Of a DNA stretch of 64,000 bases, positions 1 through 64,000 are shown one piece after another. Both the position numbers and the translations under genes were made by a program. The notes under the pieces were generated by a model. It did not search any database. It saw only the letters and a program-made list of their open reading frames with translations, and was not told the DNA's origin. Position 1 is the stretch's first letter. Each line of letters opens with the position of its first letter. Source of the DNA: Salipiger sp. CCB-MM3. GTDB taxonomy: Bacteria; Pseudomonadota; Alphaproteobacteria; Rhodobacterales; Rhodobacteraceae. The DNA is taken from the NCBI RefSeq assembly GCF_001687105.1, contig NZ_CP014596.1:248001-312000 (forward strand), read 5' to 3'.

Positions 1-1364
1 TTTTCGAACCCGTCGGCGGTCACGACATACATATCACCGATGTTGCAGCCTGCGGACATGGGTTCAAGCCATTGCGTGTGCAGGACGAAGACCATGCCCT
101 CTTCCAGCCTGTCATAGTTGTGCGAGGAGATATTAAAGGCATTCTGCCCGCCCGCCATGCCGACCGAGTGGCCGAGGTTGGGGTTATGCGGGCCGAAGGT
201 CGCCGGGTAGACATGCATCAGTTTGCGGCCCTGCGCCTCGTAATCGGCGTCGGGGACATATTGGCGCGGGATCTCGCGCGGGCCGCCATCGTCGGCGGTG
301 CGCGAGTTGTAGGGCATGGTGCGGGCCTCGGCGTCCTTCAGCAGGCCGGCCTCGATGTAGCTGTCGAATGCGGCGTTGTTCAGGTCGCGGATCAGCGTGC
401 CGGGGCGGATCAGTTTCTCGGCGGCCTTCACGCCGCGGGTGCAGGCGTCCAGCACCAACTCCTGCCGGTCGGTCAGCGCGCCGAAGGCGAACATGCGCGC
501 GGTCTGGGCGGTGTAGCCTTGATAGGTGACGTTCGACACGTAGAGGTTGGCGAGATCGCCCTTGCGCATGACATGGCCGTAGGGCTTGCCGCAATGGGTG
601 CCCCATTCGTTGGCGCCGATCTGGTAGCCGTCGCCGGTCTCGCCGCCGCGGGCCATCTGAGCGAGGGTGAAGGCGGCGTAGATTTCGTAGTCGGTCACGC
701 CGGGGCGGGCGACATGATAGGCCGCCTGCGTCGCGATGCTGATCAGCTGTGCGGCGGTGCGGAACTGGGCGATCTCGGCGGGCGTACGGTTGCGCTGCAT
801 GCGGTCGAGGATGCCGTGTTGGTCGGAGATTTTCGCCTTGGGCATCTCGGACACCAGCGCGGCGCGGAACCCGGCCGAGCGCTTGTCACCGATGAAGCCT
901 ATATTGTCGGCCTTCAGCTCACCCAGGATACCAACCAGCGCCTGCATCGTCATGGCACCCGAGTCGCCGGGGATGTCGGCGTATTCACGGCCCACGGCGC
1001 CGATCTGCAGGATGCGGTCCACGCCGACCGGCTCGCCGCCCGGCGGCAGGATTACCGACTGGGTGAAGAACGACAGCAGCACCGGCTCCTTGTCCTCGTC
1101 CATCGGCACGATCAGCACGCCCTCGCGCATCCAGTCGCAGAGGTAGCGCAGGTAGGCATGCGCCGCGTGGAACCAGCCGACGCTGTCGCAATGCACGACG
1201 ACGGCGTCGAGCCCGGCAGAGACCGCCTCGCGCTTCAGCTTGCGCATCCGCTCGGCGTATTCCTCCGCCGGGATCGGCATCGCCGGGGTGAAGTCGAAGT
1301 CGGGGGCGAAATCGCCGAGCAGGCTTTCGATGGACGGCCGGGCGCCGGAGCTGTGCGCGTTCAT
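1..1364 (-). CDS. Creatinase-like M24 family protein (3' end outside window)
   Basis: The frame is open from an ATG at 1364 (AAGGA Shine-Dalgarno just upstream) to the left edge, so the C-terminus is missing; about 454 residues are visible. The order is an N-terminal creatinase domain, then a pita-bread M24 domain with conserved LGHS and GxxAGGQ segments. The two aspartates that hold metal in aminopeptidase P and methionine aminopeptidase are replaced: the region reads LYVSNVTYQGYTAQTAR, and the late Glu is Gly in GCNIGDMYVVT. Creatinase, a metal-free C-N hydrolase of this fold, shows the same kind of loss, so a hydrolase of a creatine- or amidine-like compound is more likely than a peptidase. 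It lies 31 bp downstream of potB/potC-like permeases, which may import its substrate. The substrate is unknown. Confidence 0.8.
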   Translation of the reverse strand, partial: MNAHSSGARPSIESLLGDFAPDFDFTPAMPIPAEEYAERMRKLKREAVSAGLDAVVVHCDSVGWFHAAHAYLRYLCDWMREGVLIVPMDEDKEPVLLSFFTQSVILPPGGEPVGVDRILQIGAVGREYADIPGDSGAMTMQALVGILGELKADNIGFIGDKRSAGFRAALVSEMPKAKISDQHGILDRMQRNRTPAEIAQFRTAAQLISIATQAAYHVARPGVTDYEIYAAFTLAQMARGGETGDGYQIGANEWGTHCGKPYGHVMRKGDLANLYVSNVTYQGYTAQTARMFAFGALTDRQELVLDACTRGVKAAEKLIRPGTLIRDLNNAAFDSYIEAGLLKDAEARTMPYNSRTADDGGPREIPRQYVPDADYEAQGRKLMHVYPATFGPHNPNLGHSVGMAGGQNAFNISSHNYDRLEEGMVFVLHTQWLEPMSAGCNIGDMYVVTADGFE

Positions 1365-1395
1365 GGGAAGGTCCTTTCCGTGAGGGAGTTCGGGG

Positions 1396-2211
1396 TCAGC
1401 GGGCATCGCGCCCGCCGAAGCGTTGCAGGGTGACCAGCAGCAGGGCCGCGGCGAGGATCAGCACGCCCGAGACTGCGGCAACCCGCCCGTCGAGGCTTTC
1501 CTCGAGCATGGCAAAGAGGCGCAGCGGCAGCATGGTCCGGCCCGGATCGCCGAGGAAGAGCGTCACCGACACGTTGTCGAGCGACTGCATGAAGACGAGG
1601 AAGGCGCCCGCGAGGATACCGGGCAGGATGCCCGGCAGGCTGATGCGCAGGAAAGTGCGGGCGCGGCTGGCGCCGAGCGTGGCCGAGGCTTCCTCGAGCG
1701 CCGGGTTCATGCGCTGCGCGAGGCCCAGCACCGTGCGGAACATCAGCGGCGCGAAGACCGCCGCGTGGCCGATCAGCACCGCGAGGAAGGACGGGCCGAG
1801 GCCGAGAAGGCTCAGCGCCAGCAGCGCGGCGAGCGCGTAGACGAGGCTCGGCAGCACCAGCGGTGCCAGCAGCACCGGCTCGACCGACCCGGCGAAGCGC
1901 TTCGGCGCGCGTGCCAGCGCCCAGGCGGCGGGGGCGGTGATCAGCGTGACCACGGCGACCGTCGATAGCGCCACCTCGATCGAGTTCTTCGCGGCGGTGT
2001 GGATCGGCTCGGAGGCGATCGGGTCGAACAGGAGCTCGTACCAGCGCAGCGAGAAGCCCTCGGGCGGGAAACGCAGCGTCGTGCCGGAGTTGAAGGACAT
2101 CAACAGCGCCAGCAGGATCGGGCCGATCATGAAGGCCAGCACCAGAAGGCCGCAGCCCCAGACGAAGGCCCAGTAGAGGGCGGTGGAGATCTTCGAGCGT
2201 GTCTCAAGCAT
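1396..2211 (-). CDS. ABC transporter permease, PotC-like
   Basis: A 271-residue inner-membrane protein with six hydrophobic segments and the permease EAA loop (EEASATLGASRARTFLRI, about residues 165-182) that docks the ATPase. The length and the start (short cytoplasmic segment, TM1, then the FPPEGFSLRWYELL stretch) match PotC-type permeases for spermidine/putrescine and related compounds. The ATG at 2211 overlaps the end of the upstream potB-like gene by 8 bases, so the two are translationally coupled. No ATP-binding or periplasmic binding protein is in the window. They presumably lay upstream and were lost or separated when the IS at 2860-4095 arrived. A polyamine is the default substrate for the family, but the neighbouring creatinase-like gene suggests another cationic nitrogen compound. 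Confidence 0.88.
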   Translation of the reverse strand: MLETRSKISTALYWAFVWGCGLLVLAFMIGPILLALLMSFNSGTTLRFPPEGFSLRWYELLFDPIASEPIHTAAKNSIEVALSTVAVVTLITAPAAWALARAPKRFAGSVEPVLLAPLVLPSLVYALAALLALSLLGLGPSFLAVLIGHAAVFAPLMFRTVLGLAQRMNPALEEASATLGASRARTFLRISLPGILPGILAGAFLVFMQSLDNVSVTLFLGDPGRTMLPLRLFAMLEESLDGRVAAVSGVLILAAALLLVTLQRFGGRDAR

Positions 2212-2859
2212 GACCTTGGAGCCTTTCGTGACGGGCGAGCATGGTGAGGCCCAGCATGATGACGCCGGTGGACGCCAGAAGAAGGATCGAGATCGCGGCG
2301 GCCATTGGCCATTGGAAGAGTACACCGACCTCGCGGTAGACGAATTGCGGAAGATAGATCAGCCGCGCACCGCCGATGACGCTCTGCGTCACGTAAGAGG
2401 TGGTGGCGGAGGCGAAGACCAGCACCCAGCCCGCCAGCACGGCGGGGATGATCTGCGGGAAGATCGCGGAGAACCAGGCGCGCCAGCGGCCTGCTCCCAG
2501 CACCTCGGCAGCCTCCAGCGTCTTGCGATCGGCGCGGTTGAGCACGGCAAAGACCGGCAGCAGCAGGAGCGGCAGTTCGATCTGCACCAGCGCGATGATC
2601 AGCCCGGTCTCGGAGAAGAGCAGCGAGAACGGGCGCTCGGTGAGGCCGAGCCCGAGCAGCGTCTGGCTGATCGGTCCGTTGCGCCCGAGAAGCACGACCC
2701 AGGCGAAGGTGCGCACCACGTTGGCGGTCAGCATCGGCAAGAGCGTGCAGATCAGGATCAGCCCGCGGAGACGTTTCCCCGCGTGCCAATAGAGCATGAC
2801 CAGCGGCAGCGCCGCCAGCGAGACGAAGAAGGTCACCTTCGCCCCCAGCGCCAGTGAGC
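2204..2859 (-). pseudogene. PotB-like ABC permease, 5' end removed by an IS
   Basis: About 218 codons of a PotB-type permease are open up to the IS boundary. The visible part starts within the region before TM2 (VSSLALGAKVTFF) and includes the signature LLPMLTANVVRTFAWVVLLGRNG and an EAA loop near EAAEVLGAGRWRAWF. Full-length PotB proteins have about 60-70 more residues, including TM1. The inverted repeat of the IS3 element begins at 2860 and the missing 5' portion is not on the other side of the IS (4096 onward), so this is a deletion junction rather than a simple insertion. A GTG at 2836 could start a shortened product, but without TM1 it would probably not assemble. The transporter is likely inactive. 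Confidence 0.8.
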
Positions 2860-2888
2860 TGACCCCATCGAGTGGTCCGGGTTAAATG

Positions 2889-3760
2889 CTAATGCATGGT
2901 CGGCCTTCGATCTATGGGGATGAAGGTCTCCGGTGCCGGTGTCCGATATCCAAGAGCGCTATGCGGCCGAGCGGTGTTGTAGTGCTTTCGCCATTGTTCG
3001 ATGAGGATTTGCGCCTCCCTCAACGAGTAGAAGACCTCGCCATTGAGGAGTTCGTCCCTGAACCTGCTGTTGAAGCTCTCGCAATAACCGTTCTCCCAGG
3101 GTGACCCCGGCTCGATGTACGCGGTCTTCGCCCCCACCAGCTCGATCCAGTCGCGCACCTTCTGCGCGATGAACTCCGGGCCGTTGTCGGACCGGATGAA
3201 CCGCGGCGGGCCGCGCTGGATGAAGAGATCGGTCAGGGCGTCCAGGACATCGGTGGAGTTCAGTCGCCTGTCGACACGGATCATTAACGCCTCCCGCGTA
3301 TATTCATCGAGGATGTTGAGCGTCCGGTAGGTCCGGCCGTCACTGGTCCGGTCCTGCACGAAGTCGTAGGACCAGACGTGGTTGGGGTGCTCGGGCTTCA
3401 GCCGCACGCAAGAGCCATCGTCCAGCCAGAGCCTGCCGCGCTTCTTCTGCTTGTGTGGGACGACCTTGAGCCCTTCGCGCCGCCAAATGCGCGCCACCCG
3501 CTTGTGGTTCACCTGCCAGCCGGCACGCCGCAGCAGCACGGCGACCCGGCGGTAGCCGTAGCGGCCATACTCCCGGGCCAGATCGATGACGTCGGCGGTC
3601 AGCCGCGCCTCGTCTTCCCGGCCCTGTGGTGGCTTGCGCTGCGTGGAGCGGTGTTGGCCGAGCACCCGGCAGGCCCGGCGTTCGGAGATGCCGAGTGTCT
3701 CGCACACATGCTCCACGCATTCGCGGCGGCGCGAAGGGCTTAGAAGTTTCCCTGGGCAGC
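2889..3760 (-). CDS. IS3-family transposase OrfB (DDE integrase)
   Basis: The rve-type catalytic core has Asp in WSYDFV, Asp in RSDNGPEF and Glu in ENGYCESFNSRFRDELL, giving the D,D(35)E triad. The N-terminal HTH-like part carries ERRACRVLGQHRSTQRK, typical of this IS3 branch. The conventional ATG is at 3716, but the frame is open upstream to about 3760 and that part reads KLLSPSRRREC before the Met, which is conserved in the family. A frameshift near GGGAAAC at the end of orfA probably makes the OrfAB fusion that acts as the real transposase. The end given here includes that overlap. Confidence 0.9.
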
Positions 3761-4018
3761 CTCGGTCAGGATCAGCTTCTCGAGCGTCAGGTCAGATACC
3801 GCCCGCCGCAGCCTCAGGTTCTCCTTCTCGAGTTCCTTCAGCCGCGACAACTGTGCCCGGTTCATCCCACCATACTGCTTCCGCCACCGGTAAAAGGTAT
3901 GCTGCGATATCCCGATCTGCCGCACCGCATCGGCCATCGACAGGCCCTGGCCATGCAACACCTCGACCTGACGCAGCTTGGTGACAATGTCTTCCGGCTT
4001 CTCACGCTTTCCAGCCAT
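3740..4018 (-). CDS. IS3-family transposase OrfA
   Basis: A 92-residue protein with the N-terminal helix-turn-helix (EDIVTKLRQVEVLHGQGLS ... ISQHTFYRWRKQYGG) that binds IS ends, followed by a leucine-zipper-like segment (LKELEKENLRLRRAV) for multimerisation. The length is normal for OrfA of the IS3 family. It ends at 3740, inside the upstream extension of orfB, consistent with a programmed frameshift. Confidence 0.9.
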   Translation of the reverse strand: MAGKREKPEDIVTKLRQVEVLHGQGLSMADAVRQIGISQHTFYRWRKQYGGMNRAQLSRLKELEKENLRLRRAVSDLTLEKLILTEAAQGNF

Positions 4019-4188
4019 TCCGTAGTCCTCCTGTTCGCCGAAATCCTATCGGATTTCAGGCTTCGTGGGTGGACCACTTCAAAGGGGCTGGCTCAGAAGC
4101 CTTCTGCCCCGTGCGTTACAACCACATGCTTGTAACACACGCGCTCGACCTGCCGCCGCTAACCGTATGATTTTTCAGGGGAATCTTA

Positions 4189-4208
4189 ATTGGCTGGGGC
4201 GGTAGGAT
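4189..4208 (+). repeat. Putative attL: 20-bp copy of the tRNA-Gln 3' end
   Basis: The 20 bases ATTGGCTGGGGCGGTAGGAT are identical, in the same orientation, to 59375-59394, where they form the acceptor-stem/CCA end of tRNA-Gln. Identity stops on both sides. Here there is no tRNA, only this fragment. This is the arrangement expected when an integrase recombines at the 3' end of a tRNA and the displaced end marks the far border. Confidence 0.82.
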
Positions 4209-5222
4209 ACCGAGGTAAGTTATTGATGATGTTTATTATTATGGATGATCTGAGGATATGGCGTCAATTGAAATGAGACCAAAACCCTGAATGTGCACCA
4301 TCGTGTGGCGCACACCGACCTGAGTGATTGGCCCCGCACCGCGTGGGGCGCCAGTCCGCAAGGCAGACCTCCGGTTCGCAGGCGCAGCATCATCACCCAC
4401 CCTTGGTCCGCGTTGCGGACCGTCCCGCCATTTGCTGCACCTGCCGCACACGCCCCGCCGCACGGCAACAAAGCTCAAGAAGCGCCATCACAGGGCCCGC
4501 CTGCACCCACACCGGGCACGCAAGCAGCGCTGCACATGCGCCCCCCTAGGGGAAGGTCTAATGCGCCCCTCGCGTCACAACGCGCTGTTGTCTTGCGGGA
4601 ATCTGTTGCCCTTTGGCGTCACGCGCCAAATGAGGCGTGCATGGGGCGCATGAATTGGTCTCGTGCGTTGGTGCGTGTTCGTGAGTGGGTGCGCGTATCG
4701 CGACGCGTCTAGCCAGTATCCCCAGAGCCATGGCGCGCCGCCTCCTCCGAGGGCAGCCAGGCCCTATGCCAGCGCCATCATCATGATCAGCAACTCCATC
4801 AGTCACCAGGCGACTGAAAGATCGGTGGCATTGTGAGGCTCGTTCAAAACCGCGCGCAAAGACTTCTGTACGAGCGATCTCTTCGACAGGGCGGCTATGC
4901 GCAGGAAGCGGTCCTTGCAGGCTCGATTAACCCACCGGAAGCCGCCTTTCAGGCGGAGCGCAGCGATCGGCCCCTCCGAGCCCAGACTTGCCGTTCCATC
5001 CGCTGGCTCGCAACAGTCACACGCTATGTAACGGCGAACATTTCAACGTGCCGCACGGTTTCTGAAGGTGAATTGCGTCTCAATCGGCGCCGAACATTGC
5101 ACCTATGTCGGCGCACATAAGTGACCCGCACGTTTGGCATTGCTTCCCCGGGGCGGCGTCGCCCCAAGCCCAGCAGCCGGCTCGGGCGAGCTGAGCGTGC
5201 GCGGGACTTCGTCCGAATTCTA
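4209..5222. other. No convincing gene; left border DNA of the island
   Basis: About 1 kb between the left att repeat and the cytochrome c' pseudogene. Short open frames exist on both strands, but they are rich in Arg/Pro/His with no start signals or recognisable domains. The first 80 bases are AT-rich (TTATTGATGATGTTTATTAT near 4220) and could hold integrase arm sites. I see no clear repeats there. Confidence 0.5.
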
Positions 5223-5752
5223 TCAGTCCGCCTCTCGGAAGGCCGCGTGGCAGGCGTTGCAGGTGGCCGCCACATGCCACGCGGCAGAGACCGATCCGCT
5301 GCCGCGCATCATCCCGCCTCCCTGCATCATGCCCGGGCCCATCTGGGCGTCTTCCCAGCGTTTCGGCAGTCTGCCCCTTGCCGGTGTGCTGGCCTGTGCC
5401 GCGAGCTCCCGCGACCATCCTTCCAGCATCTCGGCGAAATGGGCGAAGGTTCCGAAATCCCACCATATGGCGTCCTCCGCTTCGCTGGGCGCGCCGCCCG
5501 AGCCCTGCGGGAAGAGGTCGGTCAGATGTCGGCCCGCGCCCTGCATGATCTCCTCTGCGGCACTGCGGACTGCCCATGGATCGTAGGACAGCTCGCCATG
5601 CATCATGGCAAAAACCCGGTCGATCAGCTCTTCGAAGCGTTCCATACGCTCCATCCGTTCCTTGACGACCCCGGTCGCGCTCTCGTCGCCAGCACGGCGA
5701 AGCCAGCAGGCAGCGCGAAGGCCAGAGCTGCGGTAAAGGCGACGGTTTTCAT
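5223..5752 (-). pseudogene. Cytochrome c' family protein, frameshifted
   Basis: The mature part reads DESATGVVKERMERMERFEELI and ends with the haem-attachment motif CNACHAAFR, typical of periplasmic four-helix cytochrome c'. The signal peptide (MKTVAFTAALAFALPAGFAVLA, start ATG at 5752 behind AGAAGGAG) lies in a different frame. A single missing base near 5688-5690 (GCC read as GC just before the GACGAG codons) would rejoin them at a normal signal-peptidase site. As written, the haem protein could not be exported unless translation restarts at the internal Met at 5654. A sequencing error is possible. Cytochrome c' proteins bind NO and can protect against it. Confidence 0.75.
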
Positions 5753-5824
5753 GGCAATCTCCTTCTCATGGCAGGTGCAGAGCGGTAGATGCGGGCTTCG
5801 GCTCTGGCACGCCTCCTCTCGTGG

Positions 5825-7336
5825 TCAGAGCTGTCCCTCGATTGGCAGGAGCGCGGAAATTCCCGCCGTTGCCTTGCGCAGGACGGAGGCACCGGGATCA
5901 GCCGAGTAGATCTCGGTCCTTCCCCCGTACGACCACGTCCAGCGCAATTCGCCCGCCTCGCTCTGCGACAGGCGGAAAGCGTATCTCTTCAGGTCCTCCT
6001 CGATGGCCGACAGGAAGCCTCGGGCGGCGGGGCGGCCCTCGATGAAGACGCCCATCTCGGAGTTGAGGTTGATTGAGCGCGGATCGAAATTCAGTGACCC
6101 GACGAAGCTCGTGTCGTCGTCGATGATGATCAGCTTGGTGTGCATGGTAAGCTGTGTGCCCGAGCCGGGGGCGGTTTCGCCGAGCTGCTCGAGCACGTCC
6201 GCGCGCACCTCGTAAAGCTCGACCCCGGCCTCCAGCAGGGTCTTGCGGTGTCGCATGTAGCCGCCGTGGACGTAGGCGTGGTTGTTCGCCGCCAGCGAGT
6301 TGGTCACGATCCGCACACGCACGCCGCGCTGCGCGAGCTCGGTGAAGAGGTCAGCGCCCCAGGCGCGGGGCACGAAATAGGGGCTGACAACCGTGACCTG
6401 CGTTTGCGCTGCCGACAGGCGCTGTATCAACGCGTCGGCGACGCGGCGCGCGCCCGGTCCCGGCGGCAGGCGCAGTTTCTGCGGCAGGTCCGAGACCACC
6501 CGCGCGCGACCCCATGTCGCCGGGACCGCGCCGCTGCGCAGCTCCTGCAGGTAGGTTGAGCTCATGGCGTGGCGGTAGATTCCAGCGGCGCCGGCCTGTG
6601 CCCGTACCTCGAGCGCCGCGCGCACCTCCCCCGGATCGACTTCTTCGGGCCAGAACGCTCCGGCGGGCACGGACCAGCGGTCGTTCCAGAAGGTCTCGAA
6701 GGCGCGGGTGAGGTCGGTCACCGCCGGTCCGGCCATGAAGAGATCGAAATCGGCAAACTCTGTGGTCGTGTCGACCTGGTAATACTCGTCGGCGATGTTG
6801 CGCCCGCCGATCACCGCCACGCCGCGATCGACGATGAAGGCCTTGTTGTGCATCCGCCGGTTCACCCGTCCGAAATCGAGCAGGTAGTTCATGGCCTTGG
6901 GACTCTGCCGCGAGAGCGGGTTGAACAGCCGCACCGAGATCCGCGGATGCGCCGCAAGATAGGCGATCTGCGCATCGCTCGCGGTGGTGAAGACGTCATC
7001 GACCAGCAAGCGCACATTCACGCCCCGGTCCGCCGCCTCGATCAGCGCGAGCGAGATCAGCGCTGCTGCGCGGTCCGGTTTGATTAGGAAGGTCTGGATA
7101 TCGATCTGGCGCTCGGCGGCGGCGATCAGCGACAGCCGGGCGCCGAGCGCGTCGTTTCCGGCCACCAGAGGGTAGAAGGCCGTCTGCCCGCCGCGCCCCG
7201 AGGTAGCAGCAGTGACCTGCGTCTCGATCGTTGGGGGCGGCGCGGCTCGCTCCTGAGGAAGGACCTCTCGAGGGGCATCGAAAGGGACATGGGTGCAGGC
7301 ACAGAGGAGGGAGGGGAACAGGAGTCGCAAGAACAC
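5825..7336 (-). CDS. Phospholipase D-family lipoprotein (cardiolipin synthase-like)
   Basis: About 503 residues with two PLD/HKD motifs: HNKAFIVDRGVAVIGGRN and HTKLIIIDDDTSFVGSLNFDPRS. The layout matches the ClsC/YmdC branch of cardiolipin synthases, which condense phospholipids at the membrane. A hydrophobic segment ending LLFPSLLCAC looks like a lipobox, so I place the start at the GTG at 7336 just before it. No good Shine-Dalgarno is visible, and an in-frame ATG further upstream would bury the lipobox. It is transcribed divergently from the DUF1254 gene. A role in membrane lipid remodelling is likely; a secreted phosphodiesterase is the alternative. Confidence 0.82.
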   Translation of the reverse strand: MFLRLLFPSLLCACTHVPFDAPREVLPQERAAPPPTIETQVTAATSGRGGQTAFYPLVAGNDALGARLSLIAAAERQIDIQTFLIKPDRAAALISLALIEAADRGVNVRLLVDDVFTTASDAQIAYLAAHPRISVRLFNPLSRQSPKAMNYLLDFGRVNRRMHNKAFIVDRGVAVIGGRNIADEYYQVDTTTEFADFDLFMAGPAVTDLTRAFETFWNDRWSVPAGAFWPEEVDPGEVRAALEVRAQAGAAGIYRHAMSSTYLQELRSGAVPATWGRARVVSDLPQKLRLPPGPGARRVADALIQRLSAAQTQVTVVSPYFVPRAWGADLFTELAQRGVRVRIVTNSLAANNHAYVHGGYMRHRKTLLEAGVELYEVRADVLEQLGETAPGSGTQLTMHTKLIIIDDDTSFVGSLNFDPRSINLNSEMGVFIEGRPAARGFLSAIEEDLKRYAFRLSQSEAGELRWTWSYGGRTEIYSADPGASVLRKATAGISALLPIEGQL

Positions 7337-7576
7337 TTTTGGAGGGAAAAAATTGAATAATGAACAACCAAATGGAGAATTACGCTTGGCCAATGATCGC
7401 CGCCGTGCGCAAAATTGGACGCGCACTCGCGATGACACAATTCTTGAGGTTTCCGAGAAACGCAAGCCCATGCCCATACTTCCCTTGGCATAGCATTGAA
7501 AGAACGAAAACTTTTCAAAAACATATATTGAAGAACAATCTTCCCGCCGCGGCGGATGCAACGCCTTGGGAAATCA

Positions 7577-7590
7577 TTGATCCAGATCAG
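7577..7590. promoter_or_regulatory. FNR/Crp-type box candidate
   Basis: TTGATCCAGATCAG matches the FNR/FnrL consensus TTGAT-N4-ATCAA at 9 of 10 positions. It lies in the 570-bp divergent region between the PLD lipoprotein (5825-7336) and the DUF1254 gene (7908). Anaerobic or NO-linked control is an inference. Confidence 0.45.
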
Positions 7591-7608
7591 TGATTTATCA
7601 TAGATTTT

Positions 7609-7624
7609 CCTGCATGTATGCAGG
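7609..7624. promoter_or_regulatory. Perfect palindrome CCTGCAT-GT-ATGCAGG
   Basis: Seven-base arms with a two-base centre, 18 bp beyond the FNR-like box in the same divergent intergenic region. The symmetry suggests a dimeric repressor site. The rest of 7337-7907 shows no gene. Confidence 0.4.
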
Positions 7625-7907
7625 ACTTGAGCCGCAATTGTACGGGAGGACTGCGCGGCATCTCATTGATTTAGCGCATCTTGATTTCTGTTGGCCCAGC
7701 GTCTGAACACGCCTGCGGCTGGCACCCTATTTACGCCCGCCGAACCGAAATCCGCGCGGTGATTTTGAATCCCTCGAACGCCTTATCTCCGCAATTTCGG
7801 AGAATTTAGAAAGTTTGCCCATTTTTCTTCATTTCGTCGTGGAAGCGGCCGGGAGTTTTCAGATGTTCGCGACCCTCGCTTCCGCATTCAATGGAAGGAC
7901 GAAAGAG

Positions 7908-8966
7908 ATGAAACTCAAAGCATTCTTCGGCGCGGTCGCGGCTTCGGCCCTTCTGGCCAGCGCTGGCGCGGGTCTTGCGCAATCGAAACCCGGCGCCCTG
8001 CACGAGGTCCTTGAAGGCAGGACGGTGAAGATCGACACGTCCAACTTCATCCGGGCCGCGACGAACATCGAGTTCGAGAAATACCTCGCCTTGTCCGGTG
8101 GCGTGAACACGCTGCTGCACATCCGGGACGTCACCTCGATCGAGCAGCAGCCGACGATCCGGATGAACCGCGACACGATCTACAGCATGGCGCTGGTCGA
8201 TATTTCCGAAGGGGCGACGCTGACCCTGCCCGATGCGGGCACGCGCTATGTCTCGGCGATGGTGGTCAACCAAGATCACTACATCAACAAGGTGTTCCTC
8301 GGCGGCGGCAGCCACACGCTCGACCTCGCCACCTTCGACACGCCCTTTGTGGTGATCGTGATCCGCACGCTGGTGGACGCCTCGGACCCCGATGACCTTG
8401 CCGCCGCCCATGCGGTGCAGGACGCCATGACGCTCGAAGCCGGATCCGCGACACCCTTCATCGTGCCGAATTACGACATGGAAAACTTCGAGGAGGTCAA
8501 GCAGGCGGCGCTGGCGCTGTCACGCTTCACCCCCGACAGCGCCGACACCTTCGGCGCTAAGGAAGACGTGGCACCGCTGCGGCATTTCCTCGGCACCGCC
8601 TTCGGCTGGGGCGGGCTGCCCGAGGAAGAGGCGTTTTACCTCAACGTCGAGCCGGGCCTGCCGGTCGACAGCTACAAGATCGAGGTGCCGGCGGATGTGC
8701 CCGTCGACGAGTTCTGGTCGGTCAGCCTCTACAACGCCAGCGGTTTCTACCAGAAGAACGCCCAAGGCGCCTACAACATCAACTCGGTCTCTGGCACGCG
8801 CAACGCCGACGAGAGCATTACCGTGCATTTCGGCGGTTGCGAGGACGAGAGCCGGGTGAACTGCCTGCCGATCATGGAGGGCTGGAACTATTCGGTGCGC
8901 CTCTACCGCCCGCGCCCCGAGATCCTCGACGGCAGTTGGCAGTTCCCCGACGTCGAACCGGGCTGA
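7908..8966 (+). CDS. Secreted DUF1254/DUF1214 protein
   Basis: A 352-residue protein with a signal peptide (MKLKAFFGAVAASALLASAGAGLAQ). The start at 7908 follows GGAAGGAC. The N-terminal DUF1254 part contains NRDTIYSMALVDIS, and the C-terminal DUF1214 part contains WSVSLYNASGFYQKN. This protein class is periplasmic and its biochemical role is not established. It is followed by an outer-membrane barrel and a glycine-zipper lipoprotein in the same direction, suggesting an envelope-associated unit. Confidence 0.85.
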   Translation: MKLKAFFGAVAASALLASAGAGLAQSKPGALHEVLEGRTVKIDTSNFIRAATNIEFEKYLALSGGVNTLLHIRDVTSIEQQPTIRMNRDTIYSMALVDISEGATLTLPDAGTRYVSAMVVNQDHYINKVFLGGGSHTLDLATFDTPFVVIVIRTLVDASDPDDLAAAHAVQDAMTLEAGSATPFIVPNYDMENFEEVKQAALALSRFTPDSADTFGAKEDVAPLRHFLGTAFGWGGLPEEEAFYLNVEPGLPVDSYKIEVPADVPVDEFWSVSLYNASGFYQKNAQGAYNINSVSGTRNADESITVHFGGCEDESRVNCLPIMEGWNYSVRLYRPRPEILDGSWQFPDVEPG

Positions 8967-9033
8967 GGCGGGGGCGCTGCCGCCTTGAAGGAATTCCATT
9001 TGGACCGGGCCGAGCCCCGGGAGGAGGTGCAAT

Positions 9034-9789
9034 ATGACACGCTTCAAACCCTGCATGACCGCGATCGGCCTTGGGCTCGCCGCCGTCGCCGTCACCGGAG
9101 CGCCCGCCGCGGCGCAGGACTGGGAGTTCCGGATCACCCCCTATGTCTGGATGGCCGGTCTCGAGGGCGATCTCGGCACGATCCCGGGCTTTCCCGCACA
9201 GTCGGTTGACCTGTCGTTCGGCGATATCTGGGACGATCTCGAGTACGGGCTGTTTCTTTCGGGCACCGCGCGCAACGGCCCATGGGTGATCTACTTCGAC
9301 AGCTCCATCGTGCAGACGGACTCGACAGAGAAGATCGGCGGCCCGAATGTCGACAAGGTGAACATCAAGAGCGAGACCTCGACGCTGACGCTGGCCTTCG
9401 GCGGCACGGTCTCGCAGTCCTACACCCACAATCTCGATCTCTATGGGGGCTTCCGCTACTGGAACCTCAAGAACGACTACCGCGTCTACACGCCCAGCGG
9501 TCGTATCAAGCGGGAAACGGACGTCGACTGGACCGACCCGATTGTCGGCATAGCCGGGCGCTATGCGCTGAGCGACCGCTGGCAGGCCTTCGGCGCTGCC
9601 GACATTGGCGGCTTCGGCGTGGGGTCGGATTTCGAGTGGTCACTGATGGCGGGGGTCAGCTACGCCTTCGCCGAGGACTTCTCGCTCGCATTCGGCTGGC
9701 GGGTTCTTGATGTCGACTACGACGACGATGGCGTGGTCTATGACACCACCCAGTCCGGCCCGATCCTCGGCGTGACCTTCAGGTTCTGA
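9034..9789 (+). CDS. Outer-membrane beta-barrel protein
   Basis: A 251-residue protein with signal peptide (ends GAPAAAQ) and alternating hydrophobic/aromatic strands, ending in FRF, a C-terminal aromatic of the kind used for outer-membrane assembly. The start has an excellent GGGAGGAGG site. It resembles small OmpW/opacity-like barrels, with repeated YGGFRYWNL and GVSYAFAEDFSLAFGWR strands. It lies 67 bp downstream of the DUF1254 gene and is probably co-transcribed. No specific ligand can be suggested. Confidence 0.82.
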   Translation: MTRFKPCMTAIGLGLAAVAVTGAPAAAQDWEFRITPYVWMAGLEGDLGTIPGFPAQSVDLSFGDIWDDLEYGLFLSGTARNGPWVIYFDSSIVQTDSTEKIGGPNVDKVNIKSETSTLTLAFGGTVSQSYTHNLDLYGGFRYWNLKNDYRVYTPSGRIKRETDVDWTDPIVGIAGRYALSDRWQAFGAADIGGFGVGSDFEWSLMAGVSYAFAEDFSLAFGWRVLDVDYDDDGVVYDTTQSGPILGVTFRF

Positions 9790-9847
9790 CATCCACTGCG
9801 GCTCCGGGCGGTGGTCGTCCGGGGCTGATAACTCAAGGGAGGATGGT

Positions 9848-10123
9848 ATGCGGTATCTCTGTTTGACAGGCGCGCTCATCGCGGCGGCGCTCACCGGGGC
9901 CTGCACTGACAATCAGGCAATCAATGCGACCACTGGCGGGCTCGCCGGGGCTGCTATCGCGCATGAGGTCAGCGGCGGCAACAAGACCGCGGCGGCGCTC
10001 GGCGGCGCGGCCATCGGTACGGCCATCGGCGCCAACGTGCCCACCAGTTCCAGCGGCACCAAGCTCTGCAATTACTACAACCCGCAGACCGGCGCTTCCT
10101 ACAAGGCGGAATGCCCGAGATAA
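9848..10123 (+). CDS. Small glycine-zipper lipoprotein
   Basis: A 91-residue protein with a lipobox (LTGAC) and glycine-zipper segments (GGLAGAAIAHEVSGG and LGGAAIGTAIGA), resembling YMGG/OmpA-linker-type lipoproteins. GGGAGG precedes the ATG. It is last in the rightward envelope cluster starting at 7908. The C-terminal part has a NYYNPQTGASY element and two cysteines. The function is unknown. Confidence 0.8.
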   Translation: MRYLCLTGALIAAALTGACTDNQAINATTGGLAGAAIAHEVSGGNKTAAALGGAAIGTAIGANVPTSSSGTKLCNYYNPQTGASYKAECPR

Positions 10124-10586
10124 CGGGCGACGTGCAGATATCTGACTTCCAGCGGAGGGCGTTCGGCAAGGCGCCACTTCCCTCTCGGCACGGCACTTTC
10201 ACATCGGGCCGCCCGACCTGCGCGACACGCCGGACGGTTTTCGGCAACCGAGAGGAGAGACAGGAAACCCGCATCACTCTGGAGCCCGCCTATCGCTTCA
10301 CCCACGGTGAAGAGGTCACCTCGGCGACCGGGGCGCCCGACATTCTTGGGGTGCCTGAGGGGCAGGCTTCGTACGACGGTTTACAGGCGGGCAGGCGACG
10401 GCAGATGCGGCGCTCGATCTCATCACAACATTCGCGCAGGCAGAGCTGCCCGAGCAGTTCCTCGACGACTACAAGGCCAAGACCGACGTGATGCTTAAAT
10501 ACGAGTATGCCCGCGAGGCGCTGAAACAACCGGGTAGGAACGCGCCGACGGCGCGCCGATCTGCTAAACGCCGTGTGCTGAACCGG
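10124..10586 (+). pseudogene. Possible degraded coding remnant
   Basis: No intact gene is seen. Two stretches in different plus-strand frames look protein-like: ITLEPAYRFTHGEEVTS...ILGVPEGQASYDG (about 10272-10390) and then ADAALDLITTFAQAELPEQF...LKYEYAREALKQ (about 10403-10525). A frameshift near 10390 would join them into one helical reading frame with no start codon or signal. I do not recognise the parent family, so this is a low-confidence remnant. Confidence 0.3.
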
Positions 10587-12152
10587 TCAGGGCCGAGGCG
10601 GCAGAACGCCCCGCTCTTGCAGAAGCTGCAGCAAAGCGACGAGCGTGGTCGCGCTCAGATCGACCGATCCTTCGAGGCCGAAACCGAGCCCGCCGTCGCC
10701 CATTTCCATCGGCTCCCCTGACCGGAACTGCGGGTCGAGCACGCGTAGCTCGGCGGGCAACTCTGGGCAGAGCGGCCGGTCCTGCAAGAGGTGGTCGACG
10801 GCATCGATGAAGAGCATGCGGGCCGCCTCGCTCCGCGCGCCTTGTCGCCCTTCGGCCACCATCGGGAGCGGAGGGTCGCGGGCAAGCTCGGCAAGGTGAA
10901 AGACCAAGCAGTTCTCGACCACAGAGGCGGAGACCTCTGCGCGCACATCCACCTGTTCAGAGCGCTCAAGTTCGCCGCGCTGCCATGCGCTGTCACCTGT
11001 GCGTTCGCAGGTGTAGTTGCGCGCATCCAGCCGCGCGAGAGCGACGAGGTTGGTGCCTTGCGCGATGGTCTCGATGCTCTGAACCTCGACGCGGGCGCGG
11101 CAGTCGTCGACCAGAAGCGCGCCCTTCCCCATCTCGGGCAGGCGCTGCTGCAACTCGCGCAGGTCAAGCTTCACATCGACGCTAATGCGGGTCGAGGATG
11201 CCGGAGCCATGGTAACATCGAGACGATAGGGCACCGGGGGCACGGCGGTGGTCAGGTCTTCCTCGAAACGGAACGACACCGCCGCTTCCGGCAGTTGCGG
11301 CAAACCCTCGCCCGCCTTCGGCAGGAAGCCCTTGGCTTGCCACAGCCGGAGGAGCCCAACCAGCCGCGCGGCATCCGTGGCGACCGTTCCCTCGAGCGCC
11401 GCCCCTATGCCTCCGTCGCCGATCTCGACAGCGCTGCCGCTGGAGAAATCCGGCGCCAGCAGCGCCAGCGCGTCGGGCATCTCTGGGCAGACAGGTGCCT
11501 CGCGCAGCGCCTCGTTGCTCTCCTTGAGGATGGCCAGGCGCACCTTTTCGGTGATGCCGAAGAGGTTTCCGAGCCCGCCGATGACTCCGCGCGGAGCGAG
11601 CGTGAGATCGCGGAGGTCGAATCCGACGCATTCACCCACAAGTCCGGCGCTGACCAGCGCGTCAAAATCCACCGCCTGCGTCCACAGATGCGCCCCGCGC
11701 GCCTCACTGGCAGTCCCTCGGCCCTTGCAGCGGTAGAGCTCTGCCCGGACCCGGCCCCGTGCGCGAACCGCATCCCCTTCGGCCTGCGCGCTGGTCAGCC
11801 CGACCGTGAGGCCAAGACCGCAATCCGGCTCGAACCGCTTCGAGAGCAGCGACGGAAGAATGCGCTGTATCTCCCGCAGGTCCACCGCGGCCCTTACCCC
11901 GAGCGTCGTGGCACTCTGCGGAGCGAAACCGAGATAGACATCGAGCGGCAGCGGACGGCCCGTCGCGTCGATGCTTTGGGAAATACCCAGCATGACATCC
12001 GCGGAATAGAGAGTCCTCGGAAATGGTCCACCGGACACCGGCTGCACGGCTGGCACCGTGATTTCGCCCTCCGCGCAGCTCGCCAGCCCCATGCCAATCG
12101 CGAAAACCGTCACCCGCCAAGCACGCGCAAAAGTGGTCGCAGAGTTCCTCAT
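10587..12152 (-). CDS. Lipoprotein with two tandem homologous halves, unknown function
   Basis: A 521-residue protein with a signal peptide and lipobox (GLASCAEG). Two repeats are obvious: DLREIQRILPSLL...CGLGLTV...VGECVGFDLRDL in the first half matches DLRELQQRLPEMG...CRARVEV...VENCLVFHLAEL in the second, and CPEMPDALALLAPDF...IGDGGIGAALEG matches CPELPAELRVLDPQF...MGDGGLGFGLEG. Paired cysteines recur in each half and probably form disulfides. It is convergent with the envelope cluster on its left. I do not recognise the family. A duplicated periplasmic domain anchored to a membrane is as far as the sequence goes. Confidence 0.75.
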   Translation of the reverse strand: MRNSATTFARAWRVTVFAIGMGLASCAEGEITVPAVQPVSGGPFPRTLYSADVMLGISQSIDATGRPLPLDVYLGFAPQSATTLGVRAAVDLREIQRILPSLLSKRFEPDCGLGLTVGLTSAQAEGDAVRARGRVRAELYRCKGRGTASEARGAHLWTQAVDFDALVSAGLVGECVGFDLRDLTLAPRGVIGGLGNLFGITEKVRLAILKESNEALREAPVCPEMPDALALLAPDFSSGSAVEIGDGGIGAALEGTVATDAARLVGLLRLWQAKGFLPKAGEGLPQLPEAAVSFRFEEDLTTAVPPVPYRLDVTMAPASSTRISVDVKLDLRELQQRLPEMGKGALLVDDCRARVEVQSIETIAQGTNLVALARLDARNYTCERTGDSAWQRGELERSEQVDVRAEVSASVVENCLVFHLAELARDPPLPMVAEGRQGARSEAARMLFIDAVDHLLQDRPLCPELPAELRVLDPQFRSGEPMEMGDGGLGFGLEGSVDLSATTLVALLQLLQERGVLPPRP

Positions 12153-12735
12153 CAGCCCGTCCCTCTCGGATGGCAGGAGCTATTTTTGCAGAGCCACATG
12201 ATTGCACCGCAGAGCTTCACACAGCCAAGGTAACCGTTACGTGGATTTGCGGGCACCCAGTTTTGAGCAACGGCAGGACCAATATGCCATTGAAGGGACG
12301 AGAGGCGCAGCGCCTCGACCCCGCGACGCCAGCCGCGTACGCACCCGATGGCGTTGCGGGCTCGTGTCAGGCTCTTGAGATCATCACTTCACGCAGAGCG
12401 TTCTCGGCAACAGGGCAGACGCACCTGACCGCGTATTCCCGAACTGACGGTCGTCGCATGTGTAGAACAAAAGCGTACACGTGCAGCGAATGTCCTGTGT
12501 GGATGGCTCCCGCATAGCAAGTCGTAAATGATCTCGTGTACCTTTTCAGAAGCGGTCTTGTGTCCGGCCTGTTTGCGCGGTTCACACCGCTGGCCCTGAT
12601 GGGATCCGCAGGTCAGGTTCCTATCTGGAAAGCGGGCAATTGCGCCCTGGACATTCGGCGGAGCGTCCTGATCGTTGCGGCTGAAGGGTACACCATCACA
12701 TCGTCGGTCTTGCTATCTCGCTGTTTCGGTATGTC
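12153..12735. other. No gene seen
   Basis: A 580-bp spacer between the duplicated lipoprotein and the IS110 transposase. It contains only short frames without start signals. Its right part is likely to include the IS110 right end, which cannot be fixed because this family lacks terminal inverted repeats. Confidence 0.4.
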
Positions 12736-13755
12736 TCAGGCTGTGTGAGGGCGGTAGGGTTCGTTTCTGGTCAGCACCGCCCACATGATCCGCGCCGTCT
12801 TGTTCGCCATGGCGACAGTCGCGAGCCGGGCCGGTTTTCTCTGCAACAGCTTCGTCAGCCAGGGATCGGCACGCTCGGGATGATTGGTGACCTGCCGCAC
12901 ACGCGATGTCATCCCGACGACGATAAGCTGGCGCAGGTACCGATCGCCCATCTTCGTGATCTTTCCCAGCCGCTCTTTGCCACCGCTGGAGTGGTTGCGC
13001 GGTGTCAGACCAAGCCACGCCGCAAATTCCCGACCACTCTTGAACTGGTGACCCGACCCGATCGTGGCGGCCACGGCCGAGGCGGTCACTGGTCCGACGC
13101 CGGGAATGGTCTGCAGGAGTTGCGCTTGGCGGCTGAGACGAGCCTGGATACGCATGGTGATCTCGTACCAGCGAAGGCGGTTGTGCAGTTCGACCAGCTG
13201 ACGGCTGAGAACCCGCAGAACGTCTTGGGCGAGCTCGGGGAACCCGGACTGCTTGCCCTCGATGATCCCTTTCGCAAAATCGATAGCCCGCGTGACGCCC
13301 CGGGCGATGGCAACCCCGAATTCCGCGGCCAAGCTTCGGAGCATGTTGATCAACCGGGTGCGCTGTCGAACCACGAAGTCCCGTGCGCGGTGCAAGGAGA
13401 GAAGCGCCTGCTGGTCCTCGGACTTGATCTCGACAAAACGCATCGTCGGTCGCGTCACGGCCTCGCAAATGGCTTCTGCATCGACCGCGTCGGACTTACC
13501 CCGTTTCACGTAAGGTTTGACGTACATCGGCGGCATCAGCCGGACAGTATGACCGAGCTTCGTAAGCTCGCGGCCCCAGTGGTGGCTCGATGCGCAGGCT
13601 TCGATGCCGATGAGGCAGGGCGACAGTCGCTCGAAGAACGCCAGCACCTGCGCCCGACGCAAAGGCCGATTGAAAGCGACCTCTCCGGTCTGGGAAACTC
13701 CGTGGACATGAAAGATGTTCTTGGCGAGGTCGAGGCCGACAGTGGTAACTTGCAT
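12736..13755 (-). CDS. IS110-family transposase (DEDD)
   Basis: A 339-residue enzyme with the N-terminal RuvC-like DEDD domain (TVGLDLAKNIFHVHG near residue 4; SDAVDAEAICEA in the middle) and the C-terminal IS116/IS110/IS902 domain (TIPGVGPVTASAVAATIGSG ... WLGLTPRNHSSGGKERLG). The ATG at 13755 follows AGAGGAG. It looks intact. Recombination in this family is guided by a structured RNA encoded in the element end next to the transposase start, so the DNA at about 13756-13950 is the likely source of such an RNA. Confidence 0.92.
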   Translation of the reverse strand: MQVTTVGLDLAKNIFHVHGVSQTGEVAFNRPLRRAQVLAFFERLSPCLIGIEACASSHHWGRELTKLGHTVRLMPPMYVKPYVKRGKSDAVDAEAICEAVTRPTMRFVEIKSEDQQALLSLHRARDFVVRQRTRLINMLRSLAAEFGVAIARGVTRAIDFAKGIIEGKQSGFPELAQDVLRVLSRQLVELHNRLRWYEITMRIQARLSRQAQLLQTIPGVGPVTASAVAATIGSGHQFKSGREFAAWLGLTPRNHSSGGKERLGKITKMGDRYLRQLIVVGMTSRVRQVTNHPERADPWLTKLLQRKPARLATVAMANKTARIMWAVLTRNEPYRPHTA

Positions 13756-13950
13756 GGGGTGGCTCCTCTCAGTTGCAGATTCTGACACCTGCAGTATGGC
13801 GCATTGCGACGCCGGGAGCGGGAGCCATCCACCCCATCTTGAAGGTCCACAAAGTGTGAGTTTGCCGGTGCCTTGGCTTCGCAACCGAAGCGAATGGCCG
13901 CCTCATACTGGAAGCGAAACGCCTGTCCAATGCGAGTTCTCCGCCTGGGC
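13756..13950 (-). ncRNA. Candidate IS110 left-end region (possible bridge/seek RNA source)
   Basis: This is the noncoding DNA directly upstream of the IS110 transposase, where members of the family encode the RNA that pairs with donor and target DNA. I see no open reading frame on the coding strand and several short complementary segments, but I cannot fold it here. The placement rests on family knowledge rather than a recognised structure, and the outer border is a guess. Confidence 0.35.
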
Positions 13951-14150
13951 GAAGCGGCTACCGGGAGGGCTGATGCAATACACCCGCTCCCGGCCAGCTG
14001 AGTCGTATCGGTGCTGCCAACGCTTGGCTCCCTGTCATTCTTGGCCGAGTGGTTTCTGACCGAAGTTCTGGCGGGTTTCGGTTGCTACAGTAATCTTCTG
14101 CCAAGACATGGGGTCCGGCCTTCAAGGCGATGTCGGGCGATCCGCAGACG

Positions 14151-14690
14151 TCAGTCTATCGGCATCATCAGATGGGCATAGGGTGTCCCCGGCCACATGA
14201 CCCAAGGCTCACCTGCGTCCTCGGGAACCTCCGTCGGGTAGCTGTCGAGCAGCGGCTTGGCACCCGAGCCGAGAAGCATCACGTGAGGCCCGGTGACGAC
14301 CCAGTTGTTGTCTGCCGCCTCGCTCTCGGCATAGGGGTCTGTATTGCTTGCGCCCTCATCGCCCAGCAGCATGTAGACAAAGCCGAGCGTGTCCGGCGGG
14401 TCCTCATTCATCATCCACGCTTGGAGAAAGCTCATCGCCCCTCCGTCCGCGCACATCGGGTTGGTGCCGGGATACATGCAGGTCCAGCCGTTGGTGCCTT
14501 CTCGAAGCACCTGCATTTCGCCGCTTTCAGTGGGGCTCAGAAGGGTTGAATTCGCGAGCACCGCGGCTGGCGCGACGCCATCGAGCCGGTCCATCAAGCT
14601 TTCAACGGTGACTTCGGTGGTCTGACCCAGAGCCGAAGATGCGAGCAGAGCGAAGGCCCCTGCGGTCGCGTAGAGTTTCGGGCAAGTCAT
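14151..14690 (-). CDS. Secreted protein of unknown function
   Basis: A 179-residue protein with a signal peptide (ends ASSALGQ); GGAGG precedes the ATG. Conserved-looking features are a Cys pair (GWTCMYPGTNPMCADGGAM), SNTDPYAESEAADNNWVVTGPH and a C-terminal WPGTPYAHLMMPI. I recall this pattern from uncharacterised periplasmic proteins of many proteobacteria, with no assigned activity. It stands alone between the IS110 element and the VOC/LysR pair. Confidence 0.7.
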   Translation of the reverse strand: MTCPKLYATAGAFALLASSALGQTTEVTVESLMDRLDGVAPAAVLANSTLLSPTESGEMQVLREGTNGWTCMYPGTNPMCADGGAMSFLQAWMMNEDPPDTLGFVYMLLGDEGASNTDPYAESEAADNNWVVTGPHVMLLGSGAKPLLDSYPTEVPEDAGEPWVMWPGTPYAHLMMPID

Positions 14691-15041
14691 GGTAGCGTCC
14701 TCCTCCTCAGGTTCACGCTATCGCCGCCCGGGCCTCGACCGCGCGACGGCGGTAGTGCCGTTATCATACGCCTATCCACTTGGGGAGACAAAACATTCGT
14801 CGTTGCGACCCTGCATTGAAGGCGGCGAAATGGGTTGCTCGCAATGGTTGCGTGCCTCCGATGCCTCGACAGCGTAATGCCGAAGTAGGCGGGCATCAGA
14901 GATGCGGGTTCCGAAAGGAACCAAAGTCGCACGCCTCATGCGTGGAACGATAAGCGGGAACCTTGGAGAACTTTGCGTGCCGCTGCTCGACGCGGAGCTT
15001 TTCAGGCCGACGCGGCGAGCTTTCTTGCGGCGGCCCATGGC

Positions 15042-15539
15042 TTAGGCGTAGGCGCCCGCGGAATAGGTCAACTCATAGCTGTGGCTGTAAAGTTCGAAGA
15101 TGTTCCCGAAGGGGTCTTCGACGTAAACCATGCGATAGGGTTTCTCGCCGGGAAAGTATTCGCGCACGGGCATTCTCTGCTTGCCGCCTGCGGCGATGAT
15201 CTTCTCGAGAAGTCCTTCGAGATCGGGGTCTTGAATCGCGAAATGGAAGGTTCCGTGGCGGCGGAAGGCGAAGTTGTCTTCCGGGGCATGGTTTCCCGCG
15301 AACTCGAAAAGTTCGATGCCGATGCCGTCCGCTGTCGAAAGATGCGCGATCCGAAGGTGCTTCCAGCCGGGGCCGAAGACATCCGTACACATCACGCCGA
15401 TCGCGCTGTCGTCCTCGACGATTTCGCTTGGTTGCATGAGCTCGTAAAAGCCCATGACTTCTGAATAGAATTTTACGGCCGCGTCGAGGTCCGGGACGGA
15501 AAGGCCGATGTGAGAAAAGCTGCGGGGTGTCGTGGTCAT
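15042..15539 (-). CDS. VOC-family (glyoxalase/dioxygenase-fold) protein
   Basis: A 165-residue protein with two beta-alpha-beta-beta-beta modules. HIGLSVPDLDAAVKFYSEVMGF starts the first, and FHFAIQDPDLEGL...VYVEDPFGNIFELYSHSYE forms the second, with the His and Glu that usually ligate a metal. The start at 15539 follows CAGGAG. It is divergent from a LysR regulator, with a perfect inverted repeat between them, so it is probably that regulator's target. VOC proteins include lyases, dioxygenases and antibiotic-binding proteins; which one this is cannot be decided. Confidence 0.82.
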   Translation of the reverse strand: MTTTPRSFSHIGLSVPDLDAAVKFYSEVMGFYELMQPSEIVEDDSAIGVMCTDVFGPGWKHLRIAHLSTADGIGIELFEFAGNHAPEDNFAFRRHGTFHFAIQDPDLEGLLEKIIAAGGKQRMPVREYFPGEKPYRMVYVEDPFGNIFELYSHSYELTYSAGAYA

Positions 15540-15597
15540 GTCGATCTCCTGTCGTTTGAGGCTGCGGGAGATGTAGACAGTCAGTCTCAATGTATGA

Positions 15598-15617
15598 AAT
15601 TATCATATTTGATAATT
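15598..15617. promoter_or_regulatory. LysR-type operator: AATTATCA-TATT-TGATAATT
   Basis: A perfect inverted repeat with eight-base arms and a four-base centre that fits the T-N11-A pattern of LysR-type regulator sites. It sits in the 102-bp gap between the divergent VOC gene (start 15539) and the LysR gene (start 15642), 25 bp before the latter. Confidence 0.65.
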
Positions 15618-15641
15618 GTCCAAACAATACGTTATGAAGAG

Positions 15642-16529
15642 ATGCTCAACGCCACGTGGATCGAGACCTTCACCGTCCTCGCCGAAGAGGGGCATTTCAC
15701 CCGCGCTGCGGAGCGGCTGAACATGACTCAGCCCGGCGTGTCGCAGCATTTGCGCAAGCTCGAGCAGCAACTCGGGCAGGCGTTGATCGCGCAGGATGGC
15801 AAGAGTTTCACGCTGACCCCGGCAGGAGAGACGGTCCGCGATCTGGGCCTGTCACGGCGTGCCGAGGAACGGGCGTTGCGCGAAGCCATCACATGCGATG
15901 ACCCGGATGTGGGAGAACTTCGGATCGCCTGTTCGGGAAGCTTTGCGATGCTCTTCTATCCGCGTGCCATTGAGATGATGCGCGATGCCCCCGGCCTCGC
16001 GATCCATGTCGAGGCGGCGCCGCAGGCCCGGATCCTGTCGGGCGTGCTTGACGGGCGCTTCGACCTTGGCGTGATCGGGGAGGACTCCCGCCACCCACGC
16101 ATCGAGGCGCAACACATTGGGCGCGAGGAGCTGTGTCTCGTGCTGCCCAAGGCTGTTGGCGGGCAGGTCGACTTCGAGGGACTCGAAACGCTGGGTCTCG
16201 TCGCGCATCCGGATGTCCATCGCTACGCCGATGACCTGTTTCCCGCAAATTTTCCCGGTTCCTTCACCGGTGCCGACAGGCTGAGGGTGCGCAGCTACGT
16301 CAACCAGATTGGCCAGATCCCGGCTCCCGTCGCAGAAGGCGTGGGTTACACGCTACTGCCGCGCAGCGGACTCGCAGCATTCCCACTTGCCGACCGCGTG
16401 GTTATCGCGCGGCTGCCCGCGCCGCAATACCAGGAGTTGTGGTCCATATCCCGGCGCGGTCGCACAGCAAGTGCGCGCCTCAAACGGATCCTGGGGCTCA
16501 TCGAGGATCTCGCGGCCACACTGGACTGA
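15642..16529 (+). CDS. LysR-family transcriptional regulator
   Basis: A 295-residue protein with an N-terminal winged helix-turn-helix (FTVLAEEGHFTRAAERLNMTQPGVSQHLRKLEQ, split here only by family convention at residues 8-40) and a C-terminal periplasmic-binding-like effector domain (GELRIACSGSFAMLFYPRAI onward). The length is normal. I take the ATG at 15642 because it begins exactly at the family N-terminus (MLNATWIETF). It lies divergent from the VOC gene and shares the palindromic operator with it, which suggests autoregulation and control of that gene. The inducer is unknown. Confidence 0.88.
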   Translation: MLNATWIETFTVLAEEGHFTRAAERLNMTQPGVSQHLRKLEQQLGQALIAQDGKSFTLTPAGETVRDLGLSRRAEERALREAITCDDPDVGELRIACSGSFAMLFYPRAIEMMRDAPGLAIHVEAAPQARILSGVLDGRFDLGVIGEDSRHPRIEAQHIGREELCLVLPKAVGGQVDFEGLETLGLVAHPDVHRYADDLFPANFPGSFTGADRLRVRSYVNQIGQIPAPVAEGVGYTLLPRSGLAAFPLADRVVIARLPAPQYQELWSISRRGRTASARLKRILGLIEDLAATLD

Positions 16530-16559
16530 GACGAGAGACGATTGTCGGCGAAAGGTGAG

Positions 16560-16586
16560 GAGCAGCCCGACGGATCGGGGCTGCTC
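16560..16586. terminator. Hairpin between convergent genes
   Basis: GAGCAGCCC and GGGCTGCTC form a perfect nine-base stem around a nine-base loop, followed by ATTATAG. It sits between the converging ends of the LysR gene (16529) and the Gly/Asn-rich protein gene (16641) and probably acts as a bidirectional terminator. Confidence 0.6.
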
Positions 16587-16640
16587 ATTATAGCGAAGGA
16601 TGGGCGTGTCTCCGTCCCAATCCACAGGGTTCCAGAGGTC

Positions 16641-17729
16641 TTACAAGACAGCCCGCGCAATACGAAGCATCTGAAGCAGTTCGTATTCCGAGTCTTTCAA
16701 CTCGACGATCTGGCCGTTCAGAACCGCATAATTGCTGCCAGTATCCAGCTGCGGCAGACGATAGAGGTCGATCATTTCACGCTGTGTCAGGGCTGCGGTG
16801 GGTGCGATGCGGGGACCGTCCGACAGGTCTCTCACCTGTGCCAGTTGGTTCACCAAGAGCAACGACCGGTAGTCGTCGTCATCAAGGAGCACTGGCATGC
16901 CGTCGATCAGAGCATACCGCCGACCATTCGGAGCGGGCTCGAGATCGAAGAGGGTCGCGATCTGGTCCGACTGAAGCAACAGATATTCGGGATCCGGCTC
17001 AACATCGAAATCGGAATCGAGCCAGTCCTTTCGACGCTCGAGCCAAAGATCATCGTACCGGTCTTCGTCGTAGGATGCCCAGTCGTTGTAGGTTACGCCA
17101 TTCTTGGCCAAGCCAGGCGGCACACAGGGCGGATCCTTCTTGGCAAGGCCTGGGGGGCAATTGCGGTATGTGATCAGCTCATCTTCGGGAATGTCTGACA
17201 CAAGCATCTGCGGCGTCGCCAACGCCAGCGCCGTGGCACCCAGAACACGCGTCATATCACGTCCATCGGGTGCCGGCGTCGAAACGAGGCGGCGAACGGC
17301 GCTTTCGCGCTCCGCTTCGGAAAAGCCGCGACGGGCCTTTGCGCCATTGCCATTACCAGCGGCCTCCTGCGCGACTTCCTGGCCTTTTGCCTTGGCCTTC
17401 GCGCCATCTGCGTGTTCGGGCTTGCCGTTGCCGTTGCCGTTGCCAGCCTGAGCATGTCCTTTGCCCGGCTTCGCGGAGCCATTGCCCGAGTGGCTGTTAC
17501 CCTTCCCCGGATTGCCCTTCCCGCCGTTGCCGTGCCCCTTTTTGATCAGCTTATTGCCGTTGCTGCCGTTCCCATTCCCGTTCCCGTTGCCATTGTTGCC
17601 TTTGGCAAGCCAGAGGTGCTGCGCGCTGACTGTCTCAGCGAAGCCGCGCTCGGCGTGGAATGGGGCCGCGGTCAGGGATGTAGAGGACAGTGCAAGCGCC
17701 AAGGCGCTGCCGATTAGTAATTTACTCAT
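16641..17729 (-). CDS. Secreted Gly/Asn-rich protein with PPGLAK motifs
   Basis: A 362-residue exported protein. After a signal peptide (MSKLLIGSALALALSSTSLTA) comes a low-complexity Gly/Asn/Lys region (residues about 44-135, many GNGN units), then the element NCPPGLAKKDPPCVPPGLAK, and then an acidic C-terminal half with repeated YALIDGMPVLLDDDDY / YAVLNGQIVELKDSEY segments. I choose the ATG at 17729 over the one at 17753 because AAAGGAAAGG precedes it and it begins the signal peptide. Proteins with a GN-rich stretch plus PPGLAK motifs occur in Rhodobacterales periplasms. The function is not known. Confidence 0.75.
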   Translation of the reverse strand: MSKLLIGSALALALSSTSLTAAPFHAERGFAETVSAQHLWLAKGNNGNGNGNGNGSNGNKLIKKGHGNGGKGNPGKGNSHSGNGSAKPGKGHAQAGNGNGNGKPEHADGAKAKAKGQEVAQEAAGNGNGAKARRGFSEAERESAVRRLVSTPAPDGRDMTRVLGATALALATPQMLVSDIPEDELITYRNCPPGLAKKDPPCVPPGLAKNGVTYNDWASYDEDRYDDLWLERRKDWLDSDFDVEPDPEYLLLQSDQIATLFDLEPAPNGRRYALIDGMPVLLDDDDYRSLLLVNQLAQVRDLSDGPRIAPTAALTQREMIDLYRLPQLDTGSNYAVLNGQIVELKDSEYELLQMLRIARAVL

Positions 17730-18267
17730 GTCAAACGCCTTTCCTTTGGGCATTTAACGCGACAAGCGGGCAAGCCGTTCCTTGCAGTCGGTTGCCATCG
17801 GAATCGAGAGGCCCTTTCGTCTCAAGGTTCTTGAAGGCGCGCGACGCATGAGCCATCGGCAGCAAAGATTCGGGCCCCTTCAACCTTCTCATGGAAACCT
17901 ATCGGCGCGCCGGTATCACCATCGGACTGCGGGGAGCCAGTTTCCGACCTTTAGGCAAAGGGGCAACAAGCGCAGCGTGCTTGATCCGATAACGGGCGTC
18001 AGGTGATCCTCTTGCGCCGCGGCTCAGACCGGCCAACTGGATTGGCTTGTAGGTGAATGAGCCTTAGGCTTCGCGCGTAGTGGGCCAGTCGCACACAAGG
18101 TGAGGGAACGCCGGACCGATACCGTTGCGCGACAGACAAGACATCTCGACGAGGTCCAGTTGTAGTGGTCGAGGTGCAGTGACAACGAAGTCCTCAAAAG
18201 ATGCCGCTGGCTGTATTGTGGTGAACGGCGGCAAAGTCCGCACCACTGTCGCCCCATGCTCTCTGGG
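17730..18267. other. No gene seen
   Basis: A 540-bp noncoding stretch between the Gly/Asn-rich gene and an IS3-end remnant. Short open frames lack start signals or recognisable content. Confidence 0.4.
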
Positions 18268-18375
18268 TGAAGGTCCGCTTCGCCGCATAGTGCTCTCGGA
18301 TATCGGGCGCCGGCGCCAGAGGGCTTCATCCCCATAGATCGAAGGCCGACCATGCATTAGCATTTAACCCGGACC
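18268..18375 (+). mobile_element. Remnant of the IS3-family orfB end
   Basis: About 105 bp closely match the orfB-distal end of the IS at 2860-4095 in opposite orientation, including CATCCCCATAGATCGAAGG, GCATTAGCATTTAACCCGG and the terminal CCACTCGCTGGGGT. Nothing of the rest of the transposase is present. It marks the left side of the mevalonate cluster. Confidence 0.8.
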
Positions 18376-18434
18376 ACTCGCTGGGGTTAGCTCACGGATG
18401 AGTGGTTTCGAGCCCAAGCCGTCAAGATTCGCAG

Positions 18435-19292
18435 TCAGATTGCATTTGTCGCGGCACGAGCGACAGCTTCGGCCCGCGCCAGCGCATCCAGATCGATGCC
18501 GTGGCGGAACCCCTTGGCCTCGATCACCTCCAGCACGCAGCGGGTGTCGACGTTCCCCGGAGCCCCGGGGGCATAGGGGCAGCCGCCGAGACCCGCGACG
18601 GAGGCGTCGAAGGTGCGCACGCCCCGATCCAGCGCCAGCGCGACCAGATCGGCGGCAACGCCCGCGGTATCATGGAAATGCCCGGCTATGCGTTCGGCAT
18701 CGGTATGCGCCAGAAGACCGTCGAGCAGCCAGTCCAGCGCTTCCGTGTCGCCCGCCCCTATGGTGTCGCCGAGCGAGACCTCGTAGCAGCCCATCTCCAG
18801 CAACCTTCCCGCCCAACGGCTGACCTCGCCCGGGTCGGTCGGGCCGTCGAACGGACAGGCGATGACCGTCGACAGGTATCCCCGCACGGGAACACCGGCG
18901 GCGCGCGCCTCCTCCAGCACGGGGGCAAATCGCTCGAAGCTTTCGGCGATAGAGCAGTTGAGGTTCGCGCGGCTGAAGCCATCGGACGAGGACGCGAAGA
19001 TCGCGACCTCGCCGCATCCGGCCGCCAGCGCCCGACCGAGCCCTGTCACGTTCGGCGTCAGCGCGGCGTAAGTGACGCCCTCGTGCCGGACGATCCCCGC
19101 CATGACCTCGCCGGCATCCGCCATCTGCGGCACCCAGCGCGGGCTGACGAAGCTGGTCGCCTCGATCTTGCGAAGCCCGGTGCGGGAAAGCGCATCGATC
19201 AGCGCGATCTTCTTCGTGGTCGGAACCATGTCGCCCCGACTCTGGAGGCCGTCCCGCGGCCCGACCTCGAAGACGGTCACCGTAGAGGACAT
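18435..19292 (-). CDS. mvaB: Hydroxymethylglutaryl-CoA lyase
   Basis: A 285-residue TIM-barrel enzyme that splits HMG-CoA into acetoacetate and acetyl-CoA in the cytoplasm. Key elements are VGPRDGLQ near the N-terminus (substrate and metal binding), HFHDTAG (metal-ligand His pair) and the lyase signature GLGGCPYAPGAPGNV with the catalytic Cys. The start at 19292 follows GAGGTGAGG and lies 4 bp after the TRAP large subunit stop. An ATG at 19307 would overlap that gene. It is last in a cluster with a TRAP importer and degradative HMG-CoA reductase, completing mevalonate breakdown. Confidence 0.92.
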   Translation of the reverse strand: MSSTVTVFEVGPRDGLQSRGDMVPTTKKIALIDALSRTGLRKIEATSFVSPRWVPQMADAGEVMAGIVRHEGVTYAALTPNVTGLGRALAAGCGEVAIFASSSDGFSRANLNCSIAESFERFAPVLEEARAAGVPVRGYLSTVIACPFDGPTDPGEVSRWAGRLLEMGCYEVSLGDTIGAGDTEALDWLLDGLLAHTDAERIAGHFHDTAGVAADLVALALDRGVRTFDASVAGLGGCPYAPGAPGNVDTRCVLEVIEAKGFRHGIDLDALARAEAVARAATNAI

Positions 19293-19296
19293 CGCC

Positions 19297-20619
19297 TCAC
19301 CTCGCATTAGCGGCCAGCAGTTCCGGCAGCCATGTCACCAGGCCGGGGAACAGCGCGAAGAGGCCAAGCACCAAGACCTGGATCAGGAAGAAGGGGATCA
19401 CCCCGCGATAGACCTGCCCGATGCCGATCCCTTCGGGCAGCACGCCCTTGAGATAGAAGAGCGTGTAGCCGAAGGGGGGCGTGATATAGGCCATCTGCGC
19501 GGTGATCATGAAGAGCACGCCGAACCACAGCGGATCGAAATCGAGCGCCGTGATGATCGGCAGGAAGACCGGAACGCAGAGCAGGATGATCCCGATCTCG
19601 TCGAGGAAAAGGCCGAGGAAGATGAGGATCAGCACCATTGCCCCGAGGACCATCCAGCGCGAGGCTTCCAGCGTCTCGACGAAGTTCAGCAGGGAATCCG
19701 CGCCGCCGGTGGCCACGAAGGTTGAGATGAAGGCCCGCGCGCCGATGGTGATCCAGAGGATCATGGCGGTGACCCGCAGCGTGTCCGTCGCGCTCTGCGA
19801 CAGCATGGAGAGGCTGAAGCGCCGCGTCACCAGCGCGGACGCCGCGGCCCCCAGCACGCCCACGGCGGCCGCTTCGGTCGGCGTGGCGATCCCGGCGTAG
19901 ATCGAGCCGAGCACACCGATCACCACGAAGGCGGGCAGGATCAGACTCTTCAACTTGCCGAGCTTCACGCGCAGCGGGATCTCCTCGATCTCCACCGGTT
20001 TCGGGGCAAGCTCGGGATTGATCCACGTCCGGACCAGGATGTAGGCGATGTAGCCCCCGGCGAGGATCAGGCCCGGCACGATGCCCGCAGCGAACATCTG
20101 CCCGATCGAGATCTGCGCAGTGATCGCATAGACGATCGTCACCACCGAGGGCGGAATCAGGATCCCCAGCGTGCCGCCGGCGCAGATCGCGCCTAGCGCG
20201 AGCGGCGGGTGATAACCGCGCTTCAGCATCGACGGCAGAGCGAGAATGCCCATGGCGGCGACGGCGGCACCGACCACCCCTGTCATCGCGGCGAGAATGG
20301 TGCATATCGCGATGGTGCCCACGGCGAGACCCCCGTTGACCCGGGCAAACCATGTCTCCATCGCGTCGTAGAGCGCGTCGATGATCGACGATTTCTGCAG
20401 AACCGAGGCCATGAGCACGTAGAGCGGGATCGCCATTAGGCTCTCCGAGGTCATCGTCTCGAAGGTGTTCAGCACGGCGACGATCAGGGCGGAGGGGCCC
20501 CAGAGCAGGATCGTGGAGATGAAGGCGATGGCCCCCAGGACAAAGGCCAGCCCCGCGCCGCTCAGCATGAAGACGATGAGCGAGACGAACATGAAGGCTA
20601 GGGTCATCGAGCTTTCCAT
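19297..20619 (-). CDS. dctM: TRAP transporter large permease (DctM type)
   Basis: A 440-residue membrane protein with about 12 hydrophobic segments, carrying the family hallmarks AAMTGVVGAAVAAMG, GGTLGILIPPS and YAGIATPTEAAAVG, plus ITPPFGYTLFY near the end. It is the ion-driven transport subunit. The ATG at 20619 shares a base with the stop of dctQ (TGATG), showing translational coupling. Within this cluster the likely substrate is mevalonate, an inference from the flanking catabolic enzymes. Confidence 0.93.
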   Translation of the reverse strand: MESSMTLAFMFVSLIVFMLSGAGLAFVLGAIAFISTILLWGPSALIVAVLNTFETMTSESLMAIPLYVLMASVLQKSSIIDALYDAMETWFARVNGGLAVGTIAICTILAAMTGVVGAAVAAMGILALPSMLKRGYHPPLALGAICAGGTLGILIPPSVVTIVYAITAQISIGQMFAAGIVPGLILAGGYIAYILVRTWINPELAPKPVEIEEIPLRVKLGKLKSLILPAFVVIGVLGSIYAGIATPTEAAAVGVLGAAASALVTRRFSLSMLSQSATDTLRVTAMILWITIGARAFISTFVATGGADSLLNFVETLEASRWMVLGAMVLILIFLGLFLDEIGIILLCVPVFLPIITALDFDPLWFGVLFMITAQMAYITPPFGYTLFYLKGVLPEGIGIGQVYRGVIPFFLIQVLVLGLFALFPGLVTWLPELLAANAR

Positions 20620-21110
20620 CACGCGCCCTCCCCGCCGGTGACGGCGAAGACGGCATCGGCCAGCGCCTGGAGCAGCAACAACAGGGCCGCCAGCGGCAGG
20701 AAGGCCTTGGCCGGCCAGACGATCGGGTTCCAGGCGGAATAGCTGGTCTCGCCGTAGCTGAAGCTCTGCCAGACCAGCGGCACGGAGAACCACAGCAGGA
20801 TGGCACCGAAGGCCGCCGCCAGCGCGAGCCCGATGACCTGCAGCACCGTCGCCAGCCCGCCGGTGGCCTTGGCCGAGACGATGTCGACCGCGACATGCCC
20901 GCCGAGGTGCAGCAGGTAGGGGCCGCCGAGCAGGAAGAAGGGCCCGAAGATCAGCGTTGCAAGCTCGGGGGCCCAGGAGGTCGGGGCGGCCATTAGGTAG
21001 CGCGACAGCACCTCCCACAGCATGAGCAGGACGATGGCGTAGACGAGCCATTTCGCGACGGCAAAAAGACCGCGGTTCAGCGCGGTGATGCCCCGTGACA
21101 GGTGAAGCAT
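20619..21110 (-). CDS. dctQ: TRAP transporter small permease (DctQ type)
   Basis: A 163-residue protein with four transmembrane helices and the family WEVLSRYLM and HVAVDIV elements. It is the small membrane subunit that partners DctM. The start has GGAG eight bases upstream. It sits between the binding protein and the large subunit in the usual P-Q-M order. Confidence 0.92.
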   Translation of the reverse strand: MLHLSRGITALNRGLFAVAKWLVYAIVLLMLWEVLSRYLMAAPTSWAPELATLIFGPFFLLGGPYLLHLGGHVAVDIVSAKATGGLATVLQVIGLALAAAFGAILLWFSVPLVWQSFSYGETSYSAWNPIVWPAKAFLPLAALLLLLQALADAVFAVTGGEGA

Positions 21111-21131
21111 GACAGACTCCGGAAAAGGCGA

Positions 21132-21158
21132 GGCCGGCCCGTGCGGAACGGACCGGCC
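21132..21158. terminator. Hairpin between binding protein and permease genes
   Basis: Eleven-base arms (GGCCGGcCCGT and ACGGaCCGGCC, one mismatch) lie in the 62-bp gap between dctP and dctQ. A hairpin here commonly stabilises or partly terminates the upstream message, giving more binding protein than permease. There is no T-run, so attenuation or mRNA stabilisation is likelier than full termination. Confidence 0.5.
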
Positions 21159-21172
21159 CGATAGGCAGGCGA

Positions 21173-22207
21173 TCAGAGCAGGCGAAGCTCTTTCATCAGG
21201 GCGATCTGCGACTCCATCATGCGGGTCGACAGCGCGTCCTTGGCGGCCGCCTTCCAGCTGTCGAGCGCCTTGATGCGGCCGTCCGCCACGTCCTGCGGAT
21301 CAAGGTCGAGGATCTCGACGCCGGCTTCCTGGAACTTCGCGATGTACTCGCCGTTCGCCACCAGGATGTTCTGGCGCAGCGTGCCCGAGATCTCACGCGC
21401 GGCAACCGCGAGGGCCGCCTTCTGCTGATCATCCAGTGCCTCGTAGGCCCGCGTGTTGGCGACATAGGAGGTCGCCGTGCTGGGCTGGTGGACACCGGGC
21501 AGGATCAGGAACTTGGCGACCTCGTGAAGGCCCTCCTCGTAATTGGCCTTGATGTCGCCGCGGTCGGCGATGTCGATCAGCCCCTTGTCGAGCGCCGAAT
21601 AGACCTCGGAGGTGGGCAGCGGCGACACGGAGACGCCGAAGTCCGCCATCACCGCGGAGGCCAGCCCCACGAAGCGCCCCTTGAGCCCGTTCATGTCCGC
21701 GATCCTTGTGATCGGCACGCGCGAATGGATGGGCTCCTCGCCATAGACCGTGGGGGCGACATACGTTAGCCCGGCAGGCGCATAGCTTTCGCGGGCCAGC
21801 TCCAGACCGTCGCGCTCGTAGAACCATGCCTCGTACTGGTCCGCCTCGGGGAAACCGAAGGGCACGGTGGACGAGAAGCCATGCGCGGGGATCTTGCCCG
21901 CGGTATAGCCGTCGAAGGTCTTCATCATCTCAAAGGCACCGCCACGTACCGCGTCGAAGGCCTGCGCCGCGGGCACGATCTGCCCGCCGGCGAAGGGCGT
22001 GATCTCGAGCGAGCCGCCGGTCAGTTCCTTGACCCGCGCGCAGAAGTTCTCCTCGTATTTCATCGGCGTTGTGCCGCCGCCCCAGAGGGCCTGCATCCGC
22101 CATTTCGTCACGCCTTGCGCGCGCACCGAGGTTGCGGCGACGATGGCCGGGGCGGCCAGAGCGGCTGCCCCGAGGCGCAGCATGGTGCGCCGGGTAGAAT
22201 TGGACAT
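21173..22207 (-). CDS. dctP: TRAP transporter substrate-binding protein (DctP type)
   Basis: A 344-residue periplasmic protein with a twin-arginine-like signal (STRRTMLRLGAAAL). The fold pattern is right for the DctP/DctP7 family: WGGGT...FCARVKELTGGSLEITPFAGGQIVP at the front, an ADMNGLKGRFVGLAS segment in the middle, and the conserved Arg expected to bind the substrate carboxylate. GGGAGGAAA precedes the ATG. Given the HMG-CoA reductase immediately upstream and the lyase downstream, I infer mevalonate as the ligand. This is unproven. Confidence 0.9.
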   Translation of the reverse strand: MSNSTRRTMLRLGAAALAAPAIVAATSVRAQGVTKWRMQALWGGGTTPMKYEENFCARVKELTGGSLEITPFAGGQIVPAAQAFDAVRGGAFEMMKTFDGYTAGKIPAHGFSSTVPFGFPEADQYEAWFYERDGLELARESYAPAGLTYVAPTVYGEEPIHSRVPITRIADMNGLKGRFVGLASAVMADFGVSVSPLPTSEVYSALDKGLIDIADRGDIKANYEEGLHEVAKFLILPGVHQPSTATSYVANTRAYEALDDQQKAALAVAAREISGTLRQNILVANGEYIAKFQEAGVEILDLDPQDVADGRIKALDSWKAAAKDALSTRMMESQIALMKELRLL

Positions 22208-22231
22208 TGGTTTCCTCCCAATTTCAGAAAG

Positions 22232-23548
22232 TCAGGCGCCCTCCAGCACCTCCTTGGCGCGGGCGACACTGACGTCTCCCGCTGCGACGATGGCCTTCGC
22301 CACCCTGTCGATCTCCTGGCCCATGGCCCCTGCGGTGATCGCGATATTGCGCGCGTGCAGCGCCATGTGGCCGCGCTGGATGCCCTCGGTCGCCAGGGCC
22401 CGGAGGGCTGCCATGTTCTGCGCGAGACCGACGGCGGCGGTGACCTCGGCCAGCTCCTGCGCCGAGGTCACCTTCATCAGCTTCAACGCCGCCTGCGCGG
22501 CCGGATGCGTGCGGGTCGCGCCGCCGACGATGCCGAGCGCCATCGGCATCTCCAGCGTGCCCACGAGCGCGCCGTCGCGATCAATCTCCCAGGTGGTGAG
22601 CGAGGTGTAGCGGCCGTCGCGCGCGGCATAGGCATGCGCCCCTGCCTCGATCGCACGCCAGTCGTTGCCGGTGGCCACGACGACGGGATCGATGCCGTTC
22701 ATAATGCCCTTATTGTGCGTCGCCGCGCGGTAGGGGTCGATGATCGCGAGGGCGCAGGCCTCGACGATGCCCCGGGCCACTTCGGCACCGGACAGCGCGC
22801 GGGTAGTGAGCGCCTCGGCCGGGATGCGGACGCTGGCAGTGACCACGCGACGGTCCGCCAGGTTCGACAGGATGCGCAGCCGCACCTTGCCGCCGGTGAT
22901 TTCCTCCACCCGCGGCGCCAACATCTCGGCCATGGAGTTGACGGTGTTCGCGCCCATGGCGTCGCGCACATCGACCAGCAGGTGCAGCACCACCATCGGC
23001 CCGATGGGCGTGTCGGGGAACACGTGGACCTCGATGTCCTTGCAGCCACCACCGAGGTTGACGAGCACGGTGTCCCGCGTGTTGGCCTTCGCGACCAGCT
23101 CGTCGCGATGCGCCAGCAGCCGCGCCCGCGCCCCCTGCGGATCCGACAGGCCGACGACCTGCACCTGCGCCCGCATGATCGGCGTGGTGCATGAGGCGGT
23201 GAAGCCCCCGCCGCTGCGCGCGATCTTCGCCATGTAGGAGGCCGCGGCGACCACCGAGGGTTCCTCGACGGCCATCGGCACGAGGTGGTCGCGTCCATTG
23301 ACCGTGAAATTGGTGGCCACGCCGAGCGGCAGCTCGAACTTGCCGATGACATTCTCGATCATGCCGTTGGCAACGCTCAGCGGCAGGCTTCCGTCGCCGG
23401 CGAGCCCTGCCTCCTGCGCGTGATCCAGCCCTGCGGCGGCGACCACGGCATTGAGGCGGGCGTTGGGCTCCATGTCGCGCAAGCCCTCGATGCGCGAGCC
23501 GGCCCCGGCCGGGGGTTCGGGCTGCAGGCTCCCTGCTATGTCTGCCAT
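22232..23548 (-). CDS. mvaA: Class II (degradative) HMG-CoA reductase
   Basis: A 438-residue enzyme of the bacterial catabolic type, which oxidises mevalonate with CoA and two NAD+ to HMG-CoA. The four catalytic residues known for the Pseudomonas mevalonii enzyme are present: Glu in [11 protein letters not shown], Lys in [12 protein letters not shown], Asp in [15 protein letters not shown] and His in [21 protein letters not shown], the CoA/substrate loop, is intact. GGAGGAC precedes the ATG. It is the first gene of the leftward mevalonate operon and faces the MocR-type regulator across a palindromic operator. Confidence 0.94.
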
Positions 23549-23601
23549 GAAATGTCCTCCACTTTTGCCGGCAACATCGCGGGATTCTCTGCGCTTGTAT
23601 T

Positions 23602-23635
23602 GGTACAGTTAAAGAAATTCACCCTATACTGTACC
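23602..23635. promoter_or_regulatory. Operator: GGTACAGT-N18-ACTGTACC
   Basis: Perfect eight-base inverted arms separated by 18 bp lie in the 113-bp gap between mvaA and the divergent MocR-type regulator. Similar half-sites are typical for GntR/MocR proteins, and the position suggests control of both transcripts. Confidence 0.65.
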
Positions 23636-23661
23636 CATAGTGTTTGGGGCACACTGGCAGC

Positions 23662-25005
23662 ATGGCACAGACCAAGACGGACCGTATCTTTGAAACCCTG
23701 AGGCATAGGATCCTGGACGGCGACCTTGCGGAGGGCGCGCGGCTGATGTCGCTGCGCCACGCCTGCCAGCAATATGGCGTTTCCAAGAACGTCATGGTCA
23801 CCGTCTACGACAGGCTCGTGGCGCACGGGCTCGTGACCTCCAGACACGGGGCCGGCTTCTACGTGGCCCATGCGTCGGCGACCACCAAGGAACCGGAAAA
23901 TCTGCGTGAGGCAAGCGACATCGTCTCGCTGCTCCACGCCCAGCTCGAGCGGCCCTACACCGTCCTCGTGGGGGATGGCCGGCCGCCGGAAAGCTGGCTT
24001 CTCAATTCGGTGCCCGCCGTCACGCTGCATACAGGCGAAGGCGGATACGGCCCCCCGCATGGCCTGCTGCTACTGCGCGAATGCATCGCCGCCGCGCAGA
24101 TCTCGGCGGGGATCGAGGTCAGCCCATCGCAGATCGTCACCACCTTCGGCGCCAACCATGCGCTGGACCTGATCATCCGCAGGTTCACCCGCGCGGGCGA
24201 TACGGTGCTGGTGGATGACCCGGGTTATTACCCGCTCTTCGCCAAGCTGAGGCTCGCGGAGGTGAACTTCGTGGGCGTGCCGCGCACCCCGCGCGGCCCC
24301 GATCCCGACGCGCTGCAGGCGCTTGCCGCCGAACACCGGGCCCAGCTCTTCTTCACGCAATCGCTGGTCCAGAACCCGACGGGATGCTCGATCGACCTGC
24401 CGACGGCCCATGCCATCCTGCAGGTGGCCGACCGGCGCGACATGCTTGTGATCGACGACGATCCCTTCATCGATCTTCCGGGCGTGGCGGGCACGCGCCT
24501 TGCCCAGCTCGACCTGTTCGACCGGGTGATCCAGATCGGCACATTCTCGAAGACGCTGTCACCCTCGCTGCGCTCCGGCTTCGTGATCGCCCGGACCGAG
24601 ATCGCATCGAGCCTTGCCGAGCTCAAGATGATCCTCGCGGTGAACAGCTCCAGCCACACCGAACGCGCGATCGCCGGGATCATGCGCTCGCGCCGATATC
24701 AGAAGCTCAGTGCTCGATTGGCAAAGCGCCTCGAGGTGGAGCGCGCGGAGGGCATGGCAAGGCTGAAGTCGCTCGGGCTCAGGCCTTTCGGCCCGCCCGA
24801 TGCCGGGCTCTACGGCTGGATCGAACTGCCGGAGGGGACGTCAGACCTGGAGGTTGCGCGCCAGGCGGCCTCGCAGGGCATTTTCCTCGCACCCGGCACG
24901 TTGTTCCGGGCCAGTGACAGCACGCTCGACCCACCCGCAATGCGCGTGAACTGGAGCCGTATCAACGACAGCCGGTTCTACTCTTTTCTTCGTGGCCATA
25001 CATGA
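23662..25005 (+). CDS. MocR-type (GntR-aminotransferase) regulator
   Basis: A 447-residue protein with an N-terminal GntR winged helix (RIFETLRHRILDGDLAEG ... YGVSKNVMVTVYDRL) and a large fold-type I aminotransferase-like domain. The PLP lysine is in GTFSKTLSPSLRSGF, and the Asp/Tyr region DDPGYYPL and NPTGCS are conserved. The MocR class uses PLP-linked ligands to switch transcription. Its divergent placement and the shared operator point to control of the mevalonate operon, although known MocR ligands are amino compounds. It starts at the ATG at 23662; the ribosome site is weak. Confidence 0.86.
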   Translation: MAQTKTDRIFETLRHRILDGDLAEGARLMSLRHACQQYGVSKNVMVTVYDRLVAHGLVTSRHGAGFYVAHASATTKEPENLREASDIVSLLHAQLERPYTVLVGDGRPPESWLLNSVPAVTLHTGEGGYGPPHGLLLLRECIAAAQISAGIEVSPSQIVTTFGANHALDLIIRRFTRAGDTVLVDDPGYYPLFAKLRLAEVNFVGVPRTPRGPDPDALQALAAEHRAQLFFTQSLVQNPTGCSIDLPTAHAILQVADRRDMLVIDDDPFIDLPGVAGTRLAQLDLFDRVIQIGTFSKTLSPSLRSGFVIARTEIASSLAELKMILAVNSSSHTERAIAGIMRSRRYQKLSARLAKRLEVERAEGMARLKSLGLRPFGPPDAGLYGWIELPEGTSDLEVARQAASQGIFLAPGTLFRASDSTLDPPAMRVNWSRINDSRFYSFLRGHT

Positions 25006-25158
25006 CGCGCTCATCACCCAACCCATCATCAAAGTCGTTCTGAAGCGTGCCCTGATCGAAATGCCCTTTGGCACGCCAGGCGTGCGTCCCTCACCCACCG
25101 CCCGATCGAGCGACATCTTGAGAGTACGATTTCAGAAAATCACCCGCGCGGCCATTAA

Positions 25159-28100
25159 ATGGCCAAATTCTTTCGCCATCGAACCCGAAGGCATTTGAAA
25201 ACAATCAAACTATTTGTTCTTTGCGTTGAAAGAGTTTGGGGGGTGTCCGTGTTCAACAAGGCCTTTGTTCCGAAGAAGCCCAAGCCTCTGACGGCACTCT
25301 CGCGAAGGCGGGAGCCTCGAAACTTCGCGGATTTTCTGAAGCTCGCGACATCCTTCGATCTTGAAATGAAAGGGCGCGCCGGCAGCCCGCTGACGCTTCG
25401 GGACGCTGCTGCCATTCCTGCTGTCTCTGCGCTCAAAGACATCGAGACTTCGCGCAGGGGCATGAGCGCACGTGATGTCGTCAAGGAGTTGAGGCGCCGC
25501 CGGCTCGCCATAGGCCACAATGCGGCCCGGTTCGACATCCCCGAGCTCGAGTCTCTGGCTGGCACGACGCTTTCGGATATCCCCCTGGTCGATACGCTAT
25601 GGCTAAGCCCCCTCGCCTTCCCGGCAAACGATACGCACAGGCTGGAAAAGCCCTACCTTGAGAAAGACAAAGTCCTCCCCGATCCGGAGGAGGATGCCAG
25701 GAATTCTGTTCTGCTGCTTCGCGATGAGGTGGAACGCCTCCGGGCAATGGATCGGGACTGGCTGGAGATCCTCTGCTGGCTCTGCTGCCTTGGACCTGCG
25801 TCTCTTGGCTATGAGTTCCTCTTCGAGGTCATTTTCGAAAGCATTGAGCCGCTGCCCAGCGCGCCGCTAGAGGCTGCCCGTGTGGTTGTCCCCAAGATAC
25901 GCGCGATCTTTGGCGACACGCTCTGCCTTCACGGCTTGCATGACCAGGTGCTGATGGCGTTCAAATCCGGCAATGGCTGGCCTCTGGCCTGGGCCCTTAG
26001 CTGGCATCGCCATAAGGTCGAGCGGGCCGCTCCCGCGCGATGGCTGCTGGAGACCTTCCCCGAGTTCCAACTCGCGCTTGATGACCTCGGACGGCGCCGG
26101 TGCAGTCATCGATCCTGCATCCGCTGCCGGGATCATGGAACTCCGCTTGAGAGCATGGCGCACTGGTTTCCGCCGGCCCCGGGACAGATCCTTGCGTTCC
26201 AGCCGCCCTTTGATCTGGGATATCTGACGTATCAGGAACAGGTTATGAGGGCTGCGCTCGCGCGGCGCGACACTCTTGGCATCCTGCCGACGGGCACCGG
26301 CAAGTCGCGCTGCTTCCAGGTCCCTGCCCTCGAGCAGCATGCGCGCACCGGCGATCTCGCTGTGGTGATCTCCCCCCTGAAAGCCCTGATGGAAGATCAG
26401 ATCAAGAAGGCGAAGTCAGAGAACCTCCCGGGCGTTGACCGGCTTCATGGCGATCTCGATGCGGTTGAGTGTGAGCGGGTCTTCGACGCGGTGAGGTCGG
26501 GTCACACGGCGCTCCTCTACATCTCGCCCGAGGGGCTTGGCGGGGCCGCGATGCGAAAGCTCCTTGAGAGCCGGCGGATCGGCATGTGGGTCTTCGACGA
26601 GGTCCACTGTGTGCCGACATGGGGAAAGGGCTTCAGGGGAGACTATTGGAGGGCGGTCTCCTGGGCGCGCGACTGCGGCGCGAAGGGAAGCGACAGGGCA
26701 ACCATTCTTTGCCTGACGGCCACAGCCCGCCCGGAAACCAGGAAAGACATACAGACAGTTTTCAGCCAGCGCCTGGGCCGGAGGCTGCAGGTCATCGATG
26801 GCGGCGCCGACCGGCCCAACCTGACCTACCGCGTACTGGAGCGCGAAGGGGAGCTCGACGACCAGATCGACAGGCTTCTGAGAGATCCGCAGCTGCTGCC
26901 CGGGAACGGGCAGGCGATCATCTATGCCTACCGGCAAAAGGATACCCTGGAGATCGCGGCCCAGCTCATGCGGCGAGGGCACCGCGCAGCAGCGTATCAT
27001 GCCGAACTTCACAAGGAGCGCAAAGCACGGGTGGAGGAAGCGTTCGCCGACGGCGATCTGAAGGTGGTTGTAGCGACCATCGCCTTTGGCATGGGCGTGG
27101 ATACCCCGAGAGTGCGCCTCGTGGTGCATGCGGCTCCTCCGGCCTCTCTCGAGGCCTATGCCCAGGAAGCGGGACGCGCCGGACGAGACCGCAGGGCTGC
27201 GACCTGCATCATGCTGCGGGATCCCGAGGAGATGGACCGCCGGCATGCCAGCCTGGCGCGCGGCCATCTCGCCAAGGAGGACATGGATACCATCCTTGCC
27301 CATCTTCTGGGTCTGCGTCGGAGGCTCCGGGATGCCAGGGACAACAGCGCCCTGCGGCCGACACTCTCCCTTCCCTACAGGCTTGTTGCACGCGATGTCC
27401 TCGGATTGCCGAAAGGCAAGGATCCCGGCAAATCTCTGAAGTTCCAGAGCGACCGCATCAATCGTATCGTCGATGAGCTCGAAACCAACGGGCTCATAGA
27501 GAAGCTGCGTCATGAGCAGTCCCTCTCCCACCTGCGGGTGCAGATGGAGGCGCTCTCCTCCTTGATCGCCCAGCGCAGCGCGCTGCCGAAGATCGAAGGG
27601 ATGATCGTCGACGTCCTTGCCAGAGAGCTGGAGAAGTGCCCTGGAGAGATCCCTGCCCTGCCAGAAGACAAGGAAGCGCTGGCGGACGCGTGCAACCCGA
27701 AGCGGCCTCCGGCCTTGTCGCACCTCTCCCAGGCGCTCAATCGCCTCAAGGAGAAGGGACTGCTGCATGCGGTCGTGGAACTTGAGGTCGGGCTCGGACC
27801 GCGGGGAACCGCTGAGAAGATCGTCGAGACATGGGCGCTCAAGGGAGAGGCGGTGCTCGATGCGGTGACGGACCTTTTCGAGGAGCGCGAGGCGGCGGCT
27901 GCGGAGCAGGAAGAGGGATCAGAAGAGAAGGGCGCCGCTGATGCAGCCCTGCTGGAGAAACCTCTAGAGACGACCCTGATGATTGTCTCACGCCGCGCCG
28001 AAGGCAAGCTGCCCGAGGAGGTGAAGCTCTTTCCCAAGGAGGCGCTGCAGCTCCTCGAAGAGCTTTCGGAGCTCGGTCTTCTGGAAATGGAGGATCGTCC

Positions 28101-30765
28101 ATCCGGCATGACCCGGGCGCTGTCCCTGAAGCTACCCCATGATCTTGATGATGCTTCAGACCTGCCGCTCCGATCGAACCGCCAGATTGCCCGGGTTCTT
28201 GCGGCCTTGCGGCACCTGGCCGGCGACCAGCGTTTCCTTGAGGTTGAACTCGAGACACTGCTCGACACGCTCGTTTCCCTCGACATGGATCTCGAGCAAA
28301 CCTGGAGGAGGCCAGATGGAAGTCATCTGACGCTGGCTGAGGCGAAGAAACTCTGCCGCCGACATCTGCGAAAGCTATCGGAACTCAAGGTCATCACGGT
28401 GTCCCGAGGGCTCTATCCTCCTAGGGAGGAGTGCACCGTCCGGGTTGCCGAGCGCAGCACAAATATCACCGTTCGGTCCTATACCAAGGACATGTTCACG
28501 GCCGGGGTGGAAGCCTTCCAGCAGGAGGAAATCCGCCAGTTGCACCTCGTCGACGGCTTTGGCAGCCAGGTGCTGGAAGACGAAAGCCAGGCGCCTGCCC
28601 TTCTGCGCAGATATTTCAAGGACGCCTCCGAAGAGAGCCTCGAGGCGGTTTACGAGGGCGCAGAGCTTGAGCTTGTTCGCAACAACCGGCCGGCGCCTGT
28701 CGGCCGGCAGATCAAACTTCGCTCCCGACTTGATGAACGCCAGGCGGCAATTGTGCATGGCAGTACCGAGCTTCAGGACACCCTCATCCTCGCGGGCCCG
28801 GGAGCAGGCAAGACGCGGGTCCTTGTCGAGCGCATTGTCTGGCTGGTCTCGGTCGAGCGGGTGCCACCCGACCAGATCCTGGCCCTTTGCTACAGCCGCC
28901 GCGCGGCCGAAGAAATTCGCGAAAGGCTTCGGGAAGACACCGCGCTTGGACGCCTCGGCGCCCTGGTGGCGGTCTACACCTATCATTCCTTTGCCCTCCA
29001 GGTGCTCGGCAAGTCCTTTGCGGAACTCTCGGATGAGGCCATGCCCGAACAGGCAATCGCCCGCAAAGGCGAAGACCTGAATGAAGGACCGCCCACTGCC
29101 TTCGATCTGATACTGAAGTCTGCGAGCGAGCGTCTTCGAGAGCACAGGCGAGCCAACGGCGACATGTCGGACATCCTGCTGCGGCGGTTCCGCTGGGCCT
29201 TTGTCGATGAGTTCCAGGATGTCACCGACACGTCCTTCGATCTGATCAGAGAGATTTCGCAGCAGAGCCAGAAGTCTTCCGCGCGGCAAACCAGGGTGAA
29301 GCCCGTCTTTACCGTAAAGGGCGGAGAGCAGGTGCCGGAGCCGGTCGTCGACGTGCGTTTCTGCGCCGTGGGCGATGACGATCAGAACATCTACGACTTC
29401 GACGGGGCGAGCGGAAAACACATCCGCGACTTCGAGAAACTCTTCCCGGGGGCGGCACGCCCGGAGCTCACATGGAACTATCGATCGAGCGGGGCCATTC
29501 TTGCGGCCGCGGCGGAGATCATCTCCGGATGCTCCGATCGCCTCAAGCTCAACCCCATCGAGATCAACCCCGCTCGGTGCGGAGACCCGCTGCAGGGGGC
29601 GTATTTCCAGTCCCAGCGTCCCGACCTCGGAAAGGTCGCCCTGTGCTGGGCCGAAGACGGCTCTATCGAGCTTCAAGCTGCCATCGCAGCCGCGCGTCTA
29701 CTCGGCCTTTCAGGTCAGGTTCCCAAGGCGCAGTGGAAATGGCCCTCAACGGCCGTCCTGGTCCGGAACCGCAAGCACATCGCCGTGGTCGAGGGCGCCC
29801 TGGAAGCTGCGGGGATAGAGGTATCCCGGGACTTGCAGGGGCTGGTACCCATGGCGCGGGTCCGCGAAGCCCTTCATGTTCGGGGGTGGCTCGAAGAGAT
29901 GGGTCGTCTGGGTCGCCTCATATGCAAGGAGGATGCTGATCAAGCCGCTGCCCGACTTGATGAGCGCTTCGATAACCGCTGGTCAGCTCCCATCGCCGAG
30001 TGGCTGCGTGACCTGTCGTGGGATGAGGGTGAGAGCGGGGGATTGCCTGCGCGGCAGCTGCTCGACGAGTTCATGGAGTGGGCGCACGGCTGGCGGCCAC
30101 GGCAGAGCGGCGTCGCGGTGCTGACAGCCCATAGCTCTAAGGGCCTTGAGTTCGACAATGTTGTGGTTCTCGAGGCCGGATGGGCCAAGGGGTATACGCT
30201 CAATGTAAAGGATGCGGATCGCCGGCTATTCTATGTGGCTGCCACCCGCGCCAGGCACAGCTTGAGCCTTGTGTCTTCCGGCCTTGGGATATTCCGCAAG
30301 ATGCTGGATGGGCGCTCCGCAGATCATCTCACGAAGCTGAATGTTGCGCCACATCCGGAGGCGGTGAGAGCCGCCATCACGCCGCGCCTGATGCCCTGCT
30401 CTGTTCGCGATGTCTTTCTGTCTTTCCCGGCTTGGGACGGGTTTCGATGCACCAGCACTGAGGAGAGCCGGGAGGGGGTGAGGCGGACAATCTCTAATCT
30501 GCGCGTTGGAGATCGCCTGATCCTCGAGAGAACACTGCAGGCAGACAGCAATCCCTGGCACCTATTTGCCGAGCGCAAGGGCCGTCGCGTTCGCATCGGC
30601 AAGATGCAGAAGGGGTTCGAGCCAGGGGCTGACGGACAGAGATTCTCGGCGATGGTCTTTGCCCTGGTTGGCTGGAACAAGACAGACAGCGAAGAAGGCT
30701 ACCAAGGGAGCATCAAGCTTGATCGTTGGCTCACGGTGGTGCCGGCGTGGTCATCTAAAGAATGA
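25159..30765 (+). CDS. Giant fusion: exonuclease-like domain + RecQ helicase + UvrD/Rep helicase
   Basis: 1868 residues. The N-terminal part carries DnaQ-like exonuclease traces (GHNAARFDIPELESL about residue 120; DTLWLSPLAFP; EEDARNSVLL about 177). It is followed by a complete RecQ-type SF2 helicase: TGTGKS at about 377, DEVH at about 480, GMGVD at about 644, QEAGRAGRD at about 669. After a regulatory linker with winged-helix-like segments comes a UvrD-type SF1 helicase: GPGAGKT at about 1213, DEFQD at about 1350, DDQNIYDFDG at about 1408, VAATRAR at about 1695. Such fusions exist as single long proteins in other proteobacteria. The role is presumably DNA repair, recombination or defence. 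The first 60 residues are poor family matches; a GTG at 25249 behind a G-rich stretch is an alternative start. It stands alone, bounded on the right by an IS3 remnant. Confidence 0.82.
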   Translation: MAKFFRHRTRRHLKTIKLFVLCVERVWGVSVFNKAFVPKKPKPLTALSRRREPRNFADFLKLATSFDLEMKGRAGSPLTLRDAAAIPAVSALKDIETSRRGMSARDVVKELRRRRLAIGHNAARFDIPELESLAGTTLSDIPLVDTLWLSPLAFPANDTHRLEKPYLEKDKVLPDPEEDARNSVLLLRDEVERLRAMDRDWLEILCWLCCLGPASLGYEFLFEVIFESIEPLPSAPLEAARVVVPKIRAIFGDTLCLHGLHDQVLMAFKSGNGWPLAWALSWHRHKVERAAPARWLLETFPEFQLALDDLGRRRCSHRSCIRCRDHGTPLESMAHWFPPAPGQILAFQPPFDLGYLTYQEQVMRAALARRDTLGILPTGTGKSRCFQVPALEQHARTGDLAVVISPLKALMEDQIKKAKSENLPGVDRLHGDLDAVECERVFDAVRSGHTALLYISPEGLGGAAMRKLLESRRIGMWVFDEVHCVPTWGKGFRGDYWRAVSWARDCGAKGSDRATILCLTATARPETRKDIQTVFSQRLGRRLQVIDGGADRPNLTYRVLEREGELDDQIDRLLRDPQLLPGNGQAIIYAYRQKDTLEIAAQLMRRGHRAAAYHAELHKERKARVEEAFADGDLKVVVATIAFGMGVDTPRVRLVVHAAPPASLEAYAQEAGRAGRDRRAATCIMLRDPEEMDRRHASLARGHLAKEDMDTILAHLLGLRRRLRDARDNSALRPTLSLPYRLVARDVLGLPKGKDPGKSLKFQSDRINRIVDELETNGLIEKLRHEQSLSHLRVQMEALSSLIAQRSALPKIEGMIVDVLARELEKCPGEIPALPEDKEALADACNPKRPPALSHLSQALNRLKEKGLLHAVVELEVGLGPRGTAEKIVETWALKGEAVLDAVTDLFEEREAAAAEQEEGSEEKGAADAALLEKPLETTLMIVSRRAEGKLPEEVKLFPKEALQLLEELSELGLLEMEDRPSGMTRALSLKLPHDLDDASDLPLRSNRQIARVLAALRHLAGDQRFLEVELETLLDTLVSLDMDLEQTWRRPDGSHLTLAEAKKLCRRHLRKLSELKVITVSRGLYPPREECTVRVAERSTNITVRSYTKDMFTAGVEAFQQEEIRQLHLVDGFGSQVLEDESQAPALLRRYFKDASEESLEAVYEGAELELVRNNRPAPVGRQIKLRSRLDERQAAIVHGSTELQDTLILAGPGAGKTRVLVERIVWLVSVERVPPDQILALCYSRRAAEEIRERLREDTALGRLGALVAVYTYHSFALQVLGKSFAELSDEAMPEQAIARKGEDLNEGPPTAFDLILKSASERLREHRRANGDMSDILLRRFRWAFVDEFQDVTDTSFDLIREISQQSQKSSARQTRVKPVFTVKGGEQVPEPVVDVRFCAVGDDDQNIYDFDGASGKHIRDFEKLFPGAARPELTWNYRSSGAILAAAAEIISGCSDRLKLNPIEINPARCGDPLQGAYFQSQRPDLGKVALCWAEDGSIELQAAIAAARLLGLSGQVPKAQWKWPSTAVLVRNRKHIAVVEGALEAAGIEVSRDLQGLVPMARVREALHVRGWLEEMGRLGRLICKEDADQAAARLDERFDNRWSAPIAEWLRDLSWDEGESGGLPARQLLDEFMEWAHGWRPRQSGVAVLTAHSSKGLEFDNVVVLEAGWAKGYTLNVKDADRRLFYVAATRARHSLSLVSSGLGIFRKMLDGRSADHLTKLNVAPHPEAVRAAITPRLMPCSVRDVFLSFPAWDGFRCTSTEESREGVRRTISNLRVGDRLILERTLQADSNPWHLFAERKGRRVRIGKMQKGFEPGADGQRFSAMVFALVGWNKTDSEEGYQGSIKLDRWLTVVPAWSSKE

Positions 30766-30877
30766 CGTCCGCGGCCGCGAAGAGTGCTGGCGCCCTTCAG
30801 GGCGAAGGTGTGAGGTCTTCGGAAGATCAGATCAAAACGCAGGTGGGCTTGGAGCTGCCCAAGAAGCGAAGTCTTCT

Positions 30878-31048
30878 TCTCGCTGCGAGAGGGGGCTGTT
30901 CCTCATCGAACGATGGCTAGAGCACTACAACATGGAACAGCCGCATGGCATTCTCGAAAATTGGGTGCCGGAGCCAGAGACCTTTATACCAATAGAATGA
31001 ACGCCGACCATGAATTAGCTTTGAACTCGGGCCACTCCTTGGGGCCAG
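30878..31048 (+). mobile_element. Remnant of an IS3-family orfB C-terminus
   Basis: One frame reads ERWLEHYNMEQPHGILENW then PEPETFIPIE and stop, the degenerate C-terminus of an IS3 OrfB. It is followed by an IS-end-like CGCCGACCATGAATTAGC ... GGGCCACTCCTTGGGGCCA that parallels the end of the IS at 2860-4095. It is more diverged than the copy at 18268-18375, so an older event or another subgroup member. Confidence 0.75.
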
Positions 31049-31065
31049 CGCAGAAGGAGATGCAG

Positions 31066-31248
31066 ATGGCACAGAGCACTGATGGGGAAGAAAAGAGCGC
31101 GACCGTTCCAATTACCGCTTCAATGCGCGAAATTGGAAGTGACGCTGACCTGCCACTCATCAGACCTCTTGGTTCTGGCAGACGCAAGAGATCAGCCGAG
31201 CCAGTGATAAAGCTCGGAGACAGCAAGGTGTCGACAACTGATCTCTAG
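31066..31248 (+). CDS. Possible small protein, 60 residues
   Basis: ATG GCA preceded by AGAAGGAG at good spacing; the product is short, charged and polar (ends GDSKVSTTDL). It begins right after the IS3 remnant and overlaps the end of the HTH gene on the other strand by 4 bases. There is no recognisable domain. It could equally be a chance frame. Confidence 0.3.
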   Translation: MAQSTDGEEKSATVPITASMREIGSDADLPLIRPLGSGRRKRSAEPVIKLGDSKVSTTDL

Positions 31249-31595
31249 GCCTCATCGTCCGGTAGCCACTCCGGGAGAGCATCGCGCGGTGCCGCCGGCA
31301 CCTCTTTTACGAGATCGGGTTCAACTCCGAGATAGCGTGCGATCATGAGAGCCGGCCCGAGCCGCAGGGTCGGCTTACCCTTCTCCAGGTCGACTATGTA
31401 CCGTCGGCCCATCCCGGTGGCATGTGCAATGTCCGCCTGACGCAGGCCAAGGGCTTTCCTACGCGCCCTGACCATTTCCCCGAACCTCAGCGCATCGTCG
31501 ACGCCCGGCGCCGGCGGTAGCTTCAGATCATAGGGGAGATCGTCGTCATCGTCGTGTTCCGCGCTGCGCATTCGAATGTTACCGCTCGGGATCAT
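31245..31595 (-). CDS. XRE/HipB-type DNA-binding protein
   Basis: A 116-residue protein. After an acidic N-terminal stretch comes a Cro/C1-type helix-turn-helix (FGEMVRARRKALGLRQADIA ... RYIVDLEKGKPTLRLGPALMIARYLG). This resembles HipB antitoxins and the repressors of mobile elements. No HipA or other toxin lies beside it. It lies downstream of the recombinase pair and in the same direction, so a regulator of that mobility module is the simplest reading. Confidence 0.8.
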   Translation of the reverse strand: MIPSGNIRMRSAEHDDDDDLPYDLKLPPAPGVDDALRFGEMVRARRKALGLRQADIAHATGMGRRYIVDLEKGKPTLRLGPALMIARYLGVEPDLVKEVPAAPRDALPEWLPDDEA

Positions 31596-31815
31596 CAATG
31601 AGTCTTCGCGTCGAGGTTACGCCAGATGTACCCGATCGGGAACCTCGTTGCATCCGTGAATCAGAATTTTGCTCGGACCTCTTGATAGGATCAGCCCACG
31701 AACAAATTCGTTCTGGGGTAATTCGTGCTGGCCACAGACCCCACGCCAGGCGACTTGCCGCAATAAGATCAATGCCGATGGCGGACCGGGCCAATCGACA
31801 TGGCGCGCCCCCGGC

Positions 31816-33339
31816 TCAAATGGCCGACGCGTCATCCAATGCACTCAACAGACCCTGCTGCGCTGAGATCAGGCTGCCCTGGCGCCTTTGACGCCGCTGG
31901 CGCAGGTTTGTCGCGTGCACCTCTGCGACCTGTTCGGCGATGTAGTGCTGCTTGACGACCTCCGTGCTGGCATGGTGCGCGGATGGCTTTGCAAGCTCTA
32001 TACCTTCAACCCCATGGGCCGCGACGGCGTCGGAATAGAGCATGACGCGCAGTGTGGTGAAGCTGTTGCCAGTCAACGCTCTGAAAACTCGCGGAACATA
32101 GGAATGCGCCGCAGGCGCGCCGTCAGACAGAACAAACAGCGGTCGTTTGCATGCCAACGCCTGTTCCCGAAGCTTGGGTAAGAGCGCCGGCGAGGCATCG
32201 CCCTGGAGCACCGCATCAATGAAACGACCCGCCAAAGGATGCAGCGGGAACTCGAATATTTCCGGACGGCGGACATGCGTTTTTTGTATCCGTGTTCGGA
32301 TGACCCATTCGCCCGCCTCCCAAAAAAGGGACTCGCCAAACACCAGATATGCAGAGGCATTGCGAAGCGCCGCATTGCCGAAAACGGAGAGGATGGCCGC
32401 CGCGTTGCGCATGCGGTGCCGTCTCGCGGCTTGGTCTTCCGCCGCGACACCGGCAAGCAATGTGTCAGCCATCTCCAGGATCCGCGTTGTGGAGTTCCCG
32501 GTCTTGGCCAACCCGTAGAATTTCAGGGCGCGCTGGCCAAGTTCACGGGCCTCGTATTCCCGGCGGTAGGACGCAAGGTGCATTGCAAGCTCGTCGGGTA
32601 GTCCACTGTATCGGCAAAACAAAAGAAGGGCGTCTGCTGTCGCGCGCAATGTCGCCCACCGCACTCCGTGGTGCTTCTTCACCAGCCGCGCCTTCAGCTC
32701 ACCGAAGTAGAGATCCACGCCCGCGAGGCCAAGGCGAGGATCAGCCCTCCGTTCGGCGGTAGTCCAGGCATACTGGCAGAGCTTTTCGCGCATGCGCAGC
32801 ACCATGCTGCGCGAAGGCACACGCATCCCGACCTTCGCACCGGGCAGGCCGTCTGCGGCCCTCCGCAACGCGGTCTGATATGCGGACGGCAACTGCCACG
32901 GCGCAACCGAGACATGTCTCGGAATGGGGGGCTTTCGAGGCGGCCGCGCGATCGGGTCCCAATCCACAGACACATGGTCTGCAGGTGCAGATGGAACGGC
33001 GGAAGCCAGCGCGGAAACCTCGAGGCTGTCGGCTTGCCCGAGCGCTTCTTTTGGCCCCTTGGCGAGGGCTCGTGCGGCCCGGATCTCGGCCAGAAAGCTT
33101 GGCTGGCAGACCGCAAGAACCTCCTCAAGCAGATCAATATCATGGCTCGTATCGATTGACCGCGTCTCAACCAACCACTGGACAACATCTCTTCCCGAAG
33201 GCGCCATGATCTGCTGCGCCAGCAAAAAATCAAAAAAGCAGTCGGTGACCTGGATCGCTTCGGCCCCGAGCCCTTCAAAACCCGGGGAGTGGACCAAGTG
33301 CCGCCATACGGGCTTAGCCAGGGTCTCCCAAATCTTCAT
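31816..33339 (-). CDS. Tyrosine recombinase (second of a coupled pair)
   Basis: 507 residues. The C-terminal half has the phage-integrase fold: Arg of box I in GNAALRNASAYLVFGES (about residue 325), the box II Arg in TTLRVMLYSDAVAAHG (about 428), a His in KPSAHHAST and the candidate nucleophile Tyr in VVKQHYIAE (about 464). The first box II His is not obvious. The N-terminal part is helical, without a recognised domain. Its ATG overlaps the upstream recombinase stop by four bases (ATGA), so the two are made together, like the multi-recombinase modules of Tn554-type or RIT elements. Confidence 0.75.
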   Translation of the reverse strand: MKIWETLAKPVWRHLVHSPGFEGLGAEAIQVTDCFFDFLLAQQIMAPSGRDVVQWLVETRSIDTSHDIDLLEEVLAVCQPSFLAEIRAARALAKGPKEALGQADSLEVSALASAVPSAPADHVSVDWDPIARPPRKPPIPRHVSVAPWQLPSAYQTALRRAADGLPGAKVGMRVPSRSMVLRMREKLCQYAWTTAERRADPRLGLAGVDLYFGELKARLVKKHHGVRWATLRATADALLLFCRYSGLPDELAMHLASYRREYEARELGQRALKFYGLAKTGNSTTRILEMADTLLAGVAAEDQAARRHRMRNAAAILSVFGNAALRNASAYLVFGESLFWEAGEWVIRTRIQKTHVRRPEIFEFPLHPLAGRFIDAVLQGDASPALLPKLREQALACKRPLFVLSDGAPAAHSYVPRVFRALTGNSFTTLRVMLYSDAVAAHGVEGIELAKPSAHHASTEVVKQHYIAEQVAEVHATNLRQRRQRRQGSLISAQQGLLSALDDASAI

Positions 33340-35261
33340 GCCGTGTCTCCTACCCTCTCAGGTCGTGCGGCGGTCAGCTGGGACCGGCGTTCGTATCTCC
33401 GCGTCTGCAAGCTCCGGATCCGTCGCTGAGCGTCGATGAAGGCGTAGTACCTGCGCAGTGTCGCTTCGGTATCGCCGGTGACGGCTTCGAGTTCGGGATA
33501 ACACGCCGGATCATCGTTGATCTCAAGCGAACAAAGCCCATGCCGGAAATTGTGCGGCAGCAGGTGCAGGCCGATCGCGGCAGAGCAATGTGCAAGCCAG
33601 CCATCAAACGTCGAGATGACGAGATGCCGGTCTTCGTTCTCAAGCGCCGGGAAGAGTTGGTCCGACAGCGTTGCCCCCCCGAAGAGCGGCCGGATGCGCG
33701 AAAGATAGAAAGACAAGATGCGGAAACCATCTCCCCCGAGACCACACCGATCGAAGACAAAACGGGGCATGTGCTGGTTACGCTTCGTCATTGCCTCGCC
33801 GTTCTTGAGAAGCTCATTCGGGATATGGATTTCGAGGCGCGGGCGCGAGAGGTCGTTGCGATGATCAAAGAAGGTCTGGGGGTGCCCGGCGAGCCTCAAA
33901 TCACGGATCACGTTGGATTTCCGGAACGGAGCGCCTTCGAGCTCGATCGCGGAAAACGCGGCACAGACTCCGTACATCCGGGCTCGGCGAAGAAGTGTTT
34001 TCGCAAGGTCCGATTGTTCGGGAGAGAGCGGCTGCACCTCCGGCGCCTGACTGAAGCCCAGCAGATCGATCCCCTCAATCTCGGCCAGTTCCAATGCAGC
34101 CAGGGCATTTTCTGCGTAAAGGAAGTGCTGAGTCTCGAAGAGCTCCGCCTTGACTGGATCGGCGAGCAAATCCCGGCACCAGGTCTTGGTCTTTTCAGAC
34201 ATGAGCTGGCCCGCCGCCTGCCCCTCCGCGAGGATCGGCAGGGATTTCAGAAGCTGTTCGATCTTGGCCGCCTCTCCATCGAGCCCGCGGTGGATGAGCG
34301 TCAGCTTGAGCTTATTCGCATAACTCGCGAGAGACCGCGGCGACAGGCTGCCGGGGGAGCCGGACCTCTTGCAAAGGAGGACGAAGACCTTCTCGATCGC
34401 ATCCGGCCGGAACAGAGCGGTCAGGCCATTCACTGAGTGCAGCTCACAGACGTCCTTGGCGGTGCGAATGTAGGTCCGGAGGGCGGCGGTGTAGATGCCC
34501 CTGCTCCCCTCGGAGTGCTCCTTTGACGTCGCTACGCGCGCGTCCTCGGTGAGCATGCCCTCCTGGCAGACGACCGTCACTCCCTCAACCCACAGCTGCG
34601 CCTCATCCGCCAGGAACTCGGGGATCTCCCTATCGAGCCGCAGAATGCCGGCGAGAGAGCCGATCTCGTGGGGTGGCAGCAGCGCCAGGCACGTCGTAAA
34701 CTGCCTGAGATAGTCGAGACAGGCCGCTCCTTGCTTCACGCGGCCCCATTCGTCTGAACTCAGACAGTCGCGCCTCAGGTCGATAATCCGATCGCGGGTG
34801 AGATCGGCCATGTCCCAGCCTCTGGCGCGCGCGAGATCAAAAAGGCGCGGCAGATTGCGCGCCTGCGATTCCTTCAGAAGGACCGCTGCAATGAGGTCGG
34901 GAAGAACGGCATGGAGCCGCGCGAAGCCGTCTTGCCGCCCGCGACGCTCCCGACGCTTCTGCAGATCGCCATGGGCGTATTCGATCATGCGCCGCCCGTC
35001 AGCCTGGTATTGCTTGTAGGTCGCGGGCTTGATGCCCCAATCGCGGATCTTCTGGCTGAGGCGCGCGTCCCCTTTTCGATACCTCGGCGCAATCTGCCGG
35101 TAGGTCTCGAGCGATCCGTCGAGCGCGCGCAGGTGCCGCTCTGCATAGCCGCGCTTGTCGAACAGGCGGCCGAGATGGGTCGCGTACTGCTGGACGGTCG
35201 TGTCTTGATGCGCGCGCCCGAACGCGAGAATGTCGAGCATCGTTGGTGTTTTCATGACCAA
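33336..35261 (-). CDS. Tyrosine recombinase, long form (first of a coupled pair)
   Basis: 641 residues. The catalytic set is present: Arg in GAPFRKSNVIRDL (about residue 452), HNFRHGLCSLEIN (about 570) and the Tyr in TLRRYYAFIDAQ (about 603). The N-terminal 400 residues are helical and contain a SAM-like core-binding region. The gene is followed without a gap by the 507-residue recombinase and preceded by a repeat-rich 118-bp gap. Long paired recombinases usually drive transposition of their own element rather than tRNA integration, so this could be an independent mobile unit within the island. Confidence 0.82.
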   Translation of the reverse strand: MVMKTPTMLDILAFGRAHQDTTVQQYATHLGRLFDKRGYAERHLRALDGSLETYRQIAPRYRKGDARLSQKIRDWGIKPATYKQYQADGRRMIEYAHGDLQKRRERRGRQDGFARLHAVLPDLIAAVLLKESQARNLPRLFDLARARGWDMADLTRDRIIDLRRDCLSSDEWGRVKQGAACLDYLRQFTTCLALLPPHEIGSLAGILRLDREIPEFLADEAQLWVEGVTVVCQEGMLTEDARVATSKEHSEGSRGIYTAALRTYIRTAKDVCELHSVNGLTALFRPDAIEKVFVLLCKRSGSPGSLSPRSLASYANKLKLTLIHRGLDGEAAKIEQLLKSLPILAEGQAAGQLMSEKTKTWCRDLLADPVKAELFETQHFLYAENALAALELAEIEGIDLLGFSQAPEVQPLSPEQSDLAKTLLRRARMYGVCAAFSAIELEGAPFRKSNVIRDLRLAGHPQTFFDHRNDLSRPRLEIHIPNELLKNGEAMTKRNQHMPRFVFDRCGLGGDGFRILSFYLSRIRPLFGGATLSDQLFPALENEDRHLVISTFDGWLAHCSAAIGLHLLPHNFRHGLCSLEINDDPACYPELEAVTGDTEATLRRYYAFIDAQRRIRSLQTRRYERRSQLTAARPERVGDTA

Positions 35262-35283
35262 ATGCCTTTCCTTTGCTGGGTGT

Positions 35284-35390
35284 CGTTATCGGGAAGATTG
35301 GCCGTTATCGGGATTCCGGTAATAAAAACCGGGAAGTTTTCCGGTCCCGAAAATTCCCCGCGGGGTGTTATTTTCGGCGTTACCGGGGAA
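35284..35390. repeat. Repeat-rich gap upstream of the recombinase pair
   Basis: GTTATCGGGA occurs twice, 19 bp apart (35285, 35304); related GTTATTTTCGG (35368) and GTTACCGGGG (35379) follow, and CCGGTAATAAAAACCGG, ACCGGGAAGTTTTCCGGT and CCCCGCGGGG are symmetric or nearly so. The density of short direct and inverted repeats suggests binding sites for a recombinase or a regulator. Confidence 0.55.
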
Positions 35391-35952
35391 ACCCTGAGCC
35401 CGCGCCGAAGAGCGCCGAAAATACGTCCTCGAACGCTGGCATGCCCTCGCCTTCCCGGCCGGTTGCCAGAGGCGAAGAACCATCGTCAGGAAGCTGTGCA
35501 CGTGGCGGGACGTGGGTGAAGTTTGGCGGCTGCACGCCGAGCCGACGGCTCCGGATGAGCGCGGGAATCCAGCGCCGGAGCCGCGGCGGGCCACCTCCGG
35601 TGGTGTCACCCAATTGAATGCCTGCGTCATAGGCCCAGCGGCCGGTGCGGAGGTGGTCCCGCAGCGTCGACACGGGGACTCGCGTGACTTGGGACACCCA
35701 AGTGGTGTTTGCCAGCGGCTCCCGAAGCGCTTGCAGGGCTGCGTCGTCTGCCGGAGCGAGCCCGAATAGCTGGTGCCAGAGCACTGTCTCTGGAACGACC
35801 CCGTGCAGTTTCAGAATGCCAAAGCGGCTCAGGACCGGCGTGACATTGTTGCGCCCAACGCCGAGGTAGCGGCGTAGCTCATCTGTCGTGTAGCCGGCGT
35901 CACTGGCTGGGATAAGCGGTTCTCTGAAGAGTTCGAATGGCAATGGACCCAT
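35380..35952 (-). CDS. Helix-turn-helix-like protein upstream of the recombinases
   Basis: A 190-residue protein with two segments that look like helix-turn-helix units: YTTDELRRYLGVGRNNVTPVLSRFG (residues about 22-45) and WVSQVTRVPVSTLRDHLRTG (about 84-103), followed by a Pro-rich tail. No family was recognised. The start is uncertain: the ATG at 35952 is fused to the AAGGAG ribosome site, while a TTG at 35943 has normal spacing. Both lie inside a perfect 12-bp hairpin. It probably regulates or assists the downstream recombinase pair. Confidence 0.6.
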   Translation of the reverse strand: MGPLPFELFREPLIPASDAGYTTDELRRYLGVGRNNVTPVLSRFGILKLHGVVPETVLWHQLFGLAPADDAALQALREPLANTTWVSQVTRVPVSTLRDHLRTGRWAYDAGIQLGDTTGGGPPRLRRWIPALIRSRRLGVQPPNFTHVPPRAQLPDDGSSPLATGREGEGMPAFEDVFSALFGAGSGFPR

Positions 35953-35975
35953 CTCCTTTTCGAGGAGATGGGTCC
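35945..35975 (-). promoter_or_regulatory. Perfect 12-bp inverted repeat covering ribosome site and start codon
   Basis: GGACCCATCTCC (35945-35956) and GGAGATGGGTCC (35964-35975) pair perfectly around a seven-base loop. On the leftward transcript the ribosome site GGAG and the AUG at 35952 fall within this hairpin. It could be an operator for the encoded HTH protein, an RNA switch that hides the start, or a recombinase site. Confidence 0.7.
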
Positions 35976-36070
35976 GGATCGTCTGGTTCGGAAAACCTCA
36001 GGCTACGGGAAGCTTAGACCGACAATAGACGCTGAAGGGCAAATGCATCCGAGCAGCCCGGGGTGCTGTA

Positions 36071-36457
36071 TTATGCGGCGACGGCGTGCCGCAGCGTCGC
36101 GCAGATGTCGGCCAGGCGCGCGCCAGACCAACGGACCCAGGCATCGAAGTCCGGCGGAACCACGGCTTCGGGAGCAAAGTCTGTGGGGATGGCCCGCGTC
36201 CGCACCGCCAGCGTTTCGAGGGTCTTCAACGCATTCTCGAGGAGCGCACGGACATCTTGCAGCGTCGCACCGGGCTCGAGATGCAGGTCGAGCAGATCAG
36301 CAAGGTTCTTTTCGACGTCGACATGGCCGGCGAGTGCCAGCAGCTTCTCCAGCGACTCCGCTTCGGCGTCGAGATAGGCGCCGAAACGTACGAGCGCCGC
36401 ATCCAGGATTTGTCCATGCGGGACATCTGCAATGTGCGTGCGAATGATCGAGTTCAT
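36071..36457 (-). CDS. Small helical hypothetical protein
   Basis: A 128-residue, acidic, mostly alpha-helical protein (heptad-like Leu/Ala spacing in EAESLEKLLALAGHVDVEKNL ... LLENALKTLETLA, quoted in parts). The ATG at 36457 follows TGGAG at good spacing. It is first of the leftward recombinase group, 118 bp before the HTH-like gene. Tn554-type elements also carry a small third protein next to two recombinases, but I see no sequence link. Confidence 0.55.
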   Translation of the reverse strand: MNSIIRTHIADVPHGQILDAALVRFGAYLDAEAESLEKLLALAGHVDVEKNLADLLDLHLEPGATLQDVRALLENALKTLETLAVRTRAIPTDFAPEAVVPPDFDAWVRWSGARLADICATLRHAVAA

Positions 36458-37327
36458 CGATATTCTCCATCTTGAGGTATTCCGGGGGCATTCGGCCCGA
36501 TGGTCGCATCCGGGGTGAGTGGCGGAAGTGCCTGTACGACCTTCAAGAAATTCGGCAGTTCTGGAGTGGATGGAGATGCGGAGGCCTTTCTTCGTTCTGT
36601 CAATCAAGACATTGGCCATTCCAGAAAATTGCGAAGTAAATATTTGAAAAATTTTCGCGCGCACGCAGGAGAAGATACAATGGATGCAGAGAGCCATTCC
36701 CGGAGGCGGCATTTGCTTCGGCAAAAAATCACAAAAGGCACCTATCCCCGCCCCTTGCACCTATCCGGATATACAAGACTCGAGGCAATCTCGGCCACGA
36801 CGCATTTCTGAAAAGACCCACTCGAACCAACTGGCGAGGGTAGGACGCGCAGACGGCAGCGCAGCTCCGAGTTAAGAAGAGAACAGGCGCAGCAAGCCCA
36901 TTCGCCGAGCCAGGTGGAGGCAGCACAGGCAGTGCCTAACCTTTGTCGCTGCACAGACCGGGGCACACCAACCGAAATGCCGAGGCCGTGTTCCCAAGGC
37001 TCTGGGCCTAGGTGGCCCGACCTTTGTCCAACGCGCGCCCTCGCCCCGCTGTGATCGAACACCCCAAGGGGAAGCCCGTGCCCTGACGGCATTCCTGACC
37101 CTAACACCCCTTGCGAGGAAGTTTCGAACACGGTCCTTCAGCGCCGGAGCCTGCCACATTTCTGTAGATCGGCGAGACAAAGCAGTTCGGCCGCCTGTCG
37201 GGACACTTGATGTCGTGAACCCATTCGGCCTGAAGCTGCCAAGAGAATTTTCGAAACTTTTCGATTTTCTTCTTCGCGCGAGATCAGTTTGGCCAATCTA
37301 GATTTTGATAGAAAGCATGAGGACCAT
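36458..37327. other. No convincing gene; likely old junction DNA
   Basis: About 870 bp of mixed composition, AT-richer at 36590-36700, with only short frames lacking start signals. It separates the recombinase module from the next small gene. Confidence 0.45.
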
Positions 37328-37597
37328 ATGTCACCTGAGAAAATGAAGGATTTTCTGGACGATTTCGCCCTGCTGCCCGAAAGACATCGCATCGAAGTCG
37401 TCTTCCACTGTGGTCGACTGGCATACATTCCCATGAGAGACGATTTCGAAGGCTACGAGGCATTTGCAACCAAGCCCTTCGGCGGAGGGGAGCTTTGGGC
37501 GGAGGGTAGCTGCAAGGGGACCGACTACGTGGCGAGTGTGGACCCAGAAAAAATCTCGAACCATGAGAGGCTGAAGATCATTTCTCGAAACAAATGA
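37328..37597 (+). CDS. Small hypothetical protein, 89 residues
   Basis: The ATG at 37328 follows TGAGGA at ideal spacing. The product (MSPEKMKDFLDDFALLP ... AYIPMRDDFEGYEAF ... NHERLKIISRNK) has a natural mixed composition and lower GC than its surroundings, suggesting a real, acquired gene. No family recognised. It is the only plus-strand gene in this part of the island. Confidence 0.5.
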   Translation: MSPEKMKDFLDDFALLPERHRIEVVFHCGRLAYIPMRDDFEGYEAFATKPFGGGELWAEGSCKGTDYVASVDPEKISNHERLKIISRNK

Positions 37598-37938
37598 AAA
37601 TAAGCCGCATCTACTTGATCTCTTTGCGAGAAATGGTGCATGTAGGAATCAAGAGCGGACTCGGTTTACGCGTTCTGCTAATGGCTGAATTACTGACTGA
37701 TGCGCACGGCTAACCCGGCAGAAAATGTCAGTTTGTCTCTGCCGAGACGCGCGTTCGCTGCGAGAACATTGGCCGATGCCAGCCCGGAGTGACTCGTGAG
37801 ACGAGCCGCGGTGTCGGCAGGCGGCAGCCCATAGCTTTCTCTCGGACGGCCTGCAGCATTGCAGCTACGCCAGACACTCGTCGCCGATCGGAAATGTCAG
37901 CATAGCGTGTTGGTCGTCCTTCGTGCCGGCAGAAACGG

Positions 37939-38330
37939 CTAATATCACTCCTTCGGACCTTACGGAGGAGCACCATGCACAAGACCGGCTTCGCCTAACG
38001 CCGCAGCAGCTCGCCGAGCTTGGCAAAGCCACGACAGACCCCCAACGGCGGGTCAAGGCCGTGCTCGCTCTTGATGCCCGCTGCGAGGAAGAAGACGACC
38101 AGAGCTGCCCGCGCTGTGGCTCGACCAAGCGGTGCCGGTGGGGATATACCCGGACCGATGCGTGGCGCTGGATGGGAGTGCAATGATTGCGGCACACCTG
38201 GTTGGGGTTAACCGGAACACCGATCACTGGCATCCGGAGGCTCGATCTCTTCATCGACATCGTCCGGAATATGATGGAGGCTGAGAAACCCTGATCGTGT
38301 AGCAAGGCGGCCAAGGAGCTGAATATCTCG
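37939..38330 (+). mobile_element. IS fragment A (IS1595-like transposase N-terminus, broken)
   Basis: Pieces in different frames recall an IS1595/IS1016-type transposase: RLTPQQLAELGKATTD, a zinc ribbon CPRCGSTKRCRWGYTRTDAW followed after a shift by WECNDCG, then TGIRRLDLFIDIVRNMMEAEKP and SCSKAAKELNISRRAA. Stops and frameshifts make it dead, and the C-terminal catalytic half is missing. Its 5' end (CTAATATCACTCCTTCGGAC) reappears inverted at 44830-44970 on the other side of the DUF4011 gene. Confidence 0.7.
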
Positions 38331-38409
38331 CGGCGCGCAGCCTAGCCCGCAAAAATAAGCACGGCGCAAACCCCAGGGCTGCGCCGCGCGGCGTTTCATC
38401 CTGGGGGAG

Positions 38410-41400
38410 TCATGCGTTGACCGTCAGGAATGCCTCCGCAAGCGCACGTTCGGTGACGAAGCGCATGGGGTGTCCATCCGCGATCTTGCCTCGGGCTGCC
38501 TCGATTTTCGTGCCGAAGTGCGTGGTCTTCCATGCTCGTGAGGCCGTGGTTGCCACGACGATGAAGTCGGTCTCGTCGGTCACGCTCGACTTCAGGACGG
38601 CACCGCGCCGGGTCAGCTCGGCGCCAATAAGAGACCGCGGCCCGATGCTCATCTTGCCGGTGAGCACGAAGGTCTTCCCATCGAAGGAAAGCTGGGCGGG
38701 ATCGGAAATCGGGTCTGTGGGTGCGATGACGCCCCCGATATTGGCCACACCAGTGTCCGCATGCCCGTCAGTGACGAGAGCCGCGATCCATTCGCGCAGC
38801 TCCTCTGCCTCCGCCTCGTCCAGCTCTGCATCCGCAAGTGCGCCGTCGACCGCCCAGCGCAGGGAAGCGAAGATCGGCGCCTCGGCCAGTACCGGCTCGG
38901 AGTGGAAGCGAGCGTGGATCTTGCGGGCCTCCTCGGAAGTGATCTGACCGTCGCATACGACCCCGGCGCAGAAGCCGAGGAAGGTGTTGACCAGATCCTT
39001 TTCGCTGTCTTTTTCCGGATCTCCGAGGCTTGCGGCGATGGTCTCGGCGTGGAGCTTGATGGCTTTCAGAACGTCGTCGCCGCAGGCGGCAAGCGCCAGG
39101 TTCAGTGCTTCGCCGATGGTATCCTCGCCGGTGAAGCCGAGGAAGGCATCAATCTCACATGCCTCGTTGATCATGGCTTCGATTTCACCCTCCTCGATGG
39201 CCTCGGAGGCTGCCACCCCTTCAAGGAAGCCGAGCCAGTAGAAGCCACGCTTGCGCAGTGTGGCCGAGCGGTTGAACCGGTCGAAGGCATGGCTTTCCCG
39301 ATGGGCTTCGAGCTTGGACATGGCTTGCTCGGCAAGGCTCGCACCTCCCGGGAAGGTGAAGTCGGCATCCCCGAAGAGGAGACCCTGGGGGCTCTTTGCG
39401 ACAGCGTCTTCCGCGGACTTACCGCGCCGCGCCGGCCTCTGGGACTTCTGACCCTCGAGCACCTCCTCCGCAAGAGCGACTGCCTCCTCTGCTTCCCAAT
39501 GAGCACGGGCGACCGAAGCTTCGATTTCGAGCCGGGCGCGCTCTGTTGCTTCAGCGCGTTCCTCGCGGCGCCGGATTTCATCGCTCTTGGCGCGCTCAAG
39601 CGCGGCGTGCAGCGCGTCGCGCAGACGCGCGATCTGACCTCGCGGATCGCGGAACCAGTCGGTCGACCAGATGCGATGGAAGTGCCAGCCAAGACCTTCG
39701 AGTACTTGCTGGCGAAGCCGGTCACGATCACGGCTGGAGCGCGAGCTGTGATAGGGCGCCCCGTCGCATTCGATCGCAAGGATGAAGCCATAGGGCCAGT
39801 CCGGGTGCCTCACGCCAATGTCGATCCGGAAGCCGGAGGCCCCGACTTGCGGTACGGCCTCGAAGCCGGCGGCCTCGACCTGCGAGATGACGAAGCTCTC
39901 AAACGGGCTGTCCGGCGTGCCGTGCTTGGCCCCCTCGCCCTCGATCTGGCCAATTTGGCCCGTCTTCGAGAACTCGAGCCAGGCGCGAAGCATTGCCACG
40001 CCCTTGGCCTTGCCGTCTGCCTGAATGTCGGTCGGCTTCATGGAGCTGTAGGTGACGATCTTCTCCTTGGCACGCGAGAAGAGAACGTTGAGGCGGCGGT
40101 GCCCGTGTGCGGAGTTCACCGGCCCGAAGCGCTGGTAGACCTTGCCGGATTCAGCCTCTGGGCCGTAGAGCGTGGAGATCATGATGACATCGCGCTCGTC
40201 GCCCTGAATGGTCTCGAGGTTCTTGACGAAGAACTCCTCGAGGCCGTCGTCCTTCTCGGCCCAGCGCTCGATGTAGGCCTCGACATGCGGATGGCGGGCG
40301 CGTTCGCGCTCGAACTCGCTGACGATGATTTCGGTTTGATCCTTGTTCATCGTCGCAAGTCCGAGCGAGCGGTCAGGGTGCTCGCGCATGTGCTCAATGG
40401 CACCTGCGACGATCGCCCGAGCCTCGGGGATATTGCGCCCCTTTCGATACTCGCCGGCCACTTCGACGAGCTCGACTCCCAGTTCGGCATCCCCATCACG
40501 GGCCGCCGGGAAGATGGTCAGCTTCTCGTCGTAGATCATCTTGTTGGAGATCGCGATGAGGTCAGGGTGACGCGAGCGGTAGTGCCAGCGCAGCTGGCGC
40601 ACCGGCGTGAAGCTGGTGTTGGCCATGTCGAGAATGCTCTCGCTGTCCGAGCGGATGTCTTCGTCCTCATCGGCCTCATCGAGAACCTTGGCGAAGAAGC
40701 TGGTCGGTGGGAGCTGCTTGGTGTCGCCGACGATGACAACCTGCTTGGCACGCATGATCGCACCGAGGGCGTTCTCGGGCGTCATCTGAGACGCCTCGTC
40801 GATGACCGCGAGATCGAAGGAGACCTTGCCATGGAGGTATTGCGCCACCGCAAGGGGAGACATCATCCAGCAGGGCTTGAGTTCGATCAGAGCCCGCCCT
40901 GCCCGTCCGGTGAGGTCTCGCACACCGATCCGGTTACGGCTCTTGCCGAGTTCGTGCCGAATGAGGCTCATCTGCGTGAAGGTGCCGACCTTCCCGGTGC
41001 CATTGCCGGCCGGCGGAAGACACTGGTCGATCAGCTCTTCGCGGATTGCTGCCCGGGAAAGCGTGGTCAGTTCACGGTCGATTTGGGCAATCTCGCTCCG
41101 CAGACGGTCGAGGTCAGCGCCGTCGCGTGCGTCGAGGACCCGGCCGAACTTGTCCTGCACATGATCCGTCAGGTTGCGTGCAAGGATGGCCTCGGTGATC
41201 TGGGGCAGCACAGCGCGATGCTCGCGGCCTTCGTCACTCTGGGCCCAGTCCGTCAGAACCTTGAGGCCGCGCTGCTCGAGGGCTGCAACGGCCCGGAGCA
41301 GGCGCGCACGCTCCACGAGACCCTCGGGCCGCGAGGTGGCTTCCTTGATGGCCCTCGTGCGCGGCGCCAGTGCCTTGAGACAGTCAAACTCATCGCCTTC

Positions 41401-44400
41401 CTCGGCGCAGTCCAGCGCCAGGTCGTTGGCGATCCAGAGCGCCGTGTCACAGAGATCGCTGCGCGTCCGGAAGAAGTCGTAGGCGAGGGTCTGGATGCCG
41501 TCGACGATATCCGCGGCATCTGCCTTGCGAAGAAGCTCGATGCCGGCCATCGGGTTCGGCAGCTTCGAGAGGTTGCGGGACACAAGGATGGCCACGCGGA
41601 TTTCGCGGGTGTCTTCGTAATTTCCAAGAAGCTCCGCCGCCCGCGAGCTTCGTGCCCGTTCTTCGGCTCTGGCCAGATCGGCGCGGGCGAACCTCGCGCG
41701 GTCGATCATCTCAGCATCGAGGACGCCGAGGCATTTGAAAGACAGACAGAAGGAGGTCGCAGCACGATGATCTTCGCGCAGCTCTGCGATGCGTTCTTCA
41801 GTCTCGGTAATGTCCCTTGCATGCGACGACAGGGTGCGCGCAGGCATCGCCTCCGCATCCGCGAAGGCGTGAAGGCTGTCGAGGTTGCCTGTCTCGAGCG
41901 CATAGCGCAGGCGCTCGTCCCCCTTGGAGATGCGGGCGACATTGTCGTGGAAGCTCGCCAGGGCCTCCAGAGCTGCGCCATCGGTTGTCATGCCGCTGAA
42001 GACATTTCCGAGCTCCGCTGCAAGCCGGGCATCGCCGGTGAAGGCGTCGCGCCTCTCGGCCCAGGCTGCATAGTCCCTGAGCGCCAGCACGGCGTCTCTG
42101 CGCTCGGCTTTCCTCTCTCCCCCAAGCGTGCCGCTGAAAAGGGTCCATGCTTCCTTGTAGGAACTGGAGAAGATGCGCAGGAAATTAGAGGTCTCGATGG
42201 TGACGGCAGCGGCCTTGAGTTTCTGCGTATCATGGTCACCGGCCCTGGGGAGGCGATTGCGCAGCCCCTGCAGGTCACTCTCGAGCTTTCGCAATGTCGT
42301 TGCCGCGCTGCGTGCCGAGGCGGGAATGGCGCGCGCATCGTCGGCGGTCCGGCGCTTGAGGATATTCTCGGGGGCGCGCAGAAGCATCTCGATGTCGAGC
42401 CGAATGTCGGCAAGCGTGGTGCCATCCTGCTCGGCAGTCTCAGCCCAGCGCGCGGGGAGAGCCACCGCAAGGTCAAGCTGCGTTTTGAGGGCCTCGCAGT
42501 TGGCTTCTACCTCGGCCATTGCCTGCGCGAGTTGAGAGGGGTCGATGCGCCCGCCGTTGCGTTCTGCAAAGTCGCCCGCTTCGCGGATGAGATCGTCAAC
42601 CCCGTCGGCGTCAGGCTCCTTCAGAGCTTCCTGAAGCGCGCCCTCGGCTGCAGTGGCCGACTCGCGCGCCTCGCATACTTCATGGGCTTCCTGCTGGAGA
42701 GATGGATCGAGCAGCGCCTCAGCGAGACCCGCATCGCAGTTGGGATTGCCGGCAATTGCCATGAGAGCCTGGGTGGTCAGCGCCTCGTCTGCTGCGATCA
42801 TGCCCTCGGGAAGGAAGGCCTTGAGGGCGCTTGCCGCCGTATCGGTGAGGAGTGCTTCGATATCCCCTGCGAGCTTGGCGAAGTCCCGAGACAGGTCCTC
42901 GGCCTCATCGTTGCGCAGCGGCGCCTTGCCGACTTCACGCCAGAAGGCGGCGATCTGGTCGGCGTCGTTGAGGCGGTCGACCACCATGCGGATGTCGCCG
43001 GCGATCTCCTCGCGCGTGTCCGCATTCATCAGCTCGGGCGCGACCATCTGAATGCGGCGAATTTCTCGCGGCAAGCCGTCGAGGAACTCCGCAGTCGCGA
43101 TCGTCCGGCCCAGGGCCTCATGCACGGTCTGACCGGTATCCCCGAGCTTGGTGCCAAGCATCTCAAGGTAAGACTGCATGTCACTGCGGCGCCGCACCAG
43201 GGCGTCGTGCCGCGCCTTGTGGGATTGCGCCGAACCGCTGGCCGGCGGCTCCATCTTCAATCTGTCGTCGAGACTCTGGAACACGGCGTCCCGGGAGCCG
43301 CGCCCTGCCTGGAGCGGCAGGATGAATTCGCCGAGGCCAGCCGCGTCGAGGCGGTTGCGAACCACGTCGAGGGCAGTGAGCTTCTCGGCGACGAAGAGGA
43401 CCTTCTTGCCGTCTGCCATGGCCGAAGCGATCAGGTTGACGATGGTCTGGCTCTTGCCGGACCCGGGAGGCCCCTCGATCGCGACGTTGTTGCCATTGGC
43501 GATATCGACAAGCGTCGAGAACTGGGAGGCGTCTGCATCCATGACCAGACGCGGAACGCGACGTTCGACCTCGGGGTCATCGGTATCATAGACATCCGCA
43601 TAGACCGCGCCGTCCCCACCCGCGGTGGCGAGCATCTTCTCGATGATCGGGCTTTCGGTCACCACGCTCTTCTCGGGATCGAGGTCGCGATACATGGCGA
43701 TCCGGGAAGACGGGAAGACCCCGACCAGCGCCTCGCGGCGCAGAGCCCAGTGCCATCCGGCGGGAGCCAGGTCCTGGATGGTCTCAAAGTAGCGCTCAAT
43801 GGACCCGCCCTCATAGGCAGGGAGGGCGAGGCCAAACTCGGCCTCGAGGGTTTGCGCCAGCGTGGTGTTGATCTCGAGTTCGTTCTCGCCACAGATGTGA
43901 TATTCGTTGCCGCCGGGCGTCTTCCTGCGGGACATCTTCACTTCGAGCAGAAGCAGTGGCGATTGCGCAGGGGCACGGGACGATCCTGGCTCATTCCATT
44001 CCAGGACACCGAATGCCGCGTGCAGCACGTTGACACCCGTCTCGCGCTCGAAGGAATGGCCTCGATCGTGCAGCGAGCGGCCAACCCTGTCCAGGCGGTC
44101 AGGCAGCAGCAAGGTCTGGATGTCCGCATCTTCGTGTCGACCGTCGTCATGCACGTCGTAGGGAAGCGGCAGGAGATAGTCCGGGGAGATGTTGTGCGCC
44201 CGCGCATGCGCGGCGAGAGACGGGTTTTCCGCTGTCTGTCTTTCCGGCAGGCCCAGCTCGTCGCGGACGCGGTCCTTCATCGCGCGCTCGAGATCGAGTT
44301 CCTTCTGCGCATAGTCGGGGTGAGCGGGGTCGAGTTCTGCCAAAGCTTCCAGGTAGAGCTCATCGGAGACCCGGGCGATCTCGACCATCTCGAGAAACTC

Positions 44401-44703
44401 GTCGGTGGCCTCGTCGGGAAGGGGTTTGTCGATAGAAGGCAATGGAACAAGCCGCATGGCACTTTGCGCGGCAAGGCGCCTTGCGAGCACGTCCGGAAGC
44501 TCGTCTACGAAGCGGATCAATGTCGAAGAGTTTTGCCGGAACGGAATTTGGATGAGCGGATTGCGCCTCGAGCTGTCGAGCAGCCTGACTCGAAGGTGCT
44601 CAACCCGGTCCCGGATCAGATCACGGATGCCCCGTCGTTCATCCTGCGGCTCAGACCCCTCGCCCTGCTGGGCAGAAAAATCGGGAAAACTCGTATCTTC
44701 CAT
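38410..44703 (-). CDS. DUF4011 SF1 helicase with Vsr-like nuclease, TerB-like and BRCT domains
   Basis: 2097 residues. Domains in order: DUF4011 (HLRVRLLDSSRRNPLIQIPF, about residue 30); first half of an SF1 helicase with GPPGSGKSQT (about 410); a long coiled-coil insertion; DEAS box VIDEASQM (about 1300), GDTKQLPP, RLNVLFSRAKE (about 1530); a Vsr/DUF559-like nuclease (FRIDIGVRHP ... IECDGAPYHSS ... RDRDRLRQ, about 1620-1700); a TerB-like acidic helical region (AGVVCDGQITSEEA, about 1914); and a C-terminal BRCT domain (GKTFVLTGKMS, about 2005). The first parts match the DUF4011-helicase-Vsr proteins described as antiphage HheA. The start at 44703 follows CAGGAG; the frame is open further upstream, but that part is IS remnant. 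It is bracketed by inverted IS fragments. Confidence 0.88.
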   Translation of the reverse strand: MEDTSFPDFSAQQGEGSEPQDERRGIRDLIRDRVEHLRVRLLDSSRRNPLIQIPFRQNSSTLIRFVDELPDVLARRLAAQSAMRLVPLPSIDKPLPDEATDEFLEMVEIARVSDELYLEALAELDPAHPDYAQKELDLERAMKDRVRDELGLPERQTAENPSLAAHARAHNISPDYLLPLPYDVHDDGRHEDADIQTLLLPDRLDRVGRSLHDRGHSFERETGVNVLHAAFGVLEWNEPGSSRAPAQSPLLLLEVKMSRRKTPGGNEYHICGENELEINTTLAQTLEAEFGLALPAYEGGSIERYFETIQDLAPAGWHWALRREALVGVFPSSRIAMYRDLDPEKSVVTESPIIEKMLATAGGDGAVYADVYDTDDPEVERRVPRLVMDADASQFSTLVDIANGNNVAIEGPPGSGKSQTIVNLIASAMADGKKVLFVAEKLTALDVVRNRLDAAGLGEFILPLQAGRGSRDAVFQSLDDRLKMEPPASGSAQSHKARHDALVRRRSDMQSYLEMLGTKLGDTGQTVHEALGRTIATAEFLDGLPREIRRIQMVAPELMNADTREEIAGDIRMVVDRLNDADQIAAFWREVGKAPLRNDEAEDLSRDFAKLAGDIEALLTDTAASALKAFLPEGMIAADEALTTQALMAIAGNPNCDAGLAEALLDPSLQQEAHEVCEARESATAAEGALQEALKEPDADGVDDLIREAGDFAERNGGRIDPSQLAQAMAEVEANCEALKTQLDLAVALPARWAETAEQDGTTLADIRLDIEMLLRAPENILKRRTADDARAIPASARSAATTLRKLESDLQGLRNRLPRAGDHDTQKLKAAAVTIETSNFLRIFSSSYKEAWTLFSGTLGGERKAERRDAVLALRDYAAWAERRDAFTGDARLAAELGNVFSGMTTDGAALEALASFHDNVARISKGDERLRYALETGNLDSLHAFADAEAMPARTLSSHARDITETEERIAELREDHRAATSFCLSFKCLGVLDAEMIDRARFARADLARAEERARSSRAAELLGNYEDTREIRVAILVSRNLSKLPNPMAGIELLRKADAADIVDGIQTLAYDFFRTRSDLCDTALWIANDLALDCAEEGDEFDCLKALAPRTRAIKEATSRPEGLVERARLLRAVAALEQRGLKVLTDWAQSDEGREHRAVLPQITEAILARNLTDHVQDKFGRVLDARDGADLDRLRSEIAQIDRELTTLSRAAIREELIDQCLPPAGNGTGKVGTFTQMSLIRHELGKSRNRIGVRDLTGRAGRALIELKPCWMMSPLAVAQYLHGKVSFDLAVIDEASQMTPENALGAIMRAKQVVIVGDTKQLPPTSFFAKVLDEADEDEDIRSDSESILDMANTSFTPVRQLRWHYRSRHPDLIAISNKMIYDEKLTIFPAARDGDAELGVELVEVAGEYRKGRNIPEARAIVAGAIEHMREHPDRSLGLATMNKDQTEIIVSEFERERARHPHVEAYIERWAEKDDGLEEFFVKNLETIQGDERDVIMISTLYGPEAESGKVYQRFGPVNSAHGHRRLNVLFSRAKEKIVTYSSMKPTDIQADGKAKGVAMLRAWLEFSKTGQIGQIEGEGAKHGTPDSPFESFVISQVEAAGFEAVPQVGASGFRIDIGVRHPDWPYGFILAIECDGAPYHSSRSSRDRDRLRQQVLEGLGWHFHRIWSTDWFRDPRGQIARLRDALHAALERAKSDEIRRREERAEATERARLEIEASVARAHWEAEEAVALAEEVLEGQKSQRPARRGKSAEDAVAKSPQGLLFGDADFTFPGGASLAEQAMSKLEAHRESHAFDRFNRSATLRKRGFYWLGFLEGVAASEAIEEGEIEAMINEACEIDAFLGFTGEDTIGEALNLALAACGDDVLKAIKLHAETIAASLGDPEKDSEKDLVNTFLGFCAGVVCDGQITSEEARKIHARFHSEPVLAEAPIFASLRWAVDGALADAELDEAEAEELREWIAALVTDGHADTGVANIGGVIAPTDPISDPAQLSFDGKTFVLTGKMSIGPRSLIGAELTRRGAVLKSSVTDETDFIVVATTASRAWKTTHFGTKIEAARGKIADGHPMRFVTERALAEAFLTVNA

Positions 44704-44829
44704 GAGGCAACTCCTGACAATCGCTATTTGCATATTGGCCATGAGCCCCAGCCACAAAGAAGAAATTCGCAGGAATCCAATATGAGGCTTGGGTGCGACC
44801 TTTCTCCCATAAGCAGTTAGCGGATTATT

Positions 44830-44970
44830 CGACCCGCCGTTGCGGGCTGTTGCCGCTGTGCCAAGCTCGGGAATCTGCTGCGGCGTCTGCAGGCGGAGCC
44901 TTGAGACGAGTGCGGCGAAGCCGGTCTTGTGGATGATGCACCTCCAGTAGGTCCGAAAGAGTGATATTAG
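44830..44970 (-). mobile_element. IS fragment B, inverted relative to fragment A
   Basis: Read leftward it matches fragment A: CTAATATCACTCTTTCGGAC, CACAAGACCGGCTTCGCC, ACGCCGCAGCAG, CCGAGCTTGGCA and CAACGGCGGGTC occur in the same order, with about 30 extra bases that fragment A lacks. Only the transposase N-terminus is present. It lies just upstream of the DUF4011 gene start, so the remaining DNA between 44704 and 45157 is largely this remnant plus spacer. Confidence 0.72.
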
Positions 44971-45157
44971 TCGTACCCGATGGAAGCTGGGCGTCAGACA
45001 TTGATCCCGCATCCTATAGTGAAGCGGTCAAATCGCCTCTCGAGGCCAAACTGCCTTTGCTCGGCTACGCCCACACTGCGAGTGCATTCGGCTGATGTCA
45101 GCCCTAAGCTGCCGCTTGATCAATCGCGCCGCGGACCTTAATCTTGCTCGGGGTGGT

Positions 45158-46420
45158 TCAATCAGAGCCAGTAGGTTTAACCCTTCTTCGTCCTCTCCGA
45201 GGCTTGTTCTTTCGCTTTTGCACAGGTTCTTTGGCGAGAGTGACGCCCGCAGATGGTGTATTGCCTCGCGCAACCTTAGTCTTTTTGGTAGCGGACGCTC
45301 CGCGTCTTGGCTGCACCACTGAAGGTTTTCTAGCGGGCGAGAGCTGTCTAGGAGGGCCCTTTCTCTCCTGGTGTTGATACACCGGAGCCGCGCGAAACTC
45401 CGATATAGGGAATATCACCTCAAAGGCAGTGTCCTGAAATGCACCCTTGTTTGTGTTGGTCACTTCACCGAATTGCCTGCACCTGATTTCCCCATGAAAT
45501 CTGGCAACCAAAGACTTGGCTAGAAAGAGCCCATATCCGGTGCCTCCGGAATCCAGCAATCTAGCAGAAGCACTTCGGAACCCCTTCTCAAATATTCGAG
45601 GCAGTTCGTTCTCTGACATAACCGGTCCGAGAGATGTGATCGAAATAGATACATGTTCTTTAGACTCATCAACCCGAACGCCGATGTTGTGATTTAGTGG
45701 CGAGTACTTTAGGGCGTTATCAATTAAGATGTACGCAATGATCTCGGCGCAATCCGGCCCGCGAACAAGGCTGTGAGATGACCCTGAGATTGCCAGTTCG
45801 ATATTTTTCAGTCTGCATCCAGGCTGAAAGCTTTTCACGACTTTGTCAAACCTTCTGTAGACAGGTATATTTGAATCCTCTAGCTCAACGCCGCGACTCT
45901 CAGTGAAGTCAAGAATGTCAGTTCTTATTCCAAGCATGGCTTGAGCTGCGAGAGTGTTTTCTATTCTAATCTCCGCTTCACCGCTATCTCCATCAAAGAT
46001 CGCCTTCTTTGTCGCGACTGCATTCTGATATATTGAGGTTGAGAACCTCCTTAGGTCGTGAATTAATAGGGAAATCTCATCCTTGATGCGGTCACGGTTC
46101 AGCCTCTCACCGTCAACGAGGCTCTCTACGTAGCTCTCTATTTCTTTCTTGGAGAAAGGATGCTTCTCTCCAAGTCCAGCTAAAGGTTTGTCTCCATTCG
46201 GCAGCAAACCCACAAACCTAATGAGCCCAAATTCGGCGCTTTTATGAACAAACATGCTATAGTTGTAGTCAATCTTGTACCATCCCGGCTTCGTTTTTTG
46301 CGCGTATGCTCTTATCTTTCCAGAGCCTCCAAGGTCGGGGTTGAGCCTAAAGAGAAGCCCGTCAGAAAATTCGTAATCGTCAGGTTGACCAGATACAGAA
46401 GGAAACACAAACATACTCAC
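45158..46420 (-). CDS. Soluble histidine kinase
   Basis: 420 residues without membrane segments. After an uncharacterised N-terminal sensor region come a dimerisation helix with the candidate phospho-His (SLLIHDLRRFS, about residue 121), an N-box (IDNALKYSP, about 238), and a G-box (TGYGLFLAKSLVARFHG, about 297), i.e. a complete GHKL ATPase. A basic, disordered tail of about 75 residues (KKTKVARG, KRKNKPRRGRRRVK) could bind nucleic acid. It starts 4 bp after the response regulator stop. GC content is lower than its neighbours, implying separate acquisition. The partner is clearly the adjacent receiver protein. The signal is unknown. Confidence 0.85.
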   Translation of the reverse strand: MSMFVFPSVSGQPDDYEFSDGLLFRLNPDLGGSGKIRAYAQKTKPGWYKIDYNYSMFVHKSAEFGLIRFVGLLPNGDKPLAGLGEKHPFSKKEIESYVESLVDGERLNRDRIKDEISLLIHDLRRFSTSIYQNAVATKKAIFDGDSGEAEIRIENTLAAQAMLGIRTDILDFTESRGVELEDSNIPVYRRFDKVVKSFQPGCRLKNIELAISGSSHSLVRGPDCAEIIAYILIDNALKYSPLNHNIGVRVDESKEHVSISITSLGPVMSENELPRIFEKGFRSASARLLDSGGTGYGLFLAKSLVARFHGEIRCRQFGEVTNTNKGAFQDTAFEVIFPISEFRAAPVYQHQERKGPPRQLSPARKPSVVQPRRGASATKKTKVARGNTPSAGVTLAKEPVQKRKNKPRRGRRRVKPTGSD

Positions 46421-46424
46421 CTAC

Positions 46425-47123
46425 TCAAGCTAGGGCGGCAAATATCGCGGATGATGCGAGATTCAGGATAATGGTCTTTGCCGCAGAGGAGAAATTGTCG
46501 CCATTTATCACCGCCCGCATTTGACTAAGGTCAGGTTTGGCTTTGGTCACGGATTGCACATAAGCGTCCTCAAGTATAAGAATTGATCGGGTATCCACAT
46601 CCTCGGCGACCATAGCGGCTCGCGTTCTTTGCCAAACGATCTTTGGGTCTGTTGCTCGACTTATAAGCTCATCAAGCCTCTCAACCCAAGTTTCTATATC
46701 TGAGTCCTTCTTGATGAAGGAGTCAGCGTATTGTTTTGCCTTTTGTGCCTGCGTAGAGTTCGCACTTGAGCCCGAGTACGCGGCAATATATTTGGATGGA
46801 TAGTTTCTGCGTATCTCGCGAATTAAAGACGCCCCCTGAGAGTCTGCGTCGAAAAACATCCCGACATTCATAAGATCACACAATATTACGGGGTAGATGT
46901 CGATCTCATTGAGCTTCTTGACATCACCTACTTCCGATATGTCGTATCCGAAGTTTCGCAAATTTACCCCGGCCTCAAATGGTTGATCGTCGATAACCGC
47001 TATCTTTACTAACCTTCTCTTCTCCTGCTGAATTGGAGGGCGGAACCCCTGAAAATCCCTACCATCAATATCCCCGCAAACACGGTATGAGTTTATCGCC
47101 ATTCGGCGCGCTTTTTCCAGCAT
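46425..47123 (-). CDS. Response regulator with unrecognised C-terminal output
   Basis: 232 residues. A receiver domain (about residues 38-145) has its acidic pair in VIDDQPF, phospho-acceptor Asp in VILCDLMN (about 83), Ser in AAYSGSS and Lys in SFIKKDSD, so it should be active. The C-terminal 90 residues contain no helix-turn-helix and end in a hydrophobic stretch (IILNLASSAIFAALA) that could insert in or touch a membrane. It is transcribed just before the kinase gene. In a region of candidate defence genes this resembles phosphorelay-type immunity such as Detocs, but no Detocs gene is recognised. Low GC matches the kinase. Confidence 0.8.
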   Translation of the reverse strand: MLEKARRMAINSYRVCGDIDGRDFQGFRPPIQQEKRRLVKIAVIDDQPFEAGVNLRNFGYDISEVGDVKKLNEIDIYPVILCDLMNVGMFFDADSQGASLIREIRRNYPSKYIAAYSGSSANSTQAQKAKQYADSFIKKDSDIETWVERLDELISRATDPKIVWQRTRAAMVAEDVDTRSILILEDAYVQSVTKAKPDLSQMRAVINGDNFSSAAKTIILNLASSAIFAALA

Positions 47124-47612
47124 TCGATCAACTTCTGAGTTGGTTTCAATCTCAGCCTACACCCGGCAACGTAGACAGTAGTTGGCGTTGAGAGACATTG
47201 GAAGCCTCGTCAAAGCAAGGAACAGTAGCTTTGATCACCCGGCGTCGCCAAGAAATGTCCGTCCGCTACTTGCGCATCGCGGCCCGACACCCGAGCGCAT
47301 GCAGCAAATGCAGCGAAAGCCAAGAGGGTCCGGCATTGCCGCCCCTCAGAGCTTAGCTCAAACAACCGAGCCCCCCGGAGCCAAGATTGGAATCTTCTGT
47401 CAAACGGTGAACACTAGGTCAGCGCCCAAATAGCGAACGCCCCTATCCATCTCAATGTACCCGAGCAGAAGTCTCACGACGCGCACACCCACTGTCTTGC
47501 GATGGCTCTGTGCCACCTTGGCGCTCAGCATCGAATGAGCGCAATGAACGGCGGGGTCGAGGTTAACGGAGGTCACCTGGCCCATCGCCAGACTGGCGTA
47601 CTTCCGACAAAA
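47124..47612. other. Mostly empty spacer; one doubtful small frame
   Basis: A 490-bp gap between the SF2 helicase operon and the kinase pair. A 61-codon leftward frame at 47400-47585 (MGQVTSVNL ... ADLVFTV) begins 27 bp after the helicase stop but lacks a clear ribosome site. I do not call it a gene. Promoters for the regulator/kinase pair should lie near 47130-47250. Confidence 0.4.
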
Positions 47613-50600
47613 CTAAGGCGCCACCGGCGGCGCGAGGCGGATCAGAAGCTGCTCCCTTGTTGTCTCGTCGAACTCGGCTGTCTCCAGGATGGTAAGAAGA
47701 TCGGACTGCCGCGGCTGCCCGAAGGCGAGCCGGTAAAGGGCCGTTGTCCGGAGGAGCCACATGGCACGTTGTGCTTCACGGGATAGTGGCGGCAGAGGCA
47801 GCACGGTTTCAATTTCGACTGGGTCCGGAGCATCGCCGGCATAAAGCCAATGCGGTCTCAGGCCGAGCCTGGCTTCGCCGCGGTCATTCACCTCGATCTC
47901 TGCCGAGGCGATCATGGCCGGCCAGGCGGGACCTTCCGAATCGCGAGCAGCCTTGGAGTGATTGGTTGCTATGTTCAGCCGCACCGCATGGTTCAGGAAG
48001 CGCTGGACTCGCCCCTCGCGCTGCTCCATGTCGACCGGGTTGCCAGGAAGATTCCAGTGCCAGAGCCGGTGGCAATAGAGATGGAAATCCAGCCCCTCTT
48101 GACCGACAGAGGTCGAGGCCAGGACAAACGGCCTAAACGGCGAGTTGAAGGAATCCCGGAGGGTGTCAATGCGCACACCGCCGCCTTCCTGGTCCCGGGA
48201 TGCATTGGCCGCAAAGCGGGCCGCGAGATGCGAAGGCATGCTGCGCCGCGAGCGTCCCTCGTCATGGAAAGGGTTGTGCAGAGTGATCGGCGCGGTGCGC
48301 AAACCGATGGCCTCGCGCATACGGCGAGCCAGGCCCCGATGCGCGGGCTCGCCTTCTTCCTGGCCCTCTACCAGCTTTCCGCCGGTTAGATGGAAGACAT
48401 ATTCGTCGAGGACGGCCTGAAGATCATGTTCGGCACAGTAATCAAGCGCGCGAGACCAGGCGCCTTCGCTGCCCTCGGAGAGAAGCAGCGGCCGTACTTC
48501 GCGGTGATTGAAGAGTGTGAGGAAGCCCATCGCAACCTGCGCCGCCATGAAAGCGCGTTGAGGAGCCGGCAGATCGGCATAGCGATTGAGAGCACGTAAT
48601 AGGCAGGTCGCCGGGCTGCCCAGGGCGACACGTGCGAGGAAGCGGATGGTTGCAGAGCTTGCGGCGGCCTCAGGCAACTCCGGACTGCCAGCGACGAAAG
48701 CGTCAAGGCAGGCGGCGGCGGCACCAGTCGCCTCGCGACTGGAGCCCGCCCTAAGGCCCTCCCGGATCGCGCGCGCCCAGCCCGGCTCACACCGGTCGAG
48801 CCGGGCGAGAACTTCCCATGCAACTCTCCCTTTTGCCTCAGGAAGCGATATTTCTTCAAGTGCGCCGGCAATCAGCTTCTCGGCCTCGGCCTGCATCTCC
48901 ACGGCCGATATCGCCCCATGCTCACGCCAGATCCGCAACGGGTCGACCACGCGGGCCAGGAAGGCCGAGGGATATAGCAATGTCATGACATGCATGCTGG
49001 CGCCGATCTGCTCGGCGTTCGTGCGCAGGCGCAGGAGCGGCACCTCTCGCTTCTTCGGCGCACCTCTCAAGCCGCGCTCGCGGCGCAGCCTGCGCTCTGC
49101 CTCGTAGGAGACAAGCGCCGCCACCGCTTCGGGCACCATCTGCCAATCCGAGAAGATCAGCGTCTTTGTCAGGCTTTCGCCCCCCTGCAGATAGGGTAGC
49201 GAGGGTGGCAACCATAGCCTGCGATGAAGGTCAGTCTGATCGAGCGTCTCCTCGATCAGAGCTCGCATCCGGCCGTTGCCAGGAGGGATGCGCTCGAAGC
49301 GTTGCCGTTTGTGCTCGGAAACCATGGCAGGCTTTCCGGTCGATGCCAGCTTGGCGCGTGCCGGAAATGCCCTGATCTTCTTCGCAAGATCGTAGTCGCC
49401 CATGAAACTGAAGAGATAAGGGGCAGATTTCCAGTATTCGACTGCGCCATGCCCCCGGATCGCCTTGGCGACTTGATGTACGGCCTTGGCCTGTCGCAGG
49501 TCATCTGCCTGGACAGGGACAGACAGGATCCTACGCCGGATTCCTGCGTCCCCGCTGTCGCCCGCCACCCGCTCGTGTCGGCTCATTACCTTGCGCAGCC
49601 GGCTCTCGACGGCTGTACGCGCCTCGGCGGCTTGCGGCGTGTGGCCTTGGGCGAAATCCCGAAGGTGATCACGAAAGCGGCGCATCTCTTCACGCAGGGC
49701 TTCGGCAGCGGCCGGCCCCTCATCGCCATAAAGCACCGAGATGGTCTCAAGAAAATCGGCATGATGATCCCCAGCCGTCGGATCATCGCCATTGAGTGTC
49801 AGCATTCGGTAGGGCGTCGCCGAGAGAAACAAAACGCGGGCCCCGGCAGCCTCTGCCTGAAGGAACGTCCGCATCAGGGCCTGCGCTTCGCTGTCGCCCT
49901 CGGCAAAGAGATTTCGGAAGCGTTGGAACTCGTCAAAGATCACCAGCTTCGGGCGCAGCGAGGTCAGGGCATGTCGTGCCAGCCGCTGCAGCAACTCCTG
50001 GACAATCGGGCGACGCACGTCGCTATTGCCGAGGTCGGCGGTCCGGATGCGCTCTTCAATACCGTCGGCGAGCAGCAGTTCCGCGGTGGCTTCGCAGTCG
50101 ATCGTCTCGGAAAGTTTTGCCGCAGCCACATATCCCGTCCAGTGCTTCTGCGCTGGATGTCGCAGCAGATTGTCGAGCCGATCGCCTTCGATGCGGTCCT
50201 GCAGCAGCTTGCGGATCAGCGCCCGTTCACGGGCAACACCGAGCCCGCCAGACTTGTCAAAACTCGTCGCCGGGGTGAGTGCGATGAAATTGGCCGCGTC
50301 GTCACGCAGCCGGGTCGTGGCGTCGCACAGCAGGGTAAGGCGGGTTGCGCGAACCTCGGCATCGCCCAGGACATTAAGCAGCCGCAGGTTCTGCCGGGCA
50401 ATTGCGCTGTTCGAGCAGACATAAATGATATCGGCGCGCTCGCCCTCGGGCAGGCGCGACAGGACATGTGCCACCACACCCTGCGCGACGCGGGTCTTGC
50501 CCAGCCCGACCTCGTCGGCCACGAGGAAGCGCGGTGCGCCGACATCAAAGCGGCACATCACGTAGTCGACGGTGGCGCGCTGGAAAGGTTTCAGCCCCGA

Positions 50601-50627
50601 AAGTAGCTGTTGCGGATCGAAGCTCAC
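47613..50627 (-). CDS. SF2 (SNF2/HepA-like) helicase of a DUF6361-PLD-helicase operon
   Basis: 1004 residues. Motif I ADEVGLGKTRVA (about residue 37), motif II VIFDEFQRFRN (about 229), motif III LFLSATPYRM (about 270), then a long helical insertion, and motifs V-VI STSVGQEGLDFHLYCHRLWHWN and QREGRVQR (about 869), the set of a DNA translocase or helicase. DEFQ replaces the usual DEAH. Its start overlaps the PLD gene stop by four bases. Helicase plus PLD protein is a recurring antiphage theme (for example drmA/drmC in DISARM), but this exact trio is not one I can name. It is third and last in the operon. Confidence 0.86.
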   Translation of the reverse strand: MSFDPQQLLSGLKPFQRATVDYVMCRFDVGAPRFLVADEVGLGKTRVAQGVVAHVLSRLPEGERADIIYVCSNSAIARQNLRLLNVLGDAEVRATRLTLLCDATTRLRDDAANFIALTPATSFDKSGGLGVARERALIRKLLQDRIEGDRLDNLLRHPAQKHWTGYVAAAKLSETIDCEATAELLLADGIEERIRTADLGNSDVRRPIVQELLQRLARHALTSLRPKLVIFDEFQRFRNLFAEGDSEAQALMRTFLQAEAAGARVLFLSATPYRMLTLNGDDPTAGDHHADFLETISVLYGDEGPAAAEALREEMRRFRDHLRDFAQGHTPQAAEARTAVESRLRKVMSRHERVAGDSGDAGIRRRILSVPVQADDLRQAKAVHQVAKAIRGHGAVEYWKSAPYLFSFMGDYDLAKKIRAFPARAKLASTGKPAMVSEHKRQRFERIPPGNGRMRALIEETLDQTDLHRRLWLPPSLPYLQGGESLTKTLIFSDWQMVPEAVAALVSYEAERRLRRERGLRGAPKKREVPLLRLRTNAEQIGASMHVMTLLYPSAFLARVVDPLRIWREHGAISAVEMQAEAEKLIAGALEEISLPEAKGRVAWEVLARLDRCEPGWARAIREGLRAGSSREATGAAAACLDAFVAGSPELPEAAASSATIRFLARVALGSPATCLLRALNRYADLPAPQRAFMAAQVAMGFLTLFNHREVRPLLLSEGSEGAWSRALDYCAEHDLQAVLDEYVFHLTGGKLVEGQEEGEPAHRGLARRMREAIGLRTAPITLHNPFHDEGRSRRSMPSHLAARFAANASRDQEGGGVRIDTLRDSFNSPFRPFVLASTSVGQEGLDFHLYCHRLWHWNLPGNPVDMEQREGRVQRFLNHAVRLNIATNHSKAARDSEGPAWPAMIASAEIEVNDRGEARLGLRPHWLYAGDAPDPVEIETVLPLPPLSREAQRAMWLLRTTALYRLAFGQPRQSDLLTILETAEFDETTREQLLIRLAPPVAP

Positions 50628-52402
50628 GCCGCCTTCCCCAATGCCGTTTTGAATTCACCCCAGAGGTTTAGAAACTCCCGCATCACCTCGCCACCCAGGT
50701 CGCGCCCCATCAGCCCGACCACGCGATCGAGATCGCGCAACCGCGCCGGGCCGTCGTCATCGAGATAGGCCGCGAGCATGGTCTCGAGAACCGGAGGTAC
50801 CGGTCGGGTGCCTCTCGCGCTGCCGCCGCCTTCGCTGGCAGCCCTAATCATTCCCTCGATATCTGGGCGCTGTTCAAGCATGGCCGCGACAAAGCTCAAG
50901 AACTGCTCGGGGGTCCGAACGATGTCCGACAACAGCGCCTTTAACCGCGCATCCCCCTCGGGAAGCCCCTCGGCCTCGAGATTGGTCACGAAGCCTGCGC
51001 GCTCGCCATCAAGGCCGCACAGATCGAATTGCACGAAACTGGTCGCGTCGGCGAGCCGCACCGAGCCGAGATCCCAAGGACCAGCGCCCTGAAGTAAGAC
51101 ACCGTTATCCCGCGTCACCAACTGCGCACGGATCTCTGCAATGTCAGGCAAATCGGGCAAGACGAGGGACAAGTTAAGAGAGAGGCGATCCTCCAGCGGA
51201 GCAAAACTAAGCTTTGCGCCAGCGGCGATGATCGCGTGGCGTGCGGCCCGAACGGCATCGTTGAAAATCTTTGCCGCAATCTCATCCTCGCGCGGGGCCC
51301 GCGGCATCCAGTCCTGCAGCAAGGGGCCGATACCTCCAACACCAAGGATGCCGGCGCCGTCGAGCCCGATTCCGCCGATATTGGTCGTCCGCCCGCGCAG
51401 ACTGGCGAAGACCTCGATGTTACGCGGGCCATTCAGCCCCAGCCCGGCAGAAGTGGCATTGCCCGAACCAAGCGTTATCACTGTATCTTCACCCTGTTCG
51501 AGGACATAGAGCTTTGCATGCAAACCGGCGCGGTCCTCGGCCGAGAACGCAGCCTCTGGGTCGGGTTCCGGCAGGCCGTGATCGGCCAGCATCAGGCTGC
51601 GGGGCAAGGGGCTCTTCAGCGCGGCCAGCCAGTCATCGCAGGCGACAAGGGCCTGGATTCGATCGCGCCCCAGCGCGCCGAGCCCAGCATCGTCACAGAA
51701 GGGCGAGATCACGGCGAGTTGCCCCCTGCCCGGTCGCCAGAGGTCCCTTGCCTGCGCCAGCGGATGGTGAGCATGGAAAAGCGGTGGCGAGAAACCTGGG
51801 ACGCGCTCCCATCGCACATGCTGCAAGCCGTCGCGCAGGCCGCGGAGATGGGAGTTCTTCTCGACCGGCAACCAGTCGATCAGCCCGACCAAGGGAGCGT
51901 TGGCGCGTTGGTGCTCGGCCTTCTCCTCTCCCTCTAGCCGCAGCGCCACATCCCATGAGCGGTCCCTTGTCAGATTTCGCGACATCATGATCAGGCGCTG
52001 CCGCATCGGCCCACCGTCTTCGGGCGCAAAGCGCAGGAGCCATAACTTGGGATGGAAACTCGCGCCCTTGGGGGGACTGACCTCCCTGACGAGCCCCTCG
52101 AGCAGGCTGACCAGCGCCGTGCGTTTTCCAGCGGGAGGATGGATATTCCCGGCCTCGACACAAACCGTCACCCGATCCTCGAGGCGGCGCATGGCGGCAA
52201 GCGCGGCTAAGGGGCTTGCCAACAGCTCCTCGCGCTGCACACCGCCGCGAAGAGCGAGCGACACCGGCACCGTCAGTGCGGTAAGGAAATCCATCGAGAA
52301 GGTCGTGCCGAGCGCGGCCTCAAGGCGGTATCCCTCGGGGGGCAGCAGCGCCTCGCCAAAATCGACCCGTTGTGCGGGGGCGAATACCGTATCTGCTTTC
52401 AC
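50624..52402 (-). CDS. PLD-family nuclease-like protein
   Basis: 592 residues with two HKD-type motifs: FHPKLWLLRF followed by SRNLTRDRSWD (about residues 117-150), and LHAKLYVLEQG followed by GSGNATSAGLGLNG (about 294-325). Two motifs in one chain form a single active site in PLD nucleases. No signal peptide, so it acts in the cytoplasm. It overlaps the helicase downstream and the DUF6361 gene upstream by four bases each, so the three products are made in a fixed ratio and probably form one complex. DNA or RNA cleavage is inferred. Confidence 0.85.
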   Translation of the reverse strand: MKADTVFAPAQRVDFGEALLPPEGYRLEAALGTTFSMDFLTALTVPVSLALRGGVQREELLASPLAALAAMRRLEDRVTVCVEAGNIHPPAGKRTALVSLLEGLVREVSPPKGASFHPKLWLLRFAPEDGGPMRQRLIMMSRNLTRDRSWDVALRLEGEEKAEHQRANAPLVGLIDWLPVEKNSHLRGLRDGLQHVRWERVPGFSPPLFHAHHPLAQARDLWRPGRGQLAVISPFCDDAGLGALGRDRIQALVACDDWLAALKSPLPRSLMLADHGLPEPDPEAAFSAEDRAGLHAKLYVLEQGEDTVITLGSGNATSAGLGLNGPRNIEVFASLRGRTTNIGGIGLDGAGILGVGGIGPLLQDWMPRAPREDEIAAKIFNDAVRAARHAIIAAGAKLSFAPLEDRLSLNLSLVLPDLPDIAEIRAQLVTRDNGVLLQGAGPWDLGSVRLADATSFVQFDLCGLDGERAGFVTNLEAEGLPEGDARLKALLSDIVRTPEQFLSFVAAMLEQRPDIEGMIRAASEGGGSARGTRPVPPVLETMLAAYLDDDGPARLRDLDRVVGLMGRDLGGEVMREFLNLWGEFKTALGKAA

Positions 52403-53541
52403 GCCGCTGCCGCCATGTCATCGAGATAGCGGCGCACGACACCCCAGCGATACTGAATTTGTCCCGCCCCTGAACTTCCATTCCAGCGATAGTCCTGCGG
52501 GACGAAACGCAACCGGGCACGGCTGCCTTTGGTTTCGATCTCACGCCGGGTGATCAGCGCCCGGGCAGCGGGGCCTTCAGGCTCGCCCATCACCCCGATC
52601 CAGTCATCGATGAAGCGCAGAGTTGGCTGCTTCGGATTAAAGCCCACCAACGGTCCCTGCTTGAGAAGCGGCGCAATCAGATCGCGGGCCGAGGTCGGCA
52701 GACCAAACTGCTCTCGTTGTCGCCATTTCCGGAGTTCATTCGCATGGACCTCCTGTGCATCATGGCTGAAATGCTCGGCCAGCATCAGGTTGTAAAGAAG
52801 CGCCGCGCCATGCATCGTTTCCGCAAACGCCAGTGCATGATTGAGGACTTGCTGCATCGACGGTGGCAGGTCGATCTCTGCCAGCGACCCCAGGTCCCGA
52901 TGTTCCTTCAGCTTCCCGGCACGGGCCATGAGATAGCCCAACAGCGTCCCGCCGTGACGGATAGAAGAACAGCGGTCCGAAATCCAATCCGCCTCTTCGC
53001 ACGTGAGAGCAAATCCCCGCGAGTCGCTCGCGGCGATGCTCGGGCACTCCTCCCAGCAAGCCTCCCCCTCGGCCATTCGATCAAGCACCTCACCGATCCC
53101 GGCGCGAGCGAATGCCGGGCTGCGGACGCCCCAGAGCCCCAAGCCGCCCCAATAGACCGCACTCGGCATTCGCTTCAGCTTCTCTCCTGCCTCCGAGCCG
53201 ATCAGCAACCACGTATCAGCCTCGGGCAGCGACTGCAGGCGCGTGATCAACGCCGCCTCTCCCTCGCGCAGCCGCGTCTTGCGATCACCCCGCTTGAGGT
53301 CAAGCTCCCGAAAGATCTGCGGCAGGAAGAGGAAATAGCGCAGACGGGTCTGCACCGTGCTCGTGCCCGGGAAGAGCAGATCAGAGAAACCGTCACGGAT
53401 AGAACCCAAGCCTAGCTCATCGCGAGCCTCGCTGTCGCTCAATGCCCCGATGAGAGTCTGGACGGCTTCCGCCTCGGCCTTTCCGAAGGAGACCCAACCC
53501 AATGCAGACAAATCGAAGAACCCCTTATGCGCCACAGTCAT
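52399..53541 (-). CDS. DUF6361 family protein
   Basis: 380 residues with the family hallmark SEARDELGLGSIRDGFSDLLF and PGTSTVQTRLRYFLFLP near residues 35-75, then a Trp-rich middle (YWGGLGLWGVRSP). The fold and activity are not known to me. As first gene of the operon it may be the sensor or specificity component for the PLD nuclease and helicase. The start ATG is at 53541. Upstream lies a 600-bp gap that should hold the operon promoter. Confidence 0.85.
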   Translation of the reverse strand: MTVAHKGFFDLSALGWVSFGKAEAEAVQTLIGALSDSEARDELGLGSIRDGFSDLLFPGTSTVQTRLRYFLFLPQIFRELDLKRGDRKTRLREGEAALITRLQSLPEADTWLLIGSEAGEKLKRMPSAVYWGGLGLWGVRSPAFARAGIGEVLDRMAEGEACWEECPSIAASDSRGFALTCEEADWISDRCSSIRHGGTLLGYLMARAGKLKEHRDLGSLAEIDLPPSMQQVLNHALAFAETMHGAALLYNLMLAEHFSHDAQEVHANELRKWRQREQFGLPTSARDLIAPLLKQGPLVGFNPKQPTLRFIDDWIGVMGEPEGPAARALITRREIETKGSRARLRFVPQDYRWNGSSGAGQIQYRWGVVRRYLDDMAAAA

Positions 53542-54160
53542 TCGTAGAGCCGCGGCAAAAGAAAAACCTGTCGCAACCTATTCCCGCCGCAAGGCCTCTT
53601 TCAAGGCGTCACTTAGGCGCGGCCCAATTGCGTCACACCGCGACCGCACATGGTAAAATCGCTCGTCTCCGTGGCTTGCTTGGCCGAACTCCGTTTGCCG
53701 GTGACGCCCTGCTATTTTCCCAAAGCTTGTGGGAACGCCCACCTCGCGCCATGCCTGCATCCGCTGCGGGGTTCGGTGGCATCGACGTGATAGTCCGACC
53801 CTGACAGAAGCCAATATCACAGGCACACCGCGGAAAATGCAGCATAAAGGCGTGCCGGCCATTGACGAGCAAACCGTCCCATCGCCAGATCATGGCAAAC
53901 GGGCGCATTGATACAGACGGTACCGCCGCCGGTGCGCGGAGCCGCATATGAATCTCGGAAAATGCCCGTCTTCTTTACCTGCGATATCGGCCAGAAAAGC
54001 TTGGCACTTGATGACCGAGTGCGCTGAGCGGCGGCGCCGTGTCCAGGATACCCCAGCCCGATCAATGCAGATCACTGGACGTGCTCGGAAACAGTAGAGA
54101 GCACCAACCGAAGAACCAGGAGCTGTTCTATGCCCCACGGAAAACGACCGACGCCGGAGT
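53542..54160. other. No gene seen; promoter region of the DUF6361 operon
   Basis: A 620-bp spacer. Frames on both strands are short and Arg/Ala-biased without ribosome sites. The operon promoter is expected in the first 150 bp above 53541, but I cannot point to a clear -35/-10 pair. Confidence 0.4.
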
Positions 54161-55360
54161 TCATGACGCCCTTGGCTCGCATCTTTCGCGCTCCAGACCG
54201 CTTCGGCCTGGAGGAAGAAGAATGCCAGGAACGACGTCTCCCTCGAAAAGGCTGTCCAGCGCGAAAGCGCCGCTGCGGAACGCTCTCAGATGGTCGCCCT
54301 GGAGCCCGTCCATTGTTTTACTGAACCAGTCCGCGGTCAAATCGTGGGGAGCAAGCCCGGCCGGGATTGCGTACCTCGAGACTCCAAAGGTCCTCTGGAC
54401 CAGCTCTTCTTTCCCACTCGATCGCAGCTGTGCGCGAAGCTTCGCCCAAGCAAACTGCGTCGGAGAAACGGCCCGTTGAGGCGCCGAGTGGCCGACCGAG
54501 GCATGCTTTCCGATATTTCGAATGTATGACTTCAATGCAGTCTTTGTCGGGCGGCGAAATCCAAAAAAGGCAGGATCGACCTCCCACAACAGGCGCGACT
54601 TGTCGGCCAGCTCTTCCAGGGTCGGGTCTGCGGCGGGGCTAAGGGTCTCGGTCAGGCAAGCCATGCGATATGTGAAAGGAATTGCGGCCCGGAGCGTGGT
54701 CGATGCATCTCGATACACCCTATCCAGACGCGGCGGCAGAGGAGCGTGGTAGAGGTGGCTGCTTGGTGGAGGCAGGCGACCAATTGGCTCCGCAGGCAGC
54801 AGATGTCGAGATTTTCTCGCAAGCGGCAGCGCATGGAGACGATCCAAGACGCTAAGGCTGGTGCGGAAGCTGATCCTCAGGGGTGGCTCGATTTCCTTGT
54901 CGATGCGCAGAGCCTGGCCATAGCCAAGATCATTCGGCCCCGTTCTGTCGGGCAGCACTCGCCGGAGCGTACGAAGATGCTGGTAGGAATTCCCTGGTAT
55001 TTCGAGACGCGCAATGCGCATCAATGCCGAGATTGGGTCCTGTTCAGGCGGGCACCCAGTATCCAATAGGAAGGCGTCGAACACCGTGCGGCGCCAGCCT
55101 TGGTAGCGAGTGAGTTCCATCTTGAACACACTGCGCGCGTGCAGAGGAACATTGGCCGCCGGATATCGGGCGTCCAATTCTATCGGCCCGAACTTGAGGG
55201 CGAAAAGTGGTACCCCTTCCGTCTTGCTCAGAAGAGCAAGCGCTGTTGCGATGGCGAAGGGCGTGCCAGCACGTTGAAGGTGCTGAGGCGGAAACGGGGA
55301 GGTCAGCGCCTCGTATGTGTGAAAGATATCCATGGAAGTGGATATTGGTCGTTCGGACAT
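54161..55360 (-). CDS. Unknown protein, possibly a recombinase fragment
   Basis: 399 residues from the ATG at 55360 (MSERPISTSMDIFHTYEALT); an ATG at 55495 would add a low-quality leader. No known domain is certain. The last 130 residues (PTQFAWAKLRAQLRSSGKE ... YAIPAGLAPHDLTADWF) resemble the helical core-binding part of tyrosine recombinases, but there is no catalytic domain behind it, and the end (LLPPGRSGLERER) looks like read-out into foreign sequence. It could be an N-terminal remnant of an integrase, or a separate helper of the integrase/KfrA-like group. Confidence 0.5.
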   Translation of the reverse strand: MSERPISTSMDIFHTYEALTSPFPPQHLQRAGTPFAIATALALLSKTEGVPLFALKFGPIELDARYPAANVPLHARSVFKMELTRYQGWRRTVFDAFLLDTGCPPEQDPISALMRIARLEIPGNSYQHLRTLRRVLPDRTGPNDLGYGQALRIDKEIEPPLRISFRTSLSVLDRLHALPLARKSRHLLPAEPIGRLPPPSSHLYHAPLPPRLDRVYRDASTTLRAAIPFTYRMACLTETLSPAADPTLEELADKSRLLWEVDPAFFGFRRPTKTALKSYIRNIGKHASVGHSAPQRAVSPTQFAWAKLRAQLRSSGKEELVQRTFGVSRYAIPAGLAPHDLTADWFSKTMDGLQGDHLRAFRSGAFALDSLFEGDVVPGILLPPGRSGLERERCEPRAS

Positions 55361-55614
55361 TTTCGGAAGCGATTCCCTCAAAATTCCGAAGTGACCGCCA
55401 AGATTTGAAGGCGCGTACAGTGGCCTATTGCACTTCTGCAGGCTTGAACGTGGGGGGCGGATATCAACCCCACCATGTCCGCCACGGCACGGCAAATGCG
55501 GTGGAGCAATTGAGTACCCCGGAAAGACAGAAAGAAAAGCGCCGCCGAGCTTTCCGCTTGGCAGCGCTATGAAATCACGAGCTGGTTCCGGTGAACGCGT
55601 ATCTCGGGTCGGTT

Positions 55615-56286
55615 TCAGGCCCTCTTGGCTGCGGACCTGTCTTGCAGACTTGCAGACTCTGCTGCGCGTGGCATGTCTTCATGCCCGGTCTGCTGTAGCT
55701 GTGAGACCAGGAGCTGGACAAGCTCATTGGCTCCCCGGAGACGATTGAGCTCTTCATCATCTGAACGAATTTTCTCGCGAAGCTTTTCTGCCTCCGCAAG
55801 GTGATGGTCTCTTTCACTGATGAGTGTCTGTCTGTTTTTCTCGAGGCGGTGAACTTCAGCTTCGAGCTCGGAAATGCGCCAGAGCGCCGTCCGCTTCTCC
55901 GCCCGCAGCTCCTCGCAGGCGTTGTTTGCCTGAGCCTGACATCTGGCATTCTGCCGCGCGACCATGAGCGCGAAAGCCTCCCGCGCCCCTTGCATGAAAT
56001 GGTCGAGTGAAGCCGTGACCATTTCAGGAAGCGATCTCAGCAGGGCATCGGCTTCGTCGCTCTCGTAGTCAGATAGCACGATGTCGACTTGCTTCTGCAG
56101 ACTTTCGGGCCGAACCGTTGGGCTGATGCCAAAGGCGCTGCAGAGCTCCTGCTTGACCATGGACGCATCGATTGCTCGGCTGGGCGTCCCGCACGCGATG
56201 AGGCGCGCGATGACCCCGTAGACCTGTTCCTGAGTGTAGCTCGGCGGGCGGCCACCCTGCTTCTTGCGTTCCGATGTACGTGTCAT
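55615..56286 (-). CDS. KfrA-like DNA-binding coiled-coil protein
   Basis: 223 residues. The N-terminal part (GGRPPSYTQEQVYGVIARLIA ... FGISPTVRPESLQKQVD, in parts) fits the KfrA N-terminal DNA-binding region; the rest is a long coiled coil (ELRAEKRTALWRISELEAEV...EKLREKIRSDDEELNRLRG, in parts). The start at 56286 follows AAGGAC; an upstream in-frame ATG gives no family match. KfrA proteins regulate and organise plasmid DNA, and their relatives sit next to integrases on islands. It follows the integrase by 243 bp in the same direction and may regulate excision or maintenance. Confidence 0.78.
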   Translation of the reverse strand: MTRTSERKKQGGRPPSYTQEQVYGVIARLIACGTPSRAIDASMVKQELCSAFGISPTVRPESLQKQVDIVLSDYESDEADALLRSLPEMVTASLDHFMQGAREAFALMVARQNARCQAQANNACEELRAEKRTALWRISELEAEVHRLEKNRQTLISERDHHLAEAEKLREKIRSDDEELNRLRGANELVQLLVSQLQQTGHEDMPRAAESASLQDRSAAKRA

Positions 56287-56529
56287 TCGATGTTTGTCCT
56301 TCTGTTTGTCAAACCGGATTTGACAAACCCGGCTTCTGAGATGGCCTTCCCTCAGAAGATTGGTCGCGCCAGGAAGCGGCGGAAACATTTTCTTGCCCGA
56401 AGAAGCACTTTCCTGGTCCGAGCAGGAACCGTCACGCATGAAGAGATTGCGTCAGGTACGGGCTGCCGAGCGCCGCTATCCGCGCATGGAAACTTTCAGC
56501 TCTCCTGGCCAGGGACCGGAGGCCGGACC

Positions 56530-59376
56530 TCAGCGCCCGTATTGCGAGCGCACAGACTTGCTGCGGCGCCGCTCGATGGTCAGCGGTCTCGCGGGGGACC
56601 GTGCCTCCTCAAGAGGCACGGGAGAGACATCTCCGGCGAAAGTCAGGCAGTCGCGCAGGCGCAAGGCAGCCGCGGGAGGAATGCGCCCCAGGCGCTTTTG
56701 CAGGACTGCGTGGCAATCTTCGGAGACAAGAACGCGACGCCGGAGATTGAAGCGTGTCGGAATGTCCACTCGGGCTGTTGCGAGTTCCGCGGGCTGCGAC
56801 ACCGCAAGCTCATAGGGTGCCGGGCTCGCGGCGGTCAGGGGACCGCCCCAGGCCAGATCGAGATGAGTCCGTCCGGCCAGGGTGCGGACATTCACAACAA
56901 GGCAGGGCCTCGGTGCGGGGGCCACTGTCCCGGGGCGCGAGGATGGGAAGGCGCACACAACAATATCACCCGCAGCCAGGGTCCCTCGATCTGCGTCCGG
57001 TGACATGTCCGCCGCAACATTGATATCTGTCGCGGCTTCCACGGCGGCATGCTCGGTCGGAGCGACCGGCCCGGAAACGGCCTCGGGAAACTGGCTGGGC
57101 GGCTCCTCTGCCAGGATCAGCAGGTGCTCGAGCGCTGACGTGGCCTCTTCGCTGGCCGGGAACGTGATCGCGTGGTCCCGCGCCAGAGTGACAATCTTTT
57201 TTGCGATCTCGGCAGCTTGAAGCGGCGCGCAGTCGTTCCAAGGGTAACCGCTCGGCGCCTTCCGACCGGCAACAGCAGCCTCGAAGAGCACCTCATCCGT
57301 CTCTGAATCTCGGAGTTGGAGCGCAGCAAGGTCGCCGGCATCTGTCAACGCAACGTCAACATCCAGCGACGGCAACAGCAGTGTCGATGTCCCTGTGATG
57401 ACAGGGAACGCATGCCGCCGATCACGGCCCACGACGAACCCGTAGTCGACCGAATCGAGGATCTTGCGCAATTCCAGGAGGCCATGGTCCGAGTAGTACC
57501 TGTCGACCGTGGTGCCCTCGAGGTGCCCCAGGATTTTCTGCCGGGTGCCAGTATCTGTTCCAGCGTGCATGAGCTTTGAGGACAAGGTTCGGCGCATCGC
57601 GTAGAGGTCTTCCCGGTTGCAAAGCAATTTCAGGTGCTTCAGCAGCGTCCGAAACCGGTCGCCGAAAATCTGCGAGCGACGGCCGTGATTCTTGTCCGGC
57701 TGAATTTCCGGGAACAGCCAGGTGTCTCCCGCTTGCAGTTTCGAAACGACCCACTCACGAAATCCAAGGTTCAGCAAGATCTTCGGGACCGGCAGGATGC
57801 GTCGGGACTGTTCGGTCTTCAGGATGATGTCTTCTTCCTCACCGAAGAAAATGCAGAGCACGCCGTCGCGCCGGACGACATCGCGCACCGCCGCTTGAAG
57901 GATTTCCTCAGGTCGCACCCCCATGGTCAACATGATGAGCGGGACCCAATAAATGGCGTCGCGCACAATATGCCGATCGCTCGCAGTTGCTTTGCGCCAG
58001 CGCTGCTTCTTCGACTTGCTCCCAAGATAGATTGGCGAGCCGAGAAGCTGAGCAACATGCTCCAGAGACCAGGACAAGCGCCGCTTCGGTCGCGAGACCC
58101 GCTTTGGCAGGCCGCAGGCCGTCTTCTGGTCCTTGTGCCACTTGTAGAGACGCCGCTTGAGTTGAGCGTGCGAAGGGATGACCCGATGGCCGTCGTCAAG
58201 GTCGCGACCGACACGTGACCTGCCGAGAGCCGCGCGAAAGATGCGGTTAAGCATGTCGCGGTGCACAAAGAGATATCCGTCGGTCAATCGTGGCGTGAGC
58301 TCGAGCACCAGCCTGCGACGCTTGTCCGGCACCGAAAGGTGCTCGAGGCTCATGATCTCGGCCAGAACATGAGCATCCTTCTCGTCCGCCTGGCGAGTCT
58401 CTTCGAGCGGGCAGAGATCGCGCCCGACCTGATCGGGTCCATTTCGGCCGTGCCCTTTGCCCCACCCTTTCGGCAACATCCATACGGCATGGAGGAACGT
58501 GAAGGATTGCTCGAGTGAAATTGAGGCGACCGGGATATCGCCGAAAAAGGCGATCGCAAGCTTACCCATCACGCGGATCTTGCTCTCGGTGTCGCGCGGG
58601 GCTTCATCGCATGCCTTCTCGACGGCGTCCGAGACGCGCATCGGGGGGTTGAAAGCTTCGGGCGTGGCGGCCAGATCGTGGCGGAGAATCAGGTGACGTC
58701 CAACATGAAGAGGGTCTGAAAAGTCCCGCTCAACTTCTGTCGAGAGGTCATGGAGTTGGCGCATGAGCGCGAGGACCTGCCGCGCGATCTGCGGCGTGAC
58801 CAAGGCGGATGCCTCGATCCCATTCTCTGCAGCGACACCCGCGGCAAAATGCTCCGCCATGGCCCAGTCCCGATTGCGCTGCGCCGCGACGATCTGGCGT
58901 GTCTCGGCGGCAATGCCATCAAGATAGGTGTCGGAATTGGCGATCGGCATTTCGCTTTCCTGCCGCGCGACCAGCCCTGCGATGGCACGTCGCACAAGCT
59001 CCCGCAGCATCGCCTTGACCTGGACGTCGTTTGCCGACGCGTTCTGAATTTGTTCGAGCACTCTTTTCTCTCCTGCCTCGATGGCGGACAGCAGGTCGGC
59101 AGACCGTTTGACCGCTTCGGAGAGAATTTGTGTGCGCAGGGAAACCGACAGAAACGCGGGCGCCCCCGCCTGACGCAAGGTTATCGACCAGCGCCTGCGG
59201 AAGTAGAAGACCCCGTTTCTGCGGACGAGATGCAGCCCCCATTTCCTGCCTGGTTTGCGCGATCCACGCCCCGATCCATGTGAACCAGTTTGTGAACCAC
59301 CGCGTCGTGGAGACGGGAGGCTGGCCGCCTGATCAGCGGCTATCCCATTGTAAGGTATGGAATTTGTGGATGTCAT
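56530..59376 (-). CDS. Island integrase: tyrosine recombinase with C-terminal MazF/PemK-like domain
   Basis: 948 residues. An N-terminal arm-type region (RRNGVFYFRRRWS) precedes the core-binding and catalytic domains: Arg in GVRPEEILQAA (about residue 484), LYAMRRTLSSKL (about 592, Tyr where His is usual) and LGHLEGTTVDRYY with the nucleophile Tyr (about 622). The last 150 residues (GDIVVCAFPS at about 802; RPCLVVNVR; RFNLRRRVLVSED; LGRIPP) look like the PemK/MazF fold seen as free proteins in Rhodobacterales. The start ATG at 59376 directly follows the CCA of tRNA-Gln, so it may be read from the tRNA promoter. It is the probable enzyme for attL/attR recombination. Confidence 0.82.
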   Translation of the reverse strand: MTSTNSIPYNGIAADQAASLPSPRRGGSQTGSHGSGRGSRKPGRKWGLHLVRRNGVFYFRRRWSITLRQAGAPAFLSVSLRTQILSEAVKRSADLLSAIEAGEKRVLEQIQNASANDVQVKAMLRELVRRAIAGLVARQESEMPIANSDTYLDGIAAETRQIVAAQRNRDWAMAEHFAAGVAAENGIEASALVTPQIARQVLALMRQLHDLSTEVERDFSDPLHVGRHLILRHDLAATPEAFNPPMRVSDAVEKACDEAPRDTESKIRVMGKLAIAFFGDIPVASISLEQSFTFLHAVWMLPKGWGKGHGRNGPDQVGRDLCPLEETRQADEKDAHVLAEIMSLEHLSVPDKRRRLVLELTPRLTDGYLFVHRDMLNRIFRAALGRSRVGRDLDDGHRVIPSHAQLKRRLYKWHKDQKTACGLPKRVSRPKRRLSWSLEHVAQLLGSPIYLGSKSKKQRWRKATASDRHIVRDAIYWVPLIMLTMGVRPEEILQAAVRDVVRRDGVLCIFFGEEEDIILKTEQSRRILPVPKILLNLGFREWVVSKLQAGDTWLFPEIQPDKNHGRRSQIFGDRFRTLLKHLKLLCNREDLYAMRRTLSSKLMHAGTDTGTRQKILGHLEGTTVDRYYSDHGLLELRKILDSVDYGFVVGRDRRHAFPVITGTSTLLLPSLDVDVALTDAGDLAALQLRDSETDEVLFEAAVAGRKAPSGYPWNDCAPLQAAEIAKKIVTLARDHAITFPASEEATSALEHLLILAEEPPSQFPEAVSGPVAPTEHAAVEAATDINVAADMSPDADRGTLAAGDIVVCAFPSSRPGTVAPAPRPCLVVNVRTLAGRTHLDLAWGGPLTAASPAPYELAVSQPAELATARVDIPTRFNLRRRVLVSEDCHAVLQKRLGRIPPAAALRLRDCLTFAGDVSPVPLEEARSPARPLTIERRRSKSVRSQYGR

Positions 59377-59394
59377 TGGCTGGGGCGGTAGGAT
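59375..59394 (+). repeat. Putative attR: tRNA-Gln 3' end
   Basis: Identical 20 bases to 4189-4208. Here they belong to the functional tRNA-Gln (acceptor stem, CCA) and extend two bases into the integrase start codon. Confidence 0.82.
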
Positions 59395-59451
59395 TCGAAC
59401 CTACGGTGCGCGGTACCAAAAACCGGTGCCTTACCACTTGGCTACGCCCCA
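59377..59451 (-). tRNA. tRNA-Gln(TTG)
   Basis: A 75-base cloverleaf: 5' TGGGGCG pairs with CGCCCCA, D-arm AGCC...GGTAA, anticodon loop with TTG, T-loop GGTTCGAATCC, discriminator G and an encoded CCA. It is the target of the island, and its 3' end is kept intact by the element. Confidence 0.95.
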
Positions 59452-59526
59452 ACCGTGGCGCGGGATTTACGCCAGAGGCCGGAGGGGCGCAACCCCCTTC
59501 TAGAAAATTTCTTGGTCTTTTTTACT

Positions 59527-60639
59527 TCACCTAGCGGCAGCCCCGCCGCGACCCTTTGGCTCTGGGCTCTCGCACCCGGGATCGCCCTCCGGCGCGGCCC
59601 TGAGAGCGTTGCCCTGCCCGCTTGTGACACCCTCGGGCGGGCGCCGAAAGAACGCGTGTTGTCCGCGGCCCGCGCGCTTCGCAGAGTAAAGCGCTGTGTC
59701 GGAATCCTCGAGCAGCGCGCTGGCGCTGCGATAGCGCGCAGCCTCCCCATTGGCGGCGATGCCGATGCTGGCCGAGATCCGCGCGCGCTCTTCTCCCAAG
59801 GCCACCGGCGCCTCCAGACGCCGGATCAGATGTTCGGCCAGTTCCGACAGCCGCTCGGCGTCGGTGAGCCCGACGAGGATGATGATGAACTCATCGCCGC
59901 CCACCCGCGCCACCGTGTCGTCACGCCGCGTGAGCTCGAGCATGATCCGCGCCACCTGCTGCAGCACGCGGTCCCCTGCCCCATGGCCCAGCGTGTCATT
60001 GACCCGCTTGAAGAAATCGAGGTCCACATGCATCAGCGCGAATTCGGCATCACGGCGCAGCAGTTCGGCCAGCGCATGGGTCACCGCGCGGCGGTTGCGC
60101 AAGCCGGTCAGCGGATCGGTGAAGGCGCGCTGCTCGGCGGCCAGCATCGCCCCTTGCAAACGCCGATTGAGGGTGCGCGAGGCCTCCATCGCGGCCGATT
60201 TCGCCTCGACAAGATAGAGCATGTCTATGGCCAGATCCGTCGGGGCGAAGTCGCTGCTGGTCAGCGCGTGATCGCGCACCGCCTCGACCACGCCAATACC
60301 GAACGAGAGGTTGAGCACCGCCCCGCCGCCCGTGTCCGGCAGCGCAAGCCCGCGCAGACCGCCACGGCGCTCTTCGGCGCGACCAGTGAAGCGAACATGC
60401 AGTTTACGGCCAGACGCCGCATGAAGCTGGGTGATGTCGGTGATCCGGCGCGGACGGAAAATCTCGAGGAGACTGGTGAAGTGCTGGCCGCCGAAGTCTG
60501 CCCCCGCCCGCTCTGCACCCCCGCGCAGCACGCGGCGCAGGGTCGGACCCAGCGCGACGATCCGGCCGCTCGCATCCAGACGCAGGTGCATGGGACAGAG
60601 CGCATCGAGCGTGGTCTGTGGCAGGCTCAGCTCCATCAT
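59527..60639 (-). CDS. HNOBA-GGDEF diguanylate cyclase, partner of H-NOX
   Basis: 370 residues. An N-terminal H-NOX-associated domain (CPMHLRLDASGRIVALGPTL, then FRPRRITDI) is followed by a signalling helix and a GGDEF domain (TDPLTGLRNRRA, RVGGDEFIIIL) that makes cyclic di-GMP. There is no RxxD inhibitory site at the usual position. The ATG at 60639 overlaps the H-NOX stop (ATGA), so the two are coupled; a GTG at 60648 is an alternative. NO or O2 binding to H-NOX should tune c-di-GMP and thus biofilm or motility. This is normal chromosome outside the island. Confidence 0.9.
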   Translation of the reverse strand: MMELSLPQTTLDALCPMHLRLDASGRIVALGPTLRRVLRGGAERAGADFGGQHFTSLLEIFRPRRITDITQLHAASGRKLHVRFTGRAEERRGGLRGLALPDTGGGAVLNLSFGIGVVEAVRDHALTSSDFAPTDLAIDMLYLVEAKSAAMEASRTLNRRLQGAMLAAEQRAFTDPLTGLRNRRAVTHALAELLRRDAEFALMHVDLDFFKRVNDTLGHGAGDRVLQQVARIMLELTRRDDTVARVGGDEFIIILVGLTDAERLSELAEHLIRRLEAPVALGEERARISASIGIAANGEAARYRSASALLEDSDTALYSAKRAGRGQHAFFRRPPEGVTSGQGNALRAAPEGDPGCESPEPKGRGGAAAR

Positions 60640-61244
60640 CGGCGGCACCCCGCCCCATGCGCGCCCAGATCGAACCGGCGCCCCTCGGCAAAGGCGGTCT
60701 CAATCACCGTGATGTCGATCAGCTCACAGCTTCCGCTTCCGTCGCGCAACTCAAGCAGGGCCAGCGCGCCGTAATCATCTGCCATGGCCCGCAGCACGCC
60801 AGCCATGACATGGGAAAAACCAGTGCTCGCGGGCGGCCTGCAGTGGCAGATAAGTGTGAACTGCCGGGAAGCCACATCGCGCAATTCCAGCAACGGCAGA
60901 TCGAGGTCAGGCACCGCGAGTCGCGCGCGCCCCGGCAGTTCCTCGAGCGAGTGCAGGAAGTCGATGAAATCCTCACCGCCGTAGCGCATCAGCCGGCGCA
61001 GTCCCTCGTTGTTGGGATGGGTGATGAGATAGGTGCCGATATCCTCGAGCATGACATTGCGCGATTTGCCGAGTTCGGCTTCGGCGGCCTGCAAAACGCG
61101 CCCGACAAGCTGCGCCTCATAGTCGAGCATCGCCTCGAAATCCGGCAGTTCGAGCCGCGCGCGGGTCGCGATCTCTCGCCAGAGGTCGGGCCCATAAGTG
61201 TCCTGCAAGAAGCACTGGAGTGTTCGGGCGACCAGCCCGTGCAT
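60636..61244 (-). CDS. H-NOX haem NO-binding sensor
   Basis: 202 residues. It starts with the H-NOX hallmark MHGLVARTLQCFLQDTYGPDLW. The likely proximal haem His is in LITHPNNEGL, and VPDLDLPLLELRD carries the conserved Pro region. The YxSxR haem-propionate motif is not clear; the stretch reads FTLICHCRPP. The ATG at 61244 follows CAGGAGG; a longer frame upstream has no family match. It is translationally coupled to the GGDEF partner. It senses NO in the cytoplasm. Confidence 0.9.
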   Translation of the reverse strand: MHGLVARTLQCFLQDTYGPDLWREIATRARLELPDFEAMLDYEAQLVGRVLQAAEAELGKSRNVMLEDIGTYLITHPNNEGLRRLMRYGGEDFIDFLHSLEELPGRARLAVPDLDLPLLELRDVASRQFTLICHCRPPASTGFSHVMAGVLRAMADDYGALALLELRDGSGSCELIDITVIETAFAEGRRFDLGAHGAGCRR

Positions 61245-61416
61245 CCGCCCATCCTCCTGTCTTTGGGGTTTCCATTGCGATCCTTGAGGGCGATCCTCGA
61301 GCGCGATCCTCAAACCCGTCTCAAAGCAGGCCTGCCACCACGCAGGCCCGCCAGAACTTTAGCGCAGAGAGATTAATGGAGCGGTAAACCGTCAGGGACT
61401 GGGCAGATATCCCTAA

Positions 61417-62130
61417 TCAGGCGACCTCAGACTTCAGCCACATGGGCAGATGGCCGATATCCGGCAGCACCATATCGGCGTGGGGAGAAAGGTCATCAGC
61501 CTCCGCAGGGCCGGTGAGCACGGCAACCGTCATCATTCCCGCAGCCCGTCCGGCTTCGAGATCATGGGTGCTGTCACCGACCATGACCACCCGCGCAGGT
61601 TCCAACCCAACAGCCGAGGCAAAAGCCAGCAGCGGCTCTGGCGAGGGTTTCGCGCCATGGCCGCTGTCAAAACCGGCGATGAAATCGAAACTCTGCGCCA
61701 CTCCTGCCCCGCGCAGTTGCGCCAGCGCCGAGGCCTCGCTGTCGTTGGTCATGACCCCAAGCCGCAGACCCTCGCGCGCCAGCCCTTCGAGCAGCGGCAG
61801 CAGCGGCACGGCCTCCGACAGCGGCGCGCGCGCCGCCTCGGCCGCGAGATAAGCCTCGATCTCGCCGACATCGGCACGCCCCAGCCCGCGGGCCAGACAT
61901 TCGGCGGCCTCGCGATTGGTCCCGGCGATCACCGGGCTGTCCTTGAAGAAAGACTCGGTCTCGAGCTCAAAGCGCAGCTCCCGCGCCATGGCCGAGATCA
62001 ATGCAGCCTCGCCCCCGGCAAGCTGCCGCATCACGGTTAGCGCCCAAACGTTCCAAGTGCGGGCAAAATCGAACAATGTGCCGTCCTTGTCGAACAGCAC
62101 CCCGTCGGCGCGGTGGCGCAACGGGCTCAT
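61417..62130 (-). CDS. HAD-superfamily phosphatase (phosphoglycolate phosphatase-like)
   Basis: 237 residues with motif I FDKDGTLFDF, motif II GVMTNDSE, motif III Lys in GAKPSPEP and motif IV VVMVGDSTHDLEAG, plus a helical cap: the Gph/PGP branch of HAD hydrolases. The ATG at 62130 overlaps the stop of the DUF3572 gene (ATGA), so I prefer it to the TTG two codons earlier. It would clear phosphoglycolate or a similar phosphate ester; substrate is not certain. Confidence 0.87.
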   Translation of the reverse strand: MSPLRHRADGVLFDKDGTLFDFARTWNVWALTVMRQLAGGEAALISAMARELRFELETESFFKDSPVIAGTNREAAECLARGLGRADVGEIEAYLAAEAARAPLSEAVPLLPLLEGLAREGLRLGVMTNDSEASALAQLRGAGVAQSFDFIAGFDSGHGAKPSPEPLLAFASAVGLEPARVVMVGDSTHDLEAGRAAGMMTVAVLTGPAEADDLSPHADMVLPDIGHLPMWLKSEVA

Positions 62131-62408
62131 GTCCAATGCACTTCGCCGCCGCCGGGCATATGCTGGCGCGCCTGAAACGGCACGTCATAGGCATGGCCGC
62201 TTTCGTCGCAGAACGCCCGCACCCATGCGTCGTCCATCAGCAGGAAATCCAGCACGGCGCCCTGAAAGCCCGGATCGGAGAGATTCGAGCGAAAGTCGTC
62301 GATCGAAGCCCCTGTCGCCCCGAGGAAGACCGGCAAGAGCTCGTCATTGGCGGCCAGCCATGCGGCGGCCTGCAAGCCGATCAGTTCTGCTTGGTCGCGG
62401 CCCAGCAT
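62127..62408 (-). CDS. DUF3572 family protein
   Basis: A 93-residue helical protein (AAAWLAANDELLPVFLGATG ... FQGAVLDFLLMDDAWVRAF, in parts) of the alphaproteobacterial DUF3572 type, function unknown. It is translationally coupled to the HAD phosphatase. In this class it often lies beside a PleD homologue, as here (divergent at 62628). Confidence 0.82.
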   Translation of the reverse strand: MLGRDQAELIGLQAAAWLAANDELLPVFLGATGASIDDFRSNLSDPGFQGAVLDFLLMDDAWVRAFCDESGHAYDVPFQARQHMPGGGEVHWT

Positions 62409-62627
62409 CTTCGCGTCTCTCCCGGATTTCGAAAGGCTTTTTTAACCAGTTTTCATAAAGACTGAGCGCGCATTCGGATGCAAGCCCCGCCCGCAACGCG
62501 CAGGTGCGGGCGCTTCTTAGGGACCCAACGGGACGAATGGAACCATGCCCCGCGCTGGCTGGAGGAGGCCGCGAGCGGGCATTAGCGCGAAGGGCGCCGC
62601 GCCGCGGCAGGAGAACGATTGGACGAG

Positions 62628-64000
62628 ATGACAGGACGGATCCTCATCGCCGAGGCCACCGCCGAGCAGCGCATCCTGCTGCGGGCCAAGCTGGCTTCGG
62701 CCTTCTATACGGTCACCACCGCCGAGAGCGGCGCCGAAGCGCTGCGGCTCGCCGCCGCGACGCCGCCCGATCTGGTGATTGCGGGCAGCATGCTGCCGGA
62801 TATGTGCGGCACCACCTTCTGCACCCGGCTCAGGGCGCTTGGCGGTCACCGCGATACGCCGCTTGTGCTGCGCTCCGACGAGGACCGCCCAGAGGAACGG
62901 CTGGCGCTGCTCGCTGTCGGCGCGGATGATGTCATTGCCCGCAGCGATGGCGAGCTGCTGCTGGCCCGGCTGCGCAATTTGCTGAGCCATGCCCGCACGC
63001 GCGACGAAATGCGGATGCGCGACGACACGCAGCGCGCCTTGGGTCTAGCCGAAGCGCCGCAAGGGTTCAGCAGGCCGCCCAAGATCACGCTGCTGCCGCT
63101 CACAGCCGACCCGGCCCTCGATGCGACCGCGGCGCAGCTTCGTATCGCGCTCGACGCGCAGCTGCGCACCGCCGAGCCGGAACGGCTCTTGGCGGCGCGC
63201 GCGCCCGCGTCAGAGGCGATCATTCTCATCGACACAGGGTGCGGCGCTGGCAGCGGGCTCGCGCTCTTGTCGCAGTTGCGCATGCAGCGGCGCGGACATC
63301 CGCCCTGCATTGTCTATGTCACCGGCCCCGGCCAGCCGGAGATCACCGCCAAGGCGCTCGACCTCGGGGCCGACGATGTGCTCTCGGGCGGGCTCGATCC
63401 GTTGGAATTGGCCCTGCGCCTGCCGCGTCTGATCAGCCGGGCGCGGCGGGTCCAAAGCCACCGCAAGGCGCTGCGTAAAGGGCTGCGCGCCGCGGTCACC
63501 GATCCGCTCACCGGGCTTCACAATCGCCGCTACGCGCTGCCGCATCTTGCACGGATGTTGGAACAGGCGCAGCAGCAGGCCGAGCCGCTGGCGATCCTTC
63601 TTGCGGACCTCGACCATTTCAAATCGGTGAACGACCGCTGCGGGCACCCGGTGGGCGATCAGGTGCTCGCGGCCACGGCGCGGACCTTGGCCCGCGATCT
63701 GCGAAGCGCCGACCTCGTGGCGCGTTTCGGGGGCGAGGAATTCCTCATCGCGCTGCCGAACACCGATGCCGCGCAAGCGCTTGCCGCGGCAGAGAAGCTG
63801 TGCAGGCGGGTCGCGACACAGCCACTTTGCGCGCCGCAGGTCACCATCAGCATCGGTCTGGCCCTCAGCTACGGACCGGACACCGCGGAGGAGGCGCTAA
63901 AGCGGGCGGACCAAGCACTCTACCGCGCCAAACACGCCGGGCGCAATCAGGTGCATCTGGGCAGAACGGCGCTCGCGCCTCCCAGCCTGCAAGACGCACC
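62628..64000 (+). CDS. pleD: PleD-like REC-REC-GGDEF diguanylate cyclase (3' end outside window)
   Basis: About 457 residues are visible: two receiver domains and a GGDEF domain (TDPLTGLHNRRYA ... RFGGEEFLIALP), with an RxxD inhibitory site (RSAD) five residues before GGEEF. Receiver 1 is degenerate: the phospho-acceptor region reads VIAGSMLPDM, where the Asp is Gly, and the Lys is Arg in ADDVIARS. Receiver 2 keeps an Asp (ILIDTGCG) and Thr (YVTGPG) but lacks the Lys. So phosphorylation control may be lost or altered compared with Caulobacter PleD. The ATG at 62628 begins the conserved N-terminus (TGRILIAEA); a TTG at 62619 has a better spaced AGGAG. Confidence 0.88.
   Translation, partial: MTGRILIAEATAEQRILLRAKLASAFYTVTTAESGAEALRLAAATPPDLVIAGSMLPDMCGTTFCTRLRALGGHRDTPLVLRSDEDRPEERLALLAVGADDVIARSDGELLLARLRNLLSHARTRDEMRMRDDTQRALGLAEAPQGFSRPPKITLLPLTADPALDATAAQLRIALDAQLRTAEPERLLAARAPASEAIILIDTGCGAGSGLALLSQLRMQRRGHPPCIVYVTGPGQPEITAKALDLGADDVLSGGLDPLELALRLPRLISRARRVQSHRKALRKGLRAAVTDPLTGLHNRRYALPHLARMLEQAQQQAEPLAILLADLDHFKSVNDRCGHPVGDQVLAATARTLARDLRSADLVARFGGEEFLIALPNTDAAQALAAAEKLCRRVATQPLCAPQVTISIGLALSYGPDTAEEALKRADQALYRAKHAGRNQVHLGRTALAPPSLQDA

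Follow-up and report, generated by a model that had tools for sequence, protein, structure and literature searches.

An operon matching the named anti-phage system Azaca (zacABC) on a probable tRNA-Gln island of Salipiger sp. CCB-MM3

Analysis of a 64,000-nucleotide stretch of Salipiger sp. CCB-MM3 (NZ_CP014596.1, positions 248,001 to 312,000, hereafter the window) revealed that a minus-strand operon is an already known system, Azaca (genes zacA, zacB and zacC), and not a new one. We put at about 97% the probability that the trio, as judged from its sequence, is an Azaca anti-phage system carried as cargo of a probable tRNA-Gln integrative island. The preliminary description had placed the three genes correctly and had regarded them as an unnamed system, which is wrong because all three proteins match the Azaca profiles of PADLOC over nearly their full length and Azaca is named in papers; an existing named system with the same three genes is what that description had itself set against its reading. 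The first gene, zacA (52399..53541, minus strand, 380 aa), belongs to DUF6361 over nearly its full length (PF19888, E = 5.1e-48) and matches PADLOC ZacA (E = 1.4e-94, profile positions 3-393 of 396). The second, zacB (50624..52402, minus strand, 592 aa, GTG start), encodes a predicted PLD-superfamily nuclease (ZacB, E = 3.3e-135, positions 2-583 of 586), and the third, zacC (47613..50627, minus strand, 1004 aa, GTG start), an SF2 helicase/translocase (ZacC, E = 4.7e-283, positions 5-1016 of 1019). The identity follows from these matches together with the conserved A-B-C order and the name in the literature. A DUF6361 ZacA homologue, a PLD-like ZacB homologue with the HxK and N of both half-sites intact and a homologue of the SF2 helicase ZacC whose motifs are intact are all present, in adjacent genes ordered as in Azaca, and no system-defining difference from Azaca was found in the window copy. 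Recognising the trio as Azaca takes away a false novelty. The system is reportedly to be credited to Millman et al. 2022, on whose work its phage protection is also said to rest.

The genes overlap by four bases at both junctions, as had been described, but the shared letters are GTGA in each case (zacA stop with zacB start, zacB stop with zacC start) and not ATGA. A fixed-ratio ZacABC complex, judged from these overlaps, is plausible. The start of ZacA may lie at the ATG at 53541 or at the TTG at 53511, the latter being aligned with the start positions of relatives in a 21-sequence ZacA alignment. Scans for promoters and terminators gave counts near those of shuffled controls, and no inverted repeats were found in 53400-54200.

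Conservation of the three-gene order, proposed earlier as a check, is borne out: the order A-B-C is kept in all 22 fetched loci (one gene is split in two of them, and zacA is short in one) and in the window, and it is not due to chance. In two genome scans, zacB and zacC followed in 9/9 of the DUF6361 matches outside the own genome. The pairwise identities of ZacA, ZacB and ZacC correlate strongly (r = 0.97-0.99, reached by 0 of 2000 permutations) among the 20 of 23 loci having all three proteins in the alignments. Compared with the closest relative, L002, dN/dS is 0.09-0.12 for the three genes, which are under purifying selection. The window copy groups with L002-L004 (Paracoccus, Roseovarius) into a compact subgroup, in which ZacB is 586-599 aa long, against 605-622 aa in the other 19 loci, and its ZacB identity is 58-87% inside this subgroup and 22-36% outside.

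All 23 ZacB sequences keep two HxK half-sites (H117-P-K119 and H295-A-K297), both followed downstream by an Asn, without variation, and seven residues (H117, K119 and N143; H295, K297, N315 and E330), likewise invariant in all 23, are candidate catalytic residues. The earlier label of a double-HKD nuclease thus holds for the paired HxK and Asn, but not for the Asp of the motif, which is not conserved. PLDc_2 of Pfam matches 8/23 of the aligned sequences; the ZacB of the window is not among these and has no Pfam family match. With a ZacB profile, the best PDB matches were SauUSI (7clg) and BfiI (2c1l) at the HAK...GSxN...NxE site, both weak (E = 3.5e-4 and 7.7e-4) and confined to some 50-60 residues of the second half-site; the single ZacB sequence of one relative had no PDB match at E 0.1. 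Because ZacB is without the HKD aspartate, a TDP1-like (HKN) reading was weighed. It was set aside and a BfiI-type reading preferred, since the PLD proteins among the PDB matches are SauUSI, BfiI and NgoAVII.

For ZacC, the motifs EVGLGKT, DEFQ, SATP, GQEGLDF and QREGR are invariant in 22/22 sequences (the split L004 copy excluded), and Pfam helicase families match the window protein only below the curated cut-off. For ZacA, the PDB yielded no convincing relative (best E = 0.18); the residues invariant in the 21-sequence alignment include FPG57-59, YW130-131, E334, K338 and R365. Together with the ZacC motifs and the seven residues of ZacB, these provide testable mutation targets for Azaca.

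Literature on Azaca and on the systems compared with it was consulted (PMC10952713, PMC12278908, PMC12926258, PMC12629846, PMC10855318, PMC11680222, PMC10121019, PMC10482375, PMC13321033, PMC7913695, PMC5737866, PMC4267653). Papers on Azaca describe ZacC as its helicase and mention a PLD-like domain; the mechanism is given as unknown in a review and a survey, and one table places Azaca under nucleic acid degradation. Under the names ZacABC or DUF6361 no paper was found; the system name Azaca does appear. In SauUSI and in CglI/NgoAVII a PLD nuclease works with an SF2 ATPase, in favour of the mechanism proposed here, for which complex formation, nuclease activity, target and trigger are inferred. 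ZacC would translocate along DNA by use of ATP; the two PLD half-sites in one ZacB chain would form a single BfiI-type phosphodiesterase site, which would cut invading DNA and be restrained as long as ZacC has not engaged foreign or aberrant DNA; and ZacA would be an obligatory partner in sensing or licensing. We give even odds to such a complex, in which ATP drives a PLD nuclease and ZacA serves as partner or sensor. The Azaca identity and the proposed mechanism, taken jointly, are likely.

Comparison with known systems bears on two other readings. CglI/NgoAVII has a PLD nuclease and a separate SF2 ATPase acting together, a pairing also found in the trio, but it comprises three genes, includes a methyltransferase gene and a DNA-binding B3 domain and has no DUF6361; its PLD site is built from two subunits, whereas ZacB has two half-sites in one chain. 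The HxK...N...NxE half-sites of SauUSI (7CLG) and BfiI (2C1L) align with the second of the two in ZacB; SauUSI, unlike the three-protein ZacABC, is described as a single polypeptide with its own target-recognition domain, and BfiI as ATP-independent. The shared pairing of PLD nuclease and SF2 ATPase would fit a restriction-like enzyme with sequence or modification specificity, as in CglI/NgoAVII or SauUSI, in which ZacA or part of ZacC reads the site. We consider this unlikely, as a Pfam search of the three window proteins and of the 23 ZacB sequences detected no target-recognition domain, B3 or other (for B3-type domains in ZacB, at E 0.01), and a methyltransferase is not part of the conserved trio in the fetched loci and the window. 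Self DNA is therefore not obviously protected, which agrees with abortive infection of the Hachiman kind, a system described in the literature as a helicase-nuclease pair sensing genome integrity: the helicase would sense damaged or replicating DNA and free the nuclease, host and phage DNA would be destroyed and the cell would die. This too is doubtful, given that ZacB is a PLD protein and that HamB is absent from the 24 PADLOC families matched by ZacC. DISARM also has SF2 helicases, and ZacC is locally similar to DrmD; however, this match is 48 bits over 55 residues, as against 940 bits to the ZacC profile, and no DrmB match was found in the trio, where DrmA matched just locally, within ZacC, at 36 bits.

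The probable island, of about 55 kb, lies in a tRNA-Gln gene and is marked by a 20-base repeat. The tRNA-Gln(ttg) identified by ARAGORN at 59377..59451 (minus strand) is the integration site, and the open frame of the tyrosine integrase (56530..59376, minus strand; Phage_integrase, E = 1.3e-9) begins at its 3' end. One copy of the exact direct repeat (att) lies at the tRNA 3' end (59375..59394) and the distal copy at 4189..4208, the probable far end of the island. The minus-strand neighbours of the trio include a response-regulator-like gene with weak resemblance to PDC-M43A (46425..47123; PADLOC E = 4.2e-11; Pfam Response_reg 0.0028, below the cut-off), a histidine-kinase-type ATPase with weak resemblance to PDC-M43B (45158..46420; PADLOC E = 6.8e-16; HATPase_c 5.2e-15) and a giant protein of PDC-S37/Hhe kind with uncertain start (38410..45012; PDC-S37 1028 bits, Hhe E = 7.1e-208). 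The suggestion that the trio lies in an island next to defence-type genes is thus supported.

Matches to the operon, counted with the own genome included, were found in 7/292 genomes of the order and 5/398 of the phylum, and in 0/14 control genomes. The single-sequence ZacB search gave 4/398, missing a divergent copy (G471) that the DUF6361 profile caught. A distant blastn search of E. coli genomes gave no hit to ZacB; as blastn compares DNA, this counts as weak evidence. Azaca loci were retrieved from Alpha-, Beta- and Gammaproteobacteria, from Bacteroidota and from a haloarchaeal plasmid, among others, and ZacB-like matches were obtained in 40 plasmid records, the trio being present in the nine checked. 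Among IMG/VR viral contigs, searches with ZacC alone, the ZacB alignment, the ZacA alignment and the ZacB of L024 found no relative; with the ZacC alignment, 27 loci were returned whose matches span just some 45-140 residues within the helicase part, and these were not used. A faecal record named 'Bacteriophage sp.', a putative phage, carries the complete trio. The near-full-length profile matches, the probable island and the sporadic distribution support the earlier view of the trio as a predicted immune effector. A housekeeping DNA-repair module, to which a helicase and a phosphodiesterase processing DNA ends and a frequent AddAB-like neighbour could belong, is very improbable given that distribution, the plasmid records, the probable island and the RM or DISARM genes near 3/22 related loci (part of the neighbours scanned).

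In 9/22 related loci, Azaca has beside it all or part of an AddAB-like nuclease/UvrD pair: in six, both the PD-(D/E)XK nuclease and the UvrD helicase lie directly upstream of zacA; in a seventh, L003, a UvrD end lies at the contig edge; and two more have AddAB-like genes nearby. The pair is missing from the window copy, although L003, a member of its subgroup, carries a part. The idea that the pair is obligatory to Azaca was rejected, since only 11 of 60 plasmid records with an L018-type nuclease are among the 40 matching ZacB (complete listings compared by eye; in one of the 11 the ZacB match is weak and partial). We regard as rather improbable the wider reading of Azaca as an ATP-driven PLD restriction machine without a methylase, which has DUF6361 as non-self sensor and forms a five-gene cassette with the AddAB-like pair in part of its range; if true, the pair would carry out degradation after the initial cut.

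The trio consists of zacA (52399-53541, product of 380 aa), zacB (50624-52402, 592 aa) and zacC (47613-50627, 1004 aa), all on the reverse strand. The four-base overlap that the preliminary description reported was found at each junction, but the letters at both are GTGA, not ATGA. In Pfam, the first protein is DUF6361, no family was found for the second protein of the window, and the third gave helicase domains below the cutoff only, which is why the trio looked unnamed. That reading is not borne out, since the proteins match the PADLOC profiles ZacA, ZacB and ZacC over nearly their whole lengths (E = 1.4e-94, 3.3e-135 and 4.7e-283, respectively), that is, Azaca, a system named in papers. The window trio is thus almost certainly an Azaca system (probability about 0.97), and the copy is apparently intact. 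The gene names ZacA and ZacB presumably belong to the name Azaca as well, the papers cited here tying only ZacC to it.

Among these papers, one lists Azaca as a defence system whose SF1/SF2 helicase is ZacC (PMC12278908), another attributes a PLD-like domain to it (PMC10952713), and a third lists it among systems drawn from Millman et al. 2022 (PMC10121019, its reference 7). A further paper reports Azaca by PADLOC in a Halococcus strain and cites a figure of 2/382 archaeal genomes (PMC13321033).

The genome scans gave DUF6361 matches in 7/292 genomes at the level of the order (the window's own genome among them), 5/398 at that of the phylum (a total that takes in the own genome and one repeat) and 0/14 control genomes. 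Beside all nine distinct non-own DUF6361 matches, examined with their flanks, zacB and then zacC followed in order. Searches with ZacB added thirteen loci (3/3 in genome contigs, 9/40 plasmid records picked for diversity, and one phage-labelled record), in which zacB is therefore present by choice. The order A-B-C was kept in 22/22 related loci, with a split zacC in L004, a split zacA in L020 and a zacA shortened at the start in L025. A script that picked the start codons scored coding overlap in 21/23 loci for A-B and 20/23 for B-C; the splits in L020 and L004 explain one apparent gap each. The protein identities of the three genes were correlated (r = 0.974-0.990, 20 loci without L004, L020 and L025), a level reached in 0/2000 permutations. 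Against L002, the closest relative, dN/dS of the three genes was 0.119, 0.108 and 0.091; in the comparisons with L003 and L004 the values were 0.10-0.18 and synonymous change was saturated. These results support inheritance of zacA, zacB and zacC as one functional unit. Three loci (L032, L033 and L036) form a divergent group, possibly an Azaca subtype: their ZacC scores ~580 bits vs 989-1476 elsewhere with the same profile, built without these three, and their ZacB shows 23-24% identity to that of the window, which is equally low in L022-L024. The phage-labelled record (L024, MT835621.1), a faecal 'Bacteriophage sp.' entry that is unverified and carries no annotation, holds a complete ZacABC-like trio at 10779-17056.

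ZacB residues H117, K119, N143, H295, K297, N315 and E330 are invariant in 23/23 sequences, and the Asp of the HKD motif is not conserved among them. In its second half-site, the ZacB profile matched SauUSI (7clg, E = 3.5e-4), BfiI (2c1l, E = 7.7e-4) and, weakly, NgoAVII (4rct, E = 0.24) in the PDB, with a small unrelated protein (1y0n, E = 0.02) scoring between them. BfiI H105, K107, N125 and E136, numbered by counting from the printed alignment and which we take to be catalytic, align with ZacB H295, K297, N315 and E330. In ZacC, EVGLGKT, DEFQ, SATP, GQEGLDF and QREGR are invariant in 22/22 sequences. ZacA has 20 invariant columns in a 21-sequence alignment; its best PDB match (E = 0.18) is not a credible relative. 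SauUSI is an SF2 ATPase fused to a PLD nuclease (PMC7913695), and CglI/NgoAVII require a PLD subunit, an SF2 subunit and ATP hydrolysis (PMC5737866, PMC4267653). By analogy, ZacC would move on DNA with ATP, the PLD site of ZacB would cut, and ZacA might serve as partner or sensor, a mechanism to which we give even odds. Published surveys class the Azaca mechanism as unknown (PMC10482375, PMC12926258) or place Azaca under nucleic acid degradation (PMC10855318).

An integrase frame (56530-59376) begins at the 3' end of a tRNA-Gln (59377-59451). This 3' end plus two extra bases is repeated exactly (20/20) at 4189-4208, and the two copies delimit a probable island of ~55 kb. On the tRNA side, the sequence is kept in 20/20 genomes of the genus (own counted), and among six inspected relatives (of 19), DNA similarity stops no more than 2 bases from the 3' end of the tRNA in five and continues ~65 bases past it in the sixth. 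None of these relatives showed, at its tRNA site, the sequence that lies to the left of 4189, so the far end is a probable one, placed by the repeat. The window copy of Azaca is real, mobile and already known in kind. Just outside the distal att copy, an element at ~2855-4095, probably an insertion sequence, has at least 14 more copies in the genome at 99-100% identity.

Directly upstream of zacA, an AddAB-like pair (PD-(D/E)XK nuclease and UvrD helicase) was found at L018:689-6744, L026:727-6794, L027:752-6783, L028:4270-10001, L029:4270-9977 and L030:2270-7998, an apparent five-gene cassette with zacABC. The end of a UvrD gene at a contig edge runs into zacA at L003:2-1114, AddAB-like genes are annotated near Azaca in L023, and a UvrD part lies at the locus end in L036, so that 9/22 Azaca loci carry the pair or a part of it; none was found beside Azaca in the window. 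The UvrD genes of the L018 and L028 types are 26-34% alike and their nucleases show no detectable likeness, a pattern that points to repeated assembly of the pair or to prolonged divergence. Among 60 plasmid records with an L018-type nuclease (E of 1e-20 or better), 11 were shared with the 40 ZacB plasmid records, within ~5 kb each time; the pair is therefore frequent beside Azaca but separable. Both sets of plasmids are biased towards rhizobia, and these co-occurrences are thus not independent events.

Defence genes near Azaca in the related loci were DISARM DrmA/DrmB in L034, type IIG/ISP-like methylase genes in L033 and, by annotation, type I RM genes in L022 (3/22 loci, neighbours scanned in part). 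These counts describe an association, not a measured enrichment. In the window, the nearest genes by PADLOC encode a giant PDC-S37/Hhe-like product and a pair of two-component type that weakly resembles PDC-M43. Antisense to the PDC-S37/Hhe-like gene runs an open frame of 2019 aa (38761-44820, forward strand), probably a side effect of the high G+C content of the coding sequence. In the same island, two reverse-strand genes of 507 and 641 aa (31816-33339 and 33336-35261) overlap by four bases and have no match at E = 0.001 in Pfam or PADLOC. At 25159-30765 (forward strand), an 1868-aa fusion joins an SF2 helicase (DEAD and Helicase_C, DpdF-like) to a UvrD-type SF1 helicase.
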